Notes under the pieces: model-generated
Databases searched by the model: none
What the model was told of the DNA's origin: nothing
The model's input: only the letters and a program-made list of their open reading frames with translations
Origin: Impatiens glandulifera
Taxonomy: Eukaryota; Streptophyta; Magnoliopsida; Ericales; Balsaminaceae
NCBI RefSeq assembly: GCF_907164915.1
Contig: NC_061867.1
Span: 28,744,308-28,808,307 of the forward strand
Reading direction: 5' to 3'
Length of the DNA: 64,000 nt
Program-made: the position numbers and the translations under genes
Part shown: piece by piece, positions 1-64,000 of the stretch
Layout of the letters: each line of letters opens with the position of its first letter
Numbering within the stretch: position 1 is the first letter of the stretch

Positions 1-56
1 TAACTTTATATATATATATATAATTGTTAGTCATATCAATTATATAAATATATCTT

Positions 57-130
57 AAATGGTGTAGTGGTTAATTGTTCATTCTATATAATAAAGATTT
101 GCAGGTTCGAATCTCACCCGGTGCAAATTT
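57..130 (+). repeat. tRNA-like Pol III box pair (SINE or tRNA relic)
   Basis: A box-like TGGTGTAGTGG (60-70) is followed 34 bases later by a B box-like GGTTCGAATCT (104-114), the order and spacing of an internal RNA polymerase III promoter. The arms around the B box do not pair well and no acceptor stem is visible, so a working tRNA gene is unlikely. A tRNA-derived SINE head or a decayed tRNA copy fits better. The flanks are AT-rich, with a (TA)n run at 9-22. Confidence 0.35.
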
Positions 131-168
131 ATAATAATTGAAGTTTTATTATTTCAGGTACAATACAC

Positions 169-441
169 GTTAGTGTCGAGGCTCATTAAAGTCTTGGCAT
201 TACAGTGCACGCTAATCTTCTCGTTAAGGAAGGGATATCCTAAATTAGTGTACTTAAATTGTAATTATAAGACAATTCTTAATATAGCACGTCATAAGTC
301 CTATAAATATTCAATATACAAGTCTTATTCTCAAGTTCTTTCTCTCTCTAAGTTCTTCTTGCATTGTGTAAAAGGGCTTACTAGCTAGAATCTACGTCGA
401 TCTAGCCTAGTGCCACACAGGTCGAATTTTATCCTGTAACA
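169..441 (+). repeat. 5' LTR of TR-GAG-1, truncated and internally deleted
   Basis: It aligns to the 3' LTR from TTAGTGTCGAGGCTC onward and ends ATCCTGTAACA. The first dozen bases (TGTTACGGCC in the 3' copy) are missing, and about 160 bases present in the 3' copy (AAGGAAGAGATTAGAAGAG repeats) are absent. A TATA-like CTATAAATA lies at 301-309. Confidence 0.8.
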
Positions 442-1942
442 AGAGGTATCAGAGCAAGGTTGTATTTCCGCATTCAAGCTGCAAGAGATGAATTCAGGTA
501 CTACCGTCACTAAGGTTCCAACCGTCCAACATAAGGACAAGGGATCCAAGAAGGATAAGTCTGTCGAGAGAGGTGCTGTCATGGAAGCGCAGGTGACCCG
601 ACTTAAAGAAGGCATGAGCGAGCACCAAGAAGCTCTCAAAGTGTTTAGCGCGGTGCCCGATAGATTGACGGTGTTGGATGAGAAAGGTGAAAAGTTGGAG
701 AACGAGGTCATGGGGATCATTAACAATTCTTATTCTCAAGTTCTTTCTCTCTCTAAGTTCTTCTTGCATTGTGTAAAAGGGCTTACTACCTAGAATCTAC
801 GTCGATCTAGCCTAGTGTCACACGGGTCGAATTTTATCCTGTAACAAGTGGTATCAGAGCAAGGTTGTATTTCCGCATTCAAGCTGCAAGAGATGAATTC
901 AGGTACTATCGTCACTAAGGTTCCGACCGTCCAACATAAGGACAAGGGATCCAAGAAGGATAAGTCTGTCGAGAGAGGTGCTGCCATGGAAGCGCAGGTG
1001 ACTCGACTTGAAGAAGGCATGAACGAGCACTAAGAAGCTCTCGAAGTGTTTAGCGCGGTGTCCGATAGAATGACGGTGTTGGATGAGAATGGTGAAAAGT
1101 TGGAGAACGAGGTCATGGAGATCATTAACAATTCTTATTCTCAAGTTCTTTATCTCTCTAAGTTCTTCATGCATTGTGTAAACGGGCTTACTAGCTAGAA
1201 TCTACGCCGATCTAGCCTAGTGCCACACGGGTCAAAATTTATCCTGTAACAAGTGGTATCAGAGCAAGGTTGTATTTCCGCATTCACACTGCAAGAGATG
1301 AATTTAGGTACTTCCATCACTAAGGTTCCGACCGTCCAACATAAGGACAAGAGATCCAAGAAGGATAAGTCTATCGAGAGAGGTGCTACCATGGAAGCGC
1401 AGGTGACCCGACTTGAAGAAGGCATGAGCGAGCACCAAGAAGTTCTCGAAGTATTTAGCAAGGTGTCCGATAAAATGACAGTGTTGGATGAGAAAGGTGA
1501 AAAGTTGGAGAACTAGGTCATGTGGATCATTAATAATTCTTATTCTCAAGTTCTTTATCTCTCTAAGTTCTTCTTGCATTGTGTAAAAGGGCTTACTAGC
1601 TAGAATCTACGTCGATCTAGCCTAGTGCCACACAGGTCGAATTTTATCCTGTAACAAGTGGTATCAGAGCAAGGTTGTATTTCCGCATTCAAACTGCAAG
1701 AGATGAATTCAGGTACTACCGTCACTAAGGTTCCGACCGTCCAACATAAGGACAAGGGATTCAAGAAGGATAAGTCTGTCGAGAGAAATGCTGTCATGGA
1801 AGCGCAGATGACCCGACTTGAAGAAGGCATGGGCGAGCACCAAGAAGCTCTCGAAGTGTTTAGTGCGGTGTCCGATAGAATGACGGTGTTGGATGAGAAA
1901 GGTGAAAAGTTGGAGAACGAGGTCATGGGGATCATTAACAAT
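323..1942 (+). repeat. Four tandem 405-bp units: LTR tail, PBS and gag start
   Basis: Units run 323-727, 728-1132, 1133-1537 and 1538-1942, each starting TCTTATTCTCAAG. Every unit holds the last ~120 bases of the LTR, a primer binding site, the leader and the first ~80 gag codons. The period is exactly 405 and divisible by three. At each junction AACAATT of gag runs into the LTR motif TTCTTATTCTC, whereas the last unit continues into normal gag (AACAATTTGAATCG), so short homology probably seeded the duplication. Scattered substitutions show the copies are not recent. Confidence 0.93.
1659..1670 (+). promoter_or_regulatory. Primer binding site (iMet tRNA), last of four
   Basis: TGGTATCAGAGC, the usual plant initiator-Met tRNA complement, lies two bases after the LTR end. 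Copies sit at 849-860 and 1254-1265; the first, at 444-455, begins with A instead of T. Confidence 0.85.
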
Positions 1943-3258
1943 TTGAATCGTAGCATTCGTGACGAAGTGCTGGGATCGGTTTGAGGTGAGATTAAAGATA
2001 TCTGATAGGAAATACTGAGACAATCCGAGAAAAAACCCATGCGATGATCGACACTCTCCGAAGGGAAATGATGGGGAGGCTCGATGCGATGGAAGGTCAG
2101 ATTGGCTGGAATGGAGGGGAACTTCAAGGTGCGACACCTCATCGAATGTATGTTCCTAAGACGACTCCATTCAAAGGCTCGAGGAGTGCAAGGGAAGTTG
2201 AGGATTTCCTTTGGAACATGGAACAATACTTTCAAGCATCAAGCATACTTGATGATCACACCAAGTTGCAGACGACCCCTTTCTTCTTGATAGAGATGAC
2301 GTTATTGTGGTGGAGAAGGCGTGAAGTAGACATTGAACGAGGTATGTTGAGAATGGAAACATGGGAAGACTTCAAGACCGAGTTCAAGCGCCAATTCTTT
2401 TTGGAGAACGCTGATTTTGAAGCACGGAAGTAGCTAAGTCAACTTGCGCACAACACGACCATCAAAGAGTATGTGAATGAGTTCCAAGAATTGATGCTCG
2501 GATTACCTAGTCTAACGGAACAGGAGGCTCTGTTCGCGTTTGTTAATGGCCTAAAAACTTGGGCACAGTTAGAGCTATAGAGAGCCAAAGTGCAAAACAT
2601 CTCTAAGGCAATTACGGTTGCAGAGAGGCTGATCGAGCTCAAGGTATTTGTGGACAGGCCGAAGTTCATCAGAGATGATGAGGAGAAAGGTGGGAGAGAC
2701 TGCCCACATGATAAGGAGAAAGGTGGGGGAGACTGCCCACCCAAGAAGTGGCATCTACACAATAACTCATGGAGGCAAACCGATGAATTGAGTAAGCCAA
2801 GAGTCTGTCATATTTGTGGTGCTCATAATCACATAAAGTTTATGTGCCCATTTAAGGGGGGAAATGTTACAACGGTTAAAGGAATCGAGCCTTCGGAGGA
2901 AGAGGAAGCAACTCGAGTGGGATCCTTAAGACATCTCAATGCTATGAAGGCTAGTGTTACGAAACTGATCAAGGGAACAATGAGGGGTTCGATGTTCGTG
3001 GATGCCTTGATTGGGGGAAGGCACATCAAAGCACTAGTGGATACTGGAGCTACTCACAACTTCATGTGTGAAGGAGTGGCTAAGGCGTTGGGTCTTCATA
3101 TCCACCCAACGAGAGGAACGATAATGTCCGTGAATTCAACAACCAAGACGGTGACTGAGGAGGCTAAAAGAGTACACACTAGGATCAGGGACTAGAAGGG
3201 TATGGCCTCGTTTATGTTAGTCATGATGGATGACTATGATGTAGTGTTGGGACTATAG
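1703..3258 (+). pseudogene. gag: Broken gypsy gag-protease (TR-GAG-1)
   Basis: The ATG at 1703 opens the fourth duplicated unit. The protein starts with a charged N-terminus and has a Retrotrans_gag-like core (about 2230-2640, WEDFKTEFKRQFF then VNEFQELMLGLPSLTEQEA). A single CCHC knuckle CHICGAHNHIKFMC (2803-2844) follows, then a retropepsin with active-site motif VDTGATHNF (3037-3063). Breaks: a TGA just after GSV (1982), a frame change before 2044, and TAG codons at 2431, 2578, 3193 and 3256. Most stops are one transition away from a sense codon expected at that place in TR-GAG-2. Its role would have been the virus-like particle coat and its processing. It is non-functional as it stands. 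Confidence 0.85.
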
Positions 3259-3285
3259 TGGTTCGATCAGATATGTGCTTGTATA

Positions 3286-3903
3286 ATGCCTCATTATGAT
3301 TCCTTAATCAATTTGGATCACGGGAAGACTAGTGTGATACCAACAAGAAGAGAATTAGAGGGAATGGCCATGTTTTTGGCAATGCGGTTCAGCCGAGGTT
3401 GTAAACATGGTAAAGAGACATTTGCCACTTTTGCTAGGATGGATGATGGGGATGGGTCCAAGGGAAAAGAAGAAGTACCCGATGAAGTCCAAATAGAGTG
3501 TGTCGAAGCCTTCGAGGGGCTCAAGGCCAAAGACACCACACAACCATCAACTCCACAAAGTTTGACCACATGTTACGTGGGTCAAAGTCAGTTCACCTTC
3601 TCTCTCGCCAAATCCTTAAGAGAGGAAGCAGATCTTGTTTGGACATCTTTGGACAAAAACACCAAGAAGATGACGAAATGGACAGATCTGAAGAGGTGTG
3701 TAATCGGGTTTAAGGAGGGGGACCGAAGAATAGGGAAATTACTAATGTATCAATGTAAGTCTCTACAATCTTTGCACAAGTGGCTTGTGCGCAGATGGGA
3801 GGGACCATTTAAAATCGAGCGGCATGGGGGAAAGGTGAATTCAGGAAAAAGATTGAAGAGTATCGGTCCAAGGTTGAGTCGAGGACGACCACAACTTAGA
3901 TGA
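3286..3903 (+). pseudogene. Protease tail fused to integrase C-terminal remnant
   Basis: This open frame begins in the post-protease linker (IMPHYDSLINLDHGKTSVIP) and crosses, near TPQSLTTCYVGQ (about 3550-3580), straight into the tail of a gypsy integrase: SLAKSLREEADL, then LKRCVIGFKEGD and the hallmark KWLVRRWEGPFKIER (3778-3822). Everything normally between them (RT, RNase H, integrase zinc finger and catalytic core) is missing. The same fusion point is found in TR-GAG-2, so the deletion is a lineage trait and not decay at this locus. I see no catalytic residues and no chromodomain. It may encode nothing useful. Confidence 0.75.
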
Positions 3904-3910
3904 GAGAGAA

Positions 3911-4344
3911 TGTTACGGCCCATTAGTGTCGAGGCTCATTAAAGTCTTGGCTTCACAGTGCGCTAATCTTCATAGCCCAAGGGGAGGCTCAATCGCCTAA
4001 GTAGGTCTGATGAATATTCTAATTAAGGAAGAAATTAGAAGAGATATTCTAATTAAGGAAGAGATTAGAAGAGATATTCTAATTTAAGTAGGGATATTCT
4101 TGTTAAGGAATGAATATCCTAAATTAGTGTAGTTAAATTGTAATTGGAAGACAATCCTAATATAGTACGTTATAAGTCCTATTACCTCAAAGGTATTACA
4201 TTGTAATAACCAAGTATTCAATATACAATTCTTATTTTCAAATTCTCTCTCTAAGTTCTTCTTGTATTATGTAAAAGGGCTTACTAGCTAGAATCTACGT
4301 CGATCTAGCCTAGTGCCACACGGTTCGAAATTTATCCTGTGACA
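3911..4344 (+). repeat. 3' LTR of TR-GAG-1
   Basis: It starts TGTTACGGCC right after AGAGAGAA (purine-rich tract) and ends CTGTGACA, a TG...CA pair. It holds a short internal tandem repeat GATATTCTAATTAAGGAAG (about 4013-4095) that is missing from the 5' copy. Confidence 0.85.
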
Positions 4345-6344
4345 AGACGCATTGCTTCAAGAGACGGGTTGAGAAAGCGCGAGAAGACGCTTAACTTCAA
4401 TAGACGGGTTGAGAAAACATGAGTAGACGCCCCTTTGATTAAACGTGCAAGGATGAAGATGAGATCAGACGCATATATGTGAAGAAGCGCGTTCAGACGT
4501 CTTGCCTCAATAGAAGTCTAAAGCGCGCTCAAACGACCTTATTCATCAGACGCAGTGGTCTGAAGAGTAGACGTCTCACCGTTAGTAAATATCTAGGCTT
4601 CAACAGACGCTCTAGTCTAAAGAAGAGCGCTAGCAGATGTCTAGGATTCAAAAGATGCTCGGGTCTGAAGAAGCGCTAGTAGACGTCTAGGCTTCAACAG
4701 ATATTTTGGTCTGAAGAAGAGCGCTAGCAGAAGTCTAGGTAGGGGTGTTCAACCGGTCGGTTAACCGGTTAAACAATTATAGTTTAACCTAATTTTACCT
4801 CTTATTTTACAAACTAATTAACCGACCAGTATTGATATCGGGTCTACTGTTTTTGGTCAATACCGGTCGGTTAACTGGTCTAACCATTAACCGATAATTC
4901 AATTTTTTAAAATAAGTATTAAATTTATTAAATGTTTTTTTCTTTCAAAATTCTTGTTTACGTTGTATTTTTATTATATTCTCCATTTTTATCTATGTTA
5001 TAATATATTATGTTATTATTATAATATAATATATTACAATAATATTTCATAGATGTATTTAGGAATATATTATAATATATGTCTAATATATTTTAAAAGT
5101 CTCAATTTTAAAACTAAATATAAATTAGATTTTTTTAAAAATAATTCTATATAAATTATAATTTATAATTTTAAAATAACTAATATATATCAATAAATAT
5201 TATTTATAATATATCTAATATTTACTATATAAATATATAATTAAATTATTACCGATTTACCAGTTAAACCTCTAAAAAAATAGTTCAACCGAAAACCGAG
5301 CTGTTTAACCGGTAAAAAACTGGCTAACCGGAACCGTTAGAACCGATTAACCAATAACCGATAAAATGAAATCGATAAGTTATGGTTCAGTTGGGTTATC
5401 ATTTTTCCGGTTTTTTTGTACAGCCATACGTCTAGGCTTCAACAGACGCTCTGGTCGGAAGAAGCGCTAAAAGACGTCTAGGCTTCAATAGAAGACTAGA
5501 GCATCGCCCGTTCATCTTCCCTACTCATTGTCCGACATGTGGCAGACTACCACATCAGCACGCACAGTAATCAACGGAATAATGCCACATGTTAATATTC
5601 AGATTCGACCATTGCATTAACTTTCGTGTATCATTAATACAAACCTTCTAAAAAGCTCAACAGTCACACGCCATTCAAGTAGGGCTACGATACTCAAGTG
5701 CGGCTACAACACTCAAGTAGAGCTATGCTACATCAGCACGCGGAGCTCTACAACACACCATCATTAAATGAAAAACGGTTGTGACTCATATATATAAGTT
5801 GATCTTAATAAAGAAGAAGGTTGTTGTTCACGTTGTTGTTCTTGCTGTATTCACTCTCTCACTATCCCAATTCTAATTCACATAAACTGTACTTTCATTA
5901 AGATAATCTGAGAGAGAAATTGTTGTAAACATCCGTTAAGAACATTAAGCGTTGTAAGTTGAACAGAGGGTGTCTGTTCAACAGAGTGAGAGCTAGGAGT
6001 TCAGAACATGCATTGTTAAGTCTTGAGTTTCTGACTAAGCTATACAACTTAAAGTCTTCTAGTATATCCTTCTGGAAATAGAAGAAGGGGTGACGTAGAA
6101 GTTTTTATCTCCGAACATCCATAAACAACTCTGTGTCCATTTCTTATTGTCTTATTCATACAGTATCAATACACTTCAAATCTAGCGAGTTATTCCGCAC
6201 TTGAATCTGATTCAAGATCTCGCGAAGATTTGTCACGAGAATAAAATAAGTCTTAACTCTAATAGGGTTAAAACCTAATTGAAAGTCGATAGTCGTTCAA
6301 CAATACTCAAACCCCTCTAGTTGTTGTTAACGCCGATCCCAACA
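4345..6344 (+). repeat. Truncated Sirevirus-type LTR
   Basis: The right half matches the layout of the Copia-1 LTR end: GTTGAACAGAGGGTGTCTG..., a leader-like stretch with GAAGAAGGGGTGACGTAG, and the terminus CGCCGATCCCAACA (6331-6344). The left part (4345-4739 and 5429-5510) consists of ~45-base imperfect repeats around AGACGTCTAGGCTTCAACAG with GTCTGAAGAAGCGC. The left end is cut by TR-GAG-1 and no internal domain follows, so this is a solo or truncated LTR. A hAT MITE sits inside it. ORFs in this stretch are only repeat read-through. Confidence 0.65.
4740..5428. mobile_element. hAT-type MITE, 689 bp
   Basis: An AT-rich body rich in CCGGT/ACCGG words interrupts the AGACGTCTAGG repeats. The ends are TAGGGGTGTTCAA and, inverted, TATGGCTGTACAA (10 of 13 match). 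The flanks AGTCTAGG (4732-4739) and CGTCTAGG (5429-5436) are an 8-bp duplication with one difference, as expected for hAT. It has no coding capacity. Neighbouring repeat units show the uninterrupted reading GTCTAGGCTTCAAC. Confidence 0.7.
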
Positions 6345-7061
<717 letters not shown>

Positions 7062-8670
7062 TGTTAGGTCAAATTATTTTGACTAAAATAAACTAGAGAA
7101 TAAACTTATTTTATGCTGACTTTATTTTGATGATCTTTGTTAAAACTTAGTTGTGAATAAAACTAAGTTGTCTATTTGTTTGTGCAGATGCATATATAAG
7201 AATATACTACTTTAGACGTGGTCTAAAGCAGGCTATCTTAAACGTCAAGCGTAGTTAGACGTGGAAGTCTAACTCCTTTAGATGCGGTCTAAAGGAAAAC
7301 GCAGTTAGACGTGGAAGTCTAACTCGTTTAGACGCGGTCTAAAGGGAAACGTAGTTAGACGTGGAAATCTAACTCCTTTTGACGTCGTCTAAAGGGAAGC
7401 GTAGTTAGACGTGGAAGTCTAATTCTTTTAGACGAGGTCTAAAGGGATGCGTAGTTAGACAAGGACGTCTAACTCCTTTAGACGAGGTCTAAAGGGAAAC
7501 GTAGTTAGACGGGTACGTCTAACTCCTTTAGACGCGGTCTAAAGGGAAACGTAGTTAGACGTGGAAGTCTAACTCCTTTAGACACGGGCTAAAGGGAAGT
7601 GTAGTTAGACGGATACGTCTAACTCCTTTAGACGCGGTCTAAAGGGATACGTAGTTAGACGGGTACGTCTAAATCTTTAGACGCGGTCTAAAGGGAAGCG
7701 TAGTTAGATGGGTACATCTAACTCTTTTAGATGCGATCTAAAGGGAAACGTAGTTAGACGGGTACGTCTAACTCCTTTAGACGCGGTCTAAAGGGATGCG
7801 TAGTTAGACGATGACGTCTAACTCCTTTAGATGTGGTCTAAAAGAGCACGTCTAATGCCTTTCTTTAGTAGCCGTCTGAAAAAAGCATACGTCTAACCAC
7901 GATCAACTAGTTGTCTGCTAATCATAATCCACTCATTTATGTGCAGTCTGATAAGGCAGCTAATTATATTAAATGAATGAACTCCACATACGCGAATATC
8001 CTTCTAACTGCATGTCTAGTACAAGACAATATTTGAGGATATTCGGCACACTACTCGTTCAGTACGGCCACGATCCAATTGCTCAAAGTCTGTTGTACTC
8101 TAGTACTATAAGCGGCTGTCCAACGGACACATGCCATGTGTCCACAAAGAAGATTCGACCGTTGATGTCTTTCTATTACAAATAGATGCTCAAGGACAAC
8201 GGATGAATTTCTCGGTTACATGATTCACAAAAACTGATCTTGCTCTTACTGACTTATTACATCCTAAAAGTTCAAGACATAAATTCAATTACTGTCTAGC
8301 TGTGAGAATATTATAAGTTGAACAAAGGTTGTTCTGTTCAACAGAGAGTTAGCTAGCTCAATGAGTTATATTTGATTTAAAAGTATTTAGTGGATATCCT
8401 TCCGGTTGTGGAAGAAGGGGTGACGTAGGAGTTTTATCTCCAAACATCCATAAAACTCAGCGTGTTCTTTACCTTATGCCTTTACATTCAGTTGTTCAAA
8501 GCTTCAAATCCGACGGACACTTCTACACTTGAATTTGTTTCAAGTGTTTGGAGGATTTGTGAAGAATAGATACAGATACTAATCCCTCATAGGATTATTA
8601 TCAAAGAGTTTATCGTAAGGTGTTAACAATAGTCTGACCCTAGTATTTATTGCTAGCACTGATCCCAACA
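7062..8670 (+). repeat. 5' LTR of Copia-1
   Basis: It begins TGTTAGGTCAAATTATTTTG and ends GCACTGATCCCAACA. It contains the 50-bp palindromic array and the leader GTTGAACAAAGG...GGGGTGACGTAGGAG, also seen in the LTR relic at 5940-6100. Confidence 0.92.
7240..7850. repeat. 50-bp palindromic tandem array (Copia-1 5' LTR)
   Basis: About 12 units. Each contains two hairpins: GTTAGAC-GTGGAA-GTCTAAC and CTTTAGAC-GCG-GTCTAAAG, followed by a GGGAAACGTA spacer. Substitutions often preserve one arm only, so the copies are ageing. The 3' LTR array has more units. Confidence 0.93.
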
Positions 8671-8672
8671 AG

Positions 8673-8684
8673 TGGTATCAGAGC
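8673..8684 (+). promoter_or_regulatory. Copia-1 primer binding site
   Basis: TGGTATCAGAGC two bases after the LTR end matches the iMet tRNA 3' end. Confidence 0.88.
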
Positions 8685-8723
8685 CTCGTTTTCTATTCTC
8701 AAGCACCAACAAGAACCTGAAAC

Positions 8724-9854
8724 ATGTTTGTCATCAACCACATTCCTTTTCTCTCGAAAGAAAACTACGATTATTGGATGATGAGAATGCAAGTTCATTT
8801 GGCATCCCTCGATTACGACATGTGGTATGTCATCACTAATGGTCCTATAAAGATTGAGAAGCCAAGATGTGAATGGAAAACTGAAGATAAGATGATGAAC
8901 AATCTGGATAATGTCGCCAAAGATATTATTTACAAGTTGATTGACATGAATATATTCAGTGAGATCAAGTCATGCTCATCCGCTAAATAAATTTGGGAGA
9001 AGCTGATTCAAATATATGGTTGTAACGATCAAATAAAGGAGAACTAAAAAGAGCAGAAGGTTCTTATGAGCGTTGAAAGCAAGTCCAAGTGGGTCGATAG
9101 CGACTCAGATGACTCATCTAGCGATAGCGATAACGAAGTCGTCACATGCTTGATGACAGACGACAATGACTTCACTTCGAAAGAGTTTACAAGAGATGAT
9201 TTAACTACTGCACTCAATGACATGGTCATTGAGTACAAGAAGTTATCAGACTCATTTATTGAAATGAAATCAAAATATGAGACTAATAACTCTCTTTCAT
9301 CTCAAGTTTTTGAACTAAAAGTTTCTGAAAACAAAGTGGTTGAGCTCTCATCTGAGAATGAGACGCTCAAGGAAAATATTCAAACTCTTTCGTCTGAAAA
9401 CCTACGTTTAACGTATATAGTCAGTTCTTGGACAAGGTCTAGAGATGCTTTCAGACAACAGATTTGTATGCTGAGGCCAGCCGGATGCAAATTCGGTTTA
9501 AAATTTGATAAAACTATCCCAGATAAGTTCAATGAAAAGTTAATCTCAAAAACAGACAAGTTTAATTCAATAAACTTTGTTAGAGGGAGTTTAACCGATA
9601 AAGGAACTGATCCAAGCTGTAAGGATTTAACCTTAAAGGATGAGATTACTTATGTTAAGCCGATTATAAGCTGGATGAAACCTAGAAAGGAAGCAACCAG
9701 CAAATCTGGAAAACCAAAACCTGACAAGAAGTCAAGGAGTTTTAAACAAAAACCATCCTCTAAATTTAAGGGCTCAGCTTCTAACAGGAAGACGTATGCT
9801 AAGCCTAAATCATACGCACTTATCACAACACAAAAGGCAATTCCATCAGAATAA
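8724..9854 (+). pseudogene. gag: Copia-1 gag, zinc knuckle deleted
   Basis: From the ATG at 8724 the N-terminal part (IPFLSKENYDYWMMRMQVHL, then MWYVITNGPIKIEK) matches the gag of the minus-strand array bodies. After a TAA at 8988 and another stop near 9045 the frame resumes at 9066 with SDSDDSSSDSDNEV and a long heptad-rich coiled coil (about 9200-9430), then a Lys/Ser-rich tail ending SYALITTQK. Compared with the array gags, roughly 200-250 residues with the CCHC knuckle are missing between IKEN and the acidic block, so RNA binding would be impaired. The role is particle coat; the coiled coil is typical of Sirevirus gags. It is clearly non-functional. Confidence 0.85.
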
Positions 9855-9973
9855 CTCAAATATGGATTCCTAAGTGACTGATTGATCGAGGACCCAAATG
9901 AATGTGGGTACCAAAAGATTGTAAATATGTATTTGTGTAGGTACATCATATTAGCTGCCTGGAGGAATTAGTT

Positions 9974-10371
9974 TGGTATCTGGACAGTGGATGCTCCAAA
10001 CACATGACTCGAGATAAATGACTTCTAACTGAAATTACAGACTGTTCAGGGCCTAAGATCACTTTTGGGGATAACAGCAAGGGTAAGACCATGGGTAAGG
10101 ATAAGATTATCCATGGTAATCTAACCATCAACAACGTGCTACTTGTTGAAAACTTGTGTTATAACCTGATCAGTATTAGTCAATTATTTGATAATGAATT
10201 TTCTATTGATTTTCAAACACATGCAAACCTGGTTAAGGATCAGTAGGGTAACACTCTACTGACCGGAAGTAGGGTAGGAAATTCTTACAAAATGAACTGG
10301 AAAAATAAGATATCTAATCTTATATGCATGATTGCCAAAAATGATCGAAATGGCTATGACATAAGAGATTA
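9974..10371 (+). pseudogene. pol: Copia-1 protease and pre-integrase region
   Basis: The reading starting WYLDSGCSKHMT contains the Copia protease signature D-S-G at 9983-9991. It continues through TFGDNSKGKTMGKDKI, NVLLVENLCYNLISISQL and VGNSYKMNW, the usual region between protease and the integrase zinc finger. TGA at 10019-10021, TAG near 10244 and TAA at 10369 interrupt it. It would cleave the Gag-Pol polyprotein if intact. Confidence 0.75.
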
Positions 10372-10429
10372 AATCATCTAAATTTTAAAATCATTAACAA
10401 CATTTGTTCACTTGATTTAGTTTTTGGTT

Positions 10430-11561
10430 TACCTAAACTGAATTTTTCAAAGGAAAAGGTCTGTCCTACTTGCCAGTTATGCAAGTAGAGCAAATCATCG
10501 TTCAAAAGTAAAGTGAAACCTCAGTCCAACCAATGCTTGGAAGTCTTACATATGGATCTTTTCGGTCCAATTCCTATAAAAAACTTGGGACGAATGAGAT
10601 TCACTCTAGTAATTATTGATCAAACGACTGAGAATTTGATTAAGATACTTAGAAGATTTCAAAATGAAAAATCTTTAAGCATTAATAAGATTAGAAGTGA
10701 TCGGGGAACCGAGTTCACCAACAGATGCCTAACTTCCTATCTCGAGGATTCTGGTATTAGATAGAGTTGTCTAGTGCCAGAAATCCACAACAAAATGGTA
10801 TTACTGAAAGAAGAGTAAGAACACTGAAGGAAGCAGCGAGATCTATATTTGCCGACATAGGTGTTCCTCAGATGTTTTGGGCAGAAGCCATAAACATAGC
10901 ATGCTATACACAAAATCTATCAATAATTAATAAACGATTTGACAAAATACCTTATGAACTATTTTATGGAAGAATTCCTATAGTTTCTTACTTTCAAATC
11001 TTCGGGTGTAAGTGTTTCATTCATAACAATGGGAAAGATTATTTGACTGCTTTTGATGCTAAAGCAGATGCTGGAATCATGTTAGGCTACTCTTTAGTTA
11101 GTAAGGTTTTCAGAGTGTACAATAATCGAACACAAACTGTTGAGGAATCCTATCATGTTGTTTGTGATGAATCTGTTGAAAACAATTCTATCTATCCCAT
11201 TGACATTTCTAACAGAGTAGAAGAGACAAGTCTTGAATCTGATAGTGATGATGAAGCTCTTGTCAAAAGGAATTGTTCGTCTGATCAAGATGCTGATCCG
11301 GTTGATAATCAATCAGATGTCCAAACTTCCAATCAACAGATGGTTGATAGTTCAGACGTCGCGGGGCCATCTAATCAGACGTCTAACCCTTTAGGATCAA
11401 ACTTCAAATGGAACAGAAATCATCCACCTGAATTGATAATTGGAAATCCTAACTCTCCTCTTAGGACAAGATGTCAATTATTGGATGAAATGACAAACTT
11501 CGCCTTTATATCTCAAATTGAGCCAAAGAAAATCGATGAAGTAGTGTTTGATCCAGATTGA
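10430..11561 (+). pseudogene. pol: Copia-1 integrase, frameshifted
   Basis: The zinc-finger end CPTCQLCK is followed by a stop, then the catalytic core in two frames: HMDLFGPIPIKN with the first Asp (10549-10584) and IRSDRGTEF with the second (about 10690), then TAG at 10762 and a one-base frame change into SSARNPQQNGITERR with the Glu (about 10770-10815). Between VIIDQT and ENLIKILRRF about 20 expected residues are missing. The C-terminal GYSLVSKVFRVYN and an acidic linker run to 11561. D, D and E are all recognisable although the protein is broken. Confidence 0.82.
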
Positions 11562-11576
11562 ATCAATACAATGTAA

Positions 11577-12245
11577 GAGGAGTTAAACCAATTTGAGAGA
11601 AATAAAGTGTGGCATCTAACTCCAAGACCGACTGATCAATCAGTCATTAGAACAAGATGGGTTTTTCAAAATAAGCTCAGTGAAGATGGCTTAGTTGTGA
11701 GAAACAAAGCCCAGTTGGTAGCTCAAGGATATAGACAGGAGGAAGGAATTAACTTTAAGGAGTCATTTTCACCTGTAGCTAGACTTGAGGCAATCAAAAT
11801 CTTCCCAGCTTATGCATCTTTTAAGAATTTTAAAGTTTTTCAAATGGATGTGAAAAGTGAATTTTTAAATTGTACTTTAAATAAAGACATATATGTTGAA
11901 CAACCTCTTAGTTTTCTAGATCACTCTTTACCAAATCACGTTTTTAAACTTGACAAAGCTTTATATGGTTTGAAACAAGCTCCAAGAGCTTGGTATGACA
12001 CTTTGACTAAATTTTTGTTTGATCATGACTTTGTTATTGACACAGTTGACAAAACTTTGTTTAGATTTGTTAAAGATTCTCATATTCTACTTGTTCAAGT
12101 CTATTTTGATAATATTATATTTGGGTCAACTAACCCCAAATTATGTGAGAAATTTTCCAAGCTAATACGGGATAAATTCGAGATGAGCATGATGGGAGAA
12201 TTAACCTTCTTCCTCGGTCTTCAAGTTCGTCAACTTGAAAAATGA
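11577..12245 (+). pseudogene. pol: Copia-1 reverse transcriptase
   Basis: It matches Copia RT from NKVWHLTPRP through TRWVFQNKLSEDG, KAQLVAQGYRQEEG, FQMDVKSEFLN, LYGLKQAPRAWY and the active-site box. The box reads YFDN (about 12103-12114) where the family has YVDD, so one of the paired catalytic aspartates is replaced. A TAA precedes the domain at 11574 and a stop ends the frame at 12243, just before the RNase H segment in another frame. It would copy element RNA into cDNA; the lost Asp makes activity improbable. Confidence 0.87.
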
Positions 12246-13048
12246 ATTTTCATCAACCAATCCAAAAATACACCAGGGAGTTGTTAAAGAATTTTGGAAT
12301 GGAAAGTTGCTCAGCTGTAGCCACTCCAATGAGTTCTTCCAGCAAGCTAGACAAAGATGAAGATGGACAAAGTTTAGACATCACTTTCTATAGAGGAATC
12401 ATCGGCTCCTTGCTCTATCTTACTACCAGCCGGCCATACATCCTATTTGCGGTCGGCGTTTGTGGAAGATTCCAGGCTAATCCTAAACAATCTCATTATG
12501 TGGCTGCAAAGCGTATTTTGAAATATTTAAAGGGAACTTAAAATGTGGGACTGTGGTATCCGAAGGATTCTAGTTTCAATGTAACTAGTTTTTCAGATGC
12601 AGATTATACAGGGTGCAAGATTGATCGAACAAGTACTAGTGGAACTTGCCAGTTCCTTGGTGATCGTCTGATCTCCTAGTTCAGCAAGAAATAGACGTAT
12701 GTTACCACGTCTACAGCTAAAGCCGAATAGCTTATAGTAGGGAGTTGCCGCTCTCATCTTTTGTGCGTTCAACAATAGATGAGGGATTATGGAATTGAGG
12801 CAGAGGAATCTCCGATTTTCTGCGACAACAGAAGTGCAATTGCAATAACCTATAACCCAGTGCTGCACTCTCAGACAAAGAATATCGAAATAAGAAATCA
12901 TTTCATTCAAGAGCATGTTAGTTATAAGCATATTCACCTTGAATATGTCCCAACAGATAAACAAGTGGCAGACGTGTTCACGAAGCCACTACCCGAGGCT
13001 AAGCTTTCTCACTTTAGAAATATTTTAAGACTTGTAGATCTTGACTAA
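12242..13048 (+). pseudogene. pol: Copia-1 connection and RNase H domains
   Basis: The sequence IQKYTRELLKNFGMESC, YRGIIGSLLYLTTSRPYI, GRFQANPKQSHYVAAKRIL leads into RNase H with FSDADYTG, a degraded STAKAE (TAG follows at about 12728) and CDNRSAIAI. The last block is QTKNIEIRNHFIQEH, VPTDKQVADVFTKPL, ending at TAA 13048. Several TAG/TAA codons interrupt 12540-12780. RNase H removes template RNA during reverse transcription. Confidence 0.85.
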
Positions 13049-13661
13049 TTTATTTGAACTGATCATGCACAAATTGAGGAGAAATTTATTGGTTAAAAGT
13101 AACTAGACAGACGTGTGTAGACGGAGGTCTCAATCGGTCTAATAGATCAATCGTCTAAAGAAAATACCTACTTAGACGTATACTTGTTTAAGAAACTTGC
13201 GCTTTTAGGTTGGCTAGACGTCTATGTATTAAGCAGACATGTGTTAGACGCCTGTGAGACAAGCGTAGTTAAATGCCCATGTCTAAATAGACGTCTACCC
13301 AACTTAGACACAAGGAATGCAGATAATAAATTAGACGTCTAACTACGTATGTCTTTAGACTTCTCATCTTCAGACGAGTGGGACAGCTATCCACCGTTAC
13401 ATGAGTTGTCTATGTACGCTTCCCGTCAAAAATTGAACAGTTATTTTTCTAATAACTTGAAGACACGTGTCTCTCAATGTAAAAAATATGACTAAAATTT
13501 ATGACGTCCCTCTATTTCACGCCTTAGCATTAATGATAAACTTTTATGATCATATTTAAATGCTGCACTTTTTTAAATGATGATTTTCTTGGGAATATGT
13601 TTCTACATTTTTGACGGTCTATCTACTCAATGATTTTTATAGTCATGTGTCAGTTTCACTC
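13049..13661 (+). other. Copia-1 spacer with scattered AGACG/CGTCT words
   Basis: A non-coding stretch between pol and the 3' ORF. It is dense in TTAGACG, CGTCTAA and AGACGTCT words (13100-13380) without a regular period. The array bodies have an equivalent spacer upstream of their ORF3 (31850-32230 and 52040-52430, minus strand). Confidence 0.7.
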
Positions 13662-13668
13662 TATAAAA
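13662..13668 (+). promoter_or_regulatory. TATA box of the Copia-1 3' ORF
   Basis: TATAAAA in CTCTATAAAAGTAAC, about 130-160 bases before candidate ATGs at 13795 and 13822. A CT-rich leader (TCTTCTCTCTCTAAG) lies between. The same TATA, CT-rich leader and ATG arrangement recurs on the minus strand at 31631-31640. Confidence 0.6.
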
Positions 13669-13821
13669 GTAACATTCATATTTGAAGAGATTTACTATCC
13701 CTCTTGTGATTCTAAATCTTCATCTTCTCTCTCTAAGAAAACTTCTTTTGTCTTTTAGTAGTCTGAATCCCAAGCTCTCCTAACACTAAATCGAAATGTC
13801 TCTTCTGTAGCGATTCCAGAA

Positions 13822-14517
13822 ATGGTCACTATGTTCAAATCTTTTGAAACTTCTGGGTTGAAGAAGTTTCTGGGCGTTCACTGTATTTTTCACGAACAGG
13901 TGGTACGTTGATTCTTCAAGACTGCAGGATTCTTCAACAATAAGTTCATCCGTGCAAAAATTCACAGTAAATATATTTGTTTTAGTGAGGAAACTTTCGC
14001 CCTTTTCTTCAAGCTTCCATCTGAAGGGATATCTGAGTTTCCTTCATCCTCTAATGAAGTTCTATCTGAGATGAAACTCATCTTCTTAGAAAATTCTTTC
14101 GAAGGGCATCTTATCCCTGTTAAAACTCACAGGAAGAGCTCCTGCCTCAAAGTTGAGTTCGCCCTACTCAACGACATCATCACCAAGTCCCTTTTTGCTA
14201 AAGGATCCTCCTATACCTACTACAAAAAGGCATTTGAAATGATGGTGGCTATAACTAAGGGAGTAGCCATCAACTGGTCGAAGATTTTATTCAACAACTT
14301 GGTGAAGATGATCTCTTTTCCAAAGAAACCATCTGGATATGATTCTCCTCTCAGCATGCGCCTCTACTGTCTCCTCATAGATATTGGACATGGTGTCCAC
14401 TTCAAACCCTCCAAATTCTTGAACAACCAAAGATTTCTTGACTATGTTCTTAGGGTAGGAAGACTGAAGCTGAAAAGAATAAATTGGGTGCTCCTAAGAG
14501 CTCAAAGAGCATATTAG
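13822..14517 (+). pseudogene. ORF3 of Copia-1 (env-position extra gene)
   Basis: The frame runs EMVTMFKSFETSGLKKFLG, FHEQVVR, a TGA (about 13906-13908), then KIHSKYICFSEETFALFFKL, PSEGISEF, VEFALLNDIITKSL and VAINWSKILFNNLVKMI. It shares the pattern MF..(F/I)E.SGL.K(F/Y)LG, IFHE..VR.FFK.A, FF.LP.EG and LLND with ORF3 of the minus-strand array, so it is a real conserved protein lying between RNase H and the 3' LTR. Function unknown. I see no signal peptide or membrane span, which argues against an envelope protein. It ends at TAG 14517, much shorter than the array version and without an RGG tail, so the 3' part seems lost. Confidence 0.72.
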
Positions 14518-14746
14518 GACTCTATCGCTCCCGATGATGTTAAAAAGGGGGAAAAGAAGTGGCCTAAGGCCCGAGGGGAATCAAGGGTAGAAAGGGGTAG
14601 AAAAAGACCCAACTTTATGTAGCTTTTGGGCAATCTCTATTAAGTTGTTTATCTTCCTCCAAATCTTTTGCAAATATATATATGAACTTTTGTTGTTTGT
14701 CGATTGTGTCTATTTTCCTAATCTTCTAACTAAGTTTTAACATCAT

Positions 14747-14761
14747 CAAAAATGGGAAAAT
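14747..14761 (+). promoter_or_regulatory. Copia-1 polypurine tract
   Basis: AAAAATGGGAAAATT lies directly before the 3' LTR, the plus-strand priming position. Confidence 0.65.
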
Positions 14762-16466
14762 TATTGGGTCAAATTATTTTGACTAAAATAAACTAGAGAA
14801 TAATCTTATTTTATGTTGACTTTATTTTGATGATCTTTGTTAAAACTTAGTTGTGAATAAAGCTAAGATGTCTATTTGTTTTGTGCAGATGCATATATAA
14901 AACTATGCTACTTTAGACGTGGTCTAAAGCAGGCTATCTTAGACGTCAAGCGTAGTTATACATGGAAGTCTAACTCCTTTAGACGCGGTCTAAAGGGAAA
15001 CGTAGTTAGACGTGAAAGTCTAACTCCTTTAGACGCGATCTAAAGGAAAACATAGTTAGACGTGGAAGTCTAACTCCTTTAGACGCGATTTAAAGGGAAA
15101 CGTAGTTAGACGTGGAAGTCTAACTCTTTTAGACGCGGTCTAAAGGGAAGTTTAGTTAGATGTGGAAGTCTAACTCCTTTAGACAAAGTCTAAAGAGATG
15201 CGTAGTTAGACGAGGACGTCTAAGTCCTTTAGACGAGGTCTAAATGGAAACGTAGTTAGACGGGTACGTCTAACTCCTTTAGATGCGGTTTAAAGGGAAG
15301 CACAGATAGACGGGTACGTCTAACTCCTTTAGACGCGGTCTAAAGAGAAATGTAGTTAGACGTGGAAGTCTAAATCCTTTAGACACGGTCTAAAGGGAAG
15401 TGTAGTTAGACGGGTATGTCTAACTCCTTTAGACGCAGTCTAAAGGGATGCATAGTTAGACGGGTACGTCTAACTCCTTTAGACGCGGTCCAAAGGGAAG
15501 CGTAGTTAGACGGGTACGTCTAACTCCTTTAGACGCGGTTTAAAGGGAAACATATTTATACGGGTACGTATAACTCCTTTAGATGCAGTCTAAAGGGATG
15601 CATAGATAGATGAGGATGTCTAACTCCTTTAGACGCGGTCTAAAGGAGCACGTCTAATGCCTTGCTTTAGCATCCGTCTAAAGAAAGCATACATCTAACC
15701 TCAACTAGTTGTCTGTTACTCCTGCTCCACTCACTTCTGTGCAGTTTGACAAACCGGCTAATTATATCAAATGAATGAACGCCACGTACGCGAATATCCT
15801 TCTAACTGTATGTCCAGTACAAGACAATATTAGAAGATATTTGGCGCACTACTCGTTCGGTACGGCCAAAATCCAATTGCTCAAAGTCTGCTGTACTCTG
15901 GTACTATAGGCGGCTGACCAAATGACACATGCCACGTGTCCACAAAGAATATTCGATTATTGGTGTCCTTCTACTACAAAAAGATGCTCAAGGACAACGG
16001 ACGAATCTCTCGGTTACCTGATTCACAAAAACTTCTCTTGCTCTTACTTACTTATTACATTCTAAAAGTTCAAGAGATAAATTCAATTATTGTCTAGCTG
16101 TAAGAATATTGTAAGTTGAACAAAGGTTGTTCTGTTCAACAGAGAGTTAGTTAGCTCAGTGAGTTGTATTTGATTCAAAAGTATTAAGTGGATATCCTTC
16201 TGGTTGTGGAAGAAGGTGACGTAGGAGTTTTATCTCCAAAATCCATAAAACTCCATTTTTTCTTTACTTTTTGCCTTTTACATTCGGTTGTTCAAAGCCT
16301 TAAATCCGACGAACACTTCCGCACTTGAATCCGTTTTAAGAGTTTGGAGAATTTGTGAAGAATAGAAACAAATATTAATCCCTCACAGGATTATTATCGA
16401 AGCGTTTATTGTAAGTTGTTAACAATAGTCTGACCATAATCTCTATTTCTAGCATCGATCCCAACA
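14762..16466 (+). repeat. 3' LTR of Copia-1
   Basis: It starts TATTGGGTCAAATTATTTTG (the expected TG mutated to TA) and ends GCATCGATCCCAACA. It is about 96 bp longer than the 5' LTR, about the size of two 50-bp array units. Confidence 0.92.
14935..15655. repeat. 50-bp palindromic tandem array (Copia-1 3' LTR)
   Basis: About 14 units of the same two-hairpin 50-bp repeat as at 7240-7850, with independent point changes. Confidence 0.92.
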
Positions 16467-17220
16467 CAATGTAATCATTATAGCAACTACAAACAAACCA
16501 AAATTATTCCAGAACTCAATTCCCATTTTCCTTCAACTCAATTCAAACCTTGTTCTATTCTCAAATCAAGACACAGAACGAACACAGTGTAACAATAATC
16601 TTAGCCTCATAATTAATTACTCTAAATACCGAAATTGAGATTATTTAACAAACTAACATGGAACATTTCAGAACTAGAGGTTAGGAATGTCATATGGGCA
16701 TACTAGGCATTCTCAAAATCTATGCAAGTTTATCATACTTAGAACATACTCAAGACAATCAAAGATAGAATGCATCTACTTAGCACAAACAATGTAAATC
16801 GAAGACAAAATCATGCACAACTCAGTTCAGAATAAAAATGAATTTCGTTCCTTATTTTATGTCTATTCATTTTATCCGTTCATATCTATCCTGGTTCATC
16901 TCATAACCTATCTAGAATTGGATTACTTAACCAAACAAAAACAACAAACAACTAAAATATGAAATTGACATTCTTTCCATTATCCTATTTTAGAATTTTC
17001 TTGCTACATACTGAATGAACAAATTTTAAGTACTTACACAGCTTACAAAAAGATTTGAGAGATCCCCAAAATTGAATGGAGAGTTTTAACTCCAAAAGCC
17101 AACAATCCTCTTGAGAGCCCTCCCAAAACCCCTATCCTTTTTGCCTTCTTCCCTTCCTTTTTGTAAGAGGCATTTCTGGGACATCTAGGTCGTCCTTTCT
17201 TCGTCATTTGATCTTTCGTT
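16467..17220. repeat. Dispersed repeat, copy A, right part
   Basis: It resumes copy A after Copia-1 and is colinear with 22529-22896 and then with 62078-62520 (for example TATCTATCCTGGTTCATC and GAGTTTTAACTCCAAAAGCC). A small minus-strand Lys/Arg-rich ORF (17043-17240) is not conserved in frame in copy C, so I do not call a gene. Confidence 0.75.
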
Positions 17221-18700
17221 TTCTTCATTTTCTTTGGCATTCCTCTAGTAGAAACTTAACCACAAATGTCAAATCTCTTTCTTGTCGAGACTGTTATCGT
17301 CTTCTTGTTGTTCCACTCAAAAGAGTAAGAGGCATTGAAATTTTGGTTGAATTATGACTTTTATGGCTAAGTTATCGTCCTCGATACATGGCATATCGTC
17401 TAGCTTGAACATCTCGTGGTTATACAAATGGCTAAGGTTGTGGCGTAAACATACCTGTAAGACAAACATCAAAGAAAAGCAAATGTGATGTCGTTTTTTT
17501 TTTTCATTTTTTAAAATGTCAGAATGTACTCGTGAGCGCCTATCTAACTGCATACATACACGTATTTACATAAGTATAGTAGGCACGTAAAAGCTTTCGA
17601 AGTGGTTTGACCGTTCGGGAACGATGAATGACTAGGTCTTGAGAATTGTAATCGGGATTTTGTTTCTATGGAGAAATCATAAAAGAAAGTCCACTCATCC
17701 CGGTCAGAGAGCATAAAAAATCGTCGACAAGAGGAAGCGTCGTCTCAATTGGGAATGTTTCCTCATCCCACGATGCATATCCATCGAAAGAGACACCATC
17801 ATTCCTCATTGACTAATCTTGCACATAACACTATAAGTGTACAAATGACGTCGCACAATGCACATCGTGTACTACCTTAAAAAAATGGCAATGTTCCCAA
17901 GATTCTAACCAATGCACATAGAAATACGAATTTGGATGAAGTACCATTTTTGCCTTTATTTATTATTTTTCTCTTTTAATTTTTTTTTACTTTATATATT
18001 TGTTGTTTGAAAGTGTAAATTAAAATTCTTTCGAATGGACAAAGGTTTATTTCAATCTAGGCATCAATTATAATCCTCAAAAGAGTCGCTAGAAAAGTTG
18101 TAACGCCAAAAGTTGGCAGTCCTCCAGAATCGTTTTTATCGAATTGACCCTTTCCGAGAAGGGATTTTATTACTCGATAGTCGTGCCTCATAACTCACAA
18201 TCCTCTTAGGTCTCGAGTGAGATGAGGAATCAAAATGGTAAGCTTGACTAGAGTGCATTTAAATAAATTGATTTAGACTTGCTTTGAATTTTTAGAGTCA
18301 TCACCCAATTTACTTTTCGATAAATTAGAAAAAAACACATTTTAGAGATTCTATTCATGGATCGGTGCTTAGTTACATGTGAGAAATGTCTCTCGTACTA
18401 TATCTCATATGCTTGTCACATTACAGTTTCTACTCTAAACTTTTGATAATTTAAAAGAATATTATTTTACACATTATTTGTCCAATCCTATGGCATGCAT
18501 CTAAAGATAAATTGATGCATAAACATGTGTCTAATTTTATATTATTATGTTCTTATGGCATGTGTCTATGTCATGGCCTTAACTCTAAAATGTAATGAAA
18601 TAAAGTAAATGCTAATACTTGTAACGAGTAGCGAAGTTCGAGGAATGATACATACAAGATAAAATAAAATATTAGTTTAAAAAAAGAAATATAATACAAA
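17221..18700. other. Unassigned AT-rich stretch
   Basis: No convincing gene is visible. Around 18080-18310 the text CTCGATAGTCGTGCCTCATAAC... and AGAGTCATCACCCAATTT resembles the GAGTCGCCACC-type words of Tat/Ogre gypsy LTRs, so an old LTR relic is possible. Nothing else is recognised. Confidence 0.4.
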
Positions 18701-19074
18701 CAAATCTCTATTTGATTTTATTATATATATATATATATATATTGAAATTTATTTAAATAAAGTAATGAAAAAAGAAAGAAATGAAAATTAGAAGAGAGAA
18801 CCAAATTGAGTTCTTAAACCTAATTTGTTTTGTCTTTTTGAAAAAAAATAAATTATGTTTTATATTCTTTTGAATTTTTGTAAATTTAATCAAAGCGTGT
18901 TTACAAACACAAAAATAAATGAATGAATGAAAATAGAAAACAAATTAGTCCTTAGGAGTTATTATTATTATTTTTTTAATAATTGGAAGAATGAATATTA
19001 TTTGAAAAGTTATTTATTTAAAAAATTGCACCATTGACGTAATGGCCAGAGGTGTAAAACTTAGACTAGCTTGA
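18701..19074. repeat. Dispersed repeat, copy B, left part
   Basis: Homologous to 6380-6816 of copy A. It ends AAACTTAGACTAGCTTGA, exactly where TR-GAG-2 begins. Confidence 0.78.
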
Positions 19075-19547
19075 TGCTATGTCCCATTAGTTTCACGGTC
19101 CATTCAATGGATGTCGGGATTTATTGATGTCTAGGCCTCACATTGTACTAATCTCTCTAGCCCAAGGGTGGCCTAATCGTCTAAGTAAAGCCCACTACAA
19201 GAAATATTCTAGAAACATTGGACAAAGAATGACCTAGAGTAATTAATGTAGTAGTTGGGTAGTAGGCCCATTAATGAGGTAGTTGGGAGAATATCGTTAA
19301 TGGGGTAGTTGAGCATTATATAATTAATATGGTAGTTGGGTAGTATCATTAATGTAGTAGATGTAATTAGCTATATAAATACCTCAAAGGTACTTCTTTG
19401 TAAACACCAAGTATTCATTCAATATAATTCTTATTCTCAAATACTTTTTTTCTCTTAGTTTTTCTTTCATTGTCTAAAAAGGCTTACTAGCTAGAATCTG
19501 AATCGATCTAGCCTAGTGCTACACGGGTCGAATTTCATCCCATGACA
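19075..19547 (+). repeat. 5' LTR of TR-GAG-2
   Basis: TGCTATGTCCCATTAG to CATCCCATGACA. It contains short direct repeats of GGTAGTTGGGTAG with ATTAAT. A TATA box, TATATAAATA, lies at 19372-19381. Confidence 0.9.
19372..19381 (+). promoter_or_regulatory. TATA box in TR-GAG-2 5' LTR
   Basis: TATATAAATA about 165 bases before the LTR end. The 3' LTR has CTATAAATA at 22134-22142. Confidence 0.6.
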
Positions 19548-19549
19548 AG

Positions 19550-19561
19550 TAGTATTAGAGC
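19550..19561 (+). promoter_or_regulatory. Decayed TR-GAG-2 primer binding site
   Basis: TAGTATTAGAGC differs from TGGTATCAGAGC by one G-to-A and one C-to-T change, the pattern of methyl-cytosine deamination. Confidence 0.75.
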
Positions 19562-19593
19562 AAGGTTGTGCTTCCACATTCAAGCTACAAGAG

Positions 19594-21139
19594 ATGGATT
19601 TAAATACTGCTACCATCACTAAGGTTTTGACCGGTAAACATAAGGACAAGGGATCCAAGAGAGATAAGTTCGTCAAGAGAGGTGCTGCCATGGAAGTGCG
19701 GGTGACCCAGCTTGAAGAAGGCATGAGCAAACACAAAGAATCTCTCGAAGTGTTTAGCGCGGTGGCCAATAGAGTGACAGTGTTGGATGAGGTATGTGAA
19801 AAGTTGATGAATGTGGTCATGGGGATCATTAACAATTTGAATTGTAGCATTCGTGACGAAGTGCTGGGATCGGTTCTATGGGAGATTAATGATATCCAGC
19901 AGGAGGTACTCAAGACAATCCAAGGAAAATACCATACGATGATCGATGCTCTCCGAAGGGAAATGAGGGGGAGGTTCGATGCGATGGAAGGTCAGATTGG
20001 GTGGAATGGAGGGGAACTTCGTGGTGCGGCACCTCATCGAATGGATGTTCCCAATCCAACTCCATTCAAAGGCTCAAGGAGTGCAAGGGAAGTTGAGGAC
20101 TTCCTTTGGAACATGGAATGGTATTTTCGGGCATCAAACATACTTGATGATAGCACGAAGTTGTAGACAAACCCTTTCTTCCTGATAGAGATGGCTCTAT
20201 TGAGGTGGAGAATGTGTGAAATAGACATTGAACAAGGTACGTTGAGGATGGAAACATGGGAAGACTTCAAGACTGAATTCAAGCGTCAATTCTTCCCACA
20301 GAACGCTGACTTTGAGGCACCGAAGCGGCCACAACCGGACCATCAAGGAGTATGTGAAGGAGTTTCAAGAATTGATACTTGAGTTACCTAGTCTAACAGA
20401 ACAAGAGGCCATGTTCGCGTTTGTTAACGGCCTAAAAACTTGGGCATAGTTAGAACTGCAAAGATCCAAGGTGAATAACGTCTCCGAGGCAATTGCGATT
20501 GTAGAGAGGTTGATCGAGCTCAAGTTGTCCGTGGACAGGCCTAATTTCATTAGAGATGATGAAGATAAAGATGAGGGAGACCATCCACATGATAAGGAGA
20601 AAGGTGGGAGAGACCACCCACCCAATAAGTGGCAGCCAAACAACAATTCGGGAAGGAAAACCAACGAATCGGGTAAGATAAAAACTTGTCACATTTGTGG
20701 TGCTACCAACCACATAAAGTTCATGTGTCCATTCAAAGGTAAAAAGGTGGTGGCAGTTCTAGAAACTGAGTCCTCCGATGAGGAAGAAGGGACTCAAATA
20801 GGATCCTTAAGACTACTCAATGCTGTGAAGGCTAGTGTTACAAAACCGATCAAGGGAACAAATAGGGGCTCGATATTCTTGGATGCCTTGATCGGGGGAA
20901 GGAACATCAAAGAACTAGTGGATACTTGATCTACTCATAATTTCATGCGTGAAGGAGTGACTAAGGCGTTAGGTCTTCGCATCTACCCAATGAAAGGGGC
21001 GGTAAAGTCCGTGAATACAACAGCCAAACTAGTGACCGAGGAGGCTAAAAAAGTGCACACCAGGATCGGAGATTGGAATGGAACGGTCTTGTTTATGTTA
21101 GTTCCTATGGATGACTACGATGTAGTGTTAGGACTATAG
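19594..21139 (+). pseudogene. gag: Broken gypsy gag-protease (TR-GAG-2)
   Basis: From the ATG at 19594 the frame stays open for 190 codons through EVEDFLWNMEWYF, then TAG at 20164. It continues with WEDFKTEFKRQFF, a frame change near 20320, VNGLKTWA and a TAG, and a CCHC knuckle CHICGATNHIKFMC (about 20689-20730). The protease motif reads LVDT, then TGA, then STHNF: the Gly-Ala of the active site is spoiled (20926-20943). The frame ends near VVLGL at 21137. It is colinear with TR-GAG-1 at roughly four-fifths identity by eye but lacks the leader duplication. Role: coat protein and its protease; dead here. Confidence 0.85.
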
Positions 21140-21166
21140 TGGTTCGATTAGGTACGTGCTTGTATA

Positions 21167-21760
21167 ATGCCTTATTCTGATTCCTTAATCATTTTGAATC
21201 ATGGGAAGATTAGTGTGATACCAACAAGAAGAGAATCAGAGGGAATGGGTAAACTCTCGGCAATGCAGTTCAACCGATGTCGCAAACGTGGGAAAGAAAC
21301 ATTTTCCACTTTTTCCAGGATGGATGATGAGGACGGGTCCAATGGAAGAGAGGAAATACCCGAGGAAGTCCAGATAGCATGTGTTGAGGCCTTCAAGGGG
21401 CTCAAGGCCAAAACACCACACAACTAGCAACTCCATAAAGTTTGGCCACAAGTTACGTTGGTCAAAGTCACTCTACCTTCACTCTCGCCAAATCCTTAGG
21501 AGAGGAAGTAGATCTTGCTCGGGCATATTTGGACGAAGACACCAAGAAGCTGAAGAAATGGGCAGATCTAAAGAGGTGTGCAGTCAGGATTAAGGAGGGG
21601 GCCGAGGAATGGGGAATTTACTCCTAAAACAATGTAAGTATCTACAATCTGAGTTCAAGTGGCTTGTGTATAGATACGAAGGACCATTTAAAAATGAGCA
21701 GTATGTTGGAAAGGTCTACCCGATGTCAAGAATAGTCTGGAAAGAAATGATCACTTATGA
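21167..21760 (+). pseudogene. Linker and integrase-tail remnant (TR-GAG-2)
   Basis: MPYSDSLIILNHGKISVIP leads through IPEEVQIACVEAFKGLKAK, crosses a frame break near 21423, then TSYVGQSHSTFTLAKSLGEE and, after another frame break at about 21600, LLLKQCKYLQSEFKWLVYRY with EGPFKNEQYVGKV. The jump from linker to integrase tail is at the same residue as in TR-GAG-1 (SYVGQS versus CYVGQS). Confidence 0.75.
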
Positions 21761-21834
21761 CAATTCAAATAGAAGTTTGAAGGGTATCAGTCCAAGGTCG
21801 AGCCGAGGACGGCCACGACTTAGGTGGGGGAGAA

Positions 21835-22308
21835 TGTTATGGATCATTAGTGTCACAATCCATTCAAGGGGATGTCGAGGTTCATTGATGTCTAGGCCTC
21901 ACATTGTGTTAATCTCTCTAGCCCAAGGGAGGCACAATTGTCTAAGTATAGTCCACAACAAGGAATATTCAAGAAGCATTGAAGAAGGCATGCCCTAGAG
22001 TAATTAATGTAGTAATTGGATAGTATGTCCATTAATGAGGTAGTTAGGAGAATATCATTAATGAGGTAGTTGAACATTATATAATTAATATGGTAGTTTG
22101 GTAGTATCATTAAAGTAGTAGTTGTAATTAGCCCTATAAATACCTTAAATGTATTTCTTTATAAACACTAAGTATTCATTCAATAGAATTCTTATTCTCA
22201 AGCACTTTCTCTCTCTAAATTCTTCTTTCATTGTCTAAAAAGGCTTACTATCTAGAATCTGAGTCGATCTAGCCTAGTGCTACACAGTTCGAATTTCATC
22301 CCATGACA
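21835..22308 (+). repeat. 3' LTR of TR-GAG-2
   Basis: TGTTATGGATCATTAG to CATCCCATGACA, preceded by the purine tract GGTGGGGGAGAA. Confidence 0.9.
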
Positions 22309-22896
22309 TTGATGTGGTAAGGAATGACTTGAGTTCAATTCTTTGAAGCCTTTTTTTATTTGTTGTTTTTTACAGACCCAACAACATAAATTTTTACAAA
22401 ACAACTGGCTCAACCCGATTTCAGCAACATTATTGCTCTTACTAATCTCCAAAACTTAACCTTCTTGATTTTATCTTAACCCACCATACAAGTATCAACA
22501 TGAACATAGAAAATTCAGTTTATAAATAACAATCTAATCATTACAACAACTTTAAACAACAAACAACCCAAAATTATTCCAGAACTCAACTACCATTTTC
22601 CTTCAACCCAATTCAAACCCTATTCTATTCTCAAATCAAGACATAGAATCGAACACAGTGTAGCAATAATCCTAGCCTCATAATTAATTACTCTTAGTAC
22701 CAAAATCAACTTTATTTAACAAACTAACATGGCACAATTCAGAGCTAGAGGTTACGGGTGTCTTCTGGGCATACTAGACATTCTCAAAATGTATGCAAGT
22801 TTATCATACTTTGCACATACTCAAGAAAATCCAAGACAGAATACATGTACTTAGCATAGACAATGTAAATCGAAGAAAAAAATACACAACCTAGTA
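22309..22896. repeat. Dispersed repeat, copy B, right part
   Basis: It continues copy B. It contains AACAATCTAATCATTAC (22527-22543), the empty site for the Copia-1 insertion in copy A. It ends near CACAACCTAGTA, where Copia-2 sequence starts. Confidence 0.78.
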
Positions 22897-23075
22897 TGAA
22901 TATGTAATAAATAGAACATTATAAAAGTGGAAATCTTATTTGTAAAGACTTAAGTTTGTTAAGGACTTAATTGTATATTATGTTGATATAAATGAATAGG
23001 ATACTCCAAAAGAGGGTAAGGTTTTTGTCAAATCTCTTTCTTACAGTCCTAAATCTCCCATTCTCATAACTTTCA
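22897..23075 (+). repeat. 5' LTR of Copia-2
   Basis: The left border is either TGAATATG (22897) or TGTAATAA (22903); it ends CTTTCA. TATAAAA lies near 22921. With no second LTR the exact border cannot be fixed. Confidence 0.55.
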
Positions 23076-23076
23076 T

Positions 23077-24216
23077 ATGGTATCAGAGCCAGATTCTTTT
23101 GAAGATCAAGAAAGACATAAAGAGATAAAAGGAAAAACATCTTATTCCGATAGTGATTTGTCATTCTCCTCGGTGAACGGTTCAAATGAAGAAAGTATTC
23201 AACCATCTGAAGAAATTACTCAACTGATTAAATTGGTCGCGAAGAAAAAGCACGACTCTAATGATTTGTTTACGATTAGAAACTCGGACAATCCAGGAAG
23301 CATTATATGCACAACAACATTCAACGGTGTAAACTACATCGGTTGGAGTAGTGGCATCACGTTAGCACTAGAATCAAAGTCAAAATTAGGATTCATAGAC
23401 AGATAATTAGTGGTTCCAAAAGACGCTGAACAATTTGATCAGTGGAGAAAAGTAGATTGCTTAGTACGATTTAGGATCTTGAAAACTATTTCTGAAGAAA
23501 TAAAGTCTAATTATTCATCATCTGTCACTGCGTTGGATTTGTGGATTGATATCAATGAGCAAATATTAAGAAAATAATGGCCCACAATCTTTTCAATTTA
23601 GAAGGCAATAAGCAATCTACGACAATGTACTCTTTCAATTGAAAAATACTATTCTAAGATTAAGAAACTATGGGATGAGCTCATGGTCTTGGAGCCATTA
23701 CCATGTTGTGATTGTGATCCAAGAATACCTTGCTGCTATAGAATGGCAAAACTTGTAGTTCAACATGACACGTCTAATAAACTTACACAACTTCTTATAA
23801 GTCTAAATGACTATTTTGATCACGCAAGACAACAAATACTCCTTATGGACCCAAAACCAAGTATTAATCGGGCGTACGCGATGTTGCTGAGTATAAAAAG
23901 GCAAATAAAAGTTCAGTCATTAATGACAAAACAAACTAAAAAATTTACTATTCTAATGAACGATAATTCAGACCAACAAAGGGGACAATGTATGGGAAGA
24001 AATATTAGAGGAAGAGGAGAAAGATAATCTACAAAGAAAAATAATAACAAATGAGCATCCTCCTTATACTGCACTTATTGCAGAACTAAGAGACATAATC
24101 AAGAAGGGTGTTTAAAATTAATTGGTTACGTTGACTGGTGGAAAGGGAATAGAGATCAAAAGGCAAGAAATACTTCAAATGCATCTAATACTCCTTTTTC
24201 ATTCAGTGAAGAATAA
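23077..24216 (+). pseudogene. gag: Copia-2 gag
   Basis: The N-terminal domain NSDNPGSIICTTTFNGVNYI, GWSSGITLALESKSKLGFID is the gag type in which the product begins with a short asparagine/proline patch and a W-S-R-like helix (Retrotran_gag_3 style). It continues with LWDELMVLEPLPCCDC, RAYAMLLSIKRQ and a CCHC knuckle CTYCRTKRHNQEGC (24067-24114 region), ending SFSEE. TAA codons near 23404 and 23576, a TAA at 24025 and a frame change around 23580-23640 break it. It would form the particle coat. Confidence 0.75.
23078..23090 (+). promoter_or_regulatory. Copia-2 primer binding site
   Basis: TGGTATCAGAGCC, iMet tRNA complement, two bases after the LTR end. Confidence 0.8.
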
Positions 24217-24408
24217 CAAGAATATTCTTCTAAACCCTCTACCAAAATTAACAGTGTTGAGCTAGCTGTTGTCGTCAAGGAAGTCATGAAAGGACTACTT
24301 GTTGAAAAAAAAAGGCAAAGACAACTATTATGAAGGTAAGGTTTATAATAACAATTTTACTAGTGCATGTAGCTTAAATGTGCATAATAATCACACGAAT
24401 AAGCCCAT

Positions 24409-25867
24409 TTGAATCATTAATAGTGGTGTTAGTTGTCATAAATGTTTAAATCTAAGTTGTATGACTGAAGTAAGAAACATTGCTAATGTGAAATTATTTT
24501 TACTTGATGGATCAACTAAGCATGTAAAACAAATTGGAACTGTTAAACTTAATAATAAATTGAAACTGTTTGATGTCATGCATGTGCCAAATATTTCATA
24601 TAACATAATTTCAGTTTTTAAACTTGCCAATAAAAATAATATTAGATGTCAATTCTCTGTTACTGGATGTTTATGGAAAGATCTTAGAGACAATAGCATG
24701 GAAATTATCTCAAAATCTTTACTGACTAGAAAATGAAGAAATTGAAACTGTTACAAAAAAATGTCTCTAATTCATGTATTGATTTCATGTTAATTCATAG
24801 AAGATTTAGACATTTATCCGATGTTGCACTTAAACATGTTTTTCAGTTTAATAAAGATGAAAATGTTCATTGTGATTTTTGTCCAATCACTAAAATGAAA
24901 AAATTACCCTTCAATTCTAGTACATCTATGACTATTAAATGTTTTGAATTGATTCATATGGATGTATGGGGGCCATATAAAGAAAATCACACTTATTAAT
25001 TGTCCTTATATGCTTACAATTGTAGATAATTATAGTAAATTTACTTGGACATACATGATTAAAACCAAACATTGTGTTACACAAATATTTATTGAGTTTT
25101 ATTCCATGATTAAAACACAATTTGAATCATCAATTAAAATTGTTAGAACTAACAATGGTAGTGAATTTTTAAATAATGAATGTAAAATGTTTTTCAAAAG
25201 AAATAATATTTTACATCAAAAGTCTTGCCCTTACACCCCACAACAAAATGGAGTGGTTGAGTGTAAACACCAATATTTTCTCCAAATTGCAAGATCCTTA
25301 ATGATTCAAGCACAAACACCCTCACATTTTTGGTCTTTTTCAATCCTTATGGAAACCTATATCATATATAGAAGTCCTTCACAATTTTTAAAATGGGACA
25401 GTCCATATTATAAACTTTATATATAAAAAACATATTTTTCCAATCTAAATTTTTTGGATGTTTATGTTACATCAAAAATAACATTTCTCATAAAACAAAA
25501 TTTGAACCAAGAGGGAAAAAAATGCATGTTTATTGGTTACTCTCGAGGACATAAGAATTATAGAGTTTTTGACATTTCAAATGAAATCATACTTGTGTCT
25601 ATAGACATAATTTTTCATGAAAATATTTTCCCATATTAAAACAAAAATTTTGTACCAGAAAACACACAAAATACTTCAAATGTAGAAATTATTTTTGATG
25701 ATTCTGATGAAGAATTAGAGTCATCTCACATAGACGATGCAATTTCTCCAAAACACATTGTTGATCTTGTACTTCAACATCACTCATGTGATCTTTAATT
25801 TCAAAATAACACAAATGCATCCTCTCAACCAACCATTTATCCACTCTTAAATAATACTTAATTATTT
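24409..25867 (+). pseudogene. pol: Copia-2 protease and integrase
   Basis: The protease box reads INSGVSCH where the family has D-S-G, so the catalytic Asp is replaced. After HVPNISYNIISVFKLANK, the integrase zinc-finger region HRRFRHLSDVALKHV...CDFC (about 24800-24885) leads to IHMDVWGPYK (first Asp). A frame change near 24990 follows, then VDNYSKFTWTYM, RTNNGSEF (second Asp now Asn) and PYTPQQNGVVEC (Glu kept). FIGYSRGHKNYRVFD and an acidic linker with stops run to the array border. It is inactive on several counts. Confidence 0.78.
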
Positions 25868-27922
25868 TGATAGGATCGGCGTAATCAATAGAGATGGGGT
25901 CTGGCTATTGATAACGACTTTGGGAAAACGGTTTGGTAGAAATCCTATTAAAGATTTAAATCACTTTTTATTCTACACAAACCCTTACAAACTCTTGAAC
26001 GATTCAAATGTGGAAACATTTGCTCAGGTTTGAAGCTAAGAACAAAGAATGAGAAGATGACAGAATGTAAATGACACAGTAGTTTGTTTATGGATATTCG
26101 GAGCAAACTCTCCTACATCACCCCTTTTTCCAACCACCGGAAGGATTCACTATAAGTTTCTTAGAATCAAATACAGTCGCACGATTAGTTCACCGTTGAA
26201 CAAAACAGACTCTGTTCAACTTACAATATGATGAAGTATATCACTCAGCTAAAACTATGCTTTGATTCTAACTCTCTCTTGATAAACACACAATATAGCA
26301 AGAAAGCAGCTCTTTCGTATATCAGTTTGCGTATGATTCTCTAAGTATTGATAGATTGATTAATTTGTAATTCCTGTCATTCTTCCGTTGTCCTTGAAGA
26401 TCTTTAAATAAGGAACAGATACCAATGGTCGAATCTTCCATAATGACACGTAGCGAGCTTCCATTGGAACGCCTCCATAGTACACAAAAGACTTTGAGCA
26501 CCAGGATCGTGGCTGTACCAATATGGTAGTACGCTAAATATTCTTCTAGGATATTCCTGGAAGAAACAAGTAGTGGGAAGAATATTTGCTTACGTGGCAA
26601 TAATCAATTGGTTGCAACTGGCTATCGTACTAATCTTCACTGGAAAGTAGAGCAGGAGTAGCGTACAGCTAGTTGATCGTGGGTAGACGTGTGATAGCTT
26701 CAAGCAACTGCTTAAGCATGGCATTAGATGTATTTCACTTAAACGACCTCGTCTAATGAAATTAGACGCCCACGTCTAATAGCAGGACCCATTAGACCAC
26801 CTAGTCTAATGGCATTAGACAACACGTTTAATTATGCTTCCCTTCAGACTAATCTGAGGGAGTTAGACTTCACGTCTAACTCTCATACATTAGACTACAC
26901 GTCTAACTACACATCCCTTCAGACTAATCTGAAGGAGTTAGACTGCACGTCTAACTGCGTATCCGTTAGACTGCACGTCTAACTGCGTATCCGTTAGACT
27001 GCACGTCTAACTGCGTATCCGTTAGACTGCACGTCTAACTGCGTATCCGTTAGACTGCACGTCTAACTGCGTATCCGTTAGACTGCACGTCTAACTGCGT
27101 ATCCGTTAGACTGCACGTCTAACTGCGTATCCGTTAGACTGCACGTCTAACTGCGTATCCGTTAGACTGCACGTCTAACTGCGTATCCGTTAGACTGCAC
27201 GTCTAACTGCGTATCCGTTAGACTGCACGTCTAACTGCGTATCCGTTAGACTGCACGTCTAACTGCGTATCCGTTAGACTGCACGTCTAACTGCGTATCC
27301 GTTAGACTGCACGTCTAACTGCGTATCCGTTAGACTGCACGTCTAACTGCGTATCCGTTAGACTGCACGTCTAACTGCGTATCCGTTAGACTGCACGTCT
27401 AACTGAGTATCCGTTATACTGCACGTCTAACTACGTATCCGTTAGACTGCACGTCTAACTACGTATCCGTTAGACTGCACGTCTAACTACGTATCCGTTA
27501 GACTGCACGTCTAACTACGTATCCGTTAGACTGCACGTCTAACTACGTATCCGTTAGACTGCACGTCTAACTACGTATCCTTTAGACTGCACGTCTAACT
27601 ACATATCTGTTAGACTGCACGTCTAACTACGTATCTGTTAAACTACACGTCTAACTACGTATCTGTTAGACGGCACGTCTAACTACGTATCCGTTAGACT
27701 GCTCGTCTAACTACGTTTGTTAGACTGTACGTATAACTACGTCTATCTAATGCCCAATCAGTCTAATGAACCTCATTAAGACTTAGTCTAATATAACATG
27801 TTTTCGATACACCTGCACCAAAAAAGGGTTAGATGGCTTAAATTAAGTTTTATACACACTCATCATCAAAATTCCAATAGTCAAAATACTTTGATACTTA
27901 GTCAAAATAATTTGACCCAACA
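25868..27922 (-). repeat. LTR-a (outer 3' LTR of the array)
   Basis: On the + strand it runs from TGATAGGATCGGCGTAATC to AATTTGACCCAACA. Read on the minus strand it starts TGTTGGGTCAAATTATTTTG, the same start as Copia-1. 2055 bp, with a long 28-bp array. Confidence 0.92.
26930..27720. repeat. 28-bp palindromic array in LTR-a, homogeneous run
   Basis: Unit GTTAGACTGCACGTCTAAC plus a 9-base spacer. From about 26941 to 27409 some 17 consecutive units are identical, with the spacer TGCGTATCC not used in the other three LTRs; later units use TACGTATCC and vary. Each unit is a perfect 7-bp hairpin, and the spacer joins units into a second nested inverted repeat. Confidence 0.96.
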
Positions 27923-28105
27923 ATTTCCGCCTTTTTGATGATGATGTTAAAACTTTGCATAGGTAACAAGATAAGCATCCATCATATAAAAGAAAGAGTT
28001 AAACTTGTTCACCCATCTTACAAAAACACTTTCCAAAGAATCCAATATTTAGAAATAGAATTCAAAGAACCAAGTTCATAAGCTAATAGTTTAAGAGAAA
28101 TGAGA

Positions 28106-31100
28106 TTATTGTTCTTCCCTTTTTATGAGTGGGTCGATTATGTAGTTGAATACTTCACTGCTCATCTCTTCACCAGTCAGCAGGTTGTGAAAAGGAGAGA
28201 GAGAACGTACACCACGGCCACTTCCACCACTTCGGCCACCACGATCACCTCCAGTACTTCGGCCACCACGATCGCCTCTAGTGCTTCTACCACTGCGATC
28301 ACCGTTGCGACCTCCGCCTCTTTTGATTGGTCTGTCGCTATTATCATTGGTTGGCTTTCGTTTGAACTTGGTGCTTGTTGAAACACCACCACCTCTTCTT
28401 CCGTTATTGTCCTCACCTTGAGTGATAAGATTCTTCTCTTTCTCGGCAACAACCTTTGCATCTTCTTCTTCCAGAATCTTTCTTGCAAAAGAATAAGCCT
28501 GTTCTAACCTTTCAGCGTCAGCTCAGCTCATGTTACCTTGAACCTCAACCAACTGATCTTTAAGAAGACTCATCTCATCCATAACTTCATTATGCATTTC
28601 AATGTTGTTTTTTCTTTCGCAGTCAAACAACTCGGATTGCCGTTTGAAGAAACTCTTCTCAAATTTGGAGTAAGACTTGTTGACGATATGAACTTCATAC
28701 ATGTTCTTCTTCAATGTCTGCTCCATCTCATTATGGGTTTTAAGAAGATCTATAAATTCCTTCTTGCTTGCTGTCTGAGTCTTCATGATTTTCATTATAT
28801 TTGATTCCATTACAGCCATATTCTTCTGAAGAGATGCGATCAATGTTGTCATGGACTTCATAATATTCGTACCGTCAGCAAATGATCCTTCGTTAGATGA
28901 AATCTATAGAGAATCTACTAGAGCGGTCAGAATAGGACTGATATGGGTATGAACTTGCATGGACTGTTCGGGTCCATCCTTCTCTGACTCACTTTCAGGT
29001 TTTTCTTCTTCTTCCAAAATTTCTTCACAAACCTTGTGAACTATATCGAACAAATTTCCTGAATCATGATAAGGGTTCAGAATATTATCATAAATATTTG
29101 CAGTAGTGATACCAGGAAATGGTAGAGGTTTGGAAGATCCATCATTTTTGGCTTGTTCCCCCTTAGATGAGGAACTCTTCTCTGATTCCTTGTCTTTTGA
29201 GGGTTCCCCCTCAGATCTGGCTTCATCAGGCTGACTAACTTCAGCCTCTTTCTTTGGAGATGCCTTTGCTTCAAGAATAGGGGACTCCAACAATTCCTCT
29301 TCCTGATTAATAACAGCTTGATCGGGTTCCTTAACGACTCCTTCTTCGATAGACGAGTTGGTTTGAACTGTTTCCACAGATTGCTCAATACGGGGTTGAG
29401 CCATTATAAATTTTTCCTCTGCTGAAAAACTTCTCATTTATATAAGAAAAATAGCAACTTGCTCATCTTCATCAACATTATGATCATCGATCAGATCCAT
29501 AAGTTCATCTTCATCTGAAGAACTTCCAAAAGGACTGGCCCCTGAGCAATTTTCTCCATGAACGTACCGAGTAACAACAGAAATGTAATCCTCCATAATT
29601 TCGTCCAACCTTTTCAGAGCTTTTTCTTCTGCCTTAGCACTCTTCTCAAGAGGGTTGAAATTGGCTCTCCTAGCTTGCAGAATTGGGAGGAGAGCTCTTC
29701 CTCTCAGATTTGCTTCAGCTAGCTCTTTTCTCTTAAAAGCTTCGTAGACCTCAGATGTCTTGGCCCATTTCAAGACTCTCTTCTCATTGCTTACAAGCTT
29801 TAACCATTGATGGCTAATGCTTCTTCCCTTGATGACCTCATCGTACTTGATAGACATTCTATTCAAGACCCAAGTGTCAAAAATTTTGATCTTTTCAGCA
29901 ACAATATTGTTGGCCTGATCCATCATAAGATTGACGATGCAGGTTTCCTCTAAGACATCCTCATTAGGATCGACTGCAATATCCTTCCCTTTTTCAATCA
30001 CCTCAACAGGTTTTGGAATGGGCCTTGGTTCCCCAATCGTGATTCCAGCAGCTTGTCTTGCAGAACGCATGATTTCGTGGGCAGTAAGAGGTTTGACAAA
30101 GAGTCCCGGCATGGGTTCCGCTGGAACAAGCTTACCAGTCACTAATGACTCCGTTGGGACAGGATTGGGAACATGAGACATTTCGACTATCATAGAAATA
30201 GCATTTTCAGATACATCACCAGTAACAAGGGTGAGAACTGCACCTTGCTCTAGTTCCTGAGACATTGTAGCATCAGCAGCTACGATATCGGGTTGATGGA
30301 CATGAGACGGAACCCTATCAAAATTTCCAGTGCTTGGACCAACTGGCTCAACAGTTGGCCCGGCAACAGATTTCCTCTACAAGAATAAAAATTGATACGT
30401 CTTGTTCCACCACATGAACATTAAATTTAGGCACTTCGACCTAAGATTGGGAAGGGATTGCCTTCGATGACGCTTTCACCGATTTAGATGCCCTGGGAAC
30501 CTTTGATTTTTCTCCTCTTGAGACAGAGGACCTTGATGGCTTTCGTAACTGACTCACAAATGGAGACAGAGGAGACATGGGGATGGAAACAAGTTCGATT
30601 GGACCTTGCTTGACTCTAGAATCGACTATTCCAAAATCCTTCTTCGAAGAACTCTTAAGGCTGGTAGAACTAGCCTCAGATTCGTTGACATTTTTAAATC
30701 GTTTGGCTCCTGTAGACAAGACAGAAGCCTTTGAATGTCTAGAACGGGTAACAAACCTTCCTCCTGTCTGTTGGCTTAAAGTTCCCGAGAGCGATTCTTT
30801 GTTGTTCTTCATTTGTACGAGGGTGTTGGCGATGATGAAGACAATGAACACCCTGGTTGAGTTGATCGGCTCTAAATCCCCCATGGGGACCCCCAAATGT
30901 TCTAACAAACGACTTAGTTGAGAAGCAAAGTTTACACTTTCCTTGTTCTCCTGATTGATCGCAAAGCAAAGATTCTGGTACAGAGTTGAGGCTCAGTTGA
31001 CCTAAATACCTTTTGAAATGGTCGTCATGTAGTCAAAACGATATTGACTTTATAAATGGAACGACCCTGTCTTCCCCTAGAGCGCTTTAGCCACCACATC

Positions 31101-31510
31101 ATTTAGCAAAATAAATTGTGGTTTGAGAGCCTTCTTACTCCAGTTAAGTCGAATCTCCGAGCCATCAGTGGAGAAAACCGTATTCATCTCTTCCGTGACT
31201 TCCGATGGCAGATTCAAGTTGAATGTGTGCCCCTCCGACGGAAGTTCGAAGAACTCCGCATAAGAAGCTTCGTTGAAGAAGATTCTGGTGTGAATGTTGC
31301 AACAATAGAGTCGACGACCATCGTCGCCGATTTGAAAAACTCTCTTACTTCATTTTCATGGAATATGAACGGCCCGCCAAGATACTTTCCGAGACCGGAA
31401 TATTCAATGGTTCTGAACATCTTGACCACATCTTGTTGATCGAACGTGTAGACGAAGGGAAAATCAACCTGAAGAGTACAATGACCAAGTGTGATTCTCT
31501 TGTTTCCCAT
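28106..31510 (-). pseudogene. ORF3 of body III: N-domain, coiled coil, RGG tail
   Basis: The ATG at 31510 (MGNKRITLGHC) follows a TATA box at 31631-31640. Order on the minus strand: an N-terminal domain (VYTFDQQDVVKMFRTIEYSG, FIFHENEVREFFKSA, then in another frame FFELPSEGHTF and FILLNDVVAKAL); a Ser/Lys-rich basic stretch (30908-30441); a conserved block with HEIMRSARQAAGITI, FDTWVLNRMSIKYDE and LEKSAKAEEKALKRLDEIM (30265-29438); an acidic Glu/Ser-rich segment (29437-28904); a coiled coil (28861-28523); and a C-terminal RGG region (GDRGGRSTGGDRGG, 28488-28106) ending KREEQ. Frame breaks near 31300, 31000, 30380 and 28500 plus several stops. Unknown function; RGG and coiled coil suggest an RNA-binding oligomer. 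Confidence 0.72.
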
Positions 31511-31630
31511 TTTTCGACAGAATACGAACAGACACAAGATAAACAAGGGTTTCTGAGAGAGAAAATCAAAGAAATCTAGGGTTCTTAGAAAACTTGAGTG
31601 AGAAAAAGCTTTCAATCTCATGCAAAGTGT

Positions 31631-31640
31631 CCTTATATAG
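31631..31640 (-). promoter_or_regulatory. TATA box of ORF3, body III
   Basis: Minus-strand CTATATAAGG lies about 125 bases before the ORF3 ATG (31510), with a CT-rich leader (TTTTCTCTCTCAG). Body I has the weakened form CTATTTAAGG at 51820-51829. It points to a subgenomic transcript for ORF3. Confidence 0.6.
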
Positions 31641-32568
31641 ACTCCCAAGTGTCGCGTAGTATAACCGTCATATTTCCTAGGGGTATGGCCCATCAATTAA
31701 TATTTGACGTCCTTTCCAAGTACTCATCAATATTTTGAGGGTATATTAGTCATTTTCTCTTAACTTGAAAGACATGTATCATCATGTTATTCAGAGATGA
31801 CTATGTTTTCGTTTGAGCGGGAAAATTAGATATCGCCTCACGTGGGACAGCTATCCTTGATCGGTCTAATACACACGTAGTTAGACGTTTTTCTTATTTA
31901 CACAAACCTATGAAATCTAAACGTCTATTAGACGCATGGGTCTATTAGACACAAGCGTCTAATCATGTGTCTTATAAACGTCTAACGTCTATTAGACGTC
32001 GACGTTTAATTACGCAATAACATCACGTATTAAACGTGTGTTTGGTTAGACGTGAGCATCCACTTGCTCTTGTCGTAAAAATGTCTAACGTCTATTAGAC
32101 GTATACGTCTAATCGCGTAGGTTTTTAATTAATACACGCAGACTTAGATGCATAGAGTGTGAGCAAAAATACGTCTAAGAACACGGTTTTTCCTTTAGAC
32201 GACCTCGTCTAATATACCGATTAAGGCCTTTCGTCTGAGTGTATCTTTATTTTCAAAATAAATTTTCCCTCTCATTTTGTGCATGTACAAAATGAACAAA
32301 CAAATGTTTTGAGGTCCTTAGGACCAAAAATATTTTTAACACATAAAAACACTTAGTCCTCTAGAATGGCAAAGGTCATTGTTGATCTTCTAAACTGTAT
32401 ACTCAGAAGAGTATTCTCCATGCTTCCTTCTTGCAACTCTCCTACATCACCTACACAAGAAACTATTTACAAACTTTGGTACCCATATTCAATTGGGTCC
32501 TCGATCAATTAGTCCCTTAGGAATCCATATTTAAGATATTCTAATGGATTTCTCATTTTGTGTTGTGA

Positions 32569-34286
32569 TTAAGCGTATGATTTTGACTTAGCAGACGCCT
32601 TCGTGCTAGCCACTGATCCCTTAGCCTTTGAATATGATTTTCTTTTAAAATTCCTTGACTTTGAGTCAGGTTTTAGATTGACAGATTTGCTAGCTGCTTC
32701 TAACTTATTTTTCAACCAGCTAACAGTCGGCGGAACATAAGTTATTTCATTCTTCAAAACTACTTCTTCATGAATGGGATAAGATTCAATATCAGTTAAA
32801 CTCCCTTTAACAATGCTTATTGGCTTAAGCTTGTTGGTAGTTGAGTTTAACTTTTTGCAGGACCGATTTCGGTCATTGCCATCAAATCATAAACCAGATC
32901 TAGATCCAGCAGGTTTCAACAGACTAATCTGATGTTTGACCGCTTCTCCAGACCTTGTCCAAGCACTAACAACATAGTTTAGCCTTTTGTTTTCAGTAGA
33001 AAGAGTTTGAATCTGTTCCTTGAGCATCTCATTCTCAGATGAGATCTCTACTACTTTCTTTTCAAAAATATTTGATTCTTGAGTTTGAGATAAAACCGGT
33101 TGAAACTCTTTGGATAATGATTTTGTTTCATTTAGGGATTCTGCTAGCTTTCTGTACTCTATGACCATATCATCTAGTGCAGCTACCAGTTATTCCCTTA
33201 AAAACTTTTCAGAAGAAAAATCAAATACCTCATTTTCCTAAGTTTTTCTTCTTCTCTTGCCATGAAGCAAGCCACCTCGTCTTCATCACTGTCGATGGAT
33301 GAGAAATAAGAATCACGGTGGTTTCGTCTGTTCTTCCTGTCACCTACCATAAGAGCCTTCAACTCCTTTTCATTGTCATTTTTCTTCTCTTCACGCTTCG
33401 GCTTCCGACATTTCGAATGGTAATGACCTAGAATGCCACAGTTATAACATTTAACATTAGCTTTGGATTTCTTATTATCATTAGTATTTGAAGAGCTTGA
33501 GTTAGAGTTGATCTTCTTCAAGAAGTCCCCAAACTTCTTCACGAAGAGAGACATGGCATTGTTGCTGAACTGTTGAGCTGTTGTCTGCACGTCAGGAGCG
33601 GAAGGGGGCTCTTCAGAAGTCACCAACGCTTTGGCAATGATAATGGATGTGGATTGATCTTCTTCAATCCTAGAGTTCAGCTCGAACTAATAGGCCTTGA
33701 GATCAGCGAACAAATCAAAGAGTAAGATCTTGTTGAGGTCTTTGGATTCCCTCATAGCCATCGTCTTTATGTCCCATTCTCTCGGAAGAGCACACATGAC
33801 CTTAATATCAAGCTCCCTGTTGCTATAGGTCTTGCCAAGGATAGATAGAGTGTAGACAATCTAGCTAAATCTTGTGTCAAACTCGTTCATCGTTTCTCCG
33901 GAACGCATCTTGAAGCTGTCGAACTGTTGAGTGTCAACCATGATCTTGTTCTCCTTGGTTTGCTCATTTCCCTCACACAATTGAGTGAGTCTGTCCCAGA
34001 TCTCCTTAGAAGTATCACACTCGATGATATAGTTAAACATGTTGTCATCAAGAGATCTGTACAGAACATCTAAAGTCATGTTGTTGAGGTTGTTCTTCCT
34101 CTTGTCTTCATTGGTCCATTCAGATTCATCCTTATCGATCTTGATAGGACCATATGTGATGACACTCCACATGTCGTCATGAAGAGAAGAGAGATGAGCA
34201 TGAACTCTCTTCTTCCACACGATATAGTTTTCTCTAGAGAAAGTGGGGATTGCGGTAGCACTGACATCTTTGGTTATGGTCAACAT
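32569..34286 (-). pseudogene. gag: gag of body III
   Basis: The ATG at 34286 is 31 bases past the primer site. Domains: N-terminal FSRENYIVWKKRVHAHL and MWSVITYGPIKIDKDES; ECDTSKEIWDRLTQLCEGNE; an assembly region KDLNKILLFDLFADLKAY followed by an in-frame TAG (about 33688); a CCHC knuckle CYNCGILGHYHSKC (about 33455-33414); acidic FSSIDSDEDEVACFM; a coiled coil (33168-32887); and a Lys/Ser tail SKAKGSVASTKASAKSKSYA ending at 32569. Frame breaks lie near 33230 and 32880. It is the coat protein of a Sirevirus-type Copia, closely related to Copia-1 gag but with the zinc knuckle kept. Confidence 0.85.
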
Positions 34287-34316
34287 TCTTAGTGAAGGCT
34301 TGAAAATAGAAACAGA

Positions 34317-34328
34317 GCTCTGATACCA
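34317..34328 (-). promoter_or_regulatory. Primer binding site, body III
   Basis: GCTCTGATACCA on +, i.e. TGGTATCAGAGC on the minus strand, two bases from LTR-b. Confidence 0.88.
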
Positions 34329-34330
34329 AT

Positions 34331-36102
34331 TGATAGGATCGCCGTAATCAATAAAGATGGGGGTTTGTCTATTGATAACGACTTCGGGAAAACGGTTTGA
34401 TAGAAATCTTGTTAAGGATTTAAATCACTTTCTATTCTACACAAACCCTTACAAACTCTTGAATGATTCAAGTGCGGAAACATTTTCTCAGGTTTTAAGC
34501 TAAGAACAAAGAATGAGAAGATGACAGAATGTAAATAACACAGCGGTTTATTTATGGATGTTCGGAGCAAACTCTCCTACGTCGCCCCTTCTTCCAACCA
34601 CCGGAAGGATTCACTATAAGTTTCTTATAATCAAATAAAGTCGCACGATTAGCTCACTATTGAACATAACAGACTTTGTTCAACTTACAATATGATAAAG
34701 TATATCACTCATCTAAAACAATGCTTTGATTCTAACTCTCTCTTGATAAACACACAGTATAGCAAGAAAACAGCTCTTTCGTATATCAGTTTGCGTATGA
34801 TTCTCTGAGTGTTGATAGATTGATTAATCTGCAATTCCTGTCGTTCTTCTGTTCTCCTTGAAGATCTTTAAATAAGGAACAGGTACCAATGGTCGAATCT
34901 TCCATAATGACACGTGGCGAGCTTCCTTTGGAACGTCTCCATAGTACACAGGAGACTTTGAGCAACAGGATCGTGGTTGTACCAATCTGGTAGTGCACCA
35001 AATATTCTTCTAGGATATTCCTGCAAGAAACAAGTAGTGGGAAGAATATTTGCTTACGTGGCATTAATCAATTGGTTGCAACTGGCTTTTGTACTAATCT
35101 TCACTGTAAAGTGGAGCAGGAGTAGCGTACAGCTAGTTGATCGTGGGTAGACGTGTGATAGATTTAAGCAACTGCTTAAGCATGGCATTAGATGTATTTC
35201 ACTTAAACAACCTCGTCTAATGAAATTAGACGCCCACGTCTAATAGCAGGATTCATTAGACCACCTTTGCTAATGGGATTAGACGACACGTATAATTATG
35301 GTTCCCTTCAGACTAATCTGAAGGTGTTAGACTTCATGTCTAACTCTCATACGTTAGACTACACGTCTAACTACACATCCCTTCAGACTAATCTGAAGGA
35401 GTTAGACTACACGTCTAACTTTCATACGTTAGATTGCACGTCTAACTACGCATTTGTTAGACTACACGTCTAACTACGTATCTGATAGATTGTACGTCTA
35501 ACTACGTATCCGTTAGACTGTAAGTCTAACTACGTATCCGTTAGACTATACGTCTAACTACGTATCCGTTAGACTGCACGTCTAATTACGTATCCGTTAG
35601 ACTGCACGTCTAACTACGTATCTGTTAGAGTGCACGTCTAACTACGTATCCGTTAGACTGTACGTCTAACTACGTATCCGTTAGACTGCACGTCTAACTA
35701 CGAATCTGTTAGATTACACGTCTAACTACATATCTGTTAGACTGGACGTCTAACTACGTATCTGTTAGACTACACGTCTAATTACGTATCTGTTAGACTA
35801 CACGTCTAACTACGTATCCGTTAGATTGCACGTCTAACTACGTATTCGTTAGACTGCTCGTCTAACTACGTCTGTTAGACTACACGTCTAACTAAGTTTG
35901 TTAGACTGCACGTCTAACTACGTCTATCTAATGCCCAATCAGTCTAATGAACCTTATTAAGACTTAGTCTAATATAACCTGTTTTCGATACACCAGCACC
36001 AAAAATGATTAGACGGCTTAAATTAAGTTTTATACACACTCATCATCAAAATTCAAATAGTCAAAATACTTTAATACTTAGTCAAAATAATTTGACCCAA
36101 CA
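34331..36102 (-). repeat. LTR-b (inner LTR)
   Basis: 1772 bp, the shortest of the four because its 28-bp array (about 35440-35925) has fewest units. It serves as both 3' LTR of body II and 5' LTR of body III. Confidence 0.92.
35440..35925. repeat. 28-bp palindromic array in LTR-b
   Basis: About 17 units of GTTAGACTGCACGTCTAAC-type hairpins with ACGTATC spacers and many single changes. Confidence 0.93.
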
Positions 36103-36285
36103 ATTTCCCCATTTTTGATGATAATGTTAAAACTTTGCATAGGTAACAAGATAAGCATCCATCATATAAAAGAAAGAGTTAAACTTGTTTACCCATTTTA
36201 CAAAAACACTTTCCAAAGAATCCAATATTCAGAAATAGAATTCAAAGAACCAAGTTCATAAGCTAATAGTTTAAGAGAAAGGAGA

Positions 36286-39200
36286 TTATTGTTCTTCCCT
36301 TTTTATGAGTGGGTCGATTGGGTAGTTGAATCCTTCACCGCTCATCTCTTCACCAGTCAGTAGGTTGTGAAAAGGAGGGAGAGAACGTCCACCACGGCCA
36401 CTTCCACCACTTCGGTCACCACGATCACCTCTAGTACTTCGGCCACCACGATCGCCTCTAGTGCTTCTACCACCGCGATCACCGCTGCGACTTCCACCTC
36501 TTTTGATTGGTCTATCGCTATTATCATCGGTTGGCTTTCGTTTGAACCTGTTGCCTGTTGAAACACCACCACCTCTTCTTCCGCTATTGTTCTCACCTTG
36601 AGTGATAAGATTATTCTATTTCTCGGTAACAGCCTTTGCATCTTCTTCTTCCAGAAACTTTCTTTCAAAAGAATCAGCCTGTTCTAACCTTTCAGCGTCA
36701 GCTCAGCTCATGCTACCTTGAACCTCAACCAACTGATCTCGAAGAAGACTCATCCCATCCATAACTTCATTATGCATTTCAATGTTGTTTTCTCTTTCGC
36801 AGTCAAACAACTCGGATTTTTGTTTGAAGAAATTCTTCTCAAATTTAGAGTAAGACTTGTGGACGATAAGAACTTCATACGTGTTCTTCTTCAATGTCTG
36901 CTCCATCTCATTATGGGATTTATTTAGATCTACAAATTCCTTCTTGCTTGCTGTCTGAGTCTTCATGATTTTCATCATATTTGATTCTATTACAACCATA
37001 TTCTTCTGAAGAGTTGCCATCAATGCTGTTATGGACTTCATAAGCTTCATACCGTCAGCTGATGATCCTTCGTTAGATGAAATCTCTTGAGAATCTACTA
37101 GAGCGGTCAGAATAGGACTGATGTGGGCATGAACTTGCATGGACTGTTCGGGTACATCCTTCTATGACTCACTTTCAGATTTTTCTTCTTCTTCTTCCAA
37201 AACTTCTTCACAAACCTTATGAACTATATCGAACAAATTTCCTGAATCATGATAAGGGTTGAGAATATTATCATGAATATTTGCAGCAGTGATACCAGGA
37301 AATGGTAGAGGTTTGGAAGATCTATCATTTTTGGCGTGTTCCCCCTCAAATGAGGAACTCTTCTCTGATTCCTTGTCTTTTGAGGGTTCCCTTTCAGATC
37401 TGGCTTCTTCAGGCTGACTAACTTCAGCCTCTTTCTCTGGAGATGCCTCTGTTTCAAGAACAGGAGACTCCAACACTTCCTCTTCCTGATTAATAACAGC
37501 TTGATCGGGTTCCTTAACGACTTCTTCTTCGATAGACGGGTTGGTTTGAACTGTTTCCACAGATAGCTCAATACGGGGTTGACCCATTAGACATTTTTAC
37601 TCTTCTGAAAAACTTCTCATTTCTATAAGAAGAGCAGCAACTTGCTCATCTTCATCAACATTATGATCATCGGTCAGATCCATAAGTTTATCTTCATCTG
37701 AAGAACTTCCAAATGGACTGGCCCCTTAGCAATTTTCTCCATGAATGTACTGGGTAACAACAGAAATGTAATCCTCCATAATTTCGTCCAACCTTTTCAG
37801 AGCTTTTTCTTCTGCCTTAGCACTCTTCTCAAGAGGGTTGAAATTGGCTCTTTTAGCTTGCAGAATCGGGAAGTGAGCTCTTCCTCTCAGATTTGCTTCA
37901 ACTAGCTCTTTTCTCTTAAGAGCTTCATAGACCTCAGAAGTCTTGGCCCATTTCAAGACTCTCTTCTCATTGCTTATAAGCTTTAACCATTGATTACTAA
38001 TGCTTCTTCCCTTGATGACCTCATCGTACTTGACAGACATTCTATTCAAGACCCAAGTGTCAAAAATTTCGATCTTTTCAGCAGCAATATTGTTGTCCTG
38101 ATCCATCATAAGATTGACGATGCAGGTTTCTTCTGAGACATCCTCATTATGATCGACAGCAATATCCTTCCCTTTTCCAATCACCTCAACAGGTTTTGGA
38201 ATGGGCCTTGATTCCCCAATCGTGATTCCAGCAACTTGTCTTGCGGAACGCATGATTTCGTGGAAAGTAAGAGGTTTGACAAAGAGTCCCGGCGTGGGTC
38301 CGACTGGAACAAGCTTACCAGTCACTAATGACTCTATTGGGACAGGATTGGGAACATGATGCATTTCAACTATCATAGAAATAGCCTTTTCAGATACCTC
38401 ACCAGCAACAAGGGTGAGAACTGCACCTTGCTCTAGTTCCTAAGACATTGTAGCATCAACATCTACGATATCGGGTTGACGGACATGAGACGGAACCCTA
38501 TCAAAATTTTCAGTGTTTGGACCAACTAGCTCAACAGTTGGCCCGGCAGTAGATTCCTCTACAGGAATAAAAATAGATACGTCTTTTTCCACCACAAGAA
38601 AATTAAATTTAGGCATTTCGGACTGAGATTGGGAAGGGGTTACCTTCGATGATGCTTTCACCGATTTAGATGCCTTGGGCGCCTTTGATTTTTCTCCTTT
38701 GAGACAGAGGACCTTGATGGCTTTCGCAACTGACTCACAACTAGAGATAGGGGAGACATGGTGATGGCAACAAGTTTGACTGGACCTTGCCTGACTCTGG
38801 AATCGACTATTCCAGAATCCTTCTTCGAAGAACTCTTAAGGCTGGTAGAACTAGCCTCAGATTCGTTGACATTTTTAGATCGTTTGACTCCTGTAGACAG
38901 GATAGAAGCCGTTGGATGTCTAGAACGGGTAACAAACCTTCCTCATGTATGTTGGCTTGATGCTCCCGAGAGCGATTCTTTGTTGTTCTTCATTCGTACG
39001 AGGGTGTTAGCGACGATGAAGACATTGAAGACCCTAGTTGAGTTGATCGGCTCCGAATCTCCCATGAGTACCCCCCAAATGTTCTAACAAACGACTTAGT
39101 TGAGCAGCAAATTTTACACTTTCCTTGTTCTCCTGATTGAATGCAAAGCAAAGATTCTAGTATAGAGTTGAGGCTTAATTGACCTAAATACCTTTTGAAA

Positions 39201-39462
39201 TGGCCGTCATGTAGTCAAAACGATCTTGACTATATAAATGGAACGACCCCGCCTTCCCCTGGAGTGCTTTAGCCACCACATCATTTAGCAAAATAAATTG
39301 TGGTTTGAGAGCCTTCTTACTCCAGTTAAGTCGAATCTCCGAGCCATCGGCGGAGAAAATCGTCTTCTTCTCTGCTGTGACTTCCGATGGAATATTTAAG
39401 TTGAATGTGTGCCCCTCCGAAGAAAGTTCGAAGAACTCCGCATAAGAAGCTTCGTTGAAGAA
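36286..39462 (-). pseudogene. ORF3 of body II, N-terminus deleted
   Basis: Colinear with body III ORF3: the basic Ser/Lys region (about 39060-38660), the HEIMRSARQVAGITI block with FDTWVLNRMSVKYDE (38376-37726), the acidic segment (37587-37162), the coiled coil (37140-36703) and the RGG tail (36668-36286). The first ~230 bases of coding sequence, promoter and upstream spacer are gone: at 39462 the ORF3 text joins directly to sequence that in bodies I and III lies about 1.1 kb further upstream. Stops and frame changes occur at about 37150, 37600, 37730 and 38430. It cannot be expressed as in its sisters. Confidence 0.7.
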
Positions 39463-40339
39463 GAGTATTCCCCATGATTCCTTCCTGCAACTCTCCTACA
39501 TCACCTACACAAGAAACTATTTACAAACTTTGGTACCCACATTCAATTGGGTCCTCGATCAATTAGTCCATTAGGAATCCATATTTGAGATATTCTAATG
39601 AATTTCTCATTTTGTGTTGTGATTAAGAGTAAGATTTTGACTTAGCAGACGCCACTACAACAAAAAAGACCAATGGCGACGCTTAAAAAGATCTCTGCCA
39701 ACCCTTAAAAGCGTCGCTAAAAATATTACCGACACTTATTCTTGCGTCGCCAAAAGCAGGGTGGGCGCAAGTTTTAACAACGCTTATCTAAGCGTCGGTA
39801 TTAAAATTTTAAGCGTTGCCAAAGAGAGAATATTTAACGACGCTTATTTAAGCGTTGGTAACAGTAATTAAACGTCGCCAAAAGTCTAATTTATTTTTAA
39901 CCTATTATTTTAACAATTCTTTTAAAATTTTATTTATTTTTATTTATAATTCTACATTTTTTAAGATGTTTTTATTTAATTTTTGTTATAAATTAAATAA
40001 TTAAAGAAAAACATCAATACAATTTTCAAAGTAATAAAAAAACTTTAATAATTAAATAAAAAGAACATTAATTAATTAACTTACATTTAATGTTAAATTT
40101 ATTTAAATAAAATACATTAAATTTCAAATAAATAGTTCCTGAAAATAACTTAACTACTTTCAGTCACACTTCATTGATATCCTTTGGCGATCTCAAATCC
40201 TTTGGCTGACTTCATTGATATCCTTTGGCTATCAGTGTTGGTATAATTCCCTTAACTTGCTTATCAACTTCTATTAATGAAGTTGTGAAAACATATTAGA
40301 CAAAATTACTCAATACCATTAATGCTAAAGATAACTGTA

Positions 40340-42016
40340 AGTTTTTACCTCACTTTGCAGTCCGGCATTGTCACTAGTAAAACCTCTATTTCTTCACCCT
40401 AATTAAATATAAAATATAGAACATAAATTAGAAAGCAAAAGAATCAGACAATTGAAAACAAGAAAATAGTCATAGTTAATGTCAAGTTTGGTTCTCCTTT
40501 CGAATTTTATCACAAGTAACGAAATCATTTATTTTCAAAGAAAGTAAAAGGAGTATAACTAAGACATGCACTACAAACATGAAAGAAACATTTTCTCCTA
40601 GAACACATGATGAAGGCATGTAGAATAATAAATCAAAATAAATGAGGTTTACTAACCAGTCTTCTTAGAGAAGGTATAGCCTTTTTTGCTAACATAAGTA
40701 CGAGGATTTGGCGCTAGATGGTTTCTTAAATACTCTGTTTGTCCCTGCAAAGATCGTACACAATCATACATTAGGGCCCATCATAATTCACTTCATTATC
40801 AACCAAACTATCAAAAAATTATCCTTCATATAACATCAAACAAACTCTAGATGTCTAATATAAAACCTAAAATAACTGACATTAAGAAAGTGTTTTTTCA
40901 AAATGGTAAAAATTGTCATCTTTGTTTGACTCCTAAAACAAAGTGAGAAAGTGAACTAACCTTTGTGATCACACAAAGGCCAACATTGCTTCCACTGCCC
41001 AAGTCATTGAATATACTATAGCAAATAGCCTCAATTACCAACTTGACCCCATCCTCCTTCTGAGGACCGAAGGCCATAATCAGGAACAATAATTCAAATG
41101 ACTGTTTTTTTAATAAGTGATAACAGAATCTTACTTACAGTAAGACCTTCACCATATTTCATTCAAATATCGCCATAGCAGCAAGTGAACCAGAACTCAT
41201 CGTGGCAAATGGAAGAGTATCGGTTGATCCATGAGGATAAATCTGCAAACCGATTATTGCATAAAAATAACATTTTCTTATATAGTTGATTATTTTTCTG
41301 TAGATATAACTCATAGTGTGTAAATGTGGACCAATAATGTCAACTCCACCAAGAACCAAAGCACCAAGAACCAAATCAGTAGACATGTCCTTGGTAACTA
41401 AATAATCATCAAATCTGAGTTTATAAACTATTCTAAACAAAAAACATTCAAATAACAAGATAATATTAATACCCAAAAAGACGAGTTTTCAACAATGTAA
41501 GAGCAGTCACCACTCTCGAATTACAACCAGTTTGGAATCGATGTAACTTCAACTGTGAACTAACCATATCTAAACAGACAATAGAAACGACAAAAGACGT
41601 TTAACATTTTGTAAATCGATGCTATCATAATAACATATAGAAAACTATAACATCACCTGTAATAGCCTCGGTATCAGCCGCAGTACCAGCTCCACAACAA
41701 TAGATGTTAGGAGCCATGTAATGAATTTTCTCAAAATTTTTATCAGCCACAATTGGTCCTTCAGTAGCTCGGGTATCAGATCCAAAAAAACACCATCCTG
41801 TAAATCAATTCAGAAACAATAATTAATGCTTGTTCAATAGAGAGAAGTCAGAGAATCGTGAAGAAAAAAAGTTACCTAGAAGATTAAGCCAACAATGGTA
41901 GTTCCAGTCTTAAGGAAAGACAAAGATTTCAGTCTTTTCTTCAATAGAATTTCATTTCACCGACATAGGTCGAGATTAAATCCACCTTTAGGAGTAACAT
42001 CAATAGTTGTTGACAT
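40340..42016 (-). pseudogene. Captured 20S proteasome beta-2 subunit gene (PBB type)
   Basis: Eight exons on the minus strand, roughly 42016-41876, 41797-41657, 41569-41473, 41397-41316, 41242-41139, 41059-40961, 40744-40657 and about 40391-40340. Readings include [86 protein letters not shown] and PRTYVSKKGYTFSKKT. The catalytic N-terminal Thr (after KTG) is present. This is the trypsin-like subunit of the 20S core. Lesions: TGA after LCR and TAG at the end of exon 1, a ~15-bp duplication in exon 4, loss of the exon-4 donor GT, and a frameshift in exon 5. Introns show genomic, not RNA, capture. Confidence 0.93.
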
Positions 42017-42261
42017 CTTCGGTTCAAAAAACACCTAATTATCACAAATCATGAGAATAATTCATCATTTGATTTTAACCTATGGTATATACATTTCTAA
42101 TTCATATAAGATCAAGAAATCGAGATCAGAAATAGATAAAGCTCGAATCGACTTAATAGAGATGATAATACATGAATAAATGCAGATCTATAGATAGATA
42201 TTTTATGAAATGAAGGAGGAATACTTACAAATCACGAAATGGGAAGAACATAGAGTGATGA

Positions 42262-43476
42262 AGATATTTTATTCATACCAATGAAGAACAGTATTGCCCC
42301 AAACAATGCCAGACTCTAAACAAAAAAAATGACCATCAATTATGTTCCTTATCTTGAATCATAAAGAGAAAATGGACTGTTATTTGTACCTGTGTAAACT
42401 TAACAAAAAGTTGACCATATTCTTTTCTGTCATCATCGTAGTTGTAAAAGTTGTACAAGATTGGAGTGGCTATCAATTTGTGAAGAAGCTGAAACAGAAC
42501 AAAACTGTGAGATGAATTCAATATCAAATTCTGATAAAAAAGAAAAAGATTATACCCACTAAAGACCAGCAAATAGGCTCTAATTGAACTCCCAAATATG
42601 AAAAGAAAGCTTCCCAATCCCTTCATAACAATTGAAGCTGCAATTAAATGTTTGATCTGTCAAAGAAAAGAACAATCATATCAGAAAACAATTACGTTTT
42701 TTTTCAAAACCATCTTATAGCAGACTAACTAGTTGATTATTACTTCAACATCTGACACTTTCAAACCAGTATGATCAGTTGCATGCTTCAAGAAGATGTT
42801 GAACTTCGGTTTTAGGGTCTTAGCCGCTGGTCCACCATCAACCCCAAATTCACTGAACCCCTGAGAGCCAACATCAATGGTTTATTAGAAGATCTTATCA
42901 TCATTATATTCTATTTGCTTAAAGGGAAAGATGAATACTAATATATTAACAAATATCAAAGGCTACCATTTTCCTTTTGTTGCCTTCAGAATCAATAACT
43001 TATAAAAACTTAGATAAGAAGATCTACAAAGCTGTGTTACAAATATACTAAAGAAGATAAGATAAACCTAGGTCGAGACCTTCATAGCCATAAAATTTGA
43101 GAAATTACAGTCAATGTTCTGTTAAAGATACTTAACAAAACCACAATCATATATACACTATTTTATCACAAAAGAATACACCCTAGAGCGATCAATGGCC
43201 AGGAAAATCATCAAATGCGGTACTAAACCAACGAGATCTATTGATTAGAATTCGCATCATGATAAGCAGAAACTAGCTAAACATATTCTTGGAGAATGAA
43301 ACAGAGTTCATTTGTATCTTCCAACAACAACAAACTAGGAAGCAATAAAACATAGCATGAGATGAAAGTACGGAATCGTGCTTAAACAGGAAGAGCGAAA
43401 GCATAAAATGATGGATCTGATTAAAGAATGCAAAGAAGCTAACTTACTCTTGGCAATCTGAGAGAATGAAGACGGA
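42262..43476 (-). pseudogene. Captured HR-like lesion-inducer (DoxX-like) gene, 5' truncated
   Basis: Minus-strand exons: 43476-43448 (SVFILSDCQ), 42860-42744 (EFGVDGGPAAKTLKPKF, DHTGLKVSDVE), 42656-42567 (IKHLIAASIVMKGLGSFLFI, FGSSIRAYLL), 42488-42390 (LLHKLIATPILYNFYNYDDD, YGQLFVKFTQ) and 42315 to about 42262 (SLALFGAILFFIGMNK, then divergent to a stop). Exons 2-5 join in phase 0 with GT/AG borders and no stop. The family is a small plant membrane protein with about four spans (PF05514), linked to cell-death lesions when overexpressed. The usual start MAF... is absent: a TAA lies just upstream of SVFILS. It ends ~250 bp before the captured proteasome gene. It could be transcribed, but the N-terminus is lost. 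Confidence 0.88.
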
Positions 43477-44206
43477 AAACGAAGAGAAGTCTGTTTACAG
43501 AAATCCGTAACTTAGAAGAATTTAGATCAAACTCTTACTCTTCTTTGAATCTCGATGCGTACATAAAGTTAAAGGAGAGATGGTGTCCGGGAAAGACGAA
43601 GCGGCGCGGATGGATGATGCAGCAAAATTAGAGAAACCTAGTGGAGAGAAAATATTAATTGATGTTCTAAACTTTTCAGTTTATTAGTGCCCAAATGAAT
43701 AAATCCATTAAGAAGACACCATTAAAATAGCCCATATATCATTTGAAAAAAGCCCATACAAAATTCACAATACCATTAAATTAGCCCAATTATAAATTTA
43801 TTAAATTTAACTTGAAATTATAAATAATTTATTTAATAAATAATTTTATTATATTATTTATTTAAGAATATTAATTCTATTTAATTAATTTAATATTAAT
43901 AATGACTTTATATTTAATTAACTCAAAATATTAATAAATTTTAGGTTTGAGATAAAAATAAGTATATAATTTGATTTTAAAAAATAATAGTTTATATAAT
44001 TACAAAATAAAGTTTAAAATAAAAATTATAAAATATTAAAACAAAATTTTATCTAATTATTTACTTATAAATTTTTTTAAGGAATAATAAAATAAGGGTT
44101 GTTAAAGATATTGAAAGGTTGGCAAAAACATTTTTTTGCGGACTTTTGCCAACGCTTAATATGGGTTGGCAATTATGTGTCACCCAAAGCCCATTTTGTT
44201 GTAGTG

Positions 44207-45899
44207 CGCCTTTGTTTTAGCCACTGATCCCTTAGCCTTTGAAGATGATTTTCTTTTAAAACTCTTTGACTTTGAGTCAGGTTTTAGATTGACAGACTTG
44301 CTAGCTGCTTTTAACTTATTTTTCAACCAGCGAACAGTCGGCGGAACATATGTTATTTCATTCTTTAAAGCTACTTCTTCATGAATGGGATCAGATTCAA
44401 TATCAGTTAAACTCCCTTTAACAAAGCTTATTGGCTTAAGCTTGTTGGTAGTCGAGTTTAACTTTTTGTAGGACCGGTTTGGGTCATTGCCATCAAATCA
44501 TAAACCAGATCTAGATCCAGCAGGTTTCAATAGACTAATCTGATATTTGACCGCTTCTCCAGACCTTGTCCAAGCACTAACAACATATTTTAGCCTTTTG
44601 TTTTCAGTAGAAAGAGTTTGAATCTGTTCCTTGAGCATCTCATTCTCAAATGAGATCTCTACTACTTTCTTTTCAAAAATATTTGATTCTTGAGTTTGAG
44701 ATAAAACCGGTTGAAACTCTTTGGGTAAAAGAATTTGATTCATTTAGGGATTCTGCTAGCTTTCTGTACTCTATGACCATGTCATCTAGTGTAGCTACCA
44801 GTTGTTCCCTTGAAAACTTTTTAGAAGAAAAATCAAATACCTTAGTTTCCTGAGTTTCTTCTTCTTCTCTTGCCATGAAGCAAGCCACCTCGTCTTCATC
44901 ACTGTCGCTGGATGAGAAATAAGAATCACGGTGGTTTCGTCTATTCTTCCCGTCACCTGCCATAAGAGCCTTCAACTCATTTTCATTGTCATTTTTCTTC
45001 TCTTCACGCTTCGGCTTCCGACATTTTGATTGGTAATGACCTAGAATTCCACAATTATAACATTTAACATTAGCTTTGAATTTCTTATTATCATTAGAAT
45101 TTGAAGAGCATGAGTTAGAGTTGCTCTTTTTCATGAAGTCCCCAAACTTCTTCACGAAGAGAGACATAGCATCGTTGCTGAGCTGTTGAGCTGTTGTCTG
45201 CACGTCAGGAGCGGCAGGGGGCTCTTCAGAAGTCACCAATGCTTTGGCAATAATAATGGATGTGGATTGATCTTTTTCAATCCTAGATTTCAGCTCGAAC
45301 TAATAGGCCTTGAGATCAGCGAACAAATCAAAGAGCGAGATCTTGTTGAGGTCTTTGGATTCCCTCATAGCCATCGTTTTTATGTCCCATTCCCTCGGAA
45401 GAGAAGGCATGACCTTAATAGCAATCTCCCTATTGCTATAGGGCTTTCCAAGGATAGATAGAGTGTAGACAATCTGGCTAAACCTTGTGTCGAACTCGTT
45501 CATCGTTTCTCCGGGACGCATCTTGAATCTGTCGAACTGTTGAGTGGCAACCATGATCTTGTTCTCCTTGGTTTGCTCATTTCCCTCACACAGTTGAGTG
45601 AGTCTGTCTCAGATCTCCTTAGAAGTATCACACTCGATGATGTAGTTAAACATGTTGTCATCAAGAGATCTATACAGAACATCTAAAGCTATGTTGTTGA
45701 GGTTGTTCTTCCTCTTGTCTTCATTGGTCCATTCGGATTTCTCCTTATCGATCTTGATAGGACCATCTGTGATGACACTCCACATGTCGTCATGAAGAGA
45801 AGAGAGATGAGCATGAACTCTCTTCTTCCACACGATATAGTTTTCTCTAGAGAAAGTGGGGATTGTGGTTGCACTGGCATCTTTGGTTATGGTCGACAT
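44207..45899 (-). pseudogene. gag: gag of body II, tail split by the CACTA element
   Basis: The ATG at 45899 begins the FSRENYIVWKKRVHAHL domain. The text continues through DRFKMRPGETMNEFDTRFSQ and SLFDLFADLKAY, the shared in-frame TAG (about 45301), a CCHC knuckle CYNCGILGHYQSKC (about 45066-45025), YFSSSDSDEDEVACF, the coiled coil (about 44840-44510) and the Lys/Ser tail. A TGA at about 45610 and frame breaks near 44745 and 44500 are present. The CACTA insertion separates the last few codons, which lie at 39640-39652. This is the best-preserved middle part of the three gag copies. Confidence 0.83.
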
Positions 45900-45929
45900 T
45901 CTTAGTGAAGGCTTGAGAATAGAAACAGA

Positions 45930-45941
45930 GCTCTGATACCA
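45930..45941 (-). promoter_or_regulatory. Primer binding site, body II
   Basis: GCTCTGATACCA on +, TGGTATCAGAGC on the minus strand, adjacent to LTR-c. Confidence 0.88.
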
Positions 45942-45943
45942 AT

Positions 45944-48104
45944 TGATAGGATCGGCGTAATCAATAGAGATGGGGTCTTGCTATTAATAACGACTTCGGG
46001 AAAACGATTTGATAGAAATCCTGTTAAGGATTTAAATCACTTTCTATTCTACACAAACCCTTACAAACTCTTGAACGATTTAAGTGCGGAAATGTTTGCT
46101 CAGGTTTGAAGCTAAGAACAAAGAATGAGAAGATGATAGAATGTATATGACACAACAGTTTGTTTATGGATGTTCGGAGCAAACTCTCCTACGTCACCCC
46201 TTCTTCCAACCACCGGAAGGATTCACTATAAGTTTCTTAGAATCAAATACAGTCGCACGATTAGCTCACTGTTGAACAGAACAGACTCTGTTCAACTTAC
46301 AATATGATGAAGTATATCACTCAGCTAAAACAATGCTTTGATTCTAACTCTCTCTTGATAAACACACAGTATAGCAATAAAGCCGCTCTTTTGTATATCA
46401 GTTTGCGTATGATTCTCTGAGTATTGATAGATTGATTAATCTTCAATTCCTGTCGTTCTTCTGTTGTCCTTGAATATCTTTAAATAAGAAACAGGTACCA
46501 ATGGTCGAATCTTCCATAATGACATGTGGCGAGCTTCCATTAGAACGTCTCTATAGTACACAGAAGACTTTGAGTACCAAGATCGTGGCTGTACCAATCT
46601 GGTAGTGCGCCAAATATTCTTCTAGGATATTCCTGCAAGAAACAAGTAGTGGGAAGAATATTTGCTTACGTGGCATTAATCAATTGGTTGCAACTGGCTG
46701 TCGTACTAATCTTCACTAGAAAGTGGAGCAGGAGTAGCGTATAGCTAGTTGATTGTGGGTAGATGTGTAATAGCTTCAAGCAACTGCTTAAGCATGGCAT
46801 TAGATGTATTTCACTTAGACGACCTCGTCTAATGAAATTAGACGCCCACTTCTAATAGCAAGATTCATTAGACCACCTGGTCTAATGGGATTAGACGACG
46901 CGTCTAATTATGGTTCCCTTCAGATTAATCTGAAGGAGTTAGACTTCACGTCTAACTCTCATACATTAGACTACACGTCTAACTCTCATACATTAGACTA
47001 CACGTCTAACTACACATCCCTTCAGACTAATCTGAAGCAGTTAGACTACACGTCTAACTTTCATACGTTAGACTGCACGTCTAACTACGCATTTATTAGA
47101 CTACACGTCTAACTACGTATCTGATAAACTGTACGTCTAACTACGTATCTGTTAGACTGCACGTCTAACTACGTATCTGTTAAACTGCACGTCTAACTAC
47201 GTATCCGATAGATTGCACGTCTAACTACGTATTCGTTAGACTGCACGTCTAACTACGTATCCGTTAGACTGCACGTCTAACTACGTATCCGTTATACTGT
47301 ACGTCTAACTATGTATCCGTTAGACTGCACGTCTAACTACGTATCTGTTAGACTGCATGTCTAACTACGTATCTGTTAGACTGCACGTCTAACTACGTAT
47401 CCGTTAGACTGGACGTCTCACTACGTATCCGTTAGACTGTACGTCTAACTACGTATCCGTTAGACTGCACGTCTAACGACGTATCCATTAGACTGCACGT
47501 CTAACTACGTATCCGTTAGACTGCACGTCTAACTACGTATCCGTTAGACTGCACGTCTGACTACGTATCAGTTAGACTGCACGTCTAACTACGTATCCGT
47601 TAGACTGTACGTCTAACTACGTATCTGTTAGAATGTACGTCTAACTACGAATCCGTTAGATTGCACGTCTAACTACGAATCCGTTGGATTGCATGTCTAA
47701 TTACGTATCTGTTAGACTGCACGTCTAACTACGTATCCATTAGACTGTACGTCTAACTATGTATTTGTTAAACTATATGTCTAACTATGTATCCGTTAGA
47801 CTACACATCTAACTACGTATTTGTTAGACTTCTCGTCTAACTACGTATCTGTTAGACTGCACGTCTAACTATGTTTATTAGACTACACGTCTAACTCCGT
47901 GTATTAGACTGCACGTCTAACTACGTCTATCTAATGCCCAATCAGTCTAATGAACCTTATTAAGACTTAGTCTAATATAACCTATTTTCGATACACCTGC
48001 ACCAAAAACGATTAGACTGCTTAAATTAAGTTTTATACACACTCATCATCAAAATTCCACTAGTCAAAATACTTTGATACTTAATCAAAATAATTTGATC
48101 CAAC
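45944..48104 (-). repeat. LTR-c (inner LTR)
   Basis: 2161 bp, the longest of the four, ending on + at AATTTGATCCAACA (one C-to-T change against the others). Confidence 0.92.
47050..47925. repeat. 28-bp palindromic array in LTR-c
   Basis: About 30 units of the GTTAGAC...GTCTAAC hairpin repeat with varied spacers. No homogeneous run like that in LTR-a. Confidence 0.93.
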
Positions 48105-48289
48105 AATTTCCCCCTTTTTTGATGATGATGTTAAAAGTTTGCATAGGTAACAAGATAAGCATTCATCATATAAAAGAAAGAGTTAAACTTGTTCACCCAT
48201 CTTACAAAAACACTTTCCAAAGAATCTAATATTCATAAATAGAATTCAAAGAACCATGTTCATAGGCTAATAGTTTAAGAGAAAGGAGA

Positions 48290-51200
48290 TTATTGTTCTT
48301 CCCTTTTGATGAGTGGGTCGATTGGGTAGTTGAATCTTTCACCGCTCATCTTTTCACCAGTCAGCAGGTTGTGAAAAAGAGGGAGAGAATGTCCACCACG
48401 ACCACTTCCACCACTTTGGCCACCACGATCACCTCCAGTACTTCGGCCACCACGATCGCCTCCAGTGCTTCTACCACCGCGATCACCGCTGCGACCTCCG
48501 CCTCTTTTTATTGGTCTGTCGATATTATCATCGCTTGTCTTTCGTTTGAACCTGGTGCCTGTTGAAACATCACCACCTCTTCTTCCTCTATTGTCCTCAC
48601 CTTGAGTGATAAGATTCTTCTCTTTCTCGGCAACAGTCTTTGCATCTTCTTCTTCCAGAATCTTTCTTGCAAAAGAATCAGCCTGTTCTAACCTTTCAGC
48701 GTCAGCTCAACTCATGTTACCTTGAACCTCAACCAACTGATCTCAAAGTAGACTCATCCCATCCATAACTTCATTATGCATTTCAATGTTGTTTTCTCTT
48801 TCGCAGTCAAACAACTCGGATTTCCGTTTGAAGAAATTCTTCTCAAATTTAGAGTAAGACTTGTTGACGATATGAAATTCATACGTGTTCTTCTTCAATG
48901 TCTGCTCCATCTCATTATGGGTTTTAAGAAGATATACAATTTCATTCTTGCTTGATGTTTGAGTCTTCATGATTTTCATCATATTTGATTCCATTACAGC
49001 CATATTCTTCTGAAGAGTTGCCATCAATTCTGTCATGGACTTCATAAGCTTCGTACCGTCAGCAGATAATCCTTCGTTAGATGAAATCTCTTGAGAATCT
49101 ACTAGAGCGGTTAGAATAGGACTGATGTGGGTATGAACTTGCATGGATTGTTCGGGTCCATCCTTCTCTAACTCACTTTCAGATTTTTCTTTTTCTTCTT
49201 CCAAAACTTCTTCACAAACCTTGTGAACTATATCGAAAAAATTTACTGAATCATGATAAGGGTTGAGAATATTATCATGAATATTGGTAGCAGTGATACC
49301 AAGAAATGGTAGAAGTTTGGAAGATCCATCATTTTTGGCTTGTTCCCCTTCAGATGAGGAACTCTTCTCTGATTTCTTGTCTTTTGAGGGTTCCCCCTCA
49401 GATCTGGCTTCATCAGGCTGACTAACTTCAGCATCTTTCTCTGGAGATGCCTCTGCTTCAAGAACAGGAGACTCCAACACTTCCTCTTCCTGATTAATAA
49501 TAGCTTGATCGGGTTCCTTAACGACTTCTTCTTCGATAGACGGGTTGGTTTGAACTGTTTCCACAGATTGCTCAATACGGGGTTGAGCCATTAGACATTT
49601 TTCCTCTGTTGAAAAACTTCTCATTTCTATAAGAAGAGCATTAGCTTGCTCATCTTTATCAACATTATGATCATCGGTCAGATCCATAAGTTCATTTTTA
49701 TCTGAAGAACTTCCAAATGGACTGGCCCCTGAGCAATTTTCTCCATGAATGTACTAGGTACCAACAGAAATGTAATCCTCCATAATTTTGTCCAACCTTT
49801 TCAGAGCTTTTTCTTCTGCCTTAGCACTCTTCTCAAGAGGGTTGAAATTGGCTCTTCTGGCTTGTAGAATCGGGAAGAGAGCTCTTCCTCTCAGATTTGG
49901 TTCAACTAGCTCTTTTCTCTTAAGAGTTTCGTAGACCTCAGATGTCTTGGCCCATTTCAAGACTCTCTTCTCATTGCTTACAAGCTTTAACCATTGACTG
50001 CTAATGCTTCTTCCCTTGATGACCTCATCGTACTTGATAGACATTCTATTCAAGACCCAAGTATCAAAATTTCGATCTTTTCAGCAGCAATATTGTTGGC
50101 CTGATCCATCATAAGATTGACGATGCAGGTTTCTACTAAGACATCCTCATTAGGATCGACTACAATATCATTCCCTTTTCCAATCACCTCAACAGGTTTT
50201 GGAATGGGCCTTGGTTCCCCAATCTTTATTCAAGCAACTTGTCTTGCGGAATGCATGATTTCGTGGGAAGTAAGAGGTTTGACAACGGGTCCCGGCGTGG
50301 GTTCGGCTGGAACAAGCTTATTAGACACTAATAATTCTGTTGGGACAGGATTAGGAACATGATTCATTTCAACTATCATAGAAATAGCCTTTTTAGATAC
50401 ATCACCAACAACAAGGGTGAGAACTGCACCTTGCTCTGGTTCTTGAGATATTGTAGCATCAGCAGCTACGATATCGGGTTGACGGACATGAGACGGAACC
50501 CTATTAAAATTTTCAGTGTTTGGACCAACTCGCTCAACAGTTGGCCCGGCAACAGATTTCCTCTACAGGAATAAAAATAGATACGTCTTATTCCACCACA
50601 TGAACATTAAATTTAGGCACTTCGGCCTAAGATTAGGAAGGGGTTACCTTCTATGACGCTTTCACCGATTTAGATGCCTTGGGCGCCTTTAATTTTTCTC
50701 CTCTAGAGATAGAGGACCTTGATGGCTTTCGCAACTGACTCACAACTAGAGACAGGGGAGACATGGGGATAGAAACAAGTTTGACTGGACCTTGCCTAAC
50801 TCTGGAATCGACTATTCCAGAATCCTTCTTCGAAGAACTCTTAAGGCTGGTAGAACTAGCCTCAAATTCGTTGACATTTTTATATCGTTTGGCTCCTGTA
50901 GACAGAACAGAAGCCGTTGGATGTCTAGAACAGGTAACAAACCTTCCTCCTGTATGTTGGCTTGATGCTCCCGAGAGCGATTCTTTGTTGTTCTTCATTC
51001 GTACAAGGGTGTTGGCGACGATGAAGACAGTGAACACCCTGGTTGATTTGATCGGCTCCGAATCCCCCATGGAGACCACCAAATGTTCTAACAAATGACT
51101 TAGTTGAGCAGCAAAGTTTACACTTTCCTTGTTCTCCTGATTGATCGCAAAGCAAAGTTTCTGGAACAGAGTTGAGGCTTAGTTGACCTGAATACCTTTT

Positions 51201-51700
51201 AAAATGGCCGTCATGTAGTCAAAACGATCTTGACTATATAAATGGAACGACCCCGCCTTCCCCTGGAGCGCTTTAGCCACCACATCATTTAGCAAAATAA
51301 ATTGTGGTTTGAGAGCCTTCTTACTCTAGTTAAGTCGAATCTCCGATCCATCGGCGGAGAAAACCGTCTTCATCTCTTCTATGACTTCCGATGGTAGATT
51401 CTAGTTGAATGTGTGCCCCTCTAACGGAAGTTCGAAGAACTCCGCATAAGAAGCTTCGTTGAAGAAGATTTCGGTGTTATTCACAGTTGCAACAATAGAG
51501 TCGACGACCATCGTCGCCGATTTGAAAAACTCCCTTACTTCATTTTCATGGAATATGAACGGCCTGCCAAGATACTTTCCGAGACCGCAATATTCAAGGG
51601 TTCTGAACATATCGACCACATCTTTTTGATCGAACGTGTAGACGAAGGGAAAATCAACATGTAGAGTACAATGACCAAGTGTGATTCTCTTGTTTCCCAT
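48290..51700 (-). pseudogene. ORF3 of body I
   Basis: The ATG at 51700 (MGNKRITLGHC) lies after a weakened TATA (51820-51829) and a CT-rich leader. N-domain FDQKDVVDMFRTLEYCGLGK, FIFHENEVREFFKSA, IFFNEASYAEFFELPLEGH is open to 51401. Then a Ser/Lys-rich segment (51094-50651), a conserved block (FDTWVLNRMSIKYDE... at about 50080-49754), and a long open frame 49687-48743 covering the acidic region and coiled coil (MATLQKNMAVMESNMMKIMK, HNEMEQTLKKNTYEF). The RGG tail follows in another frame (GDRGGRSTGGDRGG, 48560-48290). Best copy for the N-domain and coiled coil. Unknown function. No signal peptide or membrane span seen, so not a typical envelope protein. Confidence 0.75.
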
Positions 51701-52749
51701 TTTTGACAGAATACGAACAGACACAAGATAAACAAGGGTTTCTAAGAGAGAAAATCGAAGAAATCTAGGGTTCTTAGAAAACTTGAGTGAGAAAAAACTT
51801 TCAATCTCATGCAAAGTGTCCTTAAATAGACTCCCAAGAGTCGCGTAGTATAACCGTCATATTTCCTAGGGGTATGGCCCATCAATTAATATTAGACGTC
51901 CTTTCCAAGTACTCATCAATATTTTGAGGGTATATTAGTCATTGTCTCTTAACTTGAAAGACACGTGTCTTCATGTTATTCGGAGATGACTATGTTTTTG
52001 TTTGAGCGGGAAAATTAGATATCGCCTCACGTGGGACAGTTATCCTTGATCGGTCTAATACACACGTAGTTAGACGTTTTTCTTATTTACACCAACCTAT
52101 GAAATCTAAACGTCTATTAGACGCATGGGTCTATTAGACGCAAGCGTCTAATCATGTGTCTTATAAACGTCTAACGTCTATTAGACGTCGACGTCTAATT
52201 ACACATGAACATCACGTATTAGACGTGTGTTTGGTTAGACGTGAGCATCCACTTGCTCTTATCGTAAATATGTCTAACGTTTATTAGACGTATATGTCTA
52301 ACCGCGTAGGTTTTTAACCAAGACACGCAGACTTAGATGCATAGAGTGTGAGCAAAAATACGTCTAAGTATACGCTTTTTCCTTTAGACGACCTCGTCTA
52401 ATAGACCGATTAAGGCCTTTCGTCTAAGTGTATCTTTATTTTCAAAATAAATTTTCCCTCTCATTTTGTGCATGTACAAAATGAACAAACAAATGTTTTG
52501 AGGTCCTTAGGACCAAAAATATTTTTAACACATAAAAACACTTAGTCCTCTGGAATGGCAAAGGCCAGTGTTGATCTTCTAAACTGTATACTCAGAAAAG
52601 TATTCTCCATGCTTCCTTCCTGCAACTCTCCTGCATCACATACACAAGAAACTATTTACAAACTTTGGTACCCACATTCAATTGGGTCCTGGATTAATTT
52701 GTCCCTTAGTAATCCATATTTGAGATATTCTAATAGATTTCCCATTTTG

Positions 52750-54487
52750 TGTTGTGATTAATGCGTATGATTTTGACTTAGCAGACGCCTTCCTACTAGC
52801 CACTGATCCCTTAGACTTTGAAGATGATTTTCTTTTAAAACTCCTTGATTTTGAGTCAGGTTTTAGATTGACATAATTGCTAGCTGCTTCTAACTTATTT
52901 TTCAGTCAGCTAACAGTTTGTGGAACATAAGTTATTTCATTCTTCAAAGCTACTTCTTCATGAATGGGATCAGATTCAATATCAGTTAAACTCCCTTTAA
53001 CAAAGCTTATTGGTTTAAGCTTGTTGGTAGTTGAGTTTAACTTTTTGCAGGACCGGTTTGGGTCATTGCTATCAAATCCTAAACCAGATCTAGATCCAGC
53101 AGGTTTCAACAGACTAATCTGAAGTTTGACCACTTCTCCAGACCTTGTCCAAGCACTAAGCCTTTTGTTTTTAGTAGAAAGAGTTTGAATCTGTTCCTTG
53201 AGCAACTCATTCTCAGATGAGATCTCTACTACTTTCTTTTCAAAAATATTTGATTCTTGAGTTTGAGATAAAACCGGTTGAAACTCTTTGGGGTAAAGAT
53301 TTTGTTTCACTTAGGGATTCTGCTAGCTTTCTGTACTCTATGACCATGTCATCTAGTGCAGCTACCAGTTGTTCCCTTGAAAACTTTTCAGAAGAAAAAT
53401 CAAATACCTCAGTTTCCTGAGTTTCTTCTTCTTCTCTTGCCATGAAGCAAGCCACGTTGTGTTCATCACTATCGCTGGATGAGAAATAAGAATCACGGTG
53501 GTTTCGTCTGTTCTTCCCGTCACCTGCTATAAGAGCCTTCAACTCCTTTTCAATGTTATTTTTCTTCTCTTCACGCTTCGGCTTCCGACATTTCGATCGG
53601 TAATAACCTAGAATGCCACAGTTATAACATTTAACATTAAATTTGGATTTCTTATTATCATTAGAATTTTAAGAGCTCTAGTTAGAGTTGCTCTTCTTCA
53701 TGAAGTCCCCAAACTTCTTCATGAAGTCCCCAAACTTCTTCACGAAGAGAGACATAGCATCGCTGCTGAGTTGTTGAGTTGTTGTCTACACGTCAGGAGC
53801 GGCAGGGGGCTCTTCAGAAGTCACCAACTCTTTGGCAATGATAATGGATGTGGATTAATCTTCTTCAATCCTAGAGTTCAGCTCAAACTAATAGGCCTTG
53901 AGATCAGCGAACAAATCAAAGAGCGAGATCTTGTTGAGGTCTTTGGATTCCCTCATAGCCATCATCTTTATGTCTCATTCCCTCGGAAGAGCACGCATGA
54001 CCTTAATAGCAAGCTCCCTGTTGTTATAGGTCTTGCCAAGGATATATAAAGTGTACACAATCTGGATAAACCTTGTGTCGAACTCGTTCATCGTTTCTCT
54101 GAGACGCATCTTGAAGTTGTCAAACTATTGAGTGGCAACCATGATCTTGTTCTCCTTGGTTTGTTCATTGCCCTCACACAGTTGAGTGAGTCTGTCCCAG
54201 ATCTCCTTAGAAGTATCACACTCGATGATGTAGTTAAACATGTTGTCATCAAGAGATCTGTATAGAACATCTAAAGCCATGTTGTTGCGGTTGTTCTTCC
54301 TCTTGTCTTCACTGGTCCATTCGGATTTCTCCTTATCAATCTTGATAGGACCATCTGTGATGACACTCCACATGTCGTCATGAAGAGAAGAGAGATGAGC
54401 ATGAACTCTCTTCTTCCACACGATATAGTTTTCTCTAGAGAAAGTGGGGATTGCGGTAGCACTAGCATCTTTGGTTATGGTCGACAT
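52750..54487 (-). pseudogene. gag: gag of body I
   Basis: The ATG at 54487 opens 120 codons (FSRENYIVWKKRVHAHL to NKIMVATQ), then TAG at about 54126. It continues through EWDIKTMAMRESKDLNK, the shared TAG (about 53890), a 21-bp tandem duplication giving KKFGDFMKKFGDFMKK (53697-53738), a CCHC knuckle CYNCGILGYYRSKC whose His has become Tyr (about 53630-53589), SDSDEHNVACFM, the coiled coil (53330-53120) and the Lys/Ser tail. More stops than the other copies; non-functional. Confidence 0.83.
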
Positions 54488-54517
54488 TCTTAGTGAAAGC
54501 TTGAGAATATAAACAGA

Positions 54518-54529
54518 GCTCTAATACCA
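54518..54529 (-). promoter_or_regulatory. Decayed primer binding site, body I
   Basis: GCTCTAATACCA on +; one change from the iMet complement. It lies next to the outer 5' LTR. Confidence 0.75.
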
Positions 54530-54531
54530 AT

Positions 54532-56554
54532 TGATAGGATCGGCGTAATCAATAGAGATGGGGGTCTGGCTATTGATAACGACTTCGGGAAAACGGTTTG
54601 ATAGAAATCCTGTTAAGGATTTAAATCTCTTTCTATTCTATACAAACCCTTGCAAACTCTTGAACGATTCAAGTGCGGAAACGTTTGCTCAGGTTTGAAG
54701 CTAAGAACCAAGAATGAGAAAATGACAGAATGTAAATGACACAGCAGTTTGTTTATGGATGTTCAGAGCAAACTCTTCTACGTCACCCCTTCTTCCAACC
54801 ACCGGAAAGATTCACTATAAGTTTTTAGAATAAAATACAGTCACACGATTAGCTCACTATTGAAAAGAACAGACTTTATTCAACTTATAATATGATGAAG
54901 TATATCACTCAGCTAAAATAATTCTTTGATTCTAACTCTCTCTTGATAAACACACAGTATAGCAAGAAAGCAGTTCTTTGGTATATCGGTTTGCGTATGA
55001 TTCTCTAAGTATTGATAGATTGATTAATCTGCAATTCATGTCGTTCTTCCGTTATCCTTGAAGATCTTTAAATAAGGAACAGGTACCAACGGTTGAATCT
55101 TCCATAATGACACGTGGCAAGCTTCCATTGGAACGCCTCCATAGTACACAGCAGACTCTAAGCACCAGGATCGTGGTCGTACCAATCTGGTAGTGCGCCA
55201 AATATTCTTCTAGGATATTCCTGCAAGAAACGAGTAGTGGGAAGAATATTTGCTTACGTGGCATTAATCAATTGGTTGCAACTAGTTGTCGTACTAATCT
55301 TCACTGGAAAGTGGAGTAGGAGTAGCATACAGCTAGTTGATCGTGGGTAGACGTGTGCTAGCTTCAAGCAACTGCTTAAGCATGGTATTAGATGTATTTC
55401 ACTTAGACGACCTCGTCTAATGAAATTAGACGCCCACGTCTAATAGCAGGATCTATTATACCACCTGGTCTAATGGGATTAAACGACACGTCTAATTACG
55501 ATTCCCTTCAGACTAATCTGAAGGAGTTAGACTTCACGTCTAACTCTCATACGTTAGACTGCACGTCTAACTACACATCCCTTCAGACTAATCTGAAGGA
55601 GTTAGACTGTACGTGTAACTTTCATACGTTAGACTACACGTCTAACTACGTATTTGTTAGACTGCACGTCTAACTACGTATCTGTTAGACTGAACGTCTA
55701 ACTACGTATCCGTTAGACTGCACGTCTAACTACGTATCCGTTAGACTGCATGTCTAACTACGTATCTGTTAGACTGCACGTCTAACTACGTATTTGTTAG
55801 ACTGCACGTCTAACTACGTATCTGTTAGACTGCACGTCTAACTACGTATCCGTTAGACTGCACATCTAACTACATATTTGTTAGACTGCACGTCTAACTA
55901 CGTATTCGTTAGACTGCACGTCTAACTAGGTATCTGTTAGACTTCACGTCTACCTACGTATCCGTTAGACTGCAAATCTAACTACGTATCTGTTAGACTA
56001 CACGTCTAACTACGTATTCGTTAGACTGCACGTCTAACTACGTATTCGTTAGACTGCACGTCTAACTACGTATCTGTTAGACTACACGTCTAACTACGTA
56101 TCCGTTAGACTGCACGTCTAACTACGTATCCGTTAGACTGCACATCTAACTACGTATCCGTTAGACTATACGTCTAACTACGTATCTGTTAGACTTCACG
56201 TCTAACTATGTATTCGTTAGACTGCACGTCTAACTACGTATTTGTTAGACTGCACATCTAACAACATATCTGTTAGACTACACGTCTAACTACGTATCTG
56301 TTAGACTGCACGTCTAACTACATATCTGTTAGACTGCACGTCTAACTACGTCTATTAGACTGTACATCTAACTACGTATTCAATGACCAATCAGTCTAAT
56401 GAACCTCATTTAGACTTAGTCTAATATAACCTGTTTTCGATACACCTGCACCAAAAATGATTAAACGGCTTAAATTAAGTTTTATACACACTCATCATCA
56501 AAATTCCAATAGTCAAAATACTTTGACACTTAGTCAAAATAATTTGACCCAACA
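54532..56554 (-). repeat. LTR-d (outer 5' LTR of the array)
   Basis: 2023 bp, TGATAGGATCGGCG to AATTTGACCCAACA on +. It borders Copia-2 sequence CATTTAATGATTTTC. Confidence 0.92.
55620..56370. repeat. 28-bp palindromic array in LTR-d
   Basis: About 26 units of the hairpin repeat with T or C at the spacer position ACGTAT(C/T)(C/T)G. Confidence 0.93.
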
Positions 56555-56619
56555 CATTTAATGATTTTCAAAATGAACAAAGGAAAAGCAGTAGAGAAAA
56601 AAACATCCAACTTAGTTAG

Positions 56620-57930
56620 ATGATTACATTGTTAATTGAAATACACATTTACAATAGAAAATCTTACACACCAAACACTTTTCCTTATTCATTAAAATGT
56701 ATGAACACCAATCTCCTAGAATTTTTAGGAAATGTTTCAACACTTAAAGAACCATATACGTATAAAGAAGCTGCAAATATTGAATATTGGGAAACTACAA
56801 TGAAAGAAGAATTGACAGCTTTGAAAAATAACAACACTTGGGATTTAGTTCCACTTCCAAATGGGAAGAAACCAATAGGGTGCAGGTGGATTTACAAAAT
56901 AAAGATCAATTCAAATGAAACAGTGGAAAAATACAAGGCACGCCTTATTGTAAAAAAGATACAACCAAAAAGATGGGATCAATTTTCATGATAGTTTCTC
57001 GTCGGTCACCAAAAAGTGACGATAAGACTTTTATTGGATTTAACATCTGCTAATAATTGGTATTTGCAACAGTTTGATGTGAGCAATGCATTTCTCCATA
57101 GTGAACTCGAGGAAGATGTATATATGCATCCTCCTGAAGGTTGTATTGAAGAAATTGATAATAAGGTATGTCGTCTTAATAACAGTTTGTATGGATTAAA
57201 ACAAGATTCACAAGAGTGGAACTTGGAATTTTCAAAACAACTTTATAAGTATGTTTTTATTCAATCTATTCATGATAATTGTCTTTTCATTCTTAAAACT
57301 AAAAAATCAATTACTATTTTACTTATTTATGTTGACGACATACTTATTGCTAGAGTTAGCATAAAAGAAATAAATTCTGTCAAAAAAAATATCTTGATAC
57401 AAAATTTTCAATCAAAGATCTTGGAAAAGCTAGTTATTTTTTAGGCTTAGAATTATACAGAACTAATGTTGGTTAATATGTAAATCAACACAAATATGTT
57501 CTTGATATAGTAGTTGATACAGGAATGACCGGTTGTAAACCAAGTAGTATTCCTATGACAAATGGAATTAAATATAAGAGTTTACTAAACCGGAAAATTT
57601 CAGAAGATTAGTTGGACGATTAATATATTTGAACTTTTCTCGGCCCGACATCTGTTTTAGCGTCCAACAACTAAGTCAGTTTATGCATAACCCCCTTCAA
57701 ATACATTAGGAAGTTGTCTTACATATTGTTTGATATATGATGGGTACACCTTCATTGGGTTGTTGTATCATTGTGTTTCTAATCCTTTACTTGAGAGCTT
57801 TTCAGATGCGGTTTGGGCAACTTGCACCGATAGTCACAAGTTTGTTACAAGTTATTGCATAAATCTTGGAAATGCCCTAGTATCATGCAAAACAAAACAA
57901 TATTTCATGGTCTTTCGCTAAAGCATAATA
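56620..57930 (+). pseudogene. pol: Copia-2 reverse transcriptase and connection
   Basis: KEPYTYKEAANIEYWETTMK, NTWDLVPLPNGKKPIGCRWI and YKIKINSNETVEKYKARL open the RT. After TGA at 56989 the frame changes and continues LLLDLTSANNWYLQQFDVSN, AFLHSELEEDVYMHPPEG, LNNSLYGLKQDSQEWN and ILLIYVDDILIARVS, so the YVDD active site is intact (about 57330-57341). A frame change near 57420 and many stops follow to FSDAVWATCTDSHK (RNase H start, about 57799). It follows the integrase half at 24409-25867 once the array is removed. Confidence 0.82.
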
Positions 57931-58101
57931 TTACAGCATGGCCACAACTGTTTGCGAACTAAAATGAATTACATATCTTCTCAACGATCTTATTACACCA
58001 GCTAAATTATCGATCCCCTTGAGATGTGATACTAGGCATCAATCCACATTTCCGAAAACCTAGTTTTTTATGAACGGACAAAGCACCTCGGTATAGACTA
58101 T
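57931..58101 (+). pseudogene. pol: Copia-2 RNase H, left piece
   Basis: Readings LQHGHNCLRTKMNY and ASIHISENLVFYERTKHLGI (about 58036-58095) match the end of Copia RNase H. They stop exactly at the solo LTR inserted after ACTAT (58097-58101). Confidence 0.7.
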
Positions 58102-61100
58102 TGTAGACACCACATTTTTACACCCTAGATACCTAATAAAAAAACCCGACCCGAAATAATACTCATGTTTGTTTATTGAACCAGAAAAACAAAAATAGAA
58201 ACACCTCGTGGAAAACCAACCCAGAAAAGCTTAAAAGATAACGATCCAAAGGTCGAATTTCATAACGACTCTGTTTTCCCAACCCGTGACACATTCATGT
58301 TGTACGTTTTGAAAAATCTTGAATTTTGAGTGTAATATTACTATTTGCAAATTTGTGCAGAAATTGCTCGAAAAGAGGGAAAACAAGAGAACGGGTCAAC
58401 CCGAGTCAACCAGCCAACCGATGAGTAAACCCGGGTCAAAGAGGGATCAAGCACGTGTCAAGAAGAAGTGGAAAAGAGTAGACTGGTCTTCTAAAGTGGG
58501 AAAATTGGATTATTTGAAAAGTGGGTTATTTGAAAAGGGGATTAATGGAAAAGAAAATCAAGAATCCTTAAGTTTGAAGTCCCCATGGAGCTTCCATTGG
58601 AACTCTAGACTTCATGAATTTATCCCGGCTTCAATACTGGATGAAATTCAATGATCTTGGATGCTTTGAAAATAGAAATTAGTTCTCTTTCATATGGTGC
58701 AGCCCAATCTCCAATTGGTGCCCTAAATCTAGACGAAATTCGGTCATGAGTGGAAGGTGTTCCTGAAAGGTTTAAATCGAACACCCTTTCCCTTAAAAAT
58801 TCGTAACTTGATCTGTGCTTGATGATTTTGAATTATTCAAGTTGGGTTGGAAATATAACTCGCATATCTTTCCAATGGTACCATCCCTGAACCGTTATTC
58901 GAAGGTTAAGGCCCTCATTCGATCTGTACAACGGAAACAGTACTACCGATTCAAATCCAGGGAGCCAGTTGAAACTATGCCACACTTCTAAGCATCATAA
59001 CTTTTGAACCAATGATCCATTTCGAATGTATGAGCTACTGTTGGAAATCTTTTTGAATAAGCTCTCCAATTATATCAAGTATCTCTCCCAGTTCGTTACA
59101 TAACTCATCCCAGATTTCCCGTAGTGAAGATGGTACAAGAGCCGAAAGGATAAATAGTTGAAGAATTTGAAAATTCATAACTCGAGATATGAATGAATAT
59201 TTAGGCTAATTAAAAAGGAGGTTCATTATTATTATGTTGGGAATTTGTCATAAAAATTTCAAATCCATTTGATCCATGATGCGATCGGGGTGATTCATTT
59301 AATGTGAAGGTGCAAAGAAAAAAACTGGAAAAGGAAAAACGGAAAGGAAAAGGGAAAATATATTTTTTTCCAAGCGTACCCTCGACTTTATTCCATAATT
59401 CCAAATAGACCCCTGTGCAAAAGAAGAAGGGGACCGATCCATTGAATATTTGGGGGGAGGCAGTTTGAGATCAATTTGAGTTTTCTGGAGGGAGGTTCCA
59501 ATCCAGTTCTTGACAGAAAAAAAGAGTAGTTACTGAACTGAGAAGAGAGGTCGAACTCCATTGTTGAGGGGGAAGAACTCCATTTCATTTGTGAATTCGA
59601 TTCTTTCAGTCAACAAAAGGACGATTGCAGAACCTGTTGCTGTCCTGCAACAAAACGACGAAGAACAGCTGCGCTCACGGACGCCAGCTTTGTTTAACCT
59701 CGCTTGTCGCATGGAGGATAGATCGGCATTGATACAAAAATATAGCAAACACTGAAGAAACGAGCGAAGTCCGTCAATCCATCTGTATTTTTAAAATCGA
59801 TATGTTCTTCCAAACCTCTATTCCTTTGCTTCTTTACTGATTCATGTAATATTATGGACTCATGTAATCTCAAATTGTTGATTGGAGGCATCGGTTATGA
59901 ACACCAATGCCATTTATTCATTGAAAATCCACATCGCAAGCTGATTTCTTTCTTATTCTGATTGTAGTTTGAATATTCTTGTTTTCTGTAATTGGCACTA
60001 ATTGTTTGTTGTTAGATGTTGAATTAGGTTATATTAGTTTTGAGATGAGATAAGATTCATCCTTGAACCTGAATGATTAGTTCATATGTTCCTGTTGGAA
60101 AGGAAAATTAGAAATGCAAACTGTTCTTGTGATTCGTTGCTGCTGTAATCTGTTCAAATTGTGTCCATAACTTGCATTGGTTGTAGGCTTGCTTCAATCC
60201 ACTTGACAGTTGTTTGAGATTAGAATCGTTTAGGACATCGAATAGATTAGGAATTCCTTTGTTTCAGTTCAACAATTTCAACACATTTGAAACTGTTGAA
60301 TATTGATCGGCTGAAATGAAGAACACGCAAAGGGATTTTTGTTCTTGTTCTTCATTTGGTGTGGTTGTTTGTGGACAATCTGATTTGCAAACGGATCCCC
60401 AACGTACGACCGTAGTTGCGGAGGACGGGCGGACCGATGCGACTCACATGACCGCGACTTGGGAACGGGCGGAGATCCAGAAGTTCTTCGAAGGCGTCGC
60501 GGCTTGGTGTAGGAGTTGCGAGTTGAGCGGTTTGGATTTAGGATTAGCTAGACTTAGATGGCGAATCTCCAAGGGGAGCAGGCGGAGCTCCGGGCAAACC
60601 GAGCAGATTGTCGCGAGGGGATCTTCGAATGGAGGACGGTCGCAGGTGCAGGACGCCGGAGAAGTCGCCGGAAGAGAGCATAGGGCTGGCTGGATTTCTA
60701 GTTTCTTTTGTTATATTTCATTTCCTTCAACTTCTGTTGAAGTTTCAAAGAGGCCCCTGGGTCTCTTTTATTTTTAAATATACCTAAATACTTTAATTTC
60801 GAATTAATTATTTAATTCGAAATTAAAGTAGTCCTAAACTCTTTCCTTCCTTTCATTTGGACCCCTAAACTTTTTTATCTTAATTTAAACTTTAAAAAAA
60901 ACCAAAAATAAAATAAACCTAAGGTCATGTTTGTTTTTCAGTTTTCACAAACAACTTTAAAATGAGGATTCAAACGTCCAAACCACTTTCAAATTTTCTC
61001 AAATTTTCCCAAGAATTCAAAAGTACTATTTTCTTCAAAAATAATTTTTCTTGGAATATTTTTGGACCCGTTTGAAAAAATGTCTATCTTCGTAGTGTCA

Positions 61101-61910
61101 TGTCGGGAGTTTTATAACCCCGAAAATTCCAAACTCGATTCTTATGAGCTTCTAATAATATTTTTGACCATCATACGAATTTTTCTGGGAATTTTGGAAT
61201 TTACTTTTGAAAATGACTCGTTTTGATGTGTTGTGCTCGGAGTTCTCCTTTAACTCTGGAAATTTTAAAATGGGAAACACTTGGGACCTTGAGTTAATCC
61301 ACTCTCTTCTCTCCTTTGAGCAAAAGAATAAAATTCTAGTCCTCCAATCGAATTGTTATTCTCCTCATCTATTCTCATTTGATCCTTCTCGGGAATTCTA
61401 ATTGTCGTTTTTCTTTGAGAATGTTGCTCTATGCCTTGTAATGTTCTTTGATGCCTTTCAATGCCTTTTAATACTTTTCAATTCCTTATCCTTGTCAAAT
61501 ACCCCATGAATAGGATTATTCCCTTGCAAAATGATTAAGATTTTATCACACAAGCAAATGAGTTCTGAATTTAGAACGAAAACGTAATAATCTTTCAAAC
61601 ATCATATGGCCAATTACTTAGGAGTAGAGACTGTCTGTAAAGACAGGCGTATAGGACATAGCGTTGTAGGCCCTTTCCTAATACGTAACCAAACACCGAA
61701 CTCTTAAAATAAATTTCTGATTTTTCTTTTCTGTAGTTTCTTTGGGAAGTAAATTAAAGTGGCGACTCTAAAGTCAATTAGATCGATACATTTGCGAGTG
61801 TATCGATTTAAAACCTGTACGGGACAATTCAATTCGATAAAGGGAGCGTATGCCAATTAAAAAGGGCATATGCGCCAGAAAATGGAAGGGAACGAAAATG
61901 AACGCGTACA
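58102..61910. mobile_element. 3.8-kb solo LTR, probably Tat/Ogre gypsy
   Basis: It begins TGTAGACACCAC, ends GAACGCGTACA, and is flanked by ACTAT and ACTGT (58097-58101, 61911-61915; one transition). Removing it restores the Copia-2 RNase H reading. No second copy of its ends occurs inside and there is no pol, so it is a solo LTR. The great length and the motif AGTGGCGACTCTAAAGTC (61759-61776) with GTACGGGACAATTC near the end recall Tat/Ogre LTRs. The 153-codon ORF at 60316-60777 sits in a locally GC-rich patch (60390-60680) and resembles no protein I know. Confidence 0.7.
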
Positions 61911-62077
61911 ACTGTCATCTTGTTCAAGATCATTTTAAACAAGGGTTTATTTTATCAAAACATGTATATTTAAAGGTTCAACAAGATGATATCTTTACCA
62001 AGCCTTTGGATCGTGGAGCTTTTTACAATCTTATAAACAAGATAAATTTGAAAGATATTCATTTTGAGGGAGGGATA
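61911..62077 (+). pseudogene. pol: Copia-2 RNase H, right piece
   Basis: CHLVQDHFKQGFILSKHVYL, QQDDIFTKPLDRGAFYNLIN, then DIHFEGG: the family ending (ADIFTK..L....F..L..KL...DI). It is followed by the purine tract GAGGGAGGGA and then, without any LTR, dispersed-repeat copy C. Confidence 0.8.
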
Positions 62078-62520
62078 CAAGTTTATCATACTTAGCACAT
62101 ACTCAAGACAATCAAAGACAAAATACATGTACTTAGCATAAACAATGTAAATTGAAGAAAAAAACCTACACAACTCAGTACAAAATAAAAATGAATTTTT
62201 CTTATTTCTTGTCCATTCATTTTATATGTTCATATCTATCCTGGTTCATCACATAACCTTTCTAGAATAGGATGACTTAACCAAACAAAAACAACAAATG
62301 ACTAAAATATGAAACTGACATTCTCTCCATTATCCTTTTTTATAATGATCTTGCTACATACTAAATGAAAAAATTATGAGTACTTACCTAGCTTACAAAA
62401 AGATTGAAGAGATCCACCAAAATTGGAGGGAGAGTTTTAACTCCAAAAGCCAGCAATCCTCTTGATAGCCCTCCCAAAACCTCCTATCATTTTTTTCTTC
62501 TTACCTTCCTTTTTTTAAGC
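62078..62520. repeat. Dispersed repeat, copy C
   Basis: Colinear with 16727-17190 of copy A (TATCTATCCTGGTTCATC, GAGTTTTAACTCCAAAAGCC). Its first ~100 bases repeat 22795-22895 of copy B on the far side of Copia-2. Confidence 0.78.
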
Positions 62521-63630
62521 GGCCTTTCTGACACATCTAGGACAGTCATTTGCCTCGAGCAAACTGAGGCTAGTCCTAATTTCGGAGTTTCTAAAGATTT
62601 GATGAAAGTTCGTCGGTCCGAAGCCTCCCATCCTTCAGCTTTTTTGTAGCGTCGTATAAAGAGTATTAAACATGCGAATAGTTCATTGGTCGTGTGGGAA
62701 AGGCCGAATATCTATTGGACCTTCGTCCTCCACTCTACCTAGAATCGCTAGAGATTCCTTTTGATCTTTTTCGGGTTTTTTTCTCGATCTAGTGGATCGA
62801 TCGTCGCTCTCGATCTCTCTTCTCTTCTCCTTTTCTCTTTTATTGCTCCCTCTCTTTGTCCTTTCATCACGTATAAGCGAACTGTTTTGTTACATGGGCC
62901 TGAAAGGGTTCAGATCACCAGTCCCAAAATTTGTTTTATTCTATTCTAAAACACCAAAACAATGTAATTTTAGTTAACATCAAATTTTTAACTTCGTTTA
63001 CTTTTATTGCTTTATTTCTCTATTCTCATTTCTATCTATCTCTCTATATTTTTTATCTATTAGGCCCGCCGATTAGCAGGGATATATAAGACCAGGATCT
63101 CACATACCGATTCTTCAAAGTCTTTAACAAAATTTCATGAAGTTCAAGATTTTCACGTCAATGGATGCGGAATCCTAAATTATTTTTGGTGAACACGTCT
63201 TCATGAGTTAAGCCTCGGGTAAATCTTATTTTTCAAAAAAAGTTTTAAGGTTTATTTGTTTACAAAATTTAGGGTTTATCATCTTAGAAAAAATTTGATA
63301 GGTTAAAATTAGGAACTCTGAACACTATTGTCCACAAATAAGCTGGTTATTCTAATTTTTTCATTTGTTCGGTGATAACCGACTAGAGTCGTTTCCAATT
63401 TTTTATTGTTACCTTTATTTGGTGAGCCTTGTCATATTTATAACATTTTACATAGCCTGATTGTTCTGCATCTTATATGTTATAATGATTTGAAAAACTT
63501 GTAGTAAATACTTTTTATGATTAGGGTATAATGAAACTTATTGTTGTAAAGAGTTTTCTGTATTAAATTTTAAGTTTAAGTTTTATTTTTCAATTGTTTG
63601 AATAATCATATTTTTGGTTTGTGTTATATA
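62521..63630. other. Unassigned single-copy-looking stretch
   Basis: 62521-62960 is less AT-rich than its surroundings (GGTCCGAAGCCTCCCATCC, GGACCTTCGTCCTCCACTC) and could be an organelle-derived insert or an old exon; I cannot identify it. 63000-63630 is AT-rich with no clear gene and may be the 5' region of the gene that follows. Confidence 0.35.
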
Positions 63631-63635
63631 GTATA

Positions 63636-63969
63636 ATGGAGTCCATGTGCTTATGTAGAAAAAGAACAATATTGGTGACTTCATGAAGGATACTAATTCA
63701 AGAAGGAGATTTTGGTCATGTCCTAATTGGCCGCTACGAGTATTAAATATATGTTGATAATTCTTATCTTGTAAGTTCGTAAATCTTTATTTTTGTATGA
63801 ATTATTTGGGCAGGGTTCTCAAGCATGTCGATTTTTTCAATGGTATGATCCAGAAATTTGTCAAAGAGCTAAAATTATTATACTTGGTTTGTTACGGCAT
63901 GTGAATGAAAAAGATGCCGAAATTAAAAAAGTGAAGGTTGCACTTGAAAAACTTAGATCAAGACAATAG
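63636..63969 (+). CDS. GRF zinc-finger protein, two exons, possibly frameshifted
   Basis: Exon 1 (63636-63739) starts ATG with CLCRKRTILVTS, then, in another frame, DTNSRRRFWSCPNWPLR. Exon 2 (63814-63969) reads GSQACRFFQWYDPEICQRAK followed by a short Lys-rich helix and TAG. A 74-bp intron (GTATTA...GGGCAG, 63740-63813) joins them in phase 0. Cys/Cys...RRFW.CPNW...CRFFQW is the GRF zinc finger (PF06839), a single-strand nucleic-acid-binding module that in plants often occurs alone in small proteins. One base appears missing near 63688 between the first Cys pair and the RRFW block. If real this is a pseudogene; otherwise translation may start at the ATG near 63690 without the first Cys pair. 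Confidence 0.72.
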
Positions 63970-64000
63970 AAATTATGTGTGGTAATTAATGTATTGCTAA

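Follow-up and report, generated by a model that had tools for sequence, protein, structure and literature searches.

Does this locus hold a CACTA transposon that has taken up two host genes, and, if so, what has become of these genes? The window (the whole 64-kb stretch of Impatiens glandulifera DNA that was analysed) most likely contains, with a probability of about 0.9, a non-autonomous CACTA (EnSpm) element of the Pack-CACTA or Tpn1 type that carries genomic DNA of an HR-lesion membrane protein (HR) and of a proteasome beta-2 subunit (PBB), was mobilised in trans and landed in a copia-like array.

The element, 4,554 bp in size, shows the traits of the CACTA superfamily, namely terminal inverted repeats that start with CACTA, a 3-bp target site duplication and short subterminal repeats. 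Its inverted ends (CACTACAACAAAA, 13 bp), which the first-pass annotation had described as perfect, are indeed so, and are the only two exact matches to this string in the 64-kb window; we take them to be similar to the end of snapdragon Tam1. The CGC directly outside each end, likewise correctly recognised in that annotation as a target duplication, is present on both sides of the element and as a single copy at two empty sites. The subterminal motif AAGCGTYG, which was picked post hoc, after inspection of the element, occurs eight times in the element (seven on the left, and the eighth on the right at 44150) versus three times in the remaining 59,446 bp. The boundaries of the element are as follows:

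39650-39652, no strand: left CGC of the target site duplication (the empty sites, 32405-32845 and 52594-53035, have one CGC each)
39653-39665, plus strand: left terminal inverted repeat CACTACAACAAAA (exact motif match)
39677-39857, both strands: left subterminal repeats, seven AAGCGTYG (motif count)
44150-44157, minus strand: right subterminal copy of AAGCGTTG (motif count)
44194-44206, minus strand: right terminal inverted repeat (exact motif match)
44207-44209, no strand: target site duplication, right copy CGC (reading of the flank and empty sites)

Among the 29 stop-to-stop ORFs of at least 45 amino acids that overlap the element in the ORF listing, no transposase of its own is apparent by length. 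The longest two (109 and 107 amino acids) correspond to captured PBB and HR exons, respectively, and the third (105 amino acids) is mostly flanking gag. The apparent lack of a transposase is expected of a non-autonomous member and thus does not exclude the element from the CACTA superfamily; the enclosure of host genic DNA by such a non-autonomous element is the trait of Pack-CACTA.

The flanks of the element, joined with a single CGC, were aligned to the rest of the window. The site at 32405-32845 is identical to the joined flanks at 417 of 441 positions, without a gap and with the alignment running through the junction; the site at 52594-53035 is identical at 406 of 442 positions, with one gap that is located away from the junction. 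A third, looser site (9942-9556) matches at 306 of 394 positions with 15 gaps and has CGT at the target. Because the empty sites are joined exactly at the ends of the element, the latter is a real insertion into one repeat unit, of which the first two empty sites represent other copies. These units, about 8.2 kb long, start near 27133, 35326, 47319 and 55526, and show 90-93% identity in aligned blocks longer than 1.5 kb. They are denoted copia-like here because the third empty site lies within a related element (9-12 kb) with a copia-type reverse transcriptase domain (RVT_2). The zinc knuckle ORF of the repeat unit (44673-45239) adjoins the insertion, and five of the 10 flanking ORFs that were searched against Pfam produced matches, each to a retroelement domain.

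The array spans 25867-56559 and includes tracts of a 28-bp satellite (GTTAGACTGCACGTCTAACTACGTATCC type) at 26937-27742, 35401-35923, 47040-47926 and 55601-56379. About 1.1 kb, found in two other units at 31283-32404 and 51469-52593, is missing from the unit with the CACTA element. Elsewhere in the window, there are arrays of a 50-bp tandem repeat at 7250-7842 (11.9 copies) and 14948-15646 (14.0 copies), which carry GTTAGAC/GTCTAAC inverted motifs resembling those of the 28-bp satellite. A 405-bp unit is repeated four times in tandem at 318-1943 (93% match), beside an aspartic protease ORF (2590-3195), and the stretch 1533-3836 is related to 19424-21715 (83%).

The cargo was mapped with a purpose-written alignment, aware of frameshifts and introns, of the element against the host proteins P0241 (PBB) and P0012 (HR). 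The joined PBB exon translation contains the Proteasome domain (PF00227, E 4e-22); its top PDB chain is 7qve_p ('Proteasome subunit beta'), with beta type-7 chains among those that follow, and the best protein match, among the matches listed, is P0241, the I. glandulifera 'proteasome subunit beta type-7-B'. An HR-lesion gene body had been claimed to lie inside the element, and the joined HR exon translation confirms this by its HR_lesion domain (PF05514, E 2.2e-46). The features of the two bodies are listed below, with assignments by alignment unless indicated otherwise:

40363-40385, minus strand: PBB exon 8, eroded remnant (weak alignment)
40657-40744, minus strand: PBB exon 7
40961-41059, minus strand: PBB exon 6
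41139-41242, minus strand: PBB exon 5, frameshift at 41161
41315-41397, minus strand: PBB exon 4, frameshift at 41378, followed by the AT donor
41473-41569, minus strand: PBB exon 3
41657-41797, minus strand: PBB exon 2, frameshift at 41788
41876-42016, minus strand: PBB exon 1, ATG present, two stops (41959, 41878)
42235-42273, minus strand: foreign tail after truncated HR exon 5, reading NKISSSLYVLPIS (common to four I. glandulifera copies, with two changes in one)
42274-42315, minus strand: HR-lesion exon 5, truncated
42390-42488, minus strand: HR-lesion exon 4
42567-42656, minus strand: HR-lesion exon 3
42744-42862, minus strand: HR-lesion exon 2 (start as in the predicted protein P0001; aligner start 42858)
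43448-43504, minus strand: HR-lesion exon 1 remnant with a frameshift at 43480, lacking an ATG where one is expected

The PBB body consists of eight exons (42016-40363, minus strand) and shares 216 of 252 residues with P0241. It covers residues 1-256 of the 273 in that protein, and nothing recognisable follows past residue 256. Two stops (residues 20 and 47) and three frameshifts (residues 51, 133 and 178), together with the loss of the donor of one of the seven introns (AT for GT after residue 150) and the erosion of the last exon, leave the captured PBB plainly broken, and the description of a full proteasome beta-2 gene does not hold. A 25-bp direct repeat (96%; 40168-40192 and 40209-40233) is located downstream of the PBB body, perhaps a capture scar or a third fragment.

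The HR body comprises five exons (alignment span 43504-42253, minus strand; last recognisable HR base 42274), and matches P0012 at 98 of 140 residues, over residues 4-146 of 157, and P0056 at 96 of 134. Exon 1 lacks an ATG where one would be expected and has a frameshift at residue 13; the acceptor of intron 1, one of four introns, is two bases off AG. Past the FFIGM stretch the similarity is slight: the body is cut inside its last exon and ends in foreign sequence, which, from its place, might be guessed to be PBB leader sequence. Exons 2-5 contain no stops or frameshifts in the window copy, as against five such lesions in PBB. Neither captured body is an intact host gene. Thus, among the earlier claims, a common strand and a spacing of about 250 bp are correct (both bodies are on the minus strand, with 257 bp from HR base 42274 to the PBB ATG at 42016), whereas GT/AG borders in both genes are so only in part: introns are present, but PBB has the AT donor and the acceptor of HR intron 1 is off AG. 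The CpG observed/expected ratio is 0.553 in the captured part, 0.669 in the whole element and 0.787 in the rest of the window, a pattern that fits methylation decay, though confounded by intron and base content.

The HR body is not confined to this locus. The best matches of its exons are four I. glandulifera predicted proteins, P0001 (100%), P0002 (98%), P0003 (97%, partial) and P0004 (88%); two ordinary HR proteins of this species among the best 120 of 367 matches, P0012 and P0056, show 73 and 72% identity, respectively. Over 126 positions, with eight extra P0004 residues set aside, the four predicted proteins show 2 to 8 differences from one another, and all end in one foreign tail, which reads NKISSSLYVLPIS in three of them and NKRSSSLSVLPIS in the fourth. 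Since this tail is common to the four copies, the junction between it and the HR body predates their spread. P0002 also matches the upstream part of HR at 43638-43579 (20 of 20 residues); a further match, to 43564-43448, includes a gap of 16 residues. P0001 and P0004 are located on a contig of 56,467,983 bp, P0002 on one of 68,082,729 bp and P0003 on one of 23,010 bp; the latter may not represent a separate locus. As judged from these predicted proteins, the HR body with the foreign tail appears to have been amplified in I. glandulifera, with the window copy as one of four. A second PBB protein of this species is absent from the best 120 of 1,618 and from the best 120 of 6,677 matches listed; at the other HR loci, a broken PBB would often escape annotation.

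A tree built from 35 of the 120 listed HR proteins groups the four copies in a clade (100/100) on a stem of 0.47; a weakly supported fork (78/80) joins this clade to the two HR genes of I. glandulifera and a Rutidosis protein. Among the matches listed, the copies are no nearer to the I. glandulifera HR genes (73 and 72%) than to Bertholletia HR (73%), and no I. glandulifera HR gene closer than those of other plants, as would be expected of a donor, is found in the best 120 of 367. The window PBB, in a tree with 23 listed proteins, is sister to I. glandulifera PBB at 100/99, with the bootstrap unsettled, and the branches of this pair are 0.2 for the window PBB and 0.0038 for its host counterpart.

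These data bear on the number of captures. The single I. glandulifera PBB among the best 120 of 6,677 matches is located on a 56,467,983-bp contig, the same size as the contig of this locus, whereas two ordinary HR genes (best 120 of 367 matches) are located on contigs of 54,435,822 and 162,159,313 bp. Because the listed host PBB and HR genes reside on contigs of different size, two captures are favoured over that of one neighbouring pair; the contigs were compared by size label alone, and further HR genes may stand among unlisted matches. Two capture events therefore appear probable, at odds of about 3 to 1. The variant in which two neighbouring host genes were captured at once, with a later deletion between them, is unlikely but deserves consideration, given that HR and PBB lie on the same strand, head to tail and 257 bp apart; against it, in addition to the contigs, HR ends inside its last exon, and the HR stem of 0.47 and the PBB branch of 0.2 are unequal. 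Accordingly, of the first-pass view of a CACTA element capturing two adjacent host genes, the CACTA element with intron-bearing gene bodies stands, but adjacency in the host is the less probable case, the listed HR and PBB being on different-sized contigs and HR being cut before PBB.

The most curious feature of the locus is a predicted chimeric gene. Residues 1-30 of P0001 (LOC124943451) match the window at 45503-45414 in 30 of 30 positions, compared to 25 and 26 of 30 in two homologous units; hence, P0001 most likely corresponds to this very locus. The stretch in question is the following:

45414-45503, minus strand: gag stretch of the flanking repeat unit, likely the first exon of the predicted chimeric gene (P0001 residues 1-30)

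The donor after this stretch reads AAG|GTCATG, and in the gene model the first exon, in flanking gag, is followed by HR exon 2, so that the intron crosses the right end of the element. With exons 2-5 open, a common tail that is not of host origin and, at this locus, a gag exon spliced on, the amplified HR body could be a new gene made by transposable elements, encoding an expressed and selected gag-HR membrane protein, although we consider this improbable. In neutral simulations that model stops and omit indels (400 each, at 28 and 30% divergence), the exons remain stop-free in 0.22-0.23 of cases, and the chance of lesion-free exons is lower than this figure because of the omitted indels; much of the HR divergence may be older than the capture. 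By this simulation of the HR exons, selection is not separable from chance. Lesion-free HR exons 2-5 are compatible with decay, and the other three copies are visible only through protein annotation.

Less probable still is that the captured genes are functional, with a proteasome subunit and a cell-death protein travelling as one working unit. HR exons 2-5 are open in the copies found and a predicted NCBI protein covers the HR exons at this locus, but PBB is broken by two stops, three frameshifts and a lost donor, and HR has no start at the expected place, one frameshift and a truncated C-terminus. That the CACTA ends arose by chance around host genes in their native position is highly improbable: the CACTACAACAAAA pattern, with up to two mismatches, has seven matches in the window against a shuffle mean of 3.42 (six of 100 shuffles reach seven), but the ends and the CGC duplication are exact, and the empty sites, joined precisely at the ends, refute this reading. 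Retrocopies of transcripts, suggested by the location of the element in a retroelement array, are refuted by the introns retained in both genes, which imply that the cargo was taken up as DNA and not as cDNA.

Altogether, in the two-capture reading, host genomic DNA of the HR-lesion membrane protein and of proteasome beta-2 was taken up by a CACTA element, most likely in two events whose order we infer; the element would have spread by transposase supplied in trans, and the window copy landed in one unit of the copia-like array. The other three HR loci would be predicted to bear CACTA ends and the PBB body, and the cargo would have decayed under silencing.

Pack-CACTA elements were reportedly dealt with by Catoni et al. 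(2019), and the Tpn1 family of Ipomoea nil is said to have been treated by Kawasaki and Nitasaka (2004). PMC8903248 describes Pack-CACTA elements in Arabidopsis, maize and rice that contain genic DNA of several loci, some of it annotated as protein-coding; by comparison, the present element holds two nearly complete gene bodies and is known from sequence, its mobilisation being presumed. A capture model is reviewed in PMC13317346. In soybean, according to PMC1947982, the 5.7-kb CACTA element Tgm-Express1 carries introns and exons from five genes, and transcripts that originate outside the element are spliced to these exons. The two elements share a similar size, unrelated host genes with introns and an outside start spliced into captured exons, which here is only predicted; unlike the five fragments and RT-PCR data there, the present element has two larger bodies and a predicted chimeric gene. 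The Tpn1 elements of I. nil, as described in PMC5105172, capture host genes, and one yields chimeric transcripts; they resemble the present element in being non-autonomous CACTA with conserved ends and a captured genic interior, but have 28-bp terminal inverted repeats as opposed to the perfect 13-bp one here. In the literature searched, no report was found of Pack-CACTA capture in the host genus Impatiens, or of the CACTACAACAAAA string and this element.

The element is a clear instance of a known CACTA habit, not a new kind of system. Established by empty sites in the same array, it is a clear-cut case of the uptake of two nearly whole host gene bodies by a CACTA element, and the locus shows how captured cargo and retroelement exons come to be listed in public databases as predicted proteins. 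Were the gag-HR protein expressed and selected, a new gene would have been born from mobile elements of two kinds.
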